Below are positions 1-37,764 of a stretch of 37,764 nt of DNA, one piece after another. Each line of letters opens with the position of its first letter. Within the stretch, counting starts at the first letter, position 1. The notes beneath the pieces were generated by a model. It was not told the origin of the DNA. It saw only the letters and a list, made by a program, of their open reading frames with translations, and did not search any database. The position numbers were made by a program, and so were the translations under genes. Location: IMG/VR virus record IMGVR_UViG_3300032228_000003, positions 1 to 37,764 of that record; one strand, given 5' to 3'. This DNA is from a virus.

Positions 1-123
1 CAGAAGGGTAAATTAGGTACAGCTTTGTCTACTGTTATGGGTGGTGTTTCTCCGTTGATTAAAGCACCTCTGGAATACCTAGCAAACTACGACTTCTTCC
101 GTAAGAAAACTATTCAAGAAGAA
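1..123. repeat. Terminal direct repeat, left copy
   Basis: Bases 1-123 match bases 37642-37764 exactly. The repeat lies inside a coding sequence and keeps its reading frame. The simplest reading is the overlap left when a circular or circularly permuted genome is assembled into a linear contig; a true packaged terminal repeat cannot be excluded. Confidence 0.95.
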
Positions 124-582
124 GAAGGACAGTTAGCTGATTTCTTAGGTGTGCCTATGCCTGTGCATTTAGCTAAGCTTGCATCTAATATCATTGTACT
201 GAATGAACTTGACAGAGCTAATCCAGGTTCTATCTTTGGTTCTCGTATTGTAGATCCTGTAACGAAGGAAGTTACTACACTGAATAGCTTCCTTGGTTTA
301 GGTACTCCTCGTGAGTCTAGAACAGACCTGCCTGAAGAGCAGCGACTGACTCAGTATCTGACTGGTATTCGTATCTTTGATATTGATATGGGTGAGGTAG
401 AGCGAAGACAAGTAGAACAGATGAAGAAAGACATCAATTCTATTAAGGCTCGTATGAAACAGGCACAGATTGCAGAGAAGTCAAGAGAGGCTGAGATTGC
501 AGCTCAAGGACTGGAAAGATTCTATGAAGACATCGAGCAATTTGAGCAAGAGCGTGAAGCAAGAATGAAGAGGGAGAAGTAA
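1..582 (+). CDS. Internal virion protein, C-terminal part (continues from 35494)
   Basis: This is the C-terminal 193 residues of the 909-residue protein that begins at 35494. The frame is open from base 1, and bases 1-123 are identical and in phase with 37642-37764, so the gene is cut only by where the circle was opened. The part seen here contains a hydrophilic stretch and ends in a long charged alpha-helical tail (about the last 65 residues, rich in E, K, R, Q) that is probably a coiled coil. It ends 1 base before the holin gene. An internal TTG at base 25 opens a long frame but is not a real start. Virion location is inferred from position between the other large late proteins and the lysis genes. 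Confidence 0.85.
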   Translation, partial: QKGKLGTALSTVMGGVSPLIKAPLEYLANYDFFRKKTIQEEEGQLADFLGVPMPVHLAKLASNIIVLNELDRANPGSIFGSRIVDPVTKEVTTLNSFLGLGTPRESRTDLPEEQRLTQYLTGIRIFDIDMGEVERRQVEQMKKDINSIKARMKQAQIAEKSREAEIAAQGLERFYEDIEQFEQEREARMKREK

Positions 583-583
583 T

Positions 584-985
584 ATGTTTCCACTAGACAC
601 AATCCTTAATGTAGGGATGAAGTTAGTAGATAAGTTCTTTCCTGATCCAGAGCAGAAGGCTAAGGCTCAGTTAGAACTACTGAAGATGCAGCAAGAAGGT
701 GACTTCAAGAAGATGGAAGCTGACATTGTAGAGTCTCAGGAGCTTACTAAGCGTCAAGAAGCAGATATGATGTCTGACTCTTGGCTGTCTAAGAACATCC
801 GTCCTATGACCCTTATAGCGATCCTGACAGGGTACTTCATGTTTGCTCTGATGTCTGCCTATGGCATGGACGCAAACACAGCCTATGTAGAACTACTAGG
901 TCAATGGGGTATGCTGATTATGTCCTTCTACTTTGGTGGTCGTACACTAGAAAAGATTATGGATATGAAGTCTAGGAAAGAATGA
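584..985 (+). CDS. Holin, three-TM GTA_holin-like
   Basis: A 133-residue putative holin that would open the inner membrane at the end of infection. The N-terminal half (about 1-65) is a charged amphipathic region with the pattern FFPDPEQKAKAQLELLKMQ, as in the 'holin of 3TMs, for gene-transfer release' family (GTA_holin_3TM). Two hydrophobic segments follow, at about residues 70-93 and 103-118. The gene starts 1 base after the internal virion protein and overlaps the endolysin gene by ATGA at 982-985, forming a classic holin-endolysin pair at the end of the late operon. Family assignment is from motif recognition. A second holin-like gene lies at 27953. Confidence 0.75.
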   Translation: MFPLDTILNVGMKLVDKFFPDPEQKAKAQLELLKMQQEGDFKKMEADIVESQELTKRQEADMMSDSWLSKNIRPMTLIAILTGYFMFALMSAYGMDANTAYVELLGQWGMLIMSFYFGGRTLEKIMDMKSRKE

Positions 986-1416
986 AGATAACACCTCACT
1001 TCACCTATGAAGAGATGACTGCATCGCAGACAGCTGCTCGTAACGGTTGGCTCAATAAGCCTACTGACATAGAGTTCCAGAACCTAGTTAGATTGTGTGA
1101 GTTCCTAGAGACTGTACGGTCTGAGTTAGGTAGGTCTATCACTGTGACCAGTGGCTATCGATCTAAGCAGGTGAACGATGCTATTGGATCTAAGGATTCT
1201 AGTCAGCATCGAGTAGGATGTGCTGCAGATATTCGTGTATCGGGGATGACCCCTGATCAGGTTGTAGCTACATTAATTATGAAGGGCTTACCTTACGACC
1301 AGCTCATCAGAGAGTTCGATAGCTGGGTGCATATCAGTGTACCTTTAACTCCTAGTACACCTCCAAGGAAACAAGCCCTAATCATCGATAGAAAAGGGAC
1401 TCGTCCTTATCAGTAG
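982..1416 (+). CDS. Endolysin, M15-family peptidase
   Basis: A 144-residue zinc peptidase of the Peptidase_M15_3 type (D-Ala-D-Ala carboxypeptidase/L-Ala-D-Glu endopeptidase fold) that would cut peptidoglycan cross-links. The metal-site motifs are visible: SGYRS then VN-AIGS, SSQHRVGCAADI (His and Asp ligands spaced H-x6-D) at about residues 57-85, and WVHISV (third His ligand) at about 115-120. There is no signal peptide, so it depends on the holin. It begins inside the holin stop codon (ATGA) and is the last gene of the rightward arm. Length is normal for the single-domain phage form. Confidence 0.9.
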   Translation: MKITPHFTYEEMTASQTAARNGWLNKPTDIEFQNLVRLCEFLETVRSELGRSITVTSGYRSKQVNDAIGSKDSSQHRVGCAADIRVSGMTPDQVVATLIMKGLPYDQLIREFDSWVHISVPLTPSTPPRKQALIIDRKGTRPYQ

Positions 1417-1463
1417 TGTTACATTATGTAGGTAAATGTTAACAACTATCTACTATAAGTAAC

Positions 1464-1490
1464 AAAAAGACAACCCCCGAAGGGGCTGCC
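1464..1490 (-). terminator. Rho-independent terminator of the leftward arm
   Basis: Read on the minus strand: a stem GGCAGCCCC / GGGGTTGTC closed by a TTCG tetraloop and followed immediately by TTTTT. It lies just past the last leftward gene, in the 82-base gap between the two converging arms. The plus-strand reading lacks a T-run, so it should stop leftward transcription only. Confidence 0.9.
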
Positions 1491-1498
1491 ATAAAGTG

Positions 1499-1627
1499 CT
1501 AGTCCTTGGGAGAGGCTAACATTAATCGTACAATGCCTAGATCTAGAACATAGTATTTGATACCATCATCATCTACATATTCAAACCCAAACATAAACCC
1601 GCATATAAAGTGTAGTTCTAAAATCAT
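1499..1627 (-). CDS. Small hydrophobic hypothetical protein (42 aa)
   Basis: A 42-residue protein rich in F, L, I and Y with an internal VDDDG acidic turn. The start ATG overlaps the reductase stop (ATGA at 1624-1627), and GGAGG lies 9 bases upstream inside the end of the reductase gene, so translation is coupled. It is the last gene of the left arm, just ahead of the terminator. Similar very short Phe-rich proteins occur in other aquatic phages, but no function is known to me. Confidence 0.7.
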   Translation of the reverse strand: MILELHFICGFMFGFEYVDDDGIKYYVLDLGIVRLMLASPKD

Positions 1628-3534
1628 ATTGTACATCCTCCTGCTGTGCAGCTTAGCATTTGTGCTCCTTCGACATTATCGTCATACTCCTGGAAGTTGT
1701 CCCAATCAATACCAGTAGGTTGCTGATCAAGTAGCTTCTTGTAATCCTCTTCAGTACACTCTTCATACGGTGCTTGTCGATATGTTCCTCCATCCATTGG
1801 AAGGAAAGACACACCAGTAACCTCATCGAAGTGCTTATACACCCATGCCCCTACTTCCATCCACTCCTTCTCTAAGACAGAGATAGTGACTGATGGCTTG
1901 TGCTCACAGTAGTGACGCTGGTAAATCAACCACAATCGTAAGTGCTCAACAGCAGTCAAGTCCTCACGAAGCAAAGCACCTTCAGCTACTGCAACAGGGA
2001 AACTAAATACTGTTGTAGACTCAGGCTTCATCACACAAGGCTCACCAATAAACCCTGACTTCAGCATGAACTGAGTTAGAGGATCTTTATTATCAGCTCG
2101 TACACGACGAATATAATACTGACTATGCTGAGGATGAATGCCAGAGGCGGTAGAACAGAGTTGTGATACAGTTCCTTCGGGCTTAATAGCCGTAACCGCA
2201 ACACTCTGATTGATTCCAATAGCAGCAGCGTATGCAGCGTTAGTAGCAACAGCAACATCTCGTAGTTTCTCCAATAGTCCTGGTAGTTCCTGATCATCTG
2301 GATCATTCAATAAATGATTGTCCAAGATCCCTGTCATCGATACACCTAGTAAAGCTTCTTCTTCTGTATTCTTTTGCCAGATCTTACGAAGATAAGGGAA
2401 GTTAGTTAGCGATGCTTGGAATGTACCCAAGATAGTAGCTAAGCGAATCTTCCGAAGCAAATCATCTACAGTATCTGTGCTACGAATAATACAAGAAGAC
2501 AAGTTACAGAACTGATATGGACGCAGGATAATCTCTGAGCATGGATTAGTACCAAACTCATAGCTCGCATCACGACGACCATTCTTAGCAGCTTGCTTCT
2601 GACTAGCTTCACGATTAAAGATACCACGCTCACCAGAGTGTGACTCATAAATGCTAGTCCACTCACGCATGAACTGACCAATAGCTGGTGTCTCTTCATA
2701 TGTAGCTGAGTTGTTAGCTAATGCTCGTTGTCCTTGTCCATCCCACCAGTTACCTGCCTTAGCATGTGCCATCTTATCGTCTGTCAAATCAGACAAGCTA
2801 ATCATGGCTGACCGACGGACTCCTCCCACGACAACAACTTCCCCGATCTTACACAGAATATCATGACACTCCAGCGAACTAAGCTTACGTCCAGACGCTG
2901 CCTTGAACTTACTAATAACAAACTTAAAGAGGTCTTCCAACGGTTGTGCTCCAGAGGCACGTCCTCCAAAAGTCTTAAGCCTAGCCCCTGCAGGTCGGAC
3001 TTTTGACACGTCATACTTTGGAATCTCGCCAGAGTATAGAAGAGCGATGAGTTGTCGAAGTGATTTAGCCCACCCTTCTTTACTATCCGACACCATAATA
3101 GAAGTCTGACTAGGAAACAACTGATCTGGTACTTCAGGTAACTTACTAACATACTGTTGCTCCACAGAGAATCCAACACCAGTACCACACAATAGGATAT
3201 ACATCGCCTCATCGAATGCTTTAGCATCATCGATAGGTAAGTACGAACAGTTAAATGCAGCTACATTCTGACGATCTAATGCAGTACCTGCAGTCATCAC
3301 TGCTCTCATAGAAGGCACTACATCCAGGTGTGTTACTGCATCTTGCAACTCTTTGCGTAGCTCAGCAGTCAGCGTATAGTTCTGCTTAGTAGCTAAGTGC
3401 TTCTCCATGAAGTCGAAGTAACGTGCTACAGTTTCACCCCAATGCTCACGACGATTCTTATCATCGAGAAACCGTGAGTAACGGCTCTTGGCAATGAAGG
3501 TATTGTAAGGTGTCATTTGATATTTGTTGGTCAT
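1624..3534 (-). CDS. nrdJ: Ribonucleotide reductase, adenosylcobalamin-dependent (class II)
   Basis: A 636-residue class II ribonucleotide reductase that reduces ribonucleotides to deoxyribonucleotides for phage DNA synthesis, using coenzyme B12 as radical source. Diagnostic motifs are FNCSYLPI (first redox Cys, about residue 95), GTNPCSEIIL (active-site N-x-C-x-E, about 330), IKPEGTVSQLCSTASGIHP (about 450), and a C-terminal CTAGGCTI carrying the two shuttle cysteines. The CSTASGIHP motif and the single short chain resemble the monomeric Lactobacillus-type RTPR rather than class I. No small subunit (NrdB) or activase is present. It overlaps its neighbours by ATGA on both sides and ends the replication operon. 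The host must supply or import B12. Confidence 0.93.
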   Translation of the reverse strand: MTNKYQMTPYNTFIAKSRYSRFLDDKNRREHWGETVARYFDFMEKHLATKQNYTLTAELRKELQDAVTHLDVVPSMRAVMTAGTALDRQNVAAFNCSYLPIDDAKAFDEAMYILLCGTGVGFSVEQQYVSKLPEVPDQLFPSQTSIMVSDSKEGWAKSLRQLIALLYSGEIPKYDVSKVRPAGARLKTFGGRASGAQPLEDLFKFVISKFKAASGRKLSSLECHDILCKIGEVVVVGGVRRSAMISLSDLTDDKMAHAKAGNWWDGQGQRALANNSATYEETPAIGQFMREWTSIYESHSGERGIFNREASQKQAAKNGRRDASYEFGTNPCSEIILRPYQFCNLSSCIIRSTDTVDDLLRKIRLATILGTFQASLTNFPYLRKIWQKNTEEEALLGVSMTGILDNHLLNDPDDQELPGLLEKLRDVAVATNAAYAAAIGINQSVAVTAIKPEGTVSQLCSTASGIHPQHSQYYIRRVRADNKDPLTQFMLKSGFIGEPCVMKPESTTVFSFPVAVAEGALLREDLTAVEHLRLWLIYQRHYCEHKPSVTISVLEKEWMEVGAWVYKHFDEVTGVSFLPMDGGTYRQAPYEECTEEDYKKLLDQQPTGIDWDNFQEYDDNVEGAQMLSCTAGGCTI

Positions 3535-3704
3535 TCAGTCTCTTCCCAGTCTACCTCTTTGCAGAGGCTCTCATAATTGTTTTCAATGTTATCGCTAAAA
3601 GTATCGACAAGCTCTTCTGAAGATATGTTTAATAACTCCAGAAGAGATACCTCATCTAAACGCTTTAGTCGCTCTTTTAACTCAGGCACTGTAAGCGTTA
3701 ACAC
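3531..3704 (-). CDS. Small acidic hypothetical protein (57 aa)
   Basis: A 57-residue protein with a GTG start 1 base past the previous gene's stop. Pattern: VPELKERLKRLDEVSLLELL then ISSEELVDTF, followed by an acidic tail. The stop overlaps the reductase ATG (ATGA). It resembles short phage proteins of the LLELL-I-SEEL type that often sit among replication genes; function is unknown. A second GTG at codon 6 is an alternative start. Confidence 0.7.
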   Translation of the reverse strand: MLTLTVPELKERLKRLDEVSLLELLNISSEELVDTFSDNIENNYESLCKEVDWEETE

Positions 3705-3707
3705 AGT

Positions 3708-4022
3708 TTACTTCTTCTTCTTAGGTGTAGCTTTAGCTGGCTTAACAGACTTAGCAGCAGCTGCTTCTACCTTAGCTCGATCACGAAACTTAGCGATAGC
3801 AAACTGAGCTTTAGATACTGCAGCAGCAAGCTCATTCAAGAAAGCATCTGCATTCTTATCGTAGTCTGTTACCCATAAGTACACTTGATCTCGTGATCCA
3901 CCGTTAATAGTTACGTTAACTTCCCAGTTATCGTGATCCCAATAATTTCCCTGTAAATTTACAAACTGACTTTCTTCAGGGAAAAACTTACTAAATGCTA
4001 CTTTCTCTTTTGCTTTACGCAT
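3708..4022 (-). CDS. Hypothetical protein with Lys-rich tail (104 aa)
   Basis: Unrecognised 104-residue protein. The body has an aromatic-rich segment (NYWDHDNWEVNVTI) and the C-terminus is an Ala/Lys/Pro tail ending in KKKK, suggesting nucleic-acid contact. I chose ATG 4022, which has AAGGAG 6 bases upstream. The longest frame starts at 4079, but the promoter at 4082-4110 would begin its transcript near 4075, inside that start codon. From 4022 the message has a leader of about 50 bases with a good Shine-Dalgarno. The extra 19 codons could still be used on read-through transcripts, since AGGAG also precedes 4079. Confidence 0.7.
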   Translation of the reverse strand: MRKAKEKVAFSKFFPEESQFVNLQGNYWDHDNWEVNVTINGGSRDQVYLWVTDYDKNADAFLNELAAAVSKAQFAIAKFRDRAKVEAAAAKSVKPAKATPKKKK

Positions 4023-4081
4023 TTCGATCTCCTTCATTAATTGTTTTAGGCTTGTTCTGATCGGTGATACAGTACTCATAT

Positions 4082-4110
4082 ATTATACTCCTATTTGATA
4101 TAGTTGTCAA
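4082..4110 (-). promoter_or_regulatory. Sigma70 promoter for 3708-4022 and nrdJ
   Basis: Minus strand: TTGACA (4110-4105), 17-base spacer, TATAAT (4087-4082), a perfect consensus pair. It lies in the 3' end of the DUF3310 gene and would give a separate transcript for the 104-residue protein, the 57-residue protein, the reductase and the last small gene. Confidence 0.8.
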
Positions 4111-4408
4111 CCATTCGTTGCAGATACCACTGTGCTTTCTTGATGTCCTCAATACCATTCTTGTGCTTCCATCGCCACAGATACTTGATAGCGTTACCAG
4201 TACACATTGCTTCCATTCCTTGTAGGTCTTTCACCACCTGTGCTATGGCATCGATGCACTCAATTGAACCCTGGGTATAATGACTAGGTGAGTTAACCAT
4301 GTCCTCCTTGTCATCTGCAAAGTCCATCTGTACTAAACCCCTGAAGTAATTCTCAAGGGTAACCTCTGGCTGATGTCGTTCACCGTATGGCTCTGGCATT
4401 GCTATCAT
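4091..4408 (-). CDS. DUF3310 protein
   Basis: A 105-residue DUF3310-family protein. The family signature is clear in two blocks: NSPSHYTQGSIECIDAI (about residues 39-55) and NAIKYLWRWKHKNGIEDIKKA (about 72-92). The family is widespread in phages and sometimes labelled nucleotide kinase, but I know of no established activity. It overlaps the phosphoesterase stop (ATGA at 4405-4408), and its own 3' end carries a promoter for the following genes. The first 35 residues before the signature are less typical, and a later start is possible. Confidence 0.85.
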   Translation of the reverse strand: MIAMPEPYGERHQPEVTLENYFRGLVQMDFADDKEDMVNSPSHYTQGSIECIDAIAQVVKDLQGMEAMCTGNAIKYLWRWKHKNGIEDIKKAQWYLQRMVDNYIK

Positions 4409-5169
4409 AGATACCTCTTCTTAAGAAAGTCAAGAGACACAAACATCTCATCGAAACAGCCATCTTTCACCTCATGCAACACTACGATACCTCGCCAGTA
4501 GTGATTACCTTGAGCACCCATGTAATCCTCATCATGCTCATAGCAACTACCAGCTATAATAGCCGTAAGCGTTTTGCCATCTGCTCTAATAGCGTAAGCA
4601 ACTTGTCTACCTTGTTGGTGACCCACCACACACGACTGATGTTTCTTGGAGATGATGGCTGCAGCTGATCCAACAGGACGGTTAAGAGCACCAGCAGTGA
4701 CATAATGGGCATAAAGAACACCATCAATAATAACAGGCTGCTCAAACGGTAGAACATCCCAACCAGCTTTCTCATATCCCAAGTCCTCTAAAGAGATAGT
4801 CCCATCCAGCATTGAATCGTTCTCTATGGCACGATTGATACGATGCTCGTGGTTACCTATAGTCAAAACCATGCGTGGCTTATAGACCTTCTCCTTGTTC
4901 CTACGCTGCCTGTCCTGCAGCTGACGTAGTGGCTTTAAGAGTATGTCCATTGCACTATGAACTGCTTCAACATCATGCTTATATCGTCTACCTTCAAAGG
5001 ATTTCTTACCTTTATCGTAGCTTGATAAGCTTGGCATGTCCGCAAAGTCTCCAATATTAACAATAACATCAGGACGCTTCTTAACAATGTAGTTGCCGAT
5101 TGCTTTCAAGAAACTGAAGTCCTGCCCTGGCTTTACCTGTACATCGGGTATCACTAAGTGTGTCGGCAT
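4405..5169 (-). CDS. Calcineurin-like metallophosphoesterase
   Basis: A 254-residue phosphoesterase of the two-metal calcineurin-like superfamily. The ordered metal-binding motifs are IPDVQVKPGQD (about 7-17; the usual D-x-H has Q in place of H), NIGDFADM (about 38-45), TIGNHEHR (about 104-111), YAHY (about 153) and GHQQG (about 183). It could act on nucleotides, nucleic-acid ends or a small phosphorylated substrate; context among DNA metabolism genes favours the first two. The start overlaps the upstream gene by TAATG. Similar proteins are common in T7-like and aquatic phages; the substrate is not predictable. Confidence 0.85.
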   Translation of the reverse strand: MPTHLVIPDVQVKPGQDFSFLKAIGNYIVKKRPDVIVNIGDFADMPSLSSYDKGKKSFEGRRYKHDVEAVHSAMDILLKPLRQLQDRQRRNKEKVYKPRMVLTIGNHEHRINRAIENDSMLDGTISLEDLGYEKAGWDVLPFEQPVIIDGVLYAHYVTAGALNRPVGSAAAIISKKHQSCVVGHQQGRQVAYAIRADGKTLTAIIAGSCYEHDEDYMGAQGNHYWRGIVVLHEVKDGCFDEMFVSLDFLKKRYL

Positions 5170-5369
5170 TATTCATCCTCTGGATCTAACGGATTGTGAT
5201 AGTTGCTATCTGCTTTGCCAATAGGATAACCATACACAAGTGACAACAGTCTATCAAACTGTTCCTGAAGTAGATCATAACGAGTACCATCAGGAAAAGT
5301 CATATCAATAGCTGCAGCTGAATGGTCTGGCTGACCTTCGTATTCTACTAGTTGTACAATTAATTTCAT
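5169..5369 (-). CDS. Hypothetical protein (66 aa)
   Basis: Unrecognised 66-residue acidic protein with no membrane segment. It begins MKLIVQLVEYEG and ends in DPEDE. Coupled on both sides: ATGA with the upstream 44-residue gene and TAATG with the phosphoesterase. Its tight placement is the main support. Confidence 0.65.
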   Translation of the reverse strand: MKLIVQLVEYEGQPDHSAAAIDMTFPDGTRYDLLQEQFDRLLSLVYGYPIGKADSNYHNPLDPEDE

Positions 5370-5500
5370 AGCTCATTCCATTTCTTATCTTTCCAGAAGT
5401 AGACCTTATTGTCTGCTCCTAATCCCAATACGGTAAAGTTATCCTGACCTCCGATAACATTCCACTCTTTAATAATAATTGGTTGTTTCTTTGTAGCCAT
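5366..5500 (-). CDS. Small hypothetical protein (44 aa)
   Basis: A 44-residue protein with a beta-rich pattern, IIIKEWNVIGG then FTVLGLGADNKVYFW and a KDKKWNEL end, resembling a single beta-propeller/WG-like strand set. It begins directly at the nuclease stop (TAAATG) and ends with ATGA overlap. Function unknown. Confidence 0.65.
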   Translation of the reverse strand: MATKKQPIIIKEWNVIGGQDNFTVLGLGADNKVYFWKDKKWNEL

Positions 5501-5884
5501 TTACTTTCCTTTAACTAAAAGTAGAACATCTACCTGGTGCTTCAAGTCATTAAGTTTCTGAATCATATCCAAGAAGTGCTCAGCATCAACTAAGGCTAGT
5601 GGCTTACTGTTATTCTGTTTCAAGATAACCAGTGGCTCTACTAGTCCATGTGTCTTTGCTTGTTCGTAATCCTTAAACACTGCGATAGCTTTACGATTCT
5701 TACATTCAATCGTGTAGCTAACCAGTGACCTAGCGAGAGGACTAAGTTGCACATCCTCTCCACTCGCTCCCATGCTCGTTGACCTGCAATCATCAGTGGT
5801 CAGCGTAGGGAATCGTTGGAGTATCTGATCCCTTACCCACTGCTGTAGTTTTCTTCCTTTTGCTTTTGCTGACTGGGGCTTCAA
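5501..5884 (-). CDS. Putative PD-(D/E)XK nuclease / resolvase-like
   Basis: A 127-residue putative nuclease. It starts with KAKGRKLQQWVRDQILQRFP, then DDCRSTSMGASGEDVQLSP, then YTIECKNRK: Asp in GED, followed about 17 residues later by E-x-K in IECK, is the PD-(D/E)XK catalytic layout. Small phage enzymes of this kind are thought to cut branched or junction DNA, like T7 endonuclease I, which is otherwise missing here. The start is TTG at 5884 with AAAGGT 8 bases upstream, so the first 92 bases overlap the preceding gene in another frame. Family-level assignment is moderately sure; resolvase activity is inferred. Confidence 0.7.
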   Translation of the reverse strand: MKPQSAKAKGRKLQQWVRDQILQRFPTLTTDDCRSTSMGASGEDVQLSPLARSLVSYTIECKNRKAIAVFKDYEQAKTHGLVEPLVILKQNNSKPLALVDAEHFLDMIQKLNDLKHQVDVLLLVKGK

Positions 5885-6107
5885 GTTTAATTACCTTTCT
5901 AGATTTAATCCATGCTTTAGGAATATGCATCCTAGCATTGGTAAATGTACCTGACACAGTAGAAGCAATACAGATGGCATCCTTGTTTTCTGAAACAATA
6001 TACCCTGCTGTAGTTACTTCATGAATGTCAGGCTTCTCGTGCTCTTCCCAGCCACCATCACTTACTGCGTCCACCCATTTAATGACAATGAGCCTGGAGG
6101 TGTCCAC
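5793..6107 (-). CDS. Hypothetical protein overlapping both neighbours (104 aa)
   Basis: Unrecognised protein with the conserved-looking N-terminus IKWVDAVSDGGW followed by TTAGYIVSENKDAICIAS and MHIPKAWIKS, a pattern seen in short phage proteins. I place the start at GTG 6107, which leaves a 46-base overlap with the exonuclease end. No clear Shine-Dalgarno is visible, and ATT or a GTG at WVDA are alternatives; an ATG at 6221 would overlap the exonuclease by 160 bases and is unlikely. The basic C-terminal 30 residues overlap the start of the nuclease gene in a different frame. Confidence 0.6.
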   Translation of the reverse strand: MDTSRLIVIKWVDAVSDGGWEEHEKPDIHEVTTAGYIVSENKDAICIASTVSGTFTNARMHIPKAWIKSRKVIKLEAPVSKSKRKKTTAVGKGSDTPTIPYADH

Positions 6108-6766
6108 AATTGGAGTGGTTGCCTTCGTATCCACAGTAGTCTTCCGTTTTCCAGCACCCTCTCTGCGTTCCCGTCGTAAGCTTCCAGGATAGCAAGATAC
6201 ATCTCGTTTTCGTTTTTGCATTCTTTGAGTAGCCTTTCCGCTTTAACTGTTCCAATGCCTTTGATACCGATGATATTGTCAACTCGATCTCCCATTAGCA
6301 ACTGTTTATAAAAGTTCTTGATTCCTTCTTCTTCAGTAATGAAGTACCGTTCATCCTTGACAAAGTTATAGTGGTCTCCTCGGAGCATATCCAGGTCTTT
6401 ATCAATAGAACAAATACAGTACTCACCTACTTCCATCTCGTATGCTGCGATACCGATAGCATCATCTGCTTCTTGGTCTTCAATCATAGTGAATGCCCAA
6501 GCAGACTCCATGTAGTCCCTCAGTAACTGGTAGTGCTTAGGTTTAGCTGACTTACGGTTGCCCTTGTAAGGTGCAGTAACAGCTATCTCATTCCTAAAGT
6601 TTGTCTTACCAGTTAAGTATCCTTGGTACTCACCGAACCCATTGAACAGAATCAAGTCCTCAATGAACTCACTACATCTAGCTATCGCAATAGACTCTGT
6701 TTCATTCTCAGAAGCAAAGCCTATGCGATACACTAAAATGTCGCCATCAATGAGGGCTTTCATCAT
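6062..6766 (-). CDS. 5'-3' exonuclease, FEN family (T7 gp6-like)
   Basis: A 234-residue FEN-type 5'-3' exonuclease for primer removal and host DNA breakdown. Metal-site motifs: LIDGDILVYR (about 5-14), DQEADDAIGIAAYE (about 98-111), and CSIDKDLDML (about 118-127). The helix-hairpin-helix/H3TH segment GDRVDNIIGIKGIGTVKAERLL spans about 158-179. The order and length are close to T7 gene 6 and short FEN proteins. The start overlaps the SSB stop by TAATG, placing it in the SSB transcript. Confidence 0.9.
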   Translation of the reverse strand: MMKALIDGDILVYRIGFASENETESIAIARCSEFIEDLILFNGFGEYQGYLTGKTNFRNEIAVTAPYKGNRKSAKPKHYQLLRDYMESAWAFTMIEDQEADDAIGIAAYEMEVGEYCICSIDKDLDMLRGDHYNFVKDERYFITEEEGIKNFYKQLLMGDRVDNIIGIKGIGTVKAERLLKECKNENEMYLAILEAYDGNAERVLENGRLLWIRRQPLQLWTPPGSLSLNGWTQ

Positions 6767-7185
6767 TAAAGAGCTTCTTCTTCCAAGTCTGCAAGGCTTA
6801 CACCTTCAGGTTTGTACTCAATCAGTTCCTTAACAATCAACTTACTGACACCTACACCAACACCCTTCTTACCTTGGAAGCTATAGGGATAGGTCTTGAT
6901 CAGAGCTACTGCTTTAGAACCGTTAGCAATCTTAACATTCAAGAGGTTGCCTTGCTCGTCCACTGCAGTGATAGGGTATAGCTTGCTCTTAGCAGTCACG
7001 AAGAAACCTTGATCAGGTCGCTTAGCATCGTTCTTAACAGTCACACCCATTGATTCCAACTCTCGTACAGCTTCCTTACTTAGATTACTCAAGTCAACTT
7101 GATACTTTCCTGATAACTTATTTGGCTCAGTCAGACTAGCCCAGAAAAGATCTGCTTGAATCGGTAAAGGTTTGCTTGTATCCAT
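6766..7185 (-). CDS. Single-stranded DNA-binding protein, T7 gp2.5-like
   Basis: A 139-residue ssDNA-binding protein of the phage OB-fold type. It begins with KPLPIQADLFWASLTEPNKLSG, contains SKLYPITAVDEQGNLL and ALIKTYPYSFQGKKGVGVGV, and ends with the acidic tail DLEEEAL. The Phe/Trp-rich start, central basic beta-strands and acidic C-terminus, which in gp2.5 contacts the polymerase and helicase, fit the family. AGGAG lies 7 bases before the ATG. It is the first gene after the promoter at 7222-7250, consistent with high demand. Confidence 0.85.
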   Translation of the reverse strand: MDTSKPLPIQADLFWASLTEPNKLSGKYQVDLSNLSKEAVRELESMGVTVKNDAKRPDQGFFVTAKSKLYPITAVDEQGNLLNVKIANGSKAVALIKTYPYSFQGKKGVGVGVSKLIVKELIEYKPEGVSLADLEEEAL

Positions 7186-7221
7186 TGTTATTTCTCCTAG
7201 TTAATTAGTACTACAACATAT

Positions 7222-7250
7222 ATTATACCACACTTTTAGTGCTGCGTCAA
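7222..7250 (-). promoter_or_regulatory. Sigma70 promoter for SSB-exonuclease-nuclease genes
   Basis: Minus strand: TTGACG (7250-7245), 17-base spacer ending TGTGG, TATAAT (7227-7222), an extended -10 promoter. It gives the SSB message a leader of about 30 bases with AGGAG. The block AGTGTGGTATAATAT is identical to that of the promoter at 21510. Confidence 0.85.
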
Positions 7251-7418
7251 CTTCTCAGGTATTGCGTCTTCTTCTTTAAGAATCCGTATCGTGCGTTCAA
7301 GTATCTCGATTGTGTCTTCATTCGTCATGACTGTGTACACAACTAAGTAATCATTATCATTACCTAGTATTACAAGTGGCTCTACGTTCTCAGGTATTCC
7401 ATCGTACAGATTCTTCAT
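7236..7418 (-). CDS. Hypothetical protein (60 aa)
   Basis: Unrecognised 60-residue acidic protein with a predicted strand-helix pattern (VEPLVILGNDNDYLVVYTV, then IEILERTIRILKEE). It overlaps the upstream gene by ATGA. Its 3' end contains the -35 box and spacer of the SSB promoter. Confidence 0.65.
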   Translation of the reverse strand: MKNLYDGIPENVEPLVILGNDNDYLVVYTVMTNEDTIEILERTIRILKEEDAIPEKLTQH

Positions 7419-7564
7419 GGAGCAAAGTCCGCATCTTTAATTGCTTGCATGTACATAGCTGCTACCTTGAGTTCACTGGCTACACGAGTCAGGTCTTCCT
7501 GAATAGTAGTAAGGTTCTGTCCTTGTCGCAAGAGCACCAGTACTGCTTGTTTAATTTCTTCCAT
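7415..7564 (-). CDS. Small helical hypothetical protein (49 aa)
   Basis: A 49-residue predicted all-helical protein (MEEIKQAVLVLLRQGQN start, ADFAP end). ATGA overlaps at both ends (7564 with endonuclease VII, 7415-7418 with the next gene) support it strongly despite its size. Amphipathic spacing suggests oligomerisation; function unknown. Confidence 0.65.
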   Translation of the reverse strand: MEEIKQAVLVLLRQGQNLTTIQEDLTRVASELKVAAMYMQAIKDADFAP

Positions 7565-8004
7565 CAATGTGTTTCCTTTCTTAAATAATCTACAACTTTG
7601 AGTATGCCTTCTAGACTATCTCCTAGCTGTCCTAAAGACCTGTTGCACCCACGACACAGTACACCTCTAAATTCCATTGTCATGTGATCGTGGTCATAAC
7701 ATAGTTCCTTCTCTGAACCGCAGATCTCACAAGAAGATTGAGTAGCCATCCGTTGTTTATATGTTTCAACATCGACTCCATATCTCTTCTTAGTTTGATG
7801 ATCTGTTTTCCAATCTTTATTTCCAGGATGTGCATTAGTTCTTTTAACGGAGCAAGGAATACAAAGATTTCTATAACCGTACTTACTGTTCTTTGCTTTT
7901 ACAAACCACATTGGAAGTAGTTCTTCACAAAAACATTCTACTTCACAGTCGTTACAAGTTCTAATGGGTTTCACGCCAAGAGTTTCCAACTTTGTATTCT
8001 CCAT
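7564..8004 (-). CDS. Recombination endonuclease VII family (HNH)
   Basis: A 146-residue protein of the recombination endonuclease VII (T4 gp49-like) HNH family, which cuts branched DNA before packaging. The C-terminal core is clear: SSCEICGSEKELCYDHDHMT, then FRGVLCRGCNRSLGQLGDS, giving a zinc CxxC pair, the DHDH catalytic block, a second CxxC, and the asparagine. An N-terminal extra cysteine cluster (CNDCEVECFCEE and LCIPC) may be a second zinc site. The ATG at 8004 overlaps the polymerase end by 44 bases; a downstream GTG before KPIRTCNDC is an alternative. Confidence 0.88.
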   Translation of the reverse strand: MENTKLETLGVKPIRTCNDCEVECFCEELLPMWFVKAKNSKYGYRNLCIPCSVKRTNAHPGNKDWKTDHQTKKRYGVDVETYKQRMATQSSCEICGSEKELCYDHDHMTMEFRGVLCRGCNRSLGQLGDSLEGILKVVDYLRKETH

Positions 8005-9610
8005 CTAAAGGACACCTCATATTAAAATATTCTCCTGCTTTCTTAATAGCTTGAACACCTAGCTTTCCTACTTCATCTGCTCTTGATTCCTCTACTTCTA
8101 TTTGCCACTCATCATGACAGTTCACTACGAACTTGTAGTTAATCTTAGCCCTGCGTAGTTCATCATTCAAGATGACTAACGCTTGCTTCATAACAATCGC
8201 ACCCGCACTCTGGAGTAATGAGTTAAGTGCTGCGTGGTCAGACCTAACCTGTACTCTGCGTCCATCAAGACCTGGTAACGATCCCTTGTTCTGAGCGATC
8301 TTACTGACATCTTCTCTAAGTTTTTCAAGCGACGGAGTGTTCTTAAGAAAACGAGACTTAAGTTCTTTCCCTTCTTTCGCTCCAGCACCAACAACCGTCC
8401 CGATCTTGGCATCCCCTGCACCATAGAGGAATGCATATATAAAGGTCTTCGCTTGGTTTCTCGTTTGCAATCCAGCAGCTTTTTGATTTGCTGTGTGGAT
8501 GTCACCTGAAACGACTTCGTGTATGTATGCATCATCTTTCATGTAGTGAGCAAGCATTCGTAACTCCAACCCTGAAGCATCGATACCTACTAACTTATAT
8601 CCTTTCTCTACAATCCATAGATCCCTACAGTCTTCACCGTAAGGGCTTCCACTATTTGGTACTTGTGCCATGTTGGGTGACATGTGCGTCATTCGTCCTG
8701 TGACTGCACCATTAGTAATCACCTTACCATGTACTCTACCATCACTGCCTACTGCCTTGAGCCACGATTCTATTTGAGCTACTCTCTTCTGGAGCATTAA
8801 GAACTCATTGATCGCTTTGGCTTCAGGTATATCTACTCCGTCTAGCGTCCCTTCGTCGACGATCGGTTGCCCTGTTTCGGTGTACCTGCTGGGCTTCCAG
8901 CCTTTCTCGATGAGCCTCTCACCGATTTGCTTGCGACTGCCTGGGTTGAAGACTTCGACTTTGGCTTTGAGGGACTTGCCAGTCTTTTCTGAGACTCTTT
9001 CAATTGTTTTCGCTGGGAAGATACCCTGAAGTTCATTTTCAATATGAGCCAGCTTATTCTGCAGCGTTGAAAGAAGAGTAATACCTGCCACTTCATCCAA
9101 CTTAAAACCGTTTCTTTCTTGCTTTGCGATGATTGCTTGGACTTTGTGTTCAAGATCAATACTCCTTTGGTCAAATTTGTTTAACTTCAATTCACTTGTT
9201 AAGTGTTCATATAACTTCTGTGTTACTAATGTGTCCTGGATACAGTACTCTTCCATCTCTGGAGTCAAGCCTCCATCCCAATCATTGAACTCACCTTTAG
9301 GAAAACCTAATCGCTTACCCCATGCATCTAGGCTATGCCCTCCCTCTAGACTTGGACTTAGTAGACGACTTAACACGAGCGTATCGCACACTTGGCTCGG
9401 CATTATCGAAGTCTTCCATGTCTCTCTCAGAACTGGAGCGTCGAAGCAGATTCCGTTGTGCATGATAATCAAATCGCAGCTGTCCAAATACTTTTGTAAT
9501 CCGCTTGCTTCCTTCCATACCTTTACATCTCCAGTATCAATGTTCCTAGTAACTGCCATCCAAATCTTGTCATGATTAGTATTAGTTTCTATGTCTAGAA
9601 CTATCTTCAT
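7961..9610 (-). CDS. DNA polymerase, family A (T7-like) with 3'-5' exonuclease
   Basis: Replicative DNA polymerase of 549 residues. Exonuclease motifs: MKIVLDIETN (Exo I, residues 1-10), MHNGICFDAPVL (Exo II), YCIQDTLVTQKLYEHL (Exo III). Polymerase motifs: GIDASGLELRMLAHYM (A), RNQAKTFIYAFLYGAGDAKIG (B) and NCHDEWQIEVE (C). The regions around motif B and SDHAALNSLLQSAGAIVMKQ are very close to T7 gp5. At 549 residues it is shorter than T7 gp5 (704), with a compressed thumb. ATG 9610 was chosen because MKIVLDIET is the family's usual N-terminus; a GTG at 9622 would add 4 residues. No phage thioredoxin is seen, so host thioredoxin dependence is untested. Confidence 0.95.
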   Translation of the reverse strand: MKIVLDIETNTNHDKIWMAVTRNIDTGDVKVWKEASGLQKYLDSCDLIIMHNGICFDAPVLRETWKTSIMPSQVCDTLVLSRLLSPSLEGGHSLDAWGKRLGFPKGEFNDWDGGLTPEMEEYCIQDTLVTQKLYEHLTSELKLNKFDQRSIDLEHKVQAIIAKQERNGFKLDEVAGITLLSTLQNKLAHIENELQGIFPAKTIERVSEKTGKSLKAKVEVFNPGSRKQIGERLIEKGWKPSRYTETGQPIVDEGTLDGVDIPEAKAINEFLMLQKRVAQIESWLKAVGSDGRVHGKVITNGAVTGRMTHMSPNMAQVPNSGSPYGEDCRDLWIVEKGYKLVGIDASGLELRMLAHYMKDDAYIHEVVSGDIHTANQKAAGLQTRNQAKTFIYAFLYGAGDAKIGTVVGAGAKEGKELKSRFLKNTPSLEKLREDVSKIAQNKGSLPGLDGRRVQVRSDHAALNSLLQSAGAIVMKQALVILNDELRRAKINYKFVVNCHDEWQIEVEESRADEVGKLGVQAIKKAGEYFNMRCPLDGEYKVGNSWRETH

Positions 9611-9776
9611 CCTTTCCACCACACCTTTCGTTAGCTATTCGTTCCAAGACTTTCTGCTTCTGTAAATCGTTCATAGTATACCATGTGCTGATCTCTTCTT
9701 TGTTTCTACCGCAATCGTTGCAGCTCATGATAGTGATATCATAAGTACACTTACCTATACAAGGTGACTTAATCAT
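9582..9776 (-). CDS. DUF1289 cysteine-rich protein
   Basis: A 64-residue DUF1289-family protein: MIKSPCIGKCTYDITIMSCNDCGRNKEEISTW, with four cysteines in the C-x3-C-xn-C-x2-C order typical of the family, then the VLERI helix. Bacterial homologues are small putative metal/Fe-S-binding proteins of unknown role. ATG 9776 is chosen because it overlaps the previous stop by ATGA. The 3' end overlaps the polymerase start by 29 bases. Confidence 0.85.
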   Translation of the reverse strand: MIKSPCIGKCTYDITIMSCNDCGRNKEEISTWYTMNDLQKQKVLERIANERCGGKDEDSSRHRN

Positions 9777-10144
9777 TTCAATACATCCTTTGCCCATCTA
9801 ATGTGGTCTTCACACTGCCACTTAATCTTATCATGACTGAGTTCAACCCGCTCATTAGCAATAGATTCCAACACCTGCTTGTACTTATCATTCTGATACT
9901 GTGCTATGTCTGCTCGTGCCATCTCATGAGAGTGTGCTAAGAATAGTTTATCTCGCTCATCCTGTAGCTGTCGTAACATAACTACTGCCTTGGATATGCG
10001 GTTTGCTATTGTTCCGTGATCTTCTGCATACTTAGAACGAAGTTCTAATTCATCAGCTAGTTCTGTTGCATTCATTTCCTGTTTCCATTTCCAGTGGTTA
10101 CTCCAGTTAGGGAGATGTAGTGGTGGGCATTTCCATACCATCAT
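9773..10144 (-). CDS. Hypothetical coiled-coil protein (123 aa)
   Basis: Unrecognised protein of up to 123 residues, mostly helical with a central coiled coil (AVVMLRQLQDERDKLFLAH). The ATG at 10144 is coupled by ATGA to the upstream gene, but the first 23 residues are Trp/Pro/Lys-rich and unlike the rest. An internal ATG at 10075, preceded by GGAAACAGGAA and beginning MNATELADELE, looks like the usual N-terminus of such phage proteins and may be the main start (100 residues). Confidence 0.65.
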   Translation of the reverse strand: MMVWKCPPLHLPNWSNHWKWKQEMNATELADELELRSKYAEDHGTIANRISKAVVMLRQLQDERDKLFLAHSHEMARADIAQYQNDKYKQVLESIANERVELSHDKIKWQCEDHIRWAKDVLK

Positions 10145-10371
10145 TCTGTTCTTCCATGTTTAACTCTTGGCTCTGCTCTCACTCTCCTAGGGTATTCATT
10201 CTCTACCCAAAAGCACCGTACCTCATCATGATTAAAGGATACATACCCAACCCATGTAGCGTACTTAGTGTGATAGCTGGGACACTTCACTAGGTCTATA
10301 GTATGCCTTGCTTGGTGTGCTGTATATCCTACCATTACACCGACACAGAACCAAAGTACAGTCTTAATCAT
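10141..10371 (-). CDS. Hypothetical membrane-anchored protein (76 aa)
   Basis: A 76-residue protein with an N-terminal hydrophobic segment (about residues 3-17, TVLWFCVGVMVGYTA), either a signal anchor or a signal peptide, followed by a basic, Cys/Trp-containing domain predicted to face the periplasm or lie outside the membrane. It overlaps the previous gene by 8 bases and the next by ATGA. Function unknown. Confidence 0.65.
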   Translation of the reverse strand: MIKTVLWFCVGVMVGYTAHQARHTIDLVKCPSYHTKYATWVGYVSFNHDEVRCFWVENEYPRRVRAEPRVKHGRTE

Positions 10372-10507
10372 TCTTCTTAGGTGATGGCTTAGGTGCTTGC
10401 TTAGCCAGCTCTTGTTTTATAATCTTAACTTCCTGCTCTAACTCACTGACTTTAAAAGATAAACTGTTTACTAACTCGATTACTTTTGGTAGTTGAATCA
10501 AACTCAT
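10364..10507 (-). CDS. Small coiled-coil protein (47 aa)
   Basis: A 47-residue protein, nearly all one heptad-patterned helix (VIELVNSLSFKVSELEQEVK), with a Pro/Lys C-terminus. AAGGAAC lies 5 bases upstream of the ATG. It overlaps the next gene by 8 bases. A zipper-like oligomer is likely; function unknown. Confidence 0.65.
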   Translation of the reverse strand: MSLIQLPKVIELVNSLSFKVSELEQEVKIIKQELAKQAPKPSPKKND

Positions 10508-10515
10508 ATTGTTCC

Positions 10516-10731
10516 TTAGTTAATTAGCCATGTCACCATGCCTACAAAATAAATGATTACTGCCACTGCCTCCACTAGGAAGAGTGGGATATCTCGCTGC
10601 AAGAATCCTGCTAGTGTCCACAATGAAGACCCTACTAGACCGAACACTACATTCGCTGGATAGATATTAAAGCTAGTCAAAGCAATACCAATCAAGCAGA
10701 GTATAGTGCCAGCCCACTTCAGTAGAATCAT
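10516..10731 (-). CDS. Small integral membrane protein (71 aa)
   Basis: A 71-residue protein with about three hydrophobic segments (residues 3-22, 24-42 and 47-70). It resembles short phage membrane proteins that are loosely PnuC/PQ-loop-like, but a transport role cannot be claimed. The frame is open back to 10764; ATG 10731 is selected because it overlaps the preceding stop as ATGA. Confidence 0.7.
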   Translation of the reverse strand: MILLKWAGTILCLIGIALTSFNIYPANVVFGLVGSSLWTLAGFLQRDIPLFLVEAVAVIIYFVGMVTWLIN

Positions 10732-10862
10732 ACGCACACCGTAGATGTTGGACACACTGTACATACAACGTACTTACCGCCTGATACCACAGTAGTTGTA
10801 ACACATGCCATACTATTATTATACACTAGAATCAGTGTTGCTGCAAGTAAAATCTTCTTCAT
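10728..10862 (-). CDS. Small exported protein with signal peptide (44 aa)
   Basis: A 44-residue protein starting MKKILLAATLILVYNNSMAC: two lysines, a hydrophobic core, and an SMA/C site that fits signal peptidase I cleavage before Cys (a lipobox is only partial). The mature part is about 25 residues, Thr/Val-rich, with four cysteines (including VVCTVCP). It is linked by ATGA overlaps to the primase-helicase stop (10859-10862) and to the membrane gene that follows. A periplasmic disulfide micro-protein is likely; function unknown. Confidence 0.7.
   Translation of the reverse strand: MKKILLAATLILVYNNSMACVTTTVVSGGKYVVCTVCPTSTVCV
10818..10846 (-). promoter_or_regulatory. Possible weak extended -10 promoter
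   Basis: Minus strand: TTGCAG, 17-base spacer ending GTG, TATAAT (10823-10818) with an upstream TG. The -35 matches only three of six consensus bases. It lies inside the exported micro-protein gene and could boost the membrane protein and genes below. Confidence 0.4.
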
Positions 10863-12493
10863 AAATTATTCTCCTCTGGTGGTAACTCTGACATACGACC
10901 TGTCATCCTGTTGTACAACAACCTACATGCTAACCCAGTCAGTCCACTGAATCGATTCTTGAGGATACGCACATAGGTAGTGTTCCTCTCCATCGCATCA
11001 GTATGCTGCCCATTACGCTCTAAACCAATCACCATGTCGCTTAACTGAGCGATTGCACCTGAACCCCTTAGCTGTGCCAATGAAGTCGCTGCGCCCTCCT
11101 CATGCCCCTTAGATTCAGGACGCTTGAGATGGGATACTACAAACAATGCAATGCCTGTCTCCTGCACCAGCATACGAAGCTTCGTCATGATCTCATCAAT
11201 TGCCTTACGCTCGTCTCCTGACTCCTGAGCACTTACAATAATACTGATATGATCAACGAAAATATATTTGCAATCCAAGCCCCTAGCCATAAACCGCACA
11301 CGATTGACAATGTTATCAACGGAAGTGCTACCAAAATGATCAAACAAATAAAGCCTATCCGTACCAAGTGTTCTATTAAACGCATCTTTTATATCCTCAT
11401 CTGTTGCCTCACAATCGGGTAGATGTAAGGGTTTGTTTGCTGCCAATGCCATCAATGACTTAGCTGTCTTCTTGACTGACTCCTCCAAGAACATAAGACC
11501 AATGTTATCTTCTGTCTTGCTGAGGATCTGCCATACAATCTCTCGCAAGAACTGAGACTTACCTAGTCCTGATCCAGCAGTCACCGTCACCAGCTCACCT
11601 AGTCGAATGCCATAGGTTAGATCGTTGATCCCTTCGTAGGGATACATCACCTCTGCCTTCTCCTCTGCCTGATTGACTAACTCCCACAGCGTAGACCCTG
11701 AGACAATCCCATCGGGTACATACTTCTCTGCATTCCACCATGTATCCACGAACTCCTTCGTCTTATTGGTAGACAAGTAGTCACATGCATCCTTGAGATC
11801 CTTGGTAGGATACTTGAAGATATGCGCCTTCGCACCAAACAATTCAGCTACTTGATTGGCTGCTTGCTGCCCAGGTTCATCGTTATCAAAGCAGATTACA
11901 ATCTTCTCGAATGAATCAAGATACTCGTAGCTGGCACGACAATCCTTGAGTGCTGCTTGTGCTCCGTTACGAACAGACACCACTGGGAATCGTGATCCAG
12001 TTAACTGGTATGCTGCTAGTGCATCGAACTCACCCTCAGTAATCGTGATAGCCCTACCACCAGGAGTGAACTTGTTCTGACCAAACATGGTAGCACTCTT
12101 CCAGTCACCTTGAATACTGAACTCCTTTGCTGCAACTGCACGAATCTTAGCAGCCACAGTCTTCCCTGCTGCATCGCAATATGGAAAGTAGTAATTCTTA
12201 CCATCAGAACCTGCACCAAAGAAGTGCATAGTTGCTTTACTGATACCTCGTTCTACAACATGTACTGCCTCTGTATTATTAAATACCTCTAGGACTTGCA
12301 TAGAGCCTCTCTGTTGAGTTTGTTTATCTAGGTAGATACCTAGCCCTTCCATGTCTTCCATCGTCGCTCTAGGGGCTGCTATACGGGTGTGACACACATG
12401 ACAAAACTGGTGACCATCGTCGTATAAACTGTTAGCATCACTAGACCCACAATTATTACATGGTATATGCTTTAAGAAGTTACTTTCAGTCAC
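10859..12493 (-). CDS. DNA primase-helicase, T7 gp4-like
   Basis: A 544-residue bifunctional primase-helicase for lagging-strand synthesis. The zinc-binding domain has CNNC at residues 12-15 and CHVC at 31-34. The TOPRIM primase core shows ITITEGEFDALAAY (about 150-163) and VICFDNDEPGQQAA (about 197-210). The RecA-type helicase has Walker A TAGSGLGKS (about 305-313), a Walker B-like YIFVDHISI, and the SHLKRP / QLRGSGAIAQLSD motifs. Length and order match T7 gp4 (566 residues). The start is GTG 12493, which overlaps the upstream stop by 8 bases. The zinc domain means it can recognise priming sites itself. Confidence 0.95.
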   Translation of the reverse strand: MTESNFLKHIPCNNCGSSDANSLYDDGHQFCHVCHTRIAAPRATMEDMEGLGIYLDKQTQQRGSMQVLEVFNNTEAVHVVERGISKATMHFFGAGSDGKNYYFPYCDAAGKTVAAKIRAVAAKEFSIQGDWKSATMFGQNKFTPGGRAITITEGEFDALAAYQLTGSRFPVVSVRNGAQAALKDCRASYEYLDSFEKIVICFDNDEPGQQAANQVAELFGAKAHIFKYPTKDLKDACDYLSTNKTKEFVDTWWNAEKYVPDGIVSGSTLWELVNQAEEKAEVMYPYEGINDLTYGIRLGELVTVTAGSGLGKSQFLREIVWQILSKTEDNIGLMFLEESVKKTAKSLMALAANKPLHLPDCEATDEDIKDAFNRTLGTDRLYLFDHFGSTSVDNIVNRVRFMARGLDCKYIFVDHISIIVSAQESGDERKAIDEIMTKLRMLVQETGIALFVVSHLKRPESKGHEEGAATSLAQLRGSGAIAQLSDMVIGLERNGQHTDAMERNTTYVRILKNRFSGLTGLACRLLYNRMTGRMSELPPEENNL

Positions 12494-12719
12494 CTTGTGC
12501 CTTTCTTAGTATTGCTCTAGCAAAAGTCTTTGTGTTTGCAGTCCAAGGCATGCCACATCCATAGTTAAACCAAGTTTCATATATTTCCTCATCTGTTATT
12601 TCTGCTTGTTCTTTAGTTACTTTAATTGCGGAGTTCAAACCTTTGACAATATCTTCTTTATTTGCAAAAGCACCTAATTCAATTAACTCTACAAACGATT
12701 CAATCAGTTTTAAATTCAT
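12486..12719 (-). CDS. Hypothetical protein with FARAILRKAQ C-terminus (77 aa)
   Basis: A 77-residue protein ending in FARAILRKAQGD after an ITDEEIYETWFNY segment. The same ending and the same 'T/DDEI' entry occur in the adjacent 93-residue protein, so the two share a duplicated C-terminal module. It overlaps the primase-helicase start by 8 bases and the upstream gene by ATGA. Similar endings are frequent in small phage proteins annotated only as hypothetical. Confidence 0.7.
   Translation of the reverse strand: MNLKLIESFVELIELGAFANKEDIVKGLNSAIKVTKEQAEITDEEIYETWFNYGCGMPWTANTKTFARAILRKAQGD
12494..12524. repeat. 31-bp direct repeat, copy 1
   Basis: Identical to 12724-12754, 230 bp apart. Each copy encodes the ending ARAILRKAQ of neighbouring genes. 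The flanks differ, so this is a recent local duplication or gene conversion of the module's end. Confidence 0.9.
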
Positions 12720-12997
12720 TTCTCTTGTGCCTTTCTTAGTATTGCTCTAGCAAATTTAAGCATTGCTTCCCTTGTATTCCAGCTTTCAAGCGTTTCATTA
12801 ACTATGGCAATTATTTCGTCATCTGTTAGTTCTTTTACTGGATGGGTATAGAGTGGTTCGCCTTGACCAATTTCGTTATAAATCCATTCAGAATCTTCAC
12901 CTATGTTGCTTACGCATAGGTTTCTCCACGCTACTGGTTCTTTTTGCATTTCAATCATCTGCCAATATCCTATATCTGCTTGTCCGTTTGCGTTCAT
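12716..12997 (-). CDS. Hypothetical protein with FARAILRKAQ C-terminus (93 aa)
   Basis: A 93-residue protein. The middle contains a short Trp/Glu segment (EPVAWRNL) and YTHPVKELTDDEIIAI, then FARAILRKAQEK. 'PLYTHP' followed by 'LTDDEI' is a pattern I recognise from many small phage proteins of unknown role. It starts within the upstream stop (ATGA at 12994-12997) and ends in an ATGA overlap with its shorter paralogue. Confidence 0.7.
   Translation of the reverse strand: MNANGQADIGYWQMIEMQKEPVAWRNLCVSNIGEDSEWIYNEIGQGEPLYTHPVKELTDDEIIAIVNETLESWNTREAMLKFARAILRKAQEK
12724..12754. repeat. 31-bp direct repeat, copy 2
   Basis: Second copy of the repeat at 12494-12524, identical over 31 bases, encoding the same C-terminal residues of the 93-residue protein. 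Confidence 0.9.
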
Positions 12998-13323
12998 CCC
13001 TCACTCCTCTTCTTAGCACCCGATAGTGTACGCATCTTAGCTAACACTTCAGCTAAAGGTTCTATCATCATGCATCTACAACTACTAATTGTTATGGGTG
13101 CAAACACTCTGCCACTATCAGACTCTTCTCGGATGTCGATGAAGTCTTCAAAGAAACTACGCACAGTGGCTTTGAGTTCTTCAATTCTTGCGTGTTGCGC
13201 TCTAAGTACCCACTCTGCTTCAGGACACCATGCAAGATAACCTTGGCTTAGGTGGTCAGCAATGTTAAGCGCATCACCTATATCTAAGTTGTCTGCTAGT
13301 TCTTTTTTATCTACGCTACCCAA
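12994..13323 (-). CDS. Hypothetical protein, TTG start (109 aa)
   Basis: Unrecognised 109-residue helical protein (LNIADHLSQGYLAWCPEAE, then HARIEELKATVRSFFEDF) ending in a basic AKKRSEG. The longest frame begins at 13371, but a TTG at 13323 has AGGAGG exactly 7 bases upstream, and the earlier start would overlap the previous gene by 61 bases. I therefore use TTG 13323 (MGSVDKKELADNLD), leaving a 13-base overlap. Confidence 0.7.
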   Translation of the reverse strand: MGSVDKKELADNLDIGDALNIADHLSQGYLAWCPEAEWVLRAQHARIEELKATVRSFFEDFIDIREESDSGRVFAPITISSCRCMMIEPLAEVLAKMRTLSGAKKRSEG

Positions 13324-13481
13324 GGTAATTCCTCCTGGCTTTCCTGCCTCTTCATCCGCAAGTGATAGCATGAATAGATATCATCCATTACCTTATCGAC
13401 ACCATACAATTGAATGAAGTCTACTGCATCCTGGATCATGAAGTGATAGACCATCTCTTCATCGTGTTTGTTACAGCTCAT
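13311..13481 (-). CDS. Hypothetical helical protein (56 aa)
   Basis: A 56-residue protein (MSCNKHDEEMVYHFMIQDAV, then GVDKVMDDIYSCYH) with a basic/Gln-rich end. AGGTGA lies 6 bases before the ATG. It is the first gene after the promoter at 13578-13606, with the operator cluster in its leader, so it and the replication genes behind it are the likely regulated transcript. Function unknown. Confidence 0.7.
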   Translation of the reverse strand: MSCNKHDEEMVYHFMIQDAVDFIQLYGVDKVMDDIYSCYHLRMKRQESQEELPWVA

Positions 13482-13502
13482 GTCGTTCACCTTATAAGTT
13501 TA

Positions 13503-13574
13503 ACTACTTAGATACTTATATAAAATACAATAATATATAAATCTACTTAAGACTACTTAGTATAACTACTTAGT
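13503..13574. promoter_or_regulatory. Operator cluster built on ACTACTTAGT
   Basis: Sites: ACTACTTAGA (13503-13512), TCTACTTAAG (13542-13551), ACTACTTAGT (13552-13561) and ACTACTTAGT (13565-13574). ACTA-CT-TAGT is an inverted repeat. The 20 bases at 13543-13562 recur exactly at 17294-17313. The last three sites lie just downstream of the -10 box of the leftward promoter, where a bound protein would block transcription start or escape. Confidence 0.7.
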
Positions 13575-13577
13575 AAT

Positions 13578-13606
13578 AGTATAGCAGACATTTGGATTGT
13601 TGTCAA
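13578..13606 (-). promoter_or_regulatory. Sigma70 promoter for the primase-polymerase operon
   Basis: Minus strand: TTGACA (13606-13601), 17-base spacer, TATACT (13583-13578). The -35 box overlaps the end of the upstream gene. The predicted leader of about 90 bases contains the ACTACTTAGT operators. Confidence 0.85.
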
Positions 13607-13803
13607 TAATTATCTTCATCGTATTCATCCTCCTCATAGTCATCTTCATTCCCATCGTATAAGTCATACCGTTCTACGCTAAGTAAGTCATCACTAACAG
13701 TAGAGTAGCACTTGTTACACATGTCTAAATATTCCCCTGTTGTTGCATGCTTACGGGTAGACTCAAAGTCATTCAGGTTTTTATCACAACATTGGCATCT
13801 CAT
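13603..13803 (-). CDS. Zinc-ribbon-like protein with acidic tail (66 aa)
   Basis: A 66-residue protein with CQCC at residues 3-6 and CNKC at 29-32, a likely zinc site, followed by a highly acidic, Tyr-rich C-terminus (about the last 20 residues D/E/Y/N). An acidic tail on a zinc ribbon suggests an inhibitor or partner of a nucleic-acid-binding host protein, but that is inference. It overlaps the upstream gene by ATGA. Confidence 0.7.
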   Translation of the reverse strand: MRCQCCDKNLNDFESTRKHATTGEYLDMCNKCYSTVSDDLLSVERYDLYDGNEDDYEEDEYDEDNY

Positions 13804-13988
13804 AATATGGAATCTCCTAGTACTGTATATGCTTTAATGAATCGATTGTCTGCTAACTTCTTTTTAAATACTTTAATTGTCTCTATCCGTAGCGATCTGT
13901 CTAGTGATAAGAACTTCTCTGCCTCTTCCTTATAACTAAAGATACGGATAACGCTACCGTCTGTTTCTAGTATCTTATAAAGCTTCAT
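13800..13988 (-). CDS. Hypothetical protein (62 aa)
   Basis: A 62-residue basic protein (MKLYKILETDGSVIRIFSYK start). GGGGAA lies 5 bases upstream of the ATG, and the start overlaps the preceding micro-membrane gene by ATGA. Its promoter (14022-14050) lies inside that gene. No family recognised. Confidence 0.65.
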   Translation of the reverse strand: MKLYKILETDGSVIRIFSYKEEAEKFLSLDRSLRIETIKVFKKKLADNRFIKAYTVLGDSIL

Positions 13989-14080
13989 ATCGTTCCCCTA
14001 GCTATGGCAATGAATACATGTATTGTAAAGTAAATTGCTGTGAATGTCAAGAGCCACCGTATAAACTTGTTTTGATTCAT
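13985..14080 (-). CDS. Membrane micro-protein (31 aa)
   Basis: A 31-residue protein with a basic N-terminus (MNQNKFIRW) and one transmembrane helix of about 18 residues, then ARGTI. GGGAGA lies 5 bases before the ATG. It is joined to its neighbours by TGATG and ATGA overlaps, forming a run of coupled tiny genes. Function unknown. Confidence 0.6.
   Translation of the reverse strand: MNQNKFIRWLLTFTAIYFTIHVFIAIARGTI
14022..14050 (-). promoter_or_regulatory. Sigma70 promoter for 13603-13988 genes
   Basis: Minus strand: TTGACA (14050-14045), 17-base spacer, TACAAT (14027-14022). The leader to ATG 13988 is about 27 bases and carries GGGGAA. Confidence 0.7.
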
Positions 14081-14145
14081 CAATCTCTCCCAACATAGTA
14101 AGCAACCACTAACCAAAGTATAACTACGCACCAGTATACACTCAT
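14080..14145 (-). CDS. Membrane micro-protein (21 aa)
   Basis: A 21-residue peptide that is almost entirely one hydrophobic helix (MSVYWCVVILWLVVAYY) with a charged GRD end. It starts in an ATGA overlap with the upstream gene and ends in a TGATG overlap with the next, which is the main evidence that it is translated. Confidence 0.5.
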   Translation of the reverse strand: MSVYWCVVILWLVVAYYVGRD

Positions 14146-14351
14146 TTATCATAGTCACCAGCAATGAATTGATCTGAGGTAATGCCTAGCTTACGAGCCT
14201 CTTGAGTGATCCATACCGCCTCTTCGTAGTGCTCTTGATACTTAGCCCTTACCGCTGGATCGACAGGCTCTACCGTCCCATAAGAGGGCTTGTTGCGCCC
14301 TACTCTATTAGCCTCATGAATCCCTGCTAATGCCTTGTGTAAGTAACTCAT
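14142..14351 (-). CDS. Hypothetical protein (69 aa)
   Basis: Unrecognised 69-residue soluble helical protein (MSYLHKALAGIHEANRVGRN start; VDPAVRAKYQEHYEEAVWI). ATGA overlaps at both ends. Function unknown. Confidence 0.65.
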   Translation of the reverse strand: MSYLHKALAGIHEANRVGRNKPSYGTVEPVDPAVRAKYQEHYEEAVWITQEARKLGITSDQFIAGDYDK

Positions 14352-14521
14352 TCCTTATACTCCTTCGCTTGTTGAATAAATGTATTGACTGAATCCATCT
14401 CCGACTTGGTGAAGATACATCTGTACTTGTTCTCCGTAATCATAATCTCATCGGCATAAGTCCTAGCCTCTTGATAAGTCTTAAACCCTTTACCATCAAC
14501 GTAAAATTGAAAATCTTCCAT
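14348..14521 (-). CDS. Hypothetical protein (57 aa)
   Basis: A 57-residue protein, aromatic-rich (MEDFQFYVDGKGFKTYQEA), with an alpha/beta look. GGGAGG lies 9 bases upstream of the ATG and the stop overlaps the next ATG (ATGA). Function unknown. Confidence 0.65.
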   Translation of the reverse strand: MEDFQFYVDGKGFKTYQEARTYADEIMITENKYRCIFTKSEMDSVNTFIQQAKEYKE

Positions 14522-14542
14522 CTTGAAAGCCTCCCTTATAAT

Positions 14543-14935
14543 TTACTCTACCCTAAAAAACCATTTAACATAAGACCTAGGATTAGGTACTTGGTTATCG
14601 TACCATACCCCATCAATTAACGCAAGCGCATGCCTTGATTTAATAACGTAGTACTTACCCTTCGGGTATAGCTTTGCAAAATTAGCTAGTGACATCTTAA
14701 CTTTTATAGGCATTTGCCAATTGTTTATTGCTTTCTCTGGACTGCCTTGTTTTAAAACATTCAGGGCAGTAGTAATCACTCGTACACTAGACCCCTTACC
14801 CGTTACCCTACCATGCTCTAAAAACGTCTTATAGACCTCATAATATGGCTTGTTTAAGACTATGCTCATGGCATTCAAGGCACAATTATTTCTATCGCTT
14901 AGGGTAATGTCTGCCAATTGTTTTACATATTCCAT
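14543..14935 (-). CDS. Putative papain-like cysteine peptidase
   Basis: A 130-residue protein with the layout of a minimal papain-fold cysteine enzyme, similar to phage C39/NlpC-like proteins: DRNNCALNAMSIVL (Cys18 at a helix start), then KGKYYVIKSRHALALIDG (His102 on a strand) and WYD (Asp113). The phrase 'grY.v.s.HA.a.idG..yD' is typical. It has no signal peptide and lies among early genes, so it would act inside the host, for example cleaving or deamidating a host protein. Activity is inferred; the substrate is unknown. Confidence 0.65.
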   Translation of the reverse strand: MEYVKQLADITLSDRNNCALNAMSIVLNKPYYEVYKTFLEHGRVTGKGSSVRVITTALNVLKQGSPEKAINNWQMPIKVKMSLANFAKLYPKGKYYVIKSRHALALIDGVWYDNQVPNPRSYVKWFFRVE

Positions 14936-15111
14936 TAGTCTGCCTCCTCGATTCTGTCAATCTGCCATCCACCATCATTATTCATGGGGATATAATCTCC
15001 TCCGTCTAATTTGTAAGCTTCATCCCATGCCTCATCTTTAGACTCTGCCTCGATATCACAATAAACCTCGACAACATAAGACGCAATTACTCTATATTTT
15101 TTTGTATTCAT
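14935..15111 (-). CDS. Hypothetical protein (58 aa)
   Basis: A 58-residue acidic protein with beta-alpha-beta pattern (YRVIASYVVEVYCDIEAESK, then DEAWDEAYKLDGG), like short phage proteins with a 'DEAW' helix. It is joined to the peptidase gene by TAATG. Function unknown. Confidence 0.65.
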   Translation of the reverse strand: MNTKKYRVIASYVVEVYCDIEAESKDEAWDEAYKLDGGDYIPMNNDGGWQIDRIEEAD

Positions 15112-15112
15112 T

Positions 15113-15382
15113 TTAAGTATTCCATAGGTTAAGGGTTTTATTAGTTTGCTTACGGTTTAAAGCTTGAGCGATATCGTCCCCTCCAATATCCTTAATCCAT
15201 CCACTGCCATGCCATTGCCCTTGGCTATCGTGGTAATCTAGATCTATCTGATTCTCTCCCCAGATTATAGCCACTGCCTTACTGCCTTGCTCCATTGCAT
15301 TCTTAAGGCATGAATCTATTTGCTTTTTAGATGGTTTACGATTGAAAAATTCATATTCATCCACTAAGTATAAGGTGCTCAT
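15113..15382 (-). CDS. Hypothetical protein (89 aa)
   Basis: Unrecognised 89-residue soluble protein. A central alpha/beta stretch (SKAVAIIWGENQIDLDYHDS) precedes GQWHGSGWI. It overlaps the upstream gene by ATGA and is 1 base from the next start. Function unknown. Confidence 0.65.
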   Translation of the reverse strand: MSTLYLVDEYEFFNRKPSKKQIDSCLKNAMEQGSKAVAIIWGENQIDLDYHDSQGQWHGSGWIKDIGGDDIAQALNRKQTNKTLNLWNT

Positions 15383-15537
15383 AATTCCTCCACAATGTTT
15401 AGATCTTCAGCGATCCATGCCATCTCAGTACAGATATCGCTCCACTCGTTATCGTATTCCTCTATTCCTTCAGGTATGCCGTGCTCCCTATAAAAGTGCA
15501 AGGCATTCCAAATTAGCTCCAAATTTATTTCACTCAT
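15379..15537 (-). CDS. Small acidic protein (52 aa)
   Basis: A 52-residue acidic protein (MSEINLELIWNALHFYREHG, then GIEEYDNEWSDICTEMAWI). Its net negative charge and helical pattern are typical of early host-takeover inhibitors, but there is no direct evidence. The stop overlaps the next ATG as ATGA. Confidence 0.65.
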   Translation of the reverse strand: MSEINLELIWNALHFYREHGIPEGIEEYDNEWSDICTEMAWIAEDLNIVEEL

Positions 15538-15551
15538 GATAAACCCTCCAA

Positions 15552-16193
15552 TTATTTGATTGATTGAATCTTGATTACTTTAGCCATCTTGACCCCATGC
15601 GCTTTATACGCAATGACTTGCACGTCTTTATTGTAGCAAGCCCTGCACCCGTTGCACTTGCCTTCATGCTGGTAAGCTTGGCATTCTACTGCACCAGCTG
15701 GCACTACATCACTAAAAATTGTGCTAGTAGTTTGCCCCTTAATGATATCACCGTTTACACTATCGCTAGAGAATCGTACCACTACATTAGGCAATGCCAT
15801 CATGGAATCTATTGTATGCTGGAATTTAATAAACTTGTGCATTCTAGTAGGAAGCCAGTGTTTTACCCATGGTGTCAATTGCATAACAGCTAGTATTTTA
15901 TTGGCTAAGCTTAGATCATACATATCCCCGCTATCAAACCATCTAAAATAACGGCTAGAATCTAAAGCTTGAACCATCTCACTAACCCATGAATCCCGCT
16001 TCCAGTCTTCTCTATTGAACTCTCTTGGCTTCTTAACATTAGCGAAGCGATAGTTCCCCGTAGTGGCATAACAACCTTGGCAAGCTGGCACTAATCCGCC
16101 GTTACCGTCTGAAGATCCTGGGCAAGTATCAATAGCCTGAAGAGACCATGACAGAATGCCGTCAAGCTTACTTGTTTTAGATAATTTGATCAT
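15552..16193 (-). CDS. GP88-family protein
   Basis: A 213-residue protein of the phage 'gene product 88' family. Cysteine-containing blocks: DTCPGSSDG, PACQGCYATTGNYRF, RWFDSGDM, and near the end CNGCRACYNK. The family is of unknown function; its clustered cysteines suggest metal or Fe-S binding. ATG 16193 is preferred over the longer frame (16220) because GGGAGG lies 8 bases upstream and it begins 1 base after the micro-protein stop. It is among the first leftward genes, consistent with early expression. Confidence 0.85.
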   Translation of the reverse strand: MIKLSKTSKLDGILSWSLQAIDTCPGSSDGNGGLVPACQGCYATTGNYRFANVKKPREFNREDWKRDSWVSEMVQALDSSRYFRWFDSGDMYDLSLANKILAVMQLTPWVKHWLPTRMHKFIKFQHTIDSMMALPNVVVRFSSDSVNGDIIKGQTTSTIFSDVVPAGAVECQAYQHEGKCNGCRACYNKDVQVIAYKAHGVKMAKVIKIQSIK

Positions 16194-16194
16194 G

Positions 16195-16284
16195 TTAAAA
16201 ACCTCCCGTAGTGTAGACATATATTACCAGTGGAATTGTAAAGCACAATAAACCTAGTATAAAACCTTGTAATAATTTAATCAT
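16195..16284 (-). CDS. Membrane micro-protein (29 aa)
   Basis: A 29-residue peptide with a single transmembrane helix (FILGLLCFTIPLVIYVY) and a short polar end. AAGGAG lies 8 bases before the ATG, one of the best ribosome-binding sites in the left arm. It sits between the first leftward gene and the GP88 gene, whose own Shine-Dalgarno lies in its last codons. Function unknown. Confidence 0.65.
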   Translation of the reverse strand: MIKLLQGFILGLLCFTIPLVIYVYTTGGF

Positions 16285-16296
16285 TGTAGCAGCTCC

Positions 16297-16485
16297 TTAG
16301 ATCTGAAATTGTACTACTGTAATCTTATGATCGTCTAATAGCTCTTGGCATGCTTCATTATGCCATTTTGCCCACTGCATAAAATCTTCATATCCCAGCT
16401 CATTAGTGTTTATGTGAGTTAAGCATACAGTAACGCTATTAAATAGCTCACTAATCTTTTTAGCTTGTTTGTTTGTGATAGTCAT
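16297..16485 (-). CDS. First leftward gene, hypothetical (62 aa)
   Basis: A 62-residue protein (MTITNKQAKKISELFNSVTV, then EDFMQWAKWHNEACQELL). The ATG at 16485 has AAAGGT 7 bases upstream; the frame is open to 16530 but the first 15 codons lack a Shine-Dalgarno. It is the leader gene of the left arm, so it is likely made immediately after infection. The lysine-rich helical start may bind nucleic acid; unrecognised. Confidence 0.65.
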   Translation of the reverse strand: MTITNKQAKKISELFNSVTVCLTHINTNELGYEDFMQWAKWHNEACQELLDDHKITVVQFQI

Positions 16486-16545
16486 TTTAATACCTTTCGT
16501 TTTGTGTTTACTTACCTCCATTGTAAGCATGTTTTGATCTATTTT

Positions 16546-16561
16546 CTTGACCTAGATCAAG
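16546..16561. promoter_or_regulatory. Imperfect palindrome CTTGACCTAGATCAAG
   Basis: A 16-base near-perfect inverted repeat (CTTGA-YCTAGR-TCAAG with one mismatched pair), followed by ATTCTTGAA. It sits 60 bases upstream of the first leftward ATG and could be an operator for the left arm. Confidence 0.4.
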
Positions 16562-16610
16562 ATTCTTGAAATTAGTTATGCTCCAAAACCCTAATATAAA
16601 ACCAGGTTAA

Positions 16611-16625
16611 TGATAATCATTCTCA
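16611..16625. promoter_or_regulatory. Fur-box-like palindrome 1
   Basis: TGATAATCATTCTCA matches the 7-1-7 Fur consensus TGATAATNATTATCA at all positions but one. It lies about 125 bases upstream of the first leftward gene. Confidence 0.5.
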
Positions 16626-16641
16626 TATGGTTTAACTCTTA

Positions 16642-16684
16642 TATAAGACATAAGATATAAAACATAAGACATATTACATAAGAC
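16642..16684. repeat. Short ATAAGA repeats
   Basis: ATAAGA occurs four times in 43 bases, three of them as CATAAGA, in an AT-rich stretch lying between the two Fur-like sites. Candidate DNA-unwinding or protein-binding iterons. Confidence 0.4.
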
Positions 16685-16688
16685 TGAA

Positions 16689-16703
16689 TGAGAACTATTC
16701 TCA
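16689..16703. promoter_or_regulatory. Fur-box-like palindrome 2
   Basis: TGAGAACTATTCTCA, a perfect 6-3-6 inverted repeat (TGAGAA/TTCTCA) sharing ATTCTCA with site 1, 78 bases away. It is weaker against the Fur consensus than site 1. Confidence 0.45.
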
Positions 16704-16711
16704 ATTGATAT

Positions 16712-16993
16712 TGCCTAATTCAACTCACTAGATCCATGCATGGGATTGTCATTGCCTAGTCATTAGCTAGTGCCTTGATAAGTGCTTATTGCCTAGTGTC
16801 TGAATAGTGCTCTAGAGTGTGGTGTCACTACTCTCTCACTCTGCAATTGACTGCCTAATTATTAAGCAGATAACTAAACAACATGGGGGAGGGGAGGTAG
16901 TTGCTCTGTATTTAATTATGATGCCTCTCAAACACCTAAAAAGGAGAATTAAGACTGCCTAATAATTAAGCAAACTGCCTAATATTTAAGCAG
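16712..16993. repeat. TGCCTA motif array with three 19-bp palindromes
   Basis: TGCCTAAT or TGCCTAGT occurs at 16713, 16753, 16790, 16852, 16956 and 16976 (plus TGCCTT at 16771), all on one strand. Three copies are full near-palindromes of the form CTGCCTAAT-N-(A/T)TTAAGCA: 16851-16869, 16955-16973 and 16975-16993, the last two in tandem 20 bases apart. Confidence 0.65.
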
Positions 16994-17040
16994 ATGTCCA
17001 GGTAGGAATATGTTCAATGTAATCAATGGCTTATAATAAA

Positions 17041-17068
17041 AGAAGATAGATACTGATGTCTATCTTTT
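17041..17068. terminator. Hairpin flanked by A and T runs
   Basis: AAGATAGA (17043-17050) pairs with TCTATCTT (17059-17066) around an 8-base loop, extendable to about 10 pairs, followed by TT and preceded by AAAAG. AT-rich and with short T-runs, it may insulate the two arms, but terminator strength looks low. Confidence 0.4.
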
Positions 17069-17088
17069 AAAAGAAGATAAAGATGAAC

Positions 17089-17191
17089 TGCGGAATACGC
17101 TCTAGCTCTGCTCACCAGACCCGCATAGTCTCCCTATAGAGGGGTTCATAACTCAGCTTCCCTATACCCCTAAGACGTGCTCCGTAGGGAA
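17089..17191. other. GC-richer structured island
   Basis: Within AT-rich DNA, this stretch shows several nested inverted repeats: TGCGG/CCGCA (17089-17093 with 17121-17125), CCCT/AGGG (17132-17135 with 17140-17143), TTCCCTA/TAGGGAA (17158-17164 with 17185-17191) and inner ACG/CGT. Alternative pairings are possible because CCCTATA occurs twice. No open frame and no tRNA fold were found. It could be a small RNA, or a packaging or replication site. Confidence 0.45.
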
Positions 17192-17207
17192 TTAAGTAAA
17201 ATAAAGC

Positions 17208-17236
17208 TTGACAAATCTAAGAAGTTGTGGTATAAT
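17208..17236 (+). promoter_or_regulatory. Main rightward (late) sigma70 promoter
   Basis: TTGACA (17208-17213), 17-base spacer ending TGTGG, TATAAT (17231-17236): both boxes perfect, with an extended -10 TG. It drives the terminase and head genes through a leader of about 135 bases that carries the operator cluster. Confidence 0.92.
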
Positions 17237-17292
17237 AGTTGTACTAAGAAGAAGACTAAGAGCAAACTAGGTAAAAAACAATAAGAACCAAA

Positions 17293-17324
17293 ACTACTTA
17301 AGACTACTTAGTAAACTAATTAGT
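17293..17324. promoter_or_regulatory. Operator cluster in the late leader
   Basis: ACTACTTAAG (17293-17302), ACTACTTAGT (17303-17312) and ACTAATTAGT (17315-17324, a perfect palindrome) in tandem. Sites 1 and 2 include a 20-base block identical to 13543-13562. They lie about 50-80 bases past the predicted start of the late transcript. Confidence 0.7.
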
Positions 17325-17378
17325 GTAAGACTTTAAGTTTATTTCTATTTGTTCTCTGCGTTAGCAGGTAAAGGATAT

Positions 17379-17843
17379 ATGTCTCAAGATGATGTTGTTT
17401 TGTCGCAGCAATCTAAATCAATTGATATTGCTGTGTCTCCTCTCAAGGTGGATGTCTCAAATGAAGTAGTGCCAGCACAGCCCCGTAGGAGAGGTCGTCC
17501 TCCTAAGTCATTGGTGCAGAGCAAGAAGAAAAGAAACAAAGTAGGCAGACCAGTAGGCGATGCAGGACGAATACAAGAATTTAAAGCAAGATTATTATCA
17601 ACCAGTGGTACTAAAGTAATTGACACAGTACTGCGTAAAGCATTAGATGATAATGACAAGGATCAAGTGGCTTGCCTCAAGATGTGCATGGATAGATTAC
17701 TACCCACATCATTATTTGAGAAAGATGCTAAAGGACAACGTAATGCAGTAACGATTAACATTACTGGATTAGGTGAAACTAAAGTAGAAGCAGTAGAAAC
17801 AATAGATGCAGAGATAGTAGATTATAATGAGGTAGATGAATGA
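17379..17843 (+). CDS. Putative terminase small subunit with AT-hook-like motifs
   Basis: A 154-residue putative small terminase that would recognise phage DNA for packaging. Identity is inferred from position directly before the large subunit (ATGA overlap) and from a DNA-binding character. It has PRRRGRPPK (about residues 35-43), a canonical AT-hook core, and a second weaker NKVGRPVGD, then a helical region (RIQEFKARLLSTSGTKVIDTVL) and an acidic C-terminus that may contact the large subunit. The ATG at 17379 follows AAAGGA; the frame extends to a TTG at 17349 that lacks a Shine-Dalgarno. Confidence 0.7.
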   Translation: MSQDDVVLSQQSKSIDIAVSPLKVDVSNEVVPAQPRRRGRPPKSLVQSKKKRNKVGRPVGDAGRIQEFKARLLSTSGTKVIDTVLRKALDDNDKDQVACLKMCMDRLLPTSLFEKDAKGQRNAVTINITGLGETKVEAVETIDAEIVDYNEVDE

Positions 17844-19093
17844 ACCTCAGCTTCGAGTTACTACCTTGGCAAAAAGAAGTATTCCAGGATAAGACTAGGT
17901 TTAAAGTTATTGTTGCTGGACGACGATGCGGTAAATCAAGATTATCTGCTGTAGCATTATTAGTAGAAGGACTACGTTGTCCACAAGGTTCTGCTGTAAT
18001 GTATGTTGCTCCTACTCAAGGACAAGCCAGACAGATTATCTGGGATGTTCTAATGGAACTAGGAAGAGAAGTGATTCAGAGTAGCCATGTGAATAATATG
18101 GACATCACTTTAATTAACGGAGCTAAGATATATGTTCGAGGTGCTGATCGTCCAGACACATTACGTGGGGTTAGTCTTACATATCTTGTTTTAGACGAGG
18201 TAGCTGACATAAAACCAGACACCTGGGAGAAGGTCTTAAGGGCTTCTCTATCAGACAAGAAGGGTTCTGCTCTCTTCATAGGAACTCCTAAGGGTAGGAA
18301 CTGGTTCTACGATATGTACAACCTTGGTCTTACAGACGAAGATGAAGAGTGGAAGTCATGGCACTTCACTACCAAAGATAACCCACTAATTGATCCTAAA
18401 GAGATCGAAGGTGCAAGAAAGACATTAAGTAGCTTCTCATTCAAGCAAGAGTATGAAGCTTCTTTTGATAACGCAGGAACAGACTTATTCAAAGAACAAT
18501 GGATTGAGTACGGTGAAGAACCAAGCGATGGGGTATACTACCTGGCAATCGACTTAGCGGGATTCACTAATACCAACTATTCAGAGTCTCGTAAGAAGAA
18601 GTTGGATGAGTCTGCAATTGCTGTGGTTAAGGTCACAGATGATGGTGTTTGGTTTGTAAAGAAGATTGAGCACGGTCGCTGGGATGTCAAGGACTGCGCT
18701 GCACGGATTCTAAAGAACATCAAGGAGTTCGAACCTGTAGGTGTAGGGATGGAGCGAGGCACAGTTAGAAACGCTGTGTTGCCCTATCTGAGCGATCTGA
18801 TGAGGTCGAACAACACATATGCTACCATTCAAGACTTAACGCATGGCGGTAAGAATAAGACAGAGCGTATTGTCTGGGCATTACAGGGACGATTTGAACA
18901 TGGTAAGGTAATCCTAAATGAGGATGAGGACTGGAAAGAGTTCGTAGACCAGCTCCTAATGTTTCCTACCAACCAAGTACACGATGACTTGATCGATGCT
19001 TTAAGCTACGTTGATCAACTCGCTGTAACAAGCTACTTCATGGATGACGGTGAAGATGATTACGAACCAACTGATTTTATTGCGGGGTATTAA
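17840..19093 (+). CDS. terL: Terminase large subunit
   Basis: A 417-residue packaging motor with ATPase and nuclease domains. The ATPase shows Walker A GRRCGKS at residues 27-33, Walker B LVLDEVADI (about 113-121), and the coupling segment FIGTPKG (about 150). The RNase H-like nuclease has YLAIDLAG (first Asp, about 238), GVGMERGT (about 299), and HDDLIDAL (last Asp, about 385-392). It starts inside the small-subunit stop (ATGA) and is followed by a TAATG overlap. Length and motif order fit podovirus/headful terminases; the packaging mode is not decided by sequence alone. Confidence 0.95.
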   Translation: MNLSFELLPWQKEVFQDKTRFKVIVAGRRCGKSRLSAVALLVEGLRCPQGSAVMYVAPTQGQARQIIWDVLMELGREVIQSSHVNNMDITLINGAKIYVRGADRPDTLRGVSLTYLVLDEVADIKPDTWEKVLRASLSDKKGSALFIGTPKGRNWFYDMYNLGLTDEDEEWKSWHFTTKDNPLIDPKEIEGARKTLSSFSFKQEYEASFDNAGTDLFKEQWIEYGEEPSDGVYYLAIDLAGFTNTNYSESRKKKLDESAIAVVKVTDDGVWFVKKIEHGRWDVKDCAARILKNIKEFEPVGVGMERGTVRNAVLPYLSDLMRSNNTYATIQDLTHGGKNKTERIVWALQGRFEHGKVILNEDEDWKEFVDQLLMFPTNQVHDDLIDALSYVDQLAVTSYFMDDGEDDYEPTDFIAGY

Positions 19094-19530
19094 TGGCTGA
19101 TTCTAAATTTGACTTAAGTAAGTTTGAGGGTTTAACCTCAGACAATCCTGATTTAAAAGTAGACTTCATGCCTTTAAACTTTGATGCCTTGCAGAAAGCA
19201 GGAGCATTTCGAGTAACACATCAAGGAATGGACGGTGGTAAGTTTAATCCTGATCCTGAAGCTGGTTTTTCGTTGGTATCTAAGTACAACGATTTAGCAG
19301 GAGACTCTTCTGTTAAATGGAAAGATAACCCAATGGCTTATGATGTTGTTCGTGGTTTATTCATGAACTCGCCAGAGAACATAGGCGCACATAAGTACCT
19401 ACAAATCGTAGAGTCAGCAAAGCAACTTGGATTAAAAGAGTCTGATATCTTTTTACCACAACAACAACAAGCTCCTATAACTAATCCATTTAACATGGCT
19501 GTACCACAATCCACCATACCAGGAATCTAA
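19093..19530 (+). CDS. Hypothetical virion-module protein (145 aa)
   Basis: Unrecognised 145-residue soluble protein between terminase and portal, with a TAATG overlap to TerL. It has a mixed charged N-terminal half, a central segment KYNDLAGDSSVKWKDNPMAY, and a Gln/Pro-rich C-terminus (LPQQQQAPITNPF). Position suggests an assembly or head protein; no family recognised. Confidence 0.65.
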   Translation: MADSKFDLSKFEGLTSDNPDLKVDFMPLNFDALQKAGAFRVTHQGMDGGKFNPDPEAGFSLVSKYNDLAGDSSVKWKDNPMAYDVVRGLFMNSPENIGAHKYLQIVESAKQLGLKESDIFLPQQQQAPITNPFNMAVPQSTIPGI

Positions 19531-19533
19531 AGA

Positions 19534-21504
19534 ATGGCTGAATTTAAAGAAGATATTCAAACTGACGCAGATAACGACTTAATTGCGTTCATCGTAGACC
19601 ACTGCAATACATGGCGAGATCATCGTGATGTAAACTACCTAGACAAGTGGGAAGAGTATGAGCGTCTGTTCCGTGGTATCTGGGATGCAGCTGATAAGAC
19701 TCGTGAGTCTGAGCGTAGTCGCTTAATCACTCCTGCACTGCAGCAAGCCATTGAGTCTAAGCAAGCAGAGATCTCTGAAGCAGTGTTTGGTCGTGGCGAG
19801 TTCTTTGATATCGTAGATGATCGTCAAGACCCCAACAAGAATGATATTCCTTTAGTGCGTCAGCAGATGCATGAAGACTTCAAGGTAAGTAAAGTTAAGA
19901 AAGCCCTAGATAACATTATCCTTCTAGGCGAACTGTATGGTACTGGTATCGGTGAGATTACAGTAGAAGAGCGTACAGTGATGTCTCCAGCTACTCAGGC
20001 TATCCCTGGTACTCAGATGGCTGCTATTGGTGTGGAAGAAAAGAAGCAGTTCATGGTTCAACTCCACCCAGTCAATCCCCGTAACTTCCTTATTGACCCT
20101 AATGCAGCAGACGTAGAAGACTCTCTCGGTGTAGCTATCGAAGAGTATGTCCCTTACTACACCATTGTACAGGGTATGGTTGATGGTACATACCGTAAGG
20201 TTAATGTAACCCCTAGCTACTCCAACATGGAGCTAGAGCCAGTACAAGAAGTAACCCACAAGCAAGATGACCGTATTCGTGTTGTACGCTACTACGGTTT
20301 AGTTCCTCGTGAGTACCTTGAGAACATCGATAAGAAGGATGGAGTCGAAGTAGTAGACCTGTTCCCTGAAGGTTCTAAAGGACAAGACTACCAGAACTTG
20401 GTAGAGGCTATCGTTGTGATTGCTGATGATCAGTGGCTTCTCAAAGCTGAAGAGTCTCCTTACATGATGAAGGATCGTCCTATTGTTGCTTATCAAGCTG
20501 ACTCGATGCCAGGTCGTTTCTGGGGTCGTGGTACTGCTGAGAAGGGCTACAATATGCAGAAGGCTATCGATGCTCAGATTCGTAGCCACCTAGACTCCTT
20601 AGCCCTAACTACATCTCCTATGATGGCGATGGATGCTACAAGGCTTCCTCGTGGTGCTAAGTACGAAGTACGTCCAGGCAAGAACATGCTGGTCAATGGT
20701 AACCCTAACGAGATCATGATGCCATTTAAGTTTGGTGTTACTGATCCTCAGAGCTTCCAAACAGCACAGAACTTCCAGTCAATGCTCCTACAAGCCACAG
20801 GAACGGTCGACAGTGCGTCGATGCCTAGTCAGGTAGCAGGGGGTGAGGCAAGTGGTGCAGGACTCTCTATGGCTCTCTCAGGGCTAATGAAGAAGAACAA
20901 GCGTACCTTGATCAACTTCCAAGAAGATTTCCTCATGCCGTTCATTAATAAGGCAGCTTGGAGATTCATGCAGTTCGATCCAGAGCGTTATCCAGTACAA
21001 GACTTCCAGTTTATCCCTACTTCGACTATGGGAATGGTAGCTCGTGAGTATGAACAGCAACAGATGATGGGCTTAATGTCTACCCTTGGTGCTCAGTCTC
21101 CTATTACTCCAGTGCTGTTGCAGGGTATTATCGCTTCCTCCAGCATGTCTAACCGTGAAGAGATCATTGCTACCCTCCAAGAGATGACTCAAACACAGCA
21201 ACCAGACCCAATGCAAGTACAGATGCAACAGATTGCTATGGAAACTGCTATGGCTCAGCTACAGAAAGTACAGGCTGAGGCAGCTAAAGCAGCAGCTGAA
21301 GCACAGCAAGTAGGAGTAGAGACACAGTTAATGCCAGCAGAAGTCCAAGCTAAGGTAATGGCTGCAGCCTCTAAGAATACGCAAGATCCTATGGCTGATG
21401 AGTTTGAAAAGCGCATGAAACTGGCTGATAAGATCATTAAAGTAGAAGATATCAAGTCAAATGAGCGTATTGCCTCTATGCAAATGAACAGAAATATGCA
21501 ATAA
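19534..21504 (+). CDS. Portal protein
   Basis: A 656-residue portal (head-tail connector) forming the ring through which DNA enters the head. Supporting segments are RSRLITPALQQAIESKQAEI near residue 60, DIPLVRQQM, the NPRNFLIDPNA core (about 185), MPGRFWGRGTAEK (about 325) and RTLINFQEDF (about 455). The C-terminus (about 560-625) is a Gln/Ala/Met coiled-coil-like barrel region. Length and order fit podovirus portals found directly after the terminase and before the scaffold. The stop is followed within 6 bases by a promoter. Confidence 0.9.
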   Translation: MAEFKEDIQTDADNDLIAFIVDHCNTWRDHRDVNYLDKWEEYERLFRGIWDAADKTRESERSRLITPALQQAIESKQAEISEAVFGRGEFFDIVDDRQDPNKNDIPLVRQQMHEDFKVSKVKKALDNIILLGELYGTGIGEITVEERTVMSPATQAIPGTQMAAIGVEEKKQFMVQLHPVNPRNFLIDPNAADVEDSLGVAIEEYVPYYTIVQGMVDGTYRKVNVTPSYSNMELEPVQEVTHKQDDRIRVVRYYGLVPREYLENIDKKDGVEVVDLFPEGSKGQDYQNLVEAIVVIADDQWLLKAEESPYMMKDRPIVAYQADSMPGRFWGRGTAEKGYNMQKAIDAQIRSHLDSLALTTSPMMAMDATRLPRGAKYEVRPGKNMLVNGNPNEIMMPFKFGVTDPQSFQTAQNFQSMLLQATGTVDSASMPSQVAGGEASGAGLSMALSGLMKKNKRTLINFQEDFLMPFINKAAWRFMQFDPERYPVQDFQFIPTSTMGMVAREYEQQQMMGLMSTLGAQSPITPVLLQGIIASSSMSNREEIIATLQEMTQTQQPDPMQVQMQQIAMETAMAQLQKVQAEAAKAAAEAQQVGVETQLMPAEVQAKVMAAASKNTQDPMADEFEKRMKLADKIIKVEDIKSNERIASMQMNRNMQ

Positions 21505-21509
21505 AGTAC

Positions 21510-21538
21510 TTGACTTTTGAGAAAAAGTGTGGTATAAT
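21510..21538 (+). promoter_or_regulatory. Sigma70 promoter ahead of scaffold and capsid genes
   Basis: TTGACT (21510-21515), 17-base spacer ending TGTGG, TATAAT (21533-21538). AGTGTGGTATAATAT is shared with the leftward SSB promoter. The leader of about 43 bases carries AAGGA before ATG 21588. It should boost scaffold and capsid. Confidence 0.9.
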
Positions 21539-21587
21539 ATTTACATTGTATCACAGTTAATCTCCAAAGTCAAGGAAAAAGATTACA

Positions 21588-21833
21588 ATGAATCGAGAAT
21601 TGCAGGATTATTATGAAGCTCGCTTTGCTATGATGGCTACCAAGGGATGGCAAGACTTGGTTGATGACATCGTAACAATGATTGAAGCTACAGACCGTTT
21701 AGGCGGTATAGAAACAGAACAACAACTCCACTTCAAGAAGGGCGAACTGTCCATCATGAACTGGATTAAGACTTTAAGAGAGTCCAGTACAGAAGTCTAT
21801 GAGCAGCTCCTAGTAGAGGAAGATAATGCCTAG
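21588..21833 (+). CDS. Hypothetical protein (81 aa)
   Basis: An 81-residue acidic helical protein (MNRELQDYYEARFAMMATKG, then QQLHFKKGELSIMNWIKTL). Comparable short proteins precede the scaffold in related podoviruses. AAGGA precedes the ATG after the promoter at 21510. It overlaps the next gene by 8 bases. Function unknown. Confidence 0.7.
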   Translation: MNRELQDYYEARFAMMATKGWQDLVDDIVTMIEATDRLGGIETEQQLHFKKGELSIMNWIKTLRESSTEVYEQLLVEEDNA

Positions 21834-22071
21834 ACGAATGTACGATTTCAAGTGTAAAGATTCGCATGTCACTGAGTCCTTCGTCGATGTTGACACAAAA
21901 GAAGTTCAGTGTAGCGTATGTGACGGGACTGCTACCCGTATCCTCACCCCACCGAGGATCTATCTAGATCCAATTAGTGGCGACCACCCTTCAGCTACAT
22001 CGAAGTGGGCTAGACAGAGAGCTGAGAAGCTGGCTGTGGAGAGGAAAACAAATGCAAATCACGGCTCATAA
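21826..22071 (+). CDS. FmdB-like zinc-ribbon protein (81 aa)
   Basis: An 81-residue protein with an FmdB-like ribbon at its N-terminus: MYDFKCKDSHVTESFVD then VQCSVCDGTATRIL, giving one Cys plus a C-x2-C, with HV as a possible further ligand (the first CxxC is incomplete). The C-terminal half (KWARQRAEKLAVERK) is a basic helix. Such proteins are common near podovirus head genes; the role is unknown. Confidence 0.75.
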   Translation: MPRRMYDFKCKDSHVTESFVDVDTKEVQCSVCDGTATRILTPPRIYLDPISGDHPSATSKWARQRAEKLAVERKTNANHGS

Positions 22072-22134
22072 GTGAACTCTTGATCACCGAGCTATTTTTA
22101 ATTATCCTAAAATCGCATTGCGACAGGAGTATAT

Positions 22135-22968
22135 ATGGCTGCTAATTTTATCGAACTGCAAGAAGAAGTATCTAACGAAGTATTAACCGACTTAAACCAA
22201 CAAGAGAGTACAATCCCAGACGCTGAGGACACAAGTTCAGCACAACCTGAAGAGATTGCCCCTGAAGTTGAAATACCTGAGAAGTATAAGAATAAGTCTC
22301 TTGATGAGATTGTTCGTATGCACCAAGAAGCTGAGAAGCTTATCGGTCGTCAGGCACAAGAAGTAGGTGAAGTACGCAAGTTAGCTGATTCTCTTCTAAG
22401 GCAACAACTCGAAGCTAAGCACGACAAGCAGCCTGAACCAGCACAAGAGATCGATTGGTTTGAAGATCCCCAGAAAGCAGTACACCAGGCTATAGAGTCT
22501 AACCCAGTTCTACGACAGCTACAAGAGCAACAAGTAATTCAAGCTCAGCGTTCAGCTCTCGAAGCAATTGAAAAGACTCATCCTGATTTTGTAAGTGTAG
22601 CACAGTCCGAAGACTTCCAGCAATGGGTTTCAAGTTCACGGGCAAGGCAGCGTTTGTATGCTGATGCTAATAACTATGATGTTGATTCAGCTTTAGAACT
22701 ACTCGACAACTACAAGTCGTTGCGTGGTTTAAGACAGCAGAAAGAGGAAACCTCCAAAGCTGCAGATGAAGCACTGAAGAAGACAGATAGTGAAGGTCGT
22801 AGTAAAGCACTCAAAGCAGCAGCTGTGCAACAAGGCGGTACAGGGGAAACAGGTAAACCAGTATATCGTCGTGCAGACTTAATTCGCTTAAGAATGCAAG
22901 ATCCGAATCGTTATGACAGTATGGCAGATGAGATTCTCAGTGCCTACGCAGAAGGACGAGTTCGGTAA
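22135..22968 (+). CDS. Putative capsid scaffold protein
   Basis: A 277-residue, strongly acidic, Gln/Glu-rich protein with extended helices, directly before the major capsid gene, as expected for a scaffold that shapes the procapsid and then leaves. Long helical runs: YKNKSLDEIVRMHQEAEKLI (about 52-71) and SNPVLRQLQEQQVIQAQ (about 121-137). The C-terminus turns basic (RADLIRLRMQDPNRYD), the part that usually docks on the capsid protein. ACAGGAG precedes the ATG by 5 bases. Confidence 0.85.
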   Translation: MAANFIELQEEVSNEVLTDLNQQESTIPDAEDTSSAQPEEIAPEVEIPEKYKNKSLDEIVRMHQEAEKLIGRQAQEVGEVRKLADSLLRQQLEAKHDKQPEPAQEIDWFEDPQKAVHQAIESNPVLRQLQEQQVIQAQRSALEAIEKTHPDFVSVAQSEDFQQWVSSSRARQRLYADANNYDVDSALELLDNYKSLRGLRQQKEETSKAADEALKKTDSEGRSKALKAAAVQQGGTGETGKPVYRRADLIRLRMQDPNRYDSMADEILSAYAEGRVR

Positions 22969-23002
22969 CTTTATTTTATAATTTTATTTAGGAGTATTAA
23001 AA

Positions 23003-23956
23003 ATGGCAACAGCAGTATACCCAGGCGGTAGTGGATCTATCGTAAACAAAACTAATGCAGACAAGTTCATCCCAGAAATTTGGAGTGACGAAGTAGTAGC
23101 TGCATACAAGAAAAACTTGGTTCTCGCTAACCTCGTAAACAAGATGACCATGAAGGGCAAGAAAGGTGACACGCTTCACATTCCTAAGCCAACTCGTGGT
23201 GTAGCAACTGCCAAGGCAGCTAACACAACTGTAACAATCCAAGCTGATACCGAGACCGAAGTTTTGGTTTCTGTTGACCAGCACTTCGAGTACTCACGTT
23301 TTATTGAGGACATCGTTGAAGTTCAAGCTCTTGCATCACTCCGTCGCTTCTACACAGAAGATGCTGGCTATGCATTGGCTAAGAAGATTGATGACACATT
23401 GTTCCAGTTAGGTAAGACTTTCGGTAACGGTACAAGCAGCTTCGTACACAGCAACAGCTATTTCATCGACGGTACTAACGGTCTCTCAGCTTACGCTGTT
23501 GACACTGTAGCTGCTGCTGATGTATTCACTGACGCTGGTTTCCGTGCCTTGATCAAGTTGATGGACGATGCCGACACTCCTATGGATAATCGCTTCTTCA
23601 CTGTACCTCCATCACTTCGTGCTGCTATCATGGGCATCGATCGCTACAACAGCTCTGACTTCGTTGATGGTCGTGGTGTAAACAACGGTCAGATCGGTCA
23701 GCTGTATGGTATCGATATCTATGTATCGAGCAACTGCCCAATCATCGAAACTGATGCAGACAACAGCGTTGGTGGTGATGTTAAAGCAGCTATCTTGGCT
23801 CATCGTGATACGATGGTATTAGCTGAGCAGATGGGTGTTCGTTCACAGACTCAGTACAAGCAAGAGTACCTCTCTACTCTGTACACTGCTGACACGCTGT
23901 ATGGTGTTAAGACATTGCGTCCAGAGACTGGCTTTGTATTGGCTGTTAACGGCTAG
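23003..23956 (+). CDS. Major capsid protein
   Basis: A 317-residue major head protein. It starts after AGGAG with MATAVYPGGSGSIVNK, then FIPEIWSDEVVAAYKKNLVL, a helix typical of the N-arm/long helix of podovirus capsid proteins of the HK97 fold. The middle has FRALIKLMDDADTPMDNRFF and VPPSLRAAIMG (P-domain-like), and the end has GVKTLRPETGFVLAVNG. Codon use is richer in C-ending codons than its neighbours, as expected for a highly expressed gene. It is followed immediately by a terminator. Confidence 0.93.
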   Translation: MATAVYPGGSGSIVNKTNADKFIPEIWSDEVVAAYKKNLVLANLVNKMTMKGKKGDTLHIPKPTRGVATAKAANTTVTIQADTETEVLVSVDQHFEYSRFIEDIVEVQALASLRRFYTEDAGYALAKKIDDTLFQLGKTFGNGTSSFVHSNSYFIDGTNGLSAYAVDTVAAADVFTDAGFRALIKLMDDADTPMDNRFFTVPPSLRAAIMGIDRYNSSDFVDGRGVNNGQIGQLYGIDIYVSSNCPIIETDADNSVGGDVKAAILAHRDTMVLAEQMGVRSQTQYKQEYLSTLYTADTLYGVKTLRPETGFVLAVNG

Positions 23957-23971
23957 TAGTAAGTAACTCAG

Positions 23972-24001
23972 GATAGCCCTTTAATTAGGGCTGTCTTGTT
24001 T
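23972..24001 (+). terminator. Rho-independent terminator after the capsid gene
   Basis: GATAGCCCT / AGGGCTGTC stem (9 pairs, one G-T) around TTAATT, then TTGTTT. It should stop most transcripts after the capsid gene, so capsid is made in excess over tail proteins. Confidence 0.85.
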
Positions 24002-24032
24002 AAGGGTTCTTTAATAAGAGTCTTTAAACAAG
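23995..24032 (+). other. Second hairpin overlapping the terminator tail
   Basis: CTTGTTTAA (23995-24003) pairs with TTAAACAAG (24024-24032), with inner TTCTT/AAGAG. It shares bases with the terminator tail and with the region just before the tail-fibre Shine-Dalgarno (AAGGAG at 24035), so it could process read-through RNA or mask translation. Confidence 0.55.
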
Positions 24033-24045
24033 TCAAGGAGATTCA

Positions 24046-27000
24046 ATGCCGATATACAGGGGAGCAGGTGGTGCAGGAGATGCTACAGCAGACTCCGCTA
24101 GTGAAGCCTTATTAGTTCGTGAACTCGCTATCGAGGTTCAAGCAGACGCTGTTGCTGCTGATGCAAGTGCTATAGCTGCTGCTGGTTCAGCCAGTAGTGC
24201 ATCTACTTCAGCAACTAATGCAAGTAACTCAGCTAGTGCTGCAGCAACCTCTGCTACCAACGCTGCGAATAGTGCATCAACAGCCACTACCCAAGCAACT
24301 AATGCAGCTAATTCAGCTACTGCAGCTCAGACTGCAGAGACTGCTGCTGAACTAGCAGAAACTAACGCAGAGACTGCAGAGACTAACGCTGCATCGAGTG
24401 CTTCTGCAGCTTCTTCGAGCGCATCTGCTGCATCTACCTCAGCTACTAACGCTTTTAACTCAGCCACCGCTGCATCTACTTCAGCAACGAACTCTGCTAA
24501 CAGCGCAACTTCATCAGCAACCTCAGCAACGAACTCTGCTAACTCAGCGACAGCAGCTGCTGGAAGTGCGACCACAGCAACCACTCAGGCTACTAACGCA
24601 GGTAACTCAGCAACCGCTGCAGCAAGTTCTGCCACGGCTGCTGCAGGTTCAGCTACCGCTGCAGCTAATTCCGCTACTGCTGCACAGACTGCAGAGACTA
24701 ATGCAGAGACAGCAGAGACCAATGCAGAGACTGCACAGGCTGCTGCAGAGGCTGCACAGCTTGCTGCCGAGACTGCACAAACTGCTGCAGAATTAGCCGA
24801 GACAAATGCAGAGACTGCTGAGACTAATGCAGAGACAGCAGAAACTAACGCTGCTACTTCAGCTAGTGCAGCTTCAGGCTCTGCTTCTGCTGCTGCCACC
24901 TCAGCTACTAACTCAAGCAACTCCGCATCTGCTGCATCTACTTCAGCTACTAATGCTTCTAACTCCGCTAGTGCAGCATCGACATCTGCGTCTAATGCAG
25001 CTACTTCAGCAAGTAATGCAGCCACAAGCGCAACAAGCGCAGCTGGTTCAGCAACTACAGCAACTACTCAGGCTGGAATAGCAACTACTCAAGCAGGTAA
25101 CGCAAGCACATCAGCATCTAACGCTGCTACATCTGCAAGCTCTGCCGCCAGTGCTCAGTCTGCTGCAGAAACAGCTAGAGACCAAACATTAGCTGCTTTT
25201 GATTCTTTTGATGACAGATACTTAGGACAAAAAGCGACTGCTCCTACATTAGATAATGACGGGAATGCTCTTGTAGCTGGTGCGTTGTATTTTAATACCA
25301 CCACGAATGAGATGAAGGTGTATGATGGCACAATCTGGCTAAACGCTTATGCGTCTTTGTCTGGTGCTCTCCTTGCCACTAACAATCTTTCTGATTTAAA
25401 CAACACAGCAACATCTAGAACTAATCTTAATGTTCCTACTCGTACTGGTGGAGACGCTAGCGGTACTTGGGGTATTGATATAACTGGTAATGCTGCAACT
25501 GCTACAACTGCTACAACAGCTACAACTGCAAATGCTTTAAATACCAGCAATAGTTATACGGGAGTAAACTTTACTGCAACAGGTTCTTTAGTTGTTGGTA
25601 GTAGCGGTACTTATGCGGCTGGTTCTTTGTATTCTGATGCTAATTGGGGAATGATATTTAGGGCAAAACAAGCAAGTCCAGCAACAGCACAATTTATGTG
25701 GGCAAATTCTGATGGCTCTGAATTATTTAGATTTAATGGTTCGGCTTTAACTACAAGTATTACTGGTAATGCAGCAACTGCTACTGCGGCACAAAATGCA
25801 ACTTTTTTAACTCAGCCAAACGCAACATGGGGCGCAAGACTTCAACTTGGCGGTAACGGCGGTGTTCCTGCTGTGGCAACAACCGCAGTAGTTCAAGCAA
25901 CCGATGGTAATTTGCACATGGATGGTGGTGTTGGTAAAGCCATGTATCTCAATTACTACAACAATGGGGTTATTTATTTAAACGGAACTACTTATCAGAT
26001 TAGCGCAAATGGAAGTCAGTACAACGGCAATGCTGCAACTGCAACAACTGCTACAACAGCAACTAACCAATCAGGTGGCTCAGTCAATGCAACAAGTGGT
26101 TCTTTTACAGGGTTAATTACTGGCGCATCTTCGGCATCAACAGATGTAAATAACGCTAACGATACTGGTTCAATTTCAATTCGTGGCAGTGCAGGCACTG
26201 TTGCATCAATGTCTTTCCACCGTACTGGTGCTTATGCTATTAATATGGGTGTTGGAACAGACAATGTATTTCGTATTGGCGGTTGGTCTGCTTCTCCAAA
26301 TTGTTTCCAATTAACTAGCGTTGGTGATGGAACACTTGCTGGGTCTTCTCGTGCTCCTATCTTTTATGACTCTAACGACACTGGATACTATGTAGATCCG
26401 AATTCATATTCACGAACAATGAATTTGAGTGTTTACGTTGGAAATGAAGGAATAGGAGGGGCTAATTCTAGCAGTGAAGGATTAGTTTTGCGTGGTAACT
26501 ATAACAGTAACACTTGGGCGCATAAGTTTCATAAAGCTGACAACGGAAGTGGTGTTCCTGTTTATTTGTCCCAGACAGTAGGCGCGGATTCTTGGAGTGC
26601 ATTACAAGGCTGGGGCACTGGTTTAGGGTATACAAGCAGAGTATATGGGTCGTTATATTCGGACAGCTTATACAGTACTATATTTTATGACGCTAACAAT
26701 ACTGGATATTATTGTGACCCAAACAGCAATTCAAACCTATGGGCAACTTCTACATACTTACTTCCAAGATACCAGTCATCAGACTGGGCTGACGCATTTA
26801 GAAACACTCCAGCTACCTGCAAAGCATATCACGGGGATATAAGCGCAGGTGGTCCTGCTGGTACGTGGTGGTTCTACGAAAGTATGCGTCATGGTAATGC
26901 AGGGAACTTCTGGGGAACTCAGATTGCTTGGGGCTGGGAAGACAATGCTAACCAACTTAGACAACGAAATGTAAGTGCTAATTCGTTTAGCGGTTGGGTT

Positions 27001-27147
27001 ACTTATATTAACTCAAACAATATTGGGTCTCAGTCTGTTGCTTCCGCAGGAAATGGTGTTGCTGGTCTAAACTCTATTTCTATTAGTGATAATCCAGGCA
27101 TCAGGATTACTTTAACAAATGGTACATTTTTCGAATGTGGTACTTAG
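24046..27147 (+). CDS. Tail fibre / receptor-binding protein
   Basis: A 1033-residue tail fibre. Residues about 45-385 are low-complexity repeats of Ala, Ser, Thr, Asn and Glu (units like ATNAANSA and ETAETNAE), a trimeric coiled shaft as in other podovirus fibres. At about 392 the linker ATAPTLDNDGNALVAGALYF is a widely conserved fibre segment. The distal half holds shuffled modules, including two FYD-N-TGYY-DPNS repeats, and ends in a knob-like region (GTWWFYESM, about 939; FSGWVTYINS) like pyocin-knob domains. The distal half is AT-richer than the head genes, consistent with exchange. AAGGAG precedes the start. Confidence 0.9.
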   Translation: MPIYRGAGGAGDATADSASEALLVRELAIEVQADAVAADASAIAAAGSASSASTSATNASNSASAAATSATNAANSASTATTQATNAANSATAAQTAETAAELAETNAETAETNAASSASAASSSASAASTSATNAFNSATAASTSATNSANSATSSATSATNSANSATAAAGSATTATTQATNAGNSATAAASSATAAAGSATAAANSATAAQTAETNAETAETNAETAQAAAEAAQLAAETAQTAAELAETNAETAETNAETAETNAATSASAASGSASAAATSATNSSNSASAASTSATNASNSASAASTSASNAATSASNAATSATSAAGSATTATTQAGIATTQAGNASTSASNAATSASSAASAQSAAETARDQTLAAFDSFDDRYLGQKATAPTLDNDGNALVAGALYFNTTTNEMKVYDGTIWLNAYASLSGALLATNNLSDLNNTATSRTNLNVPTRTGGDASGTWGIDITGNAATATTATTATTANALNTSNSYTGVNFTATGSLVVGSSGTYAAGSLYSDANWGMIFRAKQASPATAQFMWANSDGSELFRFNGSALTTSITGNAATATAAQNATFLTQPNATWGARLQLGGNGGVPAVATTAVVQATDGNLHMDGGVGKAMYLNYYNNGVIYLNGTTYQISANGSQYNGNAATATTATTATNQSGGSVNATSGSFTGLITGASSASTDVNNANDTGSISIRGSAGTVASMSFHRTGAYAINMGVGTDNVFRIGGWSASPNCFQLTSVGDGTLAGSSRAPIFYDSNDTGYYVDPNSYSRTMNLSVYVGNEGIGGANSSSEGLVLRGNYNSNTWAHKFHKADNGSGVPVYLSQTVGADSWSALQGWGTGLGYTSRVYGSLYSDSLYSTIFYDANNTGYYCDPNSNSNLWATSTYLLPRYQSSDWADAFRNTPATCKAYHGDISAGGPAGTWWFYESMRHGNAGNFWGTQIAWGWEDNANQLRQRNVSANSFSGWVTYINSNNIGSQSVASAGNGVAGLNSISISDNPGIRITLTNGTFFECGT
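24180..25170. repeat. Low-complexity shaft-coding repeats
   Basis: About 1 kb of degenerate tandem repeats (GCA/ACT/AAC/TCA codons) encoding the fibre shaft. The repeats differ at synonymous sites. Long antisense frames here are by-products of the codon composition. Confidence 0.85.
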
Positions 27148-27156
27148 GATATATAA

Positions 27157-27342
27157 ATGAAATACGCAAGCACAACAATGAATAATGGTATTGAAACAGT
27201 CGTAGTGGTCATGGAGCTTTTTCAAGTACCTGCATTTGATCCTCGTAATCCACCACAGCCATACACTTATGGGGTGAATGATGATGTTCAAGTAGGGTGG
27301 ATTAAAAATGATCAAGGTACTTTTGTACCACCAAATAATTAA
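27157..27342 (+). CDS. Small tail-fibre-associated protein (61 aa)
   Basis: A 61-residue protein (MKYASTTMNNGIETVVVVME), 9 bases after the fibre stop. It has a Pro/Asn-rich centre and a GWIKNDQGTFVPP end, a motif like the C-terminal 'G..y.....F..P' of fibre-assembly genes. A fibre accessory or chaperone role is inferred from position only. Confidence 0.65.
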   Translation: MKYASTTMNNGIETVVVVMELFQVPAFDPRNPPQPYTYGVNDDVQVGWIKNDQGTFVPPNN

Positions 27343-27355
27343 AAAGGAACATTAA

Positions 27356-27727
27356 ATGGATTTTACTTATACATGGGCTGTAACAAATCTAACAACAGCA
27401 ACAATTAGCGATCTACCAAACGTTGTATTAAATGTTAAATGGACTCTTACTGGTACAGAAACCGATGGTGACTTTGGTATTTTTAATGGCGCAACCCCAT
27501 TAACAACAAACGATGTTGATCAATCAACCTTTGTACCGTTTAATGAATTAACAGAAGAGCTTATTTTATCTTGGATTAAACCCGTTGTTTTAAATAATCC
27601 TGCTTATAAGCAGCATATTGATGATCAAATCAATAAACAAATTTTATCTAAGAAAGAGTCTTTAAATTCTAATGTGCCACTACCTTGGGTAAAAGAAACC
27701 GCACCTGTAGAACCACTAAAACCTTAA
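27356..27727 (+). CDS. DUF7936-like phage protein (123 aa)
   Basis: A 123-residue protein: TYTWAVTNLTTATISDLPNV at the start, KWTLTGTETDGDFGIFNGAT, then LTEELILSWIKPV and a tail LPWVKETAPVEP. The arrangement matches a family of phage proteins of unknown function that follow tail-fibre genes. AAAAAGGA lies upstream of the ATG. Virion association is possible but unproven. Confidence 0.7.
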   Translation: MDFTYTWAVTNLTTATISDLPNVVLNVKWTLTGTETDGDFGIFNGATPLTTNDVDQSTFVPFNELTEELILSWIKPVVLNNPAYKQHIDDQINKQILSKKESLNSNVPLPWVKETAPVEPLKP

Positions 27728-27745
27728 CAAATAAACGGAGAAATT

Positions 27746-27910
27746 ATGGAAGTTAATATTAAACTAAGCGTTGATGCTTTTACAGCGATAATTAATTTAA
27801 TGGGCGAAACACCAGCTAAACATGGATTTTTCCCGCTTATGGTTGACATCCAGAAACAAATAGAAGAGCAGACAGGCAATATGCCTAAAGAACGTGCTGT
27901 TCCTAATTAA
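27746..27910 (+). CDS. Small hypothetical protein (54 aa)
   Basis: A 54-residue protein (MEVNIKLSVDAFTAIINLMG start, then a basic/acidic helix and MPKERAVPN). CGGAGAAA precedes the ATG. It occurs between fibre-accessory and holin-like genes. Function unknown. Confidence 0.65.
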   Translation: MEVNIKLSVDAFTAIINLMGETPAKHGFFPLMVDIQKQIEEQTGNMPKERAVPN

Positions 27911-27952
27911 ATAATTTTATTTAGATAACCATAAATTATAGAAAAGTCAGTT

Positions 27953-28159
27953 ATGAACGAAATCAATCCCGTAGAGTACGGCAAACTAGTACAATCCGTA
28001 GACAACCTAGAGCGTAAAGTAGATGCTTTAGAAGTAGACATTAAGAAGTTAGTGGCTATGGCAGAGCGTAGTAAAGGTTCTCTGTGGGCGTTGATGGGAG
28101 TTGCTTCTGTTGCTGGTGCGTTCATCAGCTATATGACTGAATTAGTGTTTAAAAAATAG
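27953..28159 (+). CDS. XhlA-like membrane protein, possible holin
   Basis: A 68-residue protein with an N-terminal heptad region (LVQSVDNLERKVDALEVDIK, about 12-31) and one C-terminal transmembrane helix (SLWALMGVASVAGAFISYM, about 43-61) ending in FKK. This layout is that of XhlA/holin-type or haemolysin-type membrane proteins. It is far from the endolysin, which has its own holin at 584, so it may be an auxiliary holin or antiholin. Assignment by architecture only. Confidence 0.6.
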   Translation: MNEINPVEYGKLVQSVDNLERKVDALEVDIKKLVAMAERSKGSLWALMGVASVAGAFISYMTELVFKK

Positions 28160-28168
28160 GAGAATGAT

Positions 28169-28303
28169 ATGCCAATGGTAAAAGAAAAGAAGTTCCCATA
28201 CACAGCTAAGGGTAAGAAAGAAGCTAAGCAATATGCTATGAAGACTGGTTCTCCAGTGAAAGCTAAGCCAGCTAAGAAGATGACCGCTAAGCGTGGATAC
28301 TAA
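28169..28303 (+). CDS. Small basic protein A (44 aa)
   Basis: A 44-residue Lys-rich protein (17 Lys/Arg residues): MPMVKEKKFPYTAKGKKEAK start, AKRGY end. AGGAGAATG lies just upstream. First of a cluster of four basic proteins; it probably binds DNA or RNA, perhaps packaged. TAATG overlap with the next gene. Confidence 0.7.
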   Translation: MPMVKEKKFPYTAKGKKEAKQYAMKTGSPVKAKPAKKMTAKRGY

Positions 28304-28647
28304 TGAGAGAGTTAACAGTATTCGCTAACCTTACTGCAGGGACATCTAATACTGTTTATACAGTACCTAAAGGATGTAAGGCTATAGCTACTCTGTTGTT
28401 CCTAGCTAACTCAGGAGGAACAACTAAAGCTATCTCTGCTGCAGTGCATGATGTTAGTGACGCTGCTACTGTTCCTATTGTAGGAGCTAAGTCGTTAGGT
28501 GCAGGAGATGCTCTTCAGTTTAACCAAGGTCGTATGGTTATGGATGAGTTCGATTATATTACAGCTACTCCTGAAGCAGGAGCTACTATGAGCTGTATCT
28601 TTACAGTAGAGTTACATCAGTCCACAGCATATCAGAATGGGAGCTAA
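28303..28647 (+). CDS. Putative small structural protein (114 aa)
   Basis: A 114-residue protein rich in beta-forming residues ([20 protein letters not shown], then [16 protein letters not shown] and [12 protein letters not shown]), uncharged and Ala/Thr-rich. It looks like a minor head-decoration or tail structural protein. No family recognised; virion role inferred from position and composition. Confidence 0.65.
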
Positions 28648-28649
28648 CA

Positions 28650-28790
28650 ATGCCACTCGCTAAAGGTAAGTCAGACAAGACAATCAGTAAGAACATCTCT
28701 AAGATGGTTAAAGAAGGTCGTCCTCAGAAGCAAGCAGTTGCAATAGCCCTACAGACTGCAGGTAAACCTAAGAAGAAAGCTAAGAAATGA
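28650..28790 (+). CDS. Small basic protein B (46 aa)
   Basis: A 46-residue Lys-rich protein ([20 protein letters not shown]; ends KPKKKAKK) containing [13 protein letters not shown]. This is a recognisable short pattern in many phages ([19 protein letters not shown]) without known function. ATGA overlap with the next gene. Confidence 0.75.
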
Positions 28791-28936
28791 AGCCAGGTCT
28801 CTATGCAAACATAGCTGCCAAGAAAGCTCGTATCAAGGCTGGCTCAGGCGAGAAGATGCGTAAGGTAGGTAGCAAAGGTGCTCCTAGTGCTAAGGACTTT
28901 AAAGATGCTGCTAAGACAGCAAAGAAGAGGAAGTAA
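28787..28936 (+). CDS. Small basic protein C (49 aa)
   Basis: A 49-residue basic protein: [20 protein letters not shown] at the start, then EKMRKVG and a Lys-rich end. '[26 protein letters not shown]' is a phage signature of unknown role. Overlaps both neighbours (ATGA and TAATG). Confidence 0.75.
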
Positions 28937-29181
28937 TGCCTAAGAAAGCATTCCAAAACCCTGAAGGTGGACTCAACCAGAAAGGTCGAGACTACTACAA
29001 CAAGAAGACTGGATCTAATCTTAAGCCTCCAGTGTCTGCTGCCGAGGCTAAGAAGTCTCCTAAAGCTGCAGGTCGTCGTAAGTCCTTCTGTGCTCGTATG
29101 AGTGGTGTTAAAGGGGCTATGAAGGATGAGAAGGGCAGACCAACTCGTAAGGCTCTAGCACTTAAGAAGTGGGATTGCTAG
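28936..29181 (+). CDS. Small basic protein D (81 aa), conserved phage family
   Basis: An 81-residue protein with 24 Lys/Arg residues: NPEGGLNQKGRDYYNKKTGS, then RRKSFCARMSGVKGAMKDEK and a LALKKWDC end. This is a well-conserved phage protein of unknown function. The CARM motif and the two cysteines are invariant-looking. It is last in the basic cluster and is followed within 10 bases by a promoter. Confidence 0.8.
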   Translation: MPKKAFQNPEGGLNQKGRDYYNKKTGSNLKPPVSAAEAKKSPKAAGRRKSFCARMSGVKGAMKDEKGRPTRKALALKKWDC

Positions 29182-29190
29182 AAATAAAGC

Positions 29191-29219
29191 TTGACTTTTA
29201 TATAAATTTGTGTTATAAT
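29191..29219 (+). promoter_or_regulatory. Sigma70 promoter for tail-tube genes
   Basis: TTGACT (29191-29196), 17-base spacer ending TGTGT, TATAAT (29214-29219). It shares ATAAAGC upstream of the -35 with the promoter at 17208. The transcript would start about 5 bases before ATG 29231, so the adaptor gene would be nearly leaderless. Confidence 0.88.
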
Positions 29220-29230
29220 TATAGGCAATT

Positions 29231-29878
29231 ATGAACTACATCCAACTGGTTAATTCTGTACTACGAAGACTACGGGAAACTGAGGTTTCATCTGTAGCTG
29301 ATAACGCTTACTCTACACTTATTGGTGAGTTCATAAACGATGCTAAGCGTCAGGTAGAAGATGCTTATAGCTGGAATTGCCTTTCTGAGACACTCTCTGC
29401 CACCACTGCTCCTGATATCTTTAACTATATCTTGGTAGGTTCGGGTCAAAGATTTAGAGTAATTGATGTTATCAACCAAACAGCAAGAACTTTTGTAGAA
29501 AATGTCCCTACAGTAACTATGGATTCTTTGTTCCTTTTTGGAACTCCTCCAAAATCTGCCCCAGTTAAATATAACTTTAACGGAACAGATGTTAATGGGG
29601 ACACACTGGTAGATTTATACCCTATTCCTGATGGTGTTTATGATATTCGTTTTAACATTATCAAACCGCAACCAGCGTTACAATCTGATGCTGATATTCT
29701 TTTAGTTCCTTCTGAGCCTGTAATCTTTAATGCTACTGCAAGGGCTTTAGCTGAGCGTGGTGAAGATGGTGGTATCCTAGCAGGTGAAATGGCATTTATC
29801 TACAACCAATCCTTAGCCGACGCTATTGCTATTGAGTCTGGTCGTTATATTGAAGACTCTGCTTGGGTGGCTTATTAA
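29231..29878 (+). CDS. Tail tubular protein A / adaptor (T7 gp11-like)
   Basis: A 215-residue protein forming the ring between portal and nozzle. It begins MNYIQLVNSVLRRLRETEVS, then FINDAKRQVEDAYSWNCL, the typical N-terminus of gp11-like adaptors, with a later DIRFNIIKPQPAL and a C-terminal acidic helix. Position before the gp12-like protein (TAATG overlap) fits. The start has only a weak Shine-Dalgarno (AGG at -8) and a promoter 12 bases upstream. Confidence 0.85.
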   Translation: MNYIQLVNSVLRRLRETEVSSVADNAYSTLIGEFINDAKRQVEDAYSWNCLSETLSATTAPDIFNYILVGSGQRFRVIDVINQTARTFVENVPTVTMDSLFLFGTPPKSAPVKYNFNGTDVNGDTLVDLYPIPDGVYDIRFNIIKPQPALQSDADILLVPSEPVIFNATARALAERGEDGGILAGEMAFIYNQSLADAIAIESGRYIEDSAWVAY

Positions 29879-31476
29879 TGGCTGAAGCTCTAGTCACTGG
29901 CTCGATTGCAGCCCCTGGTTTCTCTGGGTTAAACACTCAGGATAGTTCTATTCAGTTAGACAGTGGGTTTGCATTAGAGGCTAATAACTGCGTAATCGAT
30001 CGCTACGGTCGTATCGGTGCTCGTAAGGGGTGGACTAAGGTCAACACCTCTGCAGCGTCTACAGGCTCGTTTAGAGCCATCTATGAGCTTATTAAGGATG
30101 ATGGTACTGTAGTTATATCTGCAGCAAACAACAAGATATACACTGGAACTACTACCTTAACAGAGGCTGTGGTTCGTAACGGTACTGATACAGCTAACTT
30201 AACTTACACTATTACTGACAACAACTGGCAGATTAGTGGTATGCCTTATGACACAGGAGCTACTCCTTCAGGGCATGGTATCCTGGTTCAAGAAGGTCAT
30301 CCTACTTTATTGTATCATAAGCTAGGTGCTACTGCTCATGCTCATACTGGTGCTTATGGATTCCAGCGTTTAGGTGATGTAGCTACAAACCTACCAGTAG
30401 GAAAGACTGTAACTAACTTTACTCCTAACTGTGTCATGACTGCTTATGGTCGTGTCTGGGTTGCTGACATGCAGGATGATCGTCAGACTGTGTACTTCAG
30501 TGATTTGCTAAACCCAGCTGAATGGAAGACAGGTACATCAGGATACCTTAATATCAGTGAAGTAGTTCCTAACAATGACCCTATCGTGGCTATGGCAGAC
30601 CACAATGGCTTCTTGATTATCTTCTGTACTCGTCATATTGTTATCTATACTAACCCTGTAGATCCGTCACAAATGGTACTGCAAGATGTTATCGTAGGCA
30701 CTGGGTGCTTAGCTAGAGACTCAGTAGTTTCAATTGGTACAGACTTACTGTTCTTGTCTTCTACTGGTGTTCAGTCTTTACAGCGTGTAATCCAAGAGAA
30801 ATCATTACCATTCAGAGACATCTCTAAGAATGTACGAGATGACTTGTTGTCTTTGGTAGCATCAGAAACAGCTAAGAACATCAAGGCTGTTTACTTCCCT
30901 ACGGATGCTTTCTACTTGTTGTCTCTTCCTAGCTCAGGTTTTACTTATTGCTTTGATACTAGGGGTGTTTTAGAGAATGGAGCAGCTAGAACTACTGTTT
31001 GGAAACAGATTAATCCTACAGCATTCTGCTTAACACAGAACAGAGAATTACTGATTGGACAGCCTGGCTACATAGGTAAGTATAATCTGTATGAAGACAA
31101 TGGTGCTAAGTATCGTATGACATACTTCACTAACTACTTTGACTTTGGTTCTGCTACTACGAATAAGATTCTTAAGCGTATCAATGTAACAGCTATTGGC
31201 GGTTCTAATCAGCCTATTGCTATCAAGTGGGGATATGATTATACCCGTAACTACTTTTCTCGTGGTATTGTTCTACAGCGAGTTACTGTGTGGGAATACG
31301 GAGCAGCAGAATATAACATAGCTACATACACTAATGGTATTGCTTTGGATATCGCTAACATTCCAGCATCAGGTTCTGGTACTGTTCTTCAGTTAGGCTT
31401 TGAGTCTGACATTGATGGTACTCCTCTTTCAATTCAGAAGATAGACTTCTTCCTTAAACAAGGTAAAACACTATGA
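29878..31476 (+). CDS. Tail tubular protein B / nozzle (T7 gp12-like)
   Basis: A 532-residue beta-propeller-type nozzle protein. It begins with SIAAPGFSGLNTQDSSIQLDSGFALEA and NNCVIDRYGRIGARKGWTK, a widely conserved opening of podovirus nozzle/stabilisation proteins, then HNGFLIIFCTRHIVIYT and an SSTGVQSLQ segment. ATG 29878 (MAEALVTGS) is chosen over the upstream start at 29863 because it overlaps the adaptor stop (TAATG). Confidence 0.88.
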   Translation: MAEALVTGSIAAPGFSGLNTQDSSIQLDSGFALEANNCVIDRYGRIGARKGWTKVNTSAASTGSFRAIYELIKDDGTVVISAANNKIYTGTTTLTEAVVRNGTDTANLTYTITDNNWQISGMPYDTGATPSGHGILVQEGHPTLLYHKLGATAHAHTGAYGFQRLGDVATNLPVGKTVTNFTPNCVMTAYGRVWVADMQDDRQTVYFSDLLNPAEWKTGTSGYLNISEVVPNNDPIVAMADHNGFLIIFCTRHIVIYTNPVDPSQMVLQDVIVGTGCLARDSVVSIGTDLLFLSSTGVQSLQRVIQEKSLPFRDISKNVRDDLLSLVASETAKNIKAVYFPTDAFYLLSLPSSGFTYCFDTRGVLENGAARTTVWKQINPTAFCLTQNRELLIGQPGYIGKYNLYEDNGAKYRMTYFTNYFDFGSATTNKILKRINVTAIGGSNQPIAIKWGYDYTRNYFSRGIVLQRVTVWEYGAAEYNIATYTNGIALDIANIPASGSGTVLQLGFESDIDGTPLSIQKIDFFLKQGKTL

Positions 31477-32537
31477 GTAATTACACCAAGGCAACTAACT
31501 TTGCTACTAAAGATACCTTACCTACAGGCGATTCAAACAAGATTGTTAAGGGTACAGAAATAGATAACGAGTTCAACGCTATCTCTGGTGCTATCAGCTC
31601 TAAAGCGGACATAGCTTCTCCTTCTCTGACAGGAACTCCAACATCTCCTACACCTACAGCTGGTTCTAACACTACTCAAATAGCTAACACTGCTTATGTC
31701 CGTGGTGAGTTAACTACTTTAATTCCTTCTGGTATCATTCTATTATGGTCTGGAGCTATTGCATCTATTCCTACAGGATGGGTACTGTGTAACGGTGCTA
31801 ATAGTACTCCTGACTTACGAGATAGGTTCGTAGTCGGTGCTGGTACTACCTATGCTGTCAATGCTACAGGTGGTGCTAACACTGTAACGCTTGATGTTAC
31901 AATGATTCCTGCACATACGCATAGTTTGTCTGCTTCAGGAACAACAGCCAACGCTTCAACAGACCATACCCATTCTTTAAGTGCTAGTGGAACAACAAGT
32001 GGACACAGTAATGACCACGTCCACTCAGGAACAACCAGTGCTGTCAGCAACGACCATAACCACACATTTAGTGGCACTTCTTCTGGACAGAGTAACACAC
32101 ACAGCCACTCAGCAACATCTACTGATTCAGGACACCAGCACAGCATGGCTACTCCTGGAGGACAAGGCTCTGTAAATGCTGGTAATAACTTACTTGGTCA
32201 GCATACTGAAGGCTCTCAAGGAGAAGTAAAACTCACTAGAGTTGGTAATGCAAGCATTACCACATCTATTGGAAACGCTAGTGCAGACCATAATCATACT
32301 TACAGTGGCACTACTTCTGGTATCTCTGCAAACCATACACACACTGTTACAACAGGTGGTGTAAGTGCTGACCACAATCACACAGTAACTGTAACAGGTA
32401 CGTCGGGTGCGATGTCTGCTAATGCGGTACACAATCACACAGTAACTGTTTCAGGAACTTCTGGCTCTGTTGGTGGTGGACTTGCTCACGAGAATCGTCC
32501 TCCTTATTTCGCACTTGCTTACATTATGAAGCTGTAA
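31473..32537 (+). CDS. Tail collar-domain protein with HxH repeats
   Basis: A 354-residue tail protein. Residues about 86-124 are a Phage_Tail_Collar domain (IPSGIILLWSGAIASIPTGW, WVLCNGANSTPDLRDRF). From about 147 to 325 run about ten His-x-His pairs in Gly/Ser/Thr repeats (THSLS, DHTHSL, DHVHSG, DHNHTF, THSHSA, HQHSM, NHTHTV, DHNHTV, VHNHTV). In T4 gp12 and in lambda and related fibres such HxH sets bind a metal in the trimer axis. The N-terminus carries the NEFNAISGAISSKAD linker. It ends in ENRPPYFALAYIMKL, the usual collar C-terminus. ATGA overlap with the nozzle gene. Confidence 0.9.
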   Translation: MSNYTKATNFATKDTLPTGDSNKIVKGTEIDNEFNAISGAISSKADIASPSLTGTPTSPTPTAGSNTTQIANTAYVRGELTTLIPSGIILLWSGAIASIPTGWVLCNGANSTPDLRDRFVVGAGTTYAVNATGGANTVTLDVTMIPAHTHSLSASGTTANASTDHTHSLSASGTTSGHSNDHVHSGTTSAVSNDHNHTFSGTSSGQSNTHSHSATSTDSGHQHSMATPGGQGSVNAGNNLLGQHTEGSQGEVKLTRVGNASITTSIGNASADHNHTYSGTTSGISANHTHTVTTGGVSADHNHTVTVTGTSGAMSANAVHNHTVTVSGTSGSVGGGLAHENRPPYFALAYIMKL

Positions 32538-32839
32538 TGGTTAAAGTACCAGTGGTAAATCGTAAAGATTATACGATGTACTTAGAGTTGTTTGAAGGGA
32601 TGTTGTGGTTTCATACAGATGTATATCGATGGACTGCAAAAGTAAAGAAAGAATACCTTAAAGATTTAGATGTATTACAGAGTTTAGTAACAGTGCCATT
32701 AGCAGCTTTAGTAGAAGACAACGATAGTAAACTAGCTAAGTTTGGAACATCTACTGGATGGATTAAGATTAATAGAGTAACATTTAATGATATAAATTAT
32801 GATGTATATACTAGGAGCAAAACATGGGTAAGGCAGTAA
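32537..32839 (+). CDS. Hypothetical protein (100 aa)
   Basis: A 100-residue basic protein (MVKVPVVNRKDYTMYLELFE; WKVK-like RWTAKVKKEYLKDLDVLQS). It is loosely reminiscent of the short GNAT-like proteins seen beside podovirus tail genes, with SKLAKFGTSTGW where those have a KF-K-FGF stretch; I cannot confirm it. It overlaps both neighbours (TAATG before, 16 bases after). More AT-rich than its neighbours. Confidence 0.65.
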   Translation: MVKVPVVNRKDYTMYLELFEGMLWFHTDVYRWTAKVKKEYLKDLDVLQSLVTVPLAALVEDNDSKLAKFGTSTGWIKINRVTFNDINYDVYTRSKTWVRQ

Positions 32840-34458
32840 GTGGAATAATTGGCGGTGTAGCCAATATCTTTACAGGTGCTGATAACACTAGAGCAGCTGG
32901 TGAACAAGCTTCTGCAGCTCAGGCTCAAGCAGCTAGAGACGCATCAGCAGCTGCAGCGTTCCGTCCTGTAGGGATGACAACTCGCTTTGGTACTTCTCAG
33001 TTTACTCGTGAGATTGATCCAAAGACTGGGATGCCCTACATCTCTGCAGCTGGATACACTCCTGCTAGTGAATTTTCTGGACTACAGAACCAACTCTTTG
33101 GTGGGTTTGGTGGTGGCTTAGAATATGCTCAACAACAAGGACAGTCATTAGGTGCTCTTGCTCCAGCAGCTCAGCAGTTGTTTGGATTAGGTGGACAGAT
33201 TCTACCTACAGAATATCAAACTGCTCCTTCTGCAGAAGCACAGGCTTTGTCTGCTCAATATCAACAGGCAATGCAGGGGTTATTACCCAGCTCTTATCAG
33301 TCTGCTGCATCTCCTGAAGCACAAGCTGCTGCTCAGCAATACCGACAATTTGCTGGTATGCTTGCTCCTACTTCTGTAGGTACTCAAGCTTCTCCAGAGG
33401 CTCAGGCATATGCTCAGCAGTTACAAGGACTATCAAGCCAGTTAATTCCTAGTTCATTTCAGACTTCTGCATCACCAGAGGCTCAAGCACTAGCACAACA
33501 GTTTCAACGTACTGGTGCAGGTTACTTAGCTCAATCTCCTGAAGAGGCTCGTGCTGAATATGTTCGTACACAACAAGCTGCTTTAGCTCCTGGTCAAGAA
33601 CAACAATTAGCTGGTATTCGTAATCAGTTATTCCAGACTGGTCGTGGTGGTTTAGCTACAGGTGGTACATCTGCTGGTGGACTACAACAGACTAACCCAG
33701 AGATGGCTGCTTACTATAACTCATTAGCACAGCAGAACTTAAACATTGGTGCAGGTGCAGAACAAGCTGCTCAGCAACGTCAGTCTCTTGGTTTAGGTAT
33801 GTTAGGTCAAGGCTATCAGACAACTGCTCAAGCACAAGAAGTAGCTCGTCAGAACATGTTACAGAACTTAGGCTTAGGTACTCAGTTAGGTGGTCAGGCT
33901 CTTGGTACAACTCAGACAGCGCAAGAGATTGCTCGTCAGAATATGTTACAGAATCTAGGACTAAGTACTCAGTTGACAGGACAGGCTTTAGGTACACAAC
34001 AAACAGCACAACAGATCTCAGAACAGAACCTGTTGAATCGTTTAGGCTTAGGTTTAGGCTTCGGTCAACAGGCTTACCAGACTACTGCTACTGCTCAGGA
34101 TCTTGCTCGTCAACGTGCTGCTGCAGATATCGGCTTAGGTGCTGGTCTCTTTGGTACTGGTGCTGCATTGCTTGGTACTCAAGCTACTGGTATGGCTGGT
34201 GCTTATGCTCCATTACAGACTCAGTTAGGATTAGCTGGTCAGGTAGAACAGATGGCTCAGATGCCGTTACAACTTGGTATCCAGTTAGGTCAAGCTCAAC
34301 AGCCTGGTCAAACAGCTGGTGCTCAGATGTATCAGTCTGGAATGAATCAATCTGCTCAGACTCAGTACGGTTCTACTCAAGCTGCTAACGCTGCTAATGC
34401 TCAGTTCTGGGGTGGTTTAGTTGGTGCAGTTGGTACTGCTGCAGCTGGAAGAAGATAA
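32824..34458 (+). CDS. Gln/Ala-rich internal virion-type protein with tandem repeats
   Basis: A 544-residue low-complexity protein. The N-terminus (MGKAVSGIIGGVANIFTGAD) is a short glycine/hydrophobic helix as in small podovirus internal virion proteins. Residues about 135-240 have four ASPEAQA...LLPSS units of about 28 residues. Residues about 335-420 have three TAQEIARQNMLQNLGLGTQL units of about 27 residues. The C-terminus has a hydrophobic Gly segment (FWGGLVGAVGTAAAG). The gp14-like position suggests DNA ejection through the envelope. Function inferred. Confidence 0.75.
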   Translation: MGKAVSGIIGGVANIFTGADNTRAAGEQASAAQAQAARDASAAAAFRPVGMTTRFGTSQFTREIDPKTGMPYISAAGYTPASEFSGLQNQLFGGFGGGLEYAQQQGQSLGALAPAAQQLFGLGGQILPTEYQTAPSAEAQALSAQYQQAMQGLLPSSYQSAASPEAQAAAQQYRQFAGMLAPTSVGTQASPEAQAYAQQLQGLSSQLIPSSFQTSASPEAQALAQQFQRTGAGYLAQSPEEARAEYVRTQQAALAPGQEQQLAGIRNQLFQTGRGGLATGGTSAGGLQQTNPEMAAYYNSLAQQNLNIGAGAEQAAQQRQSLGLGMLGQGYQTTAQAQEVARQNMLQNLGLGTQLGGQALGTTQTAQEIARQNMLQNLGLSTQLTGQALGTQQTAQQISEQNLLNRLGLGLGFGQQAYQTTATAQDLARQRAAADIGLGAGLFGTGAALLGTQATGMAGAYAPLQTQLGLAGQVEQMAQMPLQLGIQLGQAQQPGQTAGAQMYQSGMNQSAQTQYGSTQAANAANAQFWGGLVGAVGTAAAGRR

Positions 34459-34468
34459 GGAAAATATT

Positions 34469-35494
34469 ATGGCTATTGCTCCAAGTTTTACTACAGGTTT
34501 ACTAGGATACGATCCTATAGAACAACAACGTCAACAGCAGAAGCTATGGGCTGGTATGTATGGTCAAGCTTCTTCTCCATATGAGAAGATTGGTATGGGT
34601 GTTGGTCAGTTAGGTGCTGCCTTAATTGGTGGTCTAAGTGGAGAGAGTGCTGCTCAGAAAAGAGAAAGAACTTTACTAAGCGTTAAAGACGCAGCAGATC
34701 AACAGTTTACTCCTGGTTCTCCAGAGTACTTTAAGTTCGTTGCTGATAACTTACCTGCTGGTGCTGAGTATTCACAAAGCAGAGACTTAGCTAATCAAGA
34801 GTTTGCAAAAGCAAGAAAAGCTGCTGATGAAGCATTTGCTGCTGAGAGAAAAGGAGTTCGTGAAGATCCAGAATCTTTAGATGTGTTTGCTCCTAAGTAT
34901 GCTACACCTCTGTTAGCTAAAGCACAAGCCAAAGGATTTGATCCTGAGAAAGAAGCTGTTCCTCAGACGACAGAAGAGATTAAAGCTTTCGCTAAACTCT
35001 ATGACTTAGATAAAGATCCTAACTACAATCGGTTAATGACACTTCGTACACTTGCTGATAAAGAAGCTACTAAAGAAGCACAAAGAGCAGAGAAAGAAGC
35101 ACTGACTATCGATAAGATTAAGTCGACCATCAATAAGAACAAAGCTGATCTTGGTAAAATTGCTAGTGATAAGTTTGAAGCAGGTAATCGTTGGAATCAA
35201 GAACGTGAAGCAGCTCTTAATCTGTTCACTGCAAACAAGCTTGATCCTACTAAGCCACTAAAAGGTATTAACCTAGCTAACACTGAGTTAGTAAGAGCAC
35301 AAAGCGTAGCTCTTCGTGAGCCTTGGACTGGTAAAGCTGGTGAAAAAGTTACTCCTTCAGGAACTACACCTTCTGCGCCAGCTGCTGGAACTCCAGATAT
35401 CAAACAACAAGTAGAAAGATTAGGACAAGTATACGAGCCAGCTAAGTATGATTATCGTATCGTTAATGGTCAAGTACAACGCAGGGCTAAATAA
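34469..35494 (+). CDS. Internal virion protein, helical (341 aa)
   Basis: A 341-residue charged helical protein. It begins MAIAPSFTTGLLGYDPIEQQ and carries GMGVGQLGAALIGGLSG, then long Lys/Glu-rich helices (for example LADKEATKEAQRAEKEALTI). ATG 34469 is selected because AAGGAA precedes it; the longest frame starts at 34421 inside the upstream gene. It lies between the repeat protein and the 909-residue protein in an ejection-protein array like T7 gp14-gp15-gp16. Confidence 0.75.
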   Translation: MAIAPSFTTGLLGYDPIEQQRQQQKLWAGMYGQASSPYEKIGMGVGQLGAALIGGLSGESAAQKRERTLLSVKDAADQQFTPGSPEYFKFVADNLPAGAEYSQSRDLANQEFAKARKAADEAFAAERKGVREDPESLDVFAPKYATPLLAKAQAKGFDPEKEAVPQTTEEIKAFAKLYDLDKDPNYNRLMTLRTLADKEATKEAQRAEKEALTIDKIKSTINKNKADLGKIASDKFEAGNRWNQEREAALNLFTANKLDPTKPLKGINLANTELVRAQSVALREPWTGKAGEKVTPSGTTPSAPAAGTPDIKQQVERLGQVYEPAKYDYRIVNGQVQRRAK

Positions 35495-37764
35495 TGGCTA
35501 CATGGGAAACCATCACTCCTGCTAAGGAAGATGCAGGATGGGAGACAGTTGCTCCACCTGTAACTACTGAGGCTGTTAACACAGCAGCTTTTAAGAGCAT
35601 AGGAGAAAGTATTCCTACTGTAGTTAAAGAAGCTGCTGGTACAGTGGGCGAAGTAGCACAAGCAGGTTGGGAAGCATTACCAGAACCAGTACAGAAAGCA
35701 GGTCGTGCTACAGGTAACTTCTTACTTGATGCTATTGATATCCTCCAACGTCCATTCCAAGCAACTGCTACCTATGTTAAGGCTTTAGGTACAACAGAAG
35801 AGTCAGAGAAAGGTGCTCCTCTATGGGATATTCTATCTACTGAGAACCTAGCTAAGGCACAACAAGCTGGTATCAAAGGACTTAAAGGACAAGAGAAGGC
35901 TTCTTTTCAAGAGGCTCTTCCTGATCAGTTCCGTAGAGAGAACCCAGTCAAGTCTATGCTCCTTGGTTTCATGGGTGATGTTATCATTGATCCCCTGAAG
36001 GGCGAGGTAATTGCTCCTATATTTAAAACTGTTAAAGCTGCTGCATCTACGGGGGCTGATTCTATTGGTCTGTCCTCTAAGCTTGCTGACAATGAACTAT
36101 ATCGTACTATGGTTCTAAAGACAGGCGATACAGCTGAGGCTAAGAAGCTCTATGATCAATATCGCTTTGCTAAAGACAAGGCTAGAATAGAGAATGTTCG
36201 TAATGCTAAGTCTCTTAACAATGAGATTAAGGCACTATCTAAGCAGACAGACATTCCTGTTAATGAACTCAAGGCTAAGATATTCCAAGACATAGAGACT
36301 GGTTCTTTAAGCGACGATGCTGTAGGTCAGCTAGAGCAGCGTATCGTAGCACAGAATCGTGCAAGACTAGAACAACAACAAGCAGCTGGTATTGAAGTAG
36401 GTGACTTAGGTGATACCTACATGCCACACATAGCTACTAAAGAAGCAGATGATGTCCTGAATAATACAGGTGTTAAGAACTTCTTTGGTATCCGTCCTTC
36501 TGCTAAGACACCTCAAGGTGTTGCTCGTGAGATCGACGGTACTGTAGCTGAGATTAACGCTAAGAATATCTATGGCACTACTAAGTTCTTCCAAGATGAT
36601 CCTGCGATTGCACTTGGTATAGCAGACTTCAATGCTGCTCAGGCTATAGCTGGTCGTAAGTTCTTAGATGATGCTTCTCAGTTTGGTATTAAGGCTGATG
36701 TTGCACCTGCTAGTTACAAAACTATTCCAGAGATTCCTGGTCTCAAGTTTGAACCTGCAGTAGCTAACCAGTTAACACGCTCATACAAGGCACTAACCAA
36801 TCAAGAAGAAATTAATAAGTTCTTGAAGGTGTATGACGGTGCTCAGAACTGGTGGAAGATGTGGTCTTTAGGTATCCGTCCAGCTTACCATGCTAAGAAT
36901 ACTATTGGTAACTTATGGAACAGCTACTTAGGTGGACTTACTACACCTAAACCTTATGGCGATGCTGCTGCATTCCAAGTCAAGGTAGCTAAGAACAACT
37001 TAAGCGGTAAGATTGCTGGCTATCCTACTGAAGAACTGTACGATGCCATGATGACTCGTGGTGTCTTTGGTCAAGGACAGTACGGTGGTGATATTAGTCG
37101 TACATTAGAAAGTCAGATAGCTGGTGGAAATAGAAACCCCTTTACCTTATCCACTAGTAATCCTATTCTGCAAGGCGGTTTTAAGCTAGGTCAGACTATT
37201 GAAGACAATGCTCGTATTGCTTTGTTCATTGATCAGTTAAACAAGGGTGCTTCGTTTGATAAAGCAGGTAACCATGTCCGCAAGTACCTGTTTGATTACG
37301 GTGATGTAAATCCATTCGAGAAAGATGTTCTGAAAAGAGCAATGCCTTTCTATACTTGGTCTCGTAAGAACATTCCTCTGCAGCTGGAAGCATTAGCTAC
37401 GCAGCCTGATAAGATCAACAAGATTAACCTTGCTATTAACAATATCCAGCAAGCTAATCAAGTAGAGCAGCCAGACTTATCTCAAGTACCTGAGTACATC
37501 CGTGAGCAAGCTCCTGTCTATGTTGGATCTAATGCAGAAGCTGGTACTGTATCTGCTATTCCTTTGACTAACTTGATACCTACCTTTGATATTGCAGCTA
37601 TCACTAAGTTCCTCAACACTGAGACAGCTCCTCAAGGTATCCAGAAGGGTAAATTAGGTACAGCTTTGTCTACTGTTATGGGTGGTGTTTCTCCGTTGAT
37701 TAAAGCACCTCTGGAATACCTAGCAAACTACGACTTCTTCCGTAAGAAAACTATTCAAGAAGAA
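35494..37764 (+). CDS. Large internal virion protein, N-terminal part (continues at 1-582)
   Basis: The first 757 codons of the 909-residue protein completed at bases 1-582 (the last 41 codons here repeat 1-123). The TAATG overlap at 35492-35496 sets the start. It opens with MATWETITPAKEDAGWETV, followed by helical regions and GVEVGDLG-like EVGDLGDTYMPHIA. Near residues 600-630 is KYLFDYGDVNPFEKDVLKRA and MPFYTWSRKNIPLQ, a motif conserved in large polyvalent/internal virion proteins of many podoviruses. No lytic transglycosylase motif was found, unlike T7 gp16. Likely part of the ejected channel. Confidence 0.85.
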   Translation, partial: MATWETITPAKEDAGWETVAPPVTTEAVNTAAFKSIGESIPTVVKEAAGTVGEVAQAGWEALPEPVQKAGRATGNFLLDAIDILQRPFQATATYVKALGTTEESEKGAPLWDILSTENLAKAQQAGIKGLKGQEKASFQEALPDQFRRENPVKSMLLGFMGDVIIDPLKGEVIAPIFKTVKAAASTGADSIGLSSKLADNELYRTMVLKTGDTAEAKKLYDQYRFAKDKARIENVRNAKSLNNEIKALSKQTDIPVNELKAKIFQDIETGSLSDDAVGQLEQRIVAQNRARLEQQQAAGIEVGDLGDTYMPHIATKEADDVLNNTGVKNFFGIRPSAKTPQGVAREIDGTVAEINAKNIYGTTKFFQDDPAIALGIADFNAAQAIAGRKFLDDASQFGIKADVAPASYKTIPEIPGLKFEPAVANQLTRSYKALTNQEEINKFLKVYDGAQNWWKMWSLGIRPAYHAKNTIGNLWNSYLGGLTTPKPYGDAAAFQVKVAKNNLSGKIAGYPTEELYDAMMTRGVFGQGQYGGDISRTLESQIAGGNRNPFTLSTSNPILQGGFKLGQTIEDNARIALFIDQLNKGASFDKAGNHVRKYLFDYGDVNPFEKDVLKRAMPFYTWSRKNIPLQLEALATQPDKINKINLAINNIQQANQVEQPDLSQVPEYIREQAPVYVGSNAEAGTVSAIPLTNLIPTFDIAAITKFLNTETAPQGIQKGKLGTALSTVMGGVSPLIKAPLEYLANYDFFRKKTIQEE
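37642..37764. repeat. Terminal direct repeat, right copy
   Basis: Identical to bases 1-123 and in the same reading frame. Removing one copy gives a 37,641-bp circular sequence. Confidence 0.95.

Follow-up and report, generated by a model that had tools for sequence, protein, structure and literature searches.

Introduction

Operators of the MetJ/Arc (ribbon-helix-helix) type are built from short dyads that recur at roughly every helical turn, are filled cooperatively and stand at or just past a promoter. The "cop box" operators of the CopY/BlaI repressors have the form TACAnnTGTA. In phages, stoperators and nut-type sites repeat one phage signal behind the promoters of divergent units, and nut sites are read in the RNA, with one sense per transcript. 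Transcription roadblock operators are the subject of a review (PMC10310618); at these a protein bound inside the transcribed region stops RNA polymerase.

Here we have analysed two arrays of 10-bp dyads (ACTAnnTAGT, or more generally ACTWnnWAGT) in a window of 37,764 nucleotides, the whole stretch of DNA taken from IMG/VR virus record IMGVR_UViG_3300032228_000003. The arrays resemble MetJ/Arc-type operators in their short dyads at helical-turn spacing at or just past a promoter, with cooperative filling presumed, but the site letters differ, and no ribbon-helix-helix family was found when 20 window proteins were scanned against Pfam and 29 against PHROGs (of these 29, three were scanned twice or overlap the Pfam set), scans that small divergent members can escape. 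With the cop box they share a 10-bp dyad of two 4-bp half-sites and a 2-bp spacer; the letters, however, are ACTWnnWAGT instead of TACAnnTGTA, three or more sites stand in a row, and no such repressor family was found among the window proteins scanned. The repetition of one signal behind the promoters of divergent units recalls stoperators and nut-type sites but, unlike in nut sites, the element is not present in one sense per transcript. A roadblock, as suggested here by position, would differ from the described ones in that the left array extends over the start region as well. Among the titles listed for matches to the literal 10-mers ACTAAGTAGT and ACTACTTAGT none concerned a phage operator (in PMC8546982, whose title names bacteriophages, the matching passage is a primer table), and no title among the topic matches listed concerned this element.

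Results

Dyad arrays behind two host-type promoters

The promoters and putative operator sites are as follows.

17208-17236, plus strand: PR, rightward promoter, TTGACA-N17-TATAAT, 12/12 consensus, TG before the -10 box
17293-17302: right site 1, ACTACTTAAG, imperfect dyad
17303-17312: right site 2, ACTACTTAGT
17315-17324: right site 3, ACTAATTAGT, perfect 10-bp palindrome
13578-13606, minus strand: PL, leftward promoter, TTGACA-N17-TATACT, 11/12 consensus
13565-13574: left site 1, ACTACTTAGT (ACTAAGTAGT on the transcript strand), starting 3 nt past the -10 box, over the start region
13552-13561: left site 2, ACTACTTAGT
13542-13551: left site 3, TCTACTTAAG, imperfect, one mismatch to the right copy
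13503-13512: possible fourth left site, ACTACTTAGA, directly ahead of the next gene

The first-pass annotation had placed a cluster downstream of a consensus promoter on both sides, in agreement with these sigma70-type matches, and the 20-base match that it reported between the clusters was verified as an exact identity (13543-13562 and 17294-17313). Its description of both clusters as triplets holds for the number of sites, but the first member (..CTACTTAAG) is an imperfect dyad, and each triplet is more strictly two good sites and one weak one. The left array begins about 3 nt past the -10 box and the right array lies at about +50 to +80. The sequence of the possible fourth left site, ACTACTTAGA, is found unchanged in many left leaders of the same clade.

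In the window, neighbouring ACTAnnTAGT dyads are confined to 13552-13574 and 17303-17324. These two pairs, with members no more than 4 bp apart, compare with 0 in each of 2000 dinucleotide-preserving shuffles, placing the repetition of the dyad near a promoter above chance, and the reversed pair pattern, serving as control, had 0 matches in the window. Single loose sites were not enriched (17 matches to ACTANTTAGT with one mismatch, 17.4 expected), and in a separate comparison the counts of single ACTWnnWAGT sites were comparable with those of controls. It is the clustering, and not the single sites, that exceeds chance. A search of the window against Rfam at gathering score gave 0 matches.

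Promoter-like matches were not in excess near the arrays (13 found, 19.2 in shuffles), and the reversed promoter pattern had 2 matches in the window against 8 for the true one. No exact site lies near four further consensus promoters of the window (7250-7222, 4110-4082, 21510-21538 and 29191-29219), so that the array marks two particular promoters. The proposed timing of replication and late genes is narrowed accordingly: the replication and packaging promoters share the design, but the other four consensus promoters are without exact sites. A caveat is also needed for the label "early" given to the left unit. Since a series of small leftward genes (13603-16530) precedes PL, this is more likely a middle/replication promoter than the earliest one.

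The genes around the arrays are as follows.

10859-12493, minus strand: primase/helicase (PHROG 239, E 2e-186), main replication gene of the unit behind PL
13311-13490, minus strand: p59, 59 aa, first small gene past the left array
13603-13803, minus strand: p66, 66 aa, CxxC...CxxC zinc-ribbon-like, acidic tail, end adjoining PL
13800-13988, minus strand: p62, 62 aa, predicted beta-beta-alpha-beta-beta
17349-17843, plus strand: opening gene of the rightward unit, occupying the position of a small terminase subunit gene, with the ATG likelier at 17379
17840-19093: TerL, the next gene

The product of 17349-17843 has a basic N-terminus and RGRPP/GRPVG stretches, which we take to be AT-hook-like; homologues were found in 15 of 15 genomes compared, Pfam gave no match up to E=1, and PHROG matches appeared only above E=0.04. 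The order p66, intergenic region, p59 is present in 153 loci with 71 distinct intergenic sequences. A PHROG scan of the 19 larger or better-matching window proteins showed no RNA polymerase gene, in line with the earlier premise of a phage with no RNA polymerase of its own.

Conservation at both promoters in relatives

At least one ACTWnnWAGT dyad was present in 30 of 31 distinct right leaders (58 dyads, 5.9 in shuffles), a set that required a TTGACA-N16-18-TATAAT promoter and so favours intact leaders, and 26 of the 31 had at least two exact sites. The left leaders of p62-bearing loci contained at least one dyad in 46 of 52 distinct sequences (61 against 9.8 in shuffles) and at least two exact sites in 15 of 52; in 30 of the 46 site-bearing left leaders the first exact site starts 2-4 nt past the -10 box. 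The reversed-pattern control gave 0 in both sets, many rows of which are close relatives. PR is present in relatives down to 84% terminase identity, and PL has the same geometry in relatives.

ACTACTTAGT is the commonest right site in relatives, with 28 occurrences. The site letters drift, from ACTAnnTAGT in clade A to a partial use of ACTTnnAAGT in clade B; despite this drift the dyad symmetry and a pitch of 10-13 bp (mostly 12 or 13, 10 in some) are kept. One contig (L031/L052/L138) has seven head-to-tail 10-bp units at its left promoter, and in another record (G013) a single pair match sits some 350 bp from the array. Most relatives with enough flanking sequence have two arrays separated by about 3.7 kb, each of them phased to a promoter start. 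The exceptions are clades C and D (terminase 60-68%) and L114 (84%), where the sites are lost or strongly altered and the genes are kept. The concern that the clusters might not be conserved at the equivalent promoters of close relatives is therefore not borne out, and their conservation at both supports the earlier claim of one operator design common to the leftward (replication) and rightward (packaging) promoters.

More distant phages with the same design

A search of IMG/VR with the generic pattern TTGAC-N18-TAnnnT-N1-5-ACTAnnTAGT-N0-4-ACTAnnTAG returned 25 stretches, every one of which has homologues of window proteins; L257 (helicase 38%) and L272/L273 (helicase 62%) are among them. In L260-L269, a clade with terminase about 53%, the promoter served by the array is a leftward one, located about 115 bp upstream of the rightward promoter. 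A late-operon family (L253=L292, L255=L288, L289-L291) has TTGACA-N18-TATAAT followed by three sites; its partial fragments contain no detectable homologue of 55 window proteins, and it is apparently unrelated to this phage lineage. The contigs with a promoter-plus-sites design outside the lineage comprise L253, L255, L256 and L258, the last with its pair upstream of the nearest consensus promoter. In a set of 59 loci, where tblastn found no homologues of p62, p66 or p59, pairs were present in 2 loci, and the reversed-pattern control gave one match in 620,449 bases.

What recognises the arrays

In clades A and B the element lies inside both transcribed leaders, and in part of clade B neighbouring sites could, judged by eye, pair with each other, as would suit a leader structure, an antitermination signal or a processing signal acting in the RNA. 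However, the PL and PR transcripts contain the element in opposite senses, some right leaders (L051, L055) contain it in flipped form, the pairing of neighbours is not kept (direct, not inverted, forms in L075, L085 and L102), RNAalifold found no common pair in 30 right leaders, and the L258 pair is upstream of its nearest consensus promoter. Strand opposition, flipped forms and the lack of a fold led us to reject a nut/put-type or other RNA-level signal as very unlikely; the opposite strands in the two transcripts and the absence of a conserved RNA fold point to recognition of a strand-independent element at the DNA level. Tandem short repeats near replication and terminase genes, with a TerS-like gene adjoining the right array, could also be origin iterons or packaging (pac/cos) sites, to which an initiator or the small terminase subunit would bind, but neither an origin nor a pac site needs the phasing to promoter starts that both arrays show in most relatives, and we regard this explanation as most improbable.

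No protein's distribution tracks the sites. This fits binding of the arrays by a host transcription factor, which different phage families would use to sense host state, as does the promoter-plus-sites design of the apparently unrelated late-operon family and of the other contigs named above. Against it, every generic-pattern match came from this phage lineage or from relatives of it, in keeping with a phage-encoded factor, and the contigs of other families are partial, so that a shared gene may lie unseen; a host factor is possible, if on the doubtful side. A scan of genome contigs with the terminase for a link to a host yielded two short matches, in Lachnospiraceae and about 30 residues long, which were judged spurious. 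The first-pass annotation had sought the binder among products of 62, 66 and 56 residues, none of which held up as a general binder. The p62 gene, on the leftward strand immediately ahead of PL, adjoins PL in clades A and B (69 IMG/VR loci, gene order p62-p66-array-p59) and did not turn up in the four records searched from clades C and D, as might be the case for a repressor of PL. But it was not found in clade F (G016, 36,693 bp) or clade E (G017, 35,578 bp), both with paired sites, which rules it out as universal binder, L114 keeps it though its sites are degenerate, and its predicted fold (pLDDT 73, pTM 0.46) had nothing better than E 0.59 in Foldseek against the PDB. It has no recognised relative outside this phage group. 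p62 is an unlikely repressor overall and a candidate binder within clades A and B only. The zinc-ribbon-like p66 occurs in all four site-bearing clades compared and is encoded beside PL in clades A, B and F, but it is kept in every clade compared, including C and D, and also in Methylophilales phages MEP401/MEP402 (56% identical) and two Manatee Spring phages (44-47%), where 0 of 4 whole records have paired sites. This occurrence in phages without paired sites weakens p66 as a site-specific binder, a role that we consider quite unlikely; its structure model is poor (pLDDT 57). No 56-residue product was found, the nearest being one of 57 aa (14348-14521) with homologues in 2 of 15 genomes compared. 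PDB sequence searches gave weak unrelated matches only, and the identities of p66, p59, helicase, polymerase and terminase between clades were not decisive for the binder. A possible promoter ahead of p62 (21 of 67 distinct sequences upstream, with the count skewed by a few over-long rows) was discarded; it overlaps the preceding coding sequence and is not seen in clade B rows.

Discussion

The arrays are very probably a real gene switch, and both clusters are probably operators of one regulon, at which a cooperative dimeric DNA-binding repressor would gate the replication and packaging units. The host-factor explanation differs from this repressor reading solely in the maker of the factor. 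Each array of the regulon would hold two to four 10-bp dyads and follow closely on a host-type sigma70 promoter, with every ACTWnnWAGT dyad offering half-sites ACTW and WAGT around a 2-bp spacer and one dyad per about 10-13 bp. We infer protein binding, a dimeric form, cooperative filling of neighbouring dyads, repression and a timing role, with repression deduced from the position of the arrays; position alone would also suit activation, or a role in replication or packaging, instead of repression. At the leftward replication promoter, where the first dyad is about 3 nt behind the -10 box, a bound protein may exclude RNA polymerase or block promoter clearance, and at the rightward packaging promoter, with the array about 50-80 nt into the transcript, it may act as a roadblock. 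Two very strong host-type promoters would in this way be throttled by one protein, either a fast-evolving phage protein or a host factor, and the replication and packaging genes would be delayed or capped.

More tentatively, and we rate this as rather doubtful, ACTAnnTAGT arrays may be a regulatory code common to several unrelated phage families behind consensus host-type promoters, with one undescribed factor, host-encoded or widely exchanged, gating entry into replication and packaging in phages where no RNA polymerase gene is seen. The arrays provide a regulatory switch defined from sequence alone, in a phage group for which metagenome contigs are the only source here, and an exact DNA bait for finding its binder. 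If the factor is host-encoded, unrelated phages would be reading a common host signal before they commit to replication and packaging.

Genome layout and relatives

The phage record of 37,764 bp carries the same 123-bp repeat at both ends, which suggests a complete genome. Its genes form a leftward and a rightward set, each with a promoter of interest here: PL for the leftward replication unit, downstream of a run of small leftward genes, and PR for the rightward packaging unit.

Features of the window
1-123 and 37642-37764, direct terminal repeat of 123 bp at the record ends
16530 to 1624, minus strand, leftward genes, primase/helicase, DNA polymerase and ribonucleotide reductase among them
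from 17349, plus strand, rightward genes, terminase, portal, major head and tail proteins among them
13542-13574, left array of dyads behind PL (13578-13606)
17293-17324, right array of dyads behind PR (17208-17236)
16852-16868, 16956-16972 and 16976-16992, three copies of a second palindrome family, TGCYTAATnnTTARGCA, within the leader ahead of the leftward early genes
17089-17124, TGCGGAA...GACCCGC element upstream of PR
7220-7237 and 21523-21540, 18-bp inverted repeat AAAAGTGTGGTATAATAT, common to two internal promoters on opposite strands

Relatives compared (clade letters are our own labels; percentages are identities to window proteins)
Clade A: the window and relatives with ACTAnnTAGT arrays
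Clade B: terminase 86-90%, arrays with ACTTnnAAGT mixed in; L058, L073, L078, L101, L102 and others
Clade C: L144-L165, L171, L172; helicase about 57-67%, terminase about 68%
Clade D: L166, L168; terminase 60-64%
Clade E: L260-L270; terminase about 53%
Clade F: L272/L273; helicase 62%
Second family: L253=L292, L255=L288, L289-L291

The first-pass annotation had described a phage devoid of its own RNA polymerase and with no obvious repressor gene. In agreement, PHROGs scans of 19 window proteins plus ten small ones returned no RNA polymerase, and no regulator gene was recognised among the window proteins scanned. Identity of the ribonucleotide reductase (1624-3534) stands at 84-97% for three clade A genomes and 83% for L154 of clade C, and drops to 28-29% in the clade B genomes; the low clade B identity suggests that the gene was swapped in one lineage.

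Paired dyads at PL and PR

Both site clusters were found where the first-pass annotation had placed them, and the 20-base identity it noted between them is exact. Adjacent ACTAnnTAGT dyads occur at two places in the window, versus none in 2000 shuffles, and single loose sites (one mismatch allowed) are not enriched there (17 found, 17.4 expected). The 19-mer CTACTTAAGACTACTTAGT was matched exactly in 40 IMG/VR stretches on 39 contigs, 11 of which hold two copies 3.5-4.8 kb apart, and all 40 stretches encode at least three homologues of 55 window query proteins.

Relatives comprised the best 80 of 230 terminase loci and 70 helicase loci, with contigs partly common to both. A TTGACA-N17-TATAAT promoter with sites below it was visible upstream of terminase genes down to about 86% terminase identity. 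Clade A right sites are ACTAnnTAGT-like, and since the clade B right arrays combine ACTACTTAGT with ACTTAGAAGT or ACTTCTAAGT, the general form is ACTWnnWAGT. In 46 of 58 rows, self-comparison placed a partial second copy of the right array at a distance of 3.2-5.4 kb upstream, a count with no shuffle baseline in which contigs recur and some matches consist of two overlapping 16-mers; of the 12 rows without such a copy, five (L043, L029, L046, L037, L081) extend less than 3.8 kb upstream.

Clusters at equivalent promoters of relatives, the check proposed in the first-pass annotation, were then counted in leaders, many of them closely related and hence non-independent. The 31 distinct right leaders (selected for a TTGACA-N16-18-TATAAT promoter and 4 kb or more of sequence before terminase) carry exact dyads in 30 cases: two in 24, three in 2, one in 4, and none in L114. 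Their 58 sites compare with a shuffle mean of 5.9 (300 shuffles, maximum 12), the reversed control pattern is absent from all 31, and the spacing is 12 (17 cases), 13 (6), 10 (3), 11 (1) or 32 (1). The left set consisted of 71 distinct intergenic sequences, from 153 loci, between the small leftward genes p66 and p59. Where the locus also encodes the small protein p62, a site is present in 46 of 52, with two or more in 15 (61 sites versus 9.8 in 200 shuffles, maximum 17). Where it does not, 9 of 19 have a site, namely three clade A fragments (L005, L025, L069), five clade C sequences with a single ACTATATAGT, and L166. Among 16 records searched whole, 12 contained the pair pattern (at least one base between dyads) and none its reversed form. 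The four records without a match were G003, whose two right sites abut, the L114 record G012, G014 from clade C and G015 from clade D.

In clade C left leaders (L146, L148, L152, L154 and others), other repeated palindromes of the ATAGTCTATG type occupy the place of the clade A/B array, possibly as a replaced operator.

Promoter geometry and the level of recognition

Measured from the -10 box, the first exact site of the 46 site-bearing left leaders begins at 2-4 nt in 30, at 14-16 nt in 14 and at 57 in the remaining 2; the window offset is 3 nt. In the 14-16 nt group a degenerate site (e.g. CTATAGAG) often fills the first slot, and one relative has a run of seven 10-bp units at its left promoter. 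In right leaders 58-85 nt separate the -10 box from the start of the first exact site.

Recognition in the transcript was weighed against recognition in the DNA. On the transcript strand, right leaders show ACTACTTAGT 28 times versus ACTAAGTAGT 4 times, and left leaders ACTAAGTAGT 43 times and ACTACTTAGT never; because this preference is reversed, the leftward and rightward transcripts carry opposite strands. RNAalifold predicted no pair in an alignment of 30 right leaders. Together these observations argue for a putative protein that would read the dyad in DNA.

Spread beyond the phage group

The exact triplet occurs in 8 IMG/VR contigs, and in five (L051, L253, L255, L256, L257) a sigma70-like promoter is directed into it. 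L051 belongs to the window's own family; in L253 and L255 the promoter heads an operon with TerS-, TerL- and portal-like genes (judged by eye); L257 (helicase 38%, polymerase 47%) has a poor -10 box, TACCCT. L251, L252 and L254 hold the triplet in other contexts. Four other second-family records, with terminases 94-96% identical to that of L255, retain TTGACA-N18-TATAAT followed by three sites, of which the second is imperfect in L289-L291 (ACTATATAGA), at 77-84% DNA identity of the region. Homologues of 55 window proteins were absent from the second-family fragments compared. The search that yielded the second-family records also gave 54 further loci, at most 45% identical in the best segment, and none of these has an exact pair.

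A TATAAT-plus-pair scan gave 20 stretches, including clade E, where the matched TATAAT is part of an AT-rich run, and L271 (terminase 55%), whose TerS-like gene has four sites at its start. A promoter-plus-pair scan gave 25 stretches, all 25 with window-protein homologues, and located the clade E array 4 nt behind a leftward TTGACT-N17-TACCCT (L260-L269).

Other elements near the promoters

The count of the second palindrome family was reached by 0 of 100 shuffles, and at least one copy occurs in 19 of 37 leaders (window counted). The TGCGGAA...GACCCGC element, kept in 36 of 37, has no Rfam match. Before the early genes lie TGATAATCATTCTCA (16611-16625), which we take to be Fur-box-like, and TTGACCTAGATCAA (16547-16560), presumably FNR-like; the two sequences occur in 2 and 6 of the 37 leaders, respectively (window counted). 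Neither internal promoter with AAAAGTGTGGTATAATAT has an exact operator site.

Candidate binders and a possible role in repression

The first-pass annotation had sought the binder among small proteins, those of 62 and 66 residues (p62 and p66) included. Of the small proteins of unknown function around PL, p66 alone is shared by the four genomes compared, from clades A, B, E and F; they also share a 57-aa protein encoded away from PL (3531-3704). The candidacy of p66 is weakened by its presence in four public phage records without paired sites, and that of p62 by its absence from some of the four genomes. The search for p62 gave matches in this phage group alone (one of 15 other records searched, that of L114); the protein is predicted with moderate confidence to fold as beta-beta-alpha-beta-beta, and its predicted structure had no relative in the PDB. 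Since no regulator was recognised and no small protein tracks the sites, the putative binder would be either a highly divergent phage protein or host-encoded. Zinc-ribbon proteins resembling p66 (13603-13803) also sit immediately ahead of primase in the Methylophilales phages MEP401 and MEP402, a weak hint to Methylophilales as host group.

An operator array is an already known kind of element; the literature search, which covered portions of open-licence papers, turned up neither this family of sites nor its geometry at promoters nor its occurrence in apparently unrelated phages. A repression reading is limited by the sites being missing or altered in clades C, D and L114, and by the absence of exact ones from four further consensus promoters in the window. 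Judged by position, the arrays at PL and PR both fit repression: at PL the array overlaps the start region and would block the start site, and at PR it lies downstream of the promoter and would act as a roadblock.

Follow-up and report, generated by a model that had tools for sequence, protein, structure and literature searches.

At glnA-type promoters the NtrC enhancers, and at rrn promoters the Fis sites, are paired, helically phased and placed roughly 100-180 bp upstream, and the Fis consensus carries the core GNNYAWWWWWTRNNC. The Caulobacter NtrC motif obtained by ChIP-seq is reported to be related to the E. coli Fis and NtrC motifs, and the protein targets glnBA, glnK and the ntrB operon and acts at sigma-70 promoters (PMC10274813), while the core NtrC regulon has been given elsewhere (PMC5343134). 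On the phage side, T4-like cyanophages carry predicted NtcA boxes, which are sites of a host global nitrogen regulator (PMC3037559).

Here we analysed a 37,764-bp IMG/VR virus record (the window) whose control region carries three palindromes. Based on sequence comparison, we propose, with a probability of roughly 0.6, that they are paired operators for a host helix-turn-helix regulator of Fis/NtrC type, which would couple phage transcription to a host signal. Like the cyanophage NtcA boxes, they would be host-regulator sites predicted in a phage genome; however, NtcA is a CRP-family protein whose cyanophage sites are spread over the genome, whereas the candidate Fis/NtrC-type sites form tandem pairs, often beside terminase genes (PMC3037559). 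The window sites share with the Pseudomonadota Fis/NtrC operators (dusB-fis, dusB-ntrBC, ntrBC and glnB promoters) a palindrome of 17 bp, TGCYTAWWWWWTARGCA, whose centre is A/T and whose arms carry TGC, and an arrangement in tandem pairs, which in bacteria front ntrB, nirB and amtB. They differ in lying in a phage control region, as a pair plus a third site, with no nitrogen gene nearby. Similar to glnA-type NtrC enhancers and rrn Fis sites, they are paired, helically phased and at a similar distance upstream of a promoter; unlike at classical NtrC enhancers, no sigma-54 promoter was identified here, and the leftward promoter of relatives has a sigma-70 consensus. Literature searches turned up nothing linking NtrC to phage late promoters, and among the papers listed none dealt with Fis sites and terminase.

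Layout of the control region and its palindromes

The 818-bp noncoding region at 16531-17348 is the divergence point of a leftward replication module (ribonucleotide reductase, exonuclease, Gp2.5-like protein, PolA-type polymerase, primase-helicase and GP88) and a rightward packaging/structural module (TerS-like ORF, TerL and portal). Its features and the first rightward genes are as follows.

16712..16719, + strand: half-site TGCCTAAT, a TGCCTA occurrence with no good second half, possibly a weak or relic site
16753..16769, + strand: degenerate site TGCCTAGTCATTAGCTA, by inspection two mismatches from TGCYTAN5TARGCA
16790..16797, + strand: half-site TGCCTAGT, present only in the closest relatives
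16823..16850, - strand: putative leftward (replication-module) promoter zone, weak in the window and assigned there by position
16851..16869, unstranded: palindrome P1, CTGCCTAATTATTAAGCAG, an exact TGCYTAWWWWWTARGCA match overlapping the -35 zone of the leftward promoter region
16885..16894, + strand: GGGGGAGGGG block (G-run), near-invariant in 52 aligned relatives and among the most constant control-region elements
16955..16973, unstranded: palindrome P2, CTGCCTAATAATTAAGCAA, first of the conserved tandem pair, starting 71 nt after the G-run start
16975..16993, unstranded: palindrome P3, CTGCCTAATATTTAAGCAG, second of the tandem pair, 20 bp beyond P2
17033..17062, - strand: promoter-like TAGACA-18-TATTAT, reading left through the P2-P3 pair, only partly conserved
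17089..17125, unstranded: 37-nt element TGCGGAAYACGTGCWAGC...CCCGCA (TGCGGAA...CCCGCA) with complementary ends, conserved in nearly all relatives
17208..17236, + strand: consensus sigma-70 promoter TTGACA-17-TATAAT with TG extension, for the packaging/structural module, conserved in relatives
17379..17843, + strand: putative terminase small subunit, named for its position before TerL, starting at an ATG inside ORF 17349-17843
17840..19093, + strand: terminase large subunit (PHROG phrog_2, E 1.1e-46)

The initial annotation had described six TGCCTA motifs in one orientation and three 19-bp palindromes, two of them at 20-bp spacing, and the motif positions confirm this description. TGCCTA occurs on the + strand at 16712, 16753, 16790, 16852, 16956 and 16976 and nowhere on the - strand within the array, and the imperfect palindromes span 16851-16869, 16955-16973 and 16975-16993. 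The motif is expected 0.37 times in the noncoding region, and because it is not enriched over the whole window (22 observed against 24 expected), its clustering is the signal. A chance origin of the array was rejected, with three exact TGCYTAWWWWWTARGCA sites observed against 0.0009 expected in the window. P3 departs by one mismatch from the consensus given in the initial annotation. The palindromes are asymmetric at position 4/14, where C stands opposite A, and all three contain GCYTAWWWWWTARGC, in agreement with the Fis core.

Two further elements had been singled out around the palindromes. A TTGACT does precede P1 but has no matching -10. The ribosome-binding-like AAGGAG at 16941 is replaced in relatives by AAAAAGGAG, AAAAAGTTA or AAAAAGTGG, and since it is not conserved it is not a lost ribosome site. 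The leftward promoter of the window itself has a poor -10, and the perfect sigma-70 promoter before TerS lies 215 bp to the right of the palindromes.

A PHROG search with the putative small subunit gave no match; the protein contains an AT-hook-like RRRGRPPK and a second GRP motif. The 37-nt element, for which an Rfam search gave no match, could be a packaging, RNA or protein site, and a search of the region for a tRNA or an RNA family found none. Separately, a Fur-box-like sequence, TGATAATCATTCTCA, at 16611-16625 matches 14 of 15 positions of the 7-1-7 consensus, with a weaker one, TGAGAACTATTCTCA, at 16689-16703, 78 bp away; the 14/15 match is kept in relative L009, and other relatives reach only 11/15.

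Position and orientation of the sites in relatives

Relatives were defined as 80 contigs whose TerL is 84-99% identical, and the control region was compared across 49 non-redundant regions containing the GGGGGAGGGG block, allowing each site up to one mismatch. One or two sites occupy fixed positions in 38 of the 49 regions. Counted from the start of the G-run, the first normally begins at 69-73 nt and the second at 90-93 nt, so that the distance from the block to the P2/P3 positions is fixed; the P2 place is filled in most of these 38. A left-hand site is additionally present in 13 of the 38, the window and nearly all of its closest relatives having one, and the place of P1 is occupied in L185, L009 and L011. 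The upstream half-sites are retained only in the nearest relatives. The other 11 of the 49 regions have no right-hand sites, indicating that these sites are not essential. In deep relatives (TerL 53-68% identical) a site upstream of TerS is kept while its flanks differ.

A leftward promoter of consensus type, TTGACA-17-TATAGT, is recognisable in some ten relatives. Measured from the start predicted for it, the G-run sits at -77 to -81 and the first palindrome roughly at -157 to -160; a second palindrome, in those relatives that have one, is found near -178 to -183. This constancy may in part reflect common ancestry. The G-run, which resembles that of mitochondrial CSB II, was also considered as part of a sigma-54 promoter; judged by eye, the window and part of the relatives can be fitted to GG-N10-GC while others cannot, and no consistent -24/-12 match was found around the G-run in relatives.

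The asymmetric C/A position is reversed in several relatives, meaning that the site has been flipped, which favours a dimeric protein reading double-stranded DNA and disfavours an RNA hairpin. One terminator-like match does exist on the - strand at 16993-16975. However, flipping would place the continuous hairpin on opposite transcripts in different relatives, no clean U-run follows, and the site also fronts bacterial gene starts, leaving RNA hairpins or transcription terminators a barely plausible account of the palindromes.

The number of sites per relative, 0-3, bears on the suggestion that the array represents iterons of a replication origin. The region separates the divergent arms, the cumulative GC skew has its minimum at 16-17 kb, and a DnaA-box-like sequence lies near 3 of 37 arrays collected from phages (below). 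Skew follows gene direction, however, as the + strand genes at 1-1000 also show positive skew. Moreover, copy number drops to one or none among close relatives, repeat number is not conserved, no linked initiator gene was found, and the same sites front unrelated terminase genes. We therefore regard iterons as highly improbable. By contrast, the other suggestion of the initial annotation, cooperative operators, is supported in kind by the tandem same-face spacing, the fixed position, the flipping of sites and the bacterial counterparts at regulator promoters.

Operators could also serve a phage-encoded repressor or activator not recognised by its sequence. In relatives L092, L034, L019 and others, TAGG-N7-CCTA and ATAGCT-type palindromes upstream of the G-run overlap the leftward -35, as if operator types were exchanged between phages, and this resembles a swapping of operator specificity. 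No helix-turn-helix protein was found among the left-arm ORFs tested against Pfam or PHROGs, though, and the occurrence of one site in phages with unrelated genes and before bacterial dusB, ntrB and glnB favours a host protein, making a phage-encoded regulator improbable.

The same site in unrelated phages and in bacteria

A search of IMG/VR for tandem pairs returned 110 stretches, where by our own estimate fewer than one is expected by chance. Spacing in the 37 non-redundant arrays is bimodal, with one peak at 19-23 bp and another at 29-30 bp; because only spacings of 19-31 bp were searched, the trough between the peaks is meaningful and the edges are not. The centre is about 97% A/T in the 93 sites of these arrays. 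A G-run lies within 300 bp of 11 of the 37, against 6.7% of random positions, an enrichment that is partly kinship because the 37 include members of the window's own family.

In several unrelated phages, arrays lie within 10-80 bp of TerS or TerL. The terminase genes that neighbour arrays belong to different families, among them TerS of phrog_57, phrog_641 and phrog_1482 and TerL of phrog_2 and phrog_38. Terminase adjacency is not universal, as other arrays neighbour a primase, a RuvC-like gene or unassigned ORFs. These positions bring in the main rival, namely that the palindromes belong to a cos or pac region where a host protein would assist terminase architecturally, in the way IHF does at lambda cos. 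Besides proximity to terminase genes, some arrays fit into a narrow interval separating two genes of the same direction, a place that does not call for a promoter, and in the window the conserved 37-nt element stands between the array and TerS. On the other hand, sites in the window's family are 390 bp from TerS and keep a constant distance to the leftward promoter, contig ends of relatives show no pile-up at a single position here, and in bacteria the corresponding sites belong to gene promoters. Fixed genome ends at the control region were rejected, as the contig starts of relatives do not coincide. Packaging assistance is thus unlikely, although we give it more weight than iterons, hairpins or a phage-encoded regulator. 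As a side observation, at L179:14160-14300 two sites, one of them degenerate, adjoin a parS-like TGTTTCACGTGAAACA upstream of an unrelated TerL.

Among cultured phages, Puniceispirillum phage HMO-2011 resembles the window in that an exact site lies between divergent genes and near a G-run, and differs in that this site is single, is not beside a terminase gene and lies in an unrelated genome. Sites were absent from HTVC115P, CRP-171 and Pasto and from the stretches read of HTVC104P, HTVC027P, phiM5 and Pyei1. The polymerase and primase of the window have pelagiphages and roseophages as closest cultured relatives and, uncultured records aside, proteins beside three unrelated arrays are closest to those of Sinorhizobium, Paracoccus/Roseobacter and Pelagibacter phages. 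For four array-bearing phages, the nearest cultured relatives have Alphaproteobacteria as hosts, and judging from these protein similarities an alphaproteobacterial host is likely for the window phage.

The tandem pair was also found in 15 bacterial contigs, in seven of them immediately ahead of ntrB or within the promoter region of dusB/ispDF, in two before nirB and in one before amtB (gene names from reading translations; ntrB, ntrC, ntrX, dusB and fis also by NCBIfam matches). In one 1.4-Mb bacterial genome the pair 7 bp before ntrB represents the only two sites, and another genome has sites at both the dusB/ntr promoter and the glnB-glnA promoter. Of 190 alphaproteobacterial genomes, 46 have single sites, with no reversed-control match listed for any genome; of 120 Burkholderiales genomes, 20 have sites and two have control matches. 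Among 29 alphaproteobacterial loci that were read, dusB or ntrB accounted for four, glnB for one and uvrC, with the site upstream of it, for about ten; in Burkholderiales dusB accounted for 4 of 19. dusB heads an operon that continues into fis in Burkholderiales, into a gene for a Fis homologue and ntrYX in some Alphaproteobacteria, and into ntrBC in others. The same sequence as in the window thus fronts known or expected Fis/NtrC targets (dusB-fis, dusB-ntrBC, ntrB, glnB, nirB and amtB), whereas the initial annotation had recognised no matching family. Taken together, the sequence comparisons support well the identity of the site, its fixed geometry, its recurrence in unrelated phages and its match to bacterial sites.

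The uvrC loci form a group of their own, with TGCYTAWWWWWTARGCA upstream of uvrC in many Alphaproteobacteria, at L313, L314, L316, L323, L325, L327, L328, L330, L331 and L337; we know of no Fis/NtrC role or regulation that explains it.

Candidate regulators and possible meaning for phage control

The recognition helix NRNTLRKK is common to the Fis-like and NtrC proteins of these dusB operons, and the alphaproteobacterial Fis homologue matches E. coli Fis structures. NtrX was disfavoured as the binder because its helix differs (ERSALHRK). NtrC alone was weakened by the distribution of its gene, ntrC being present in 22 of the 46 site-bearing alphaproteobacterial genomes and in 100 of the 190 overall, which gives no association with ntrC alone; dusB-fis operons account for some of the site-bearing genomes without ntrC. 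Because the presence of the site does not track ntrC, we do not claim an NtrC operator and, after reading the dusB operons, use the broader term Fis/NtrC-type.

We infer that the palindromes are bound by protein, that the binding regulates in one direction or the other, and that the host uses either NtrC or a Fis homologue. Depending on the host, the binder would be NtrC or a Fis homologue that stands alone. Two of its dimers are predicted to occupy the tandem pair next to each other on the same DNA face and, in the window and its closest relatives, a third site is available nearer the leftward promoter. Bound protein would activate the leftward replication-module promoter or repress it by DNA looping, and may also affect the rightward packaging promoter. 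Situated between the modules for replication and packaging, the sites would then resemble in placement an element for upstream activation or looping, through which phage transcription could be coupled to a growth or nitrogen signal of the host. A further and tentative idea is that many unrelated aquatic phages of Alphaproteobacteria independently came to carry paired operators for host NtrC (or Fis) where their packaging/late module begins, making the lytic programme conditional on the nitrogen or growth state of the host; we consider this possible but less probable than the operator reading itself.

The 17-bp site also points to a conserved and unexplained occurrence upstream of uvrC. If the operator reading is true, host regulators of Fis/NtrC type would be a widely used input to phage gene control in some abundant aquatic bacteria, parallel to the role that NtcA is thought to play for cyanophages. 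A single 17-bp site would then predict which phages sense the nutrient or growth state of their host, and it may help to narrow the hosts of uncultured phages.
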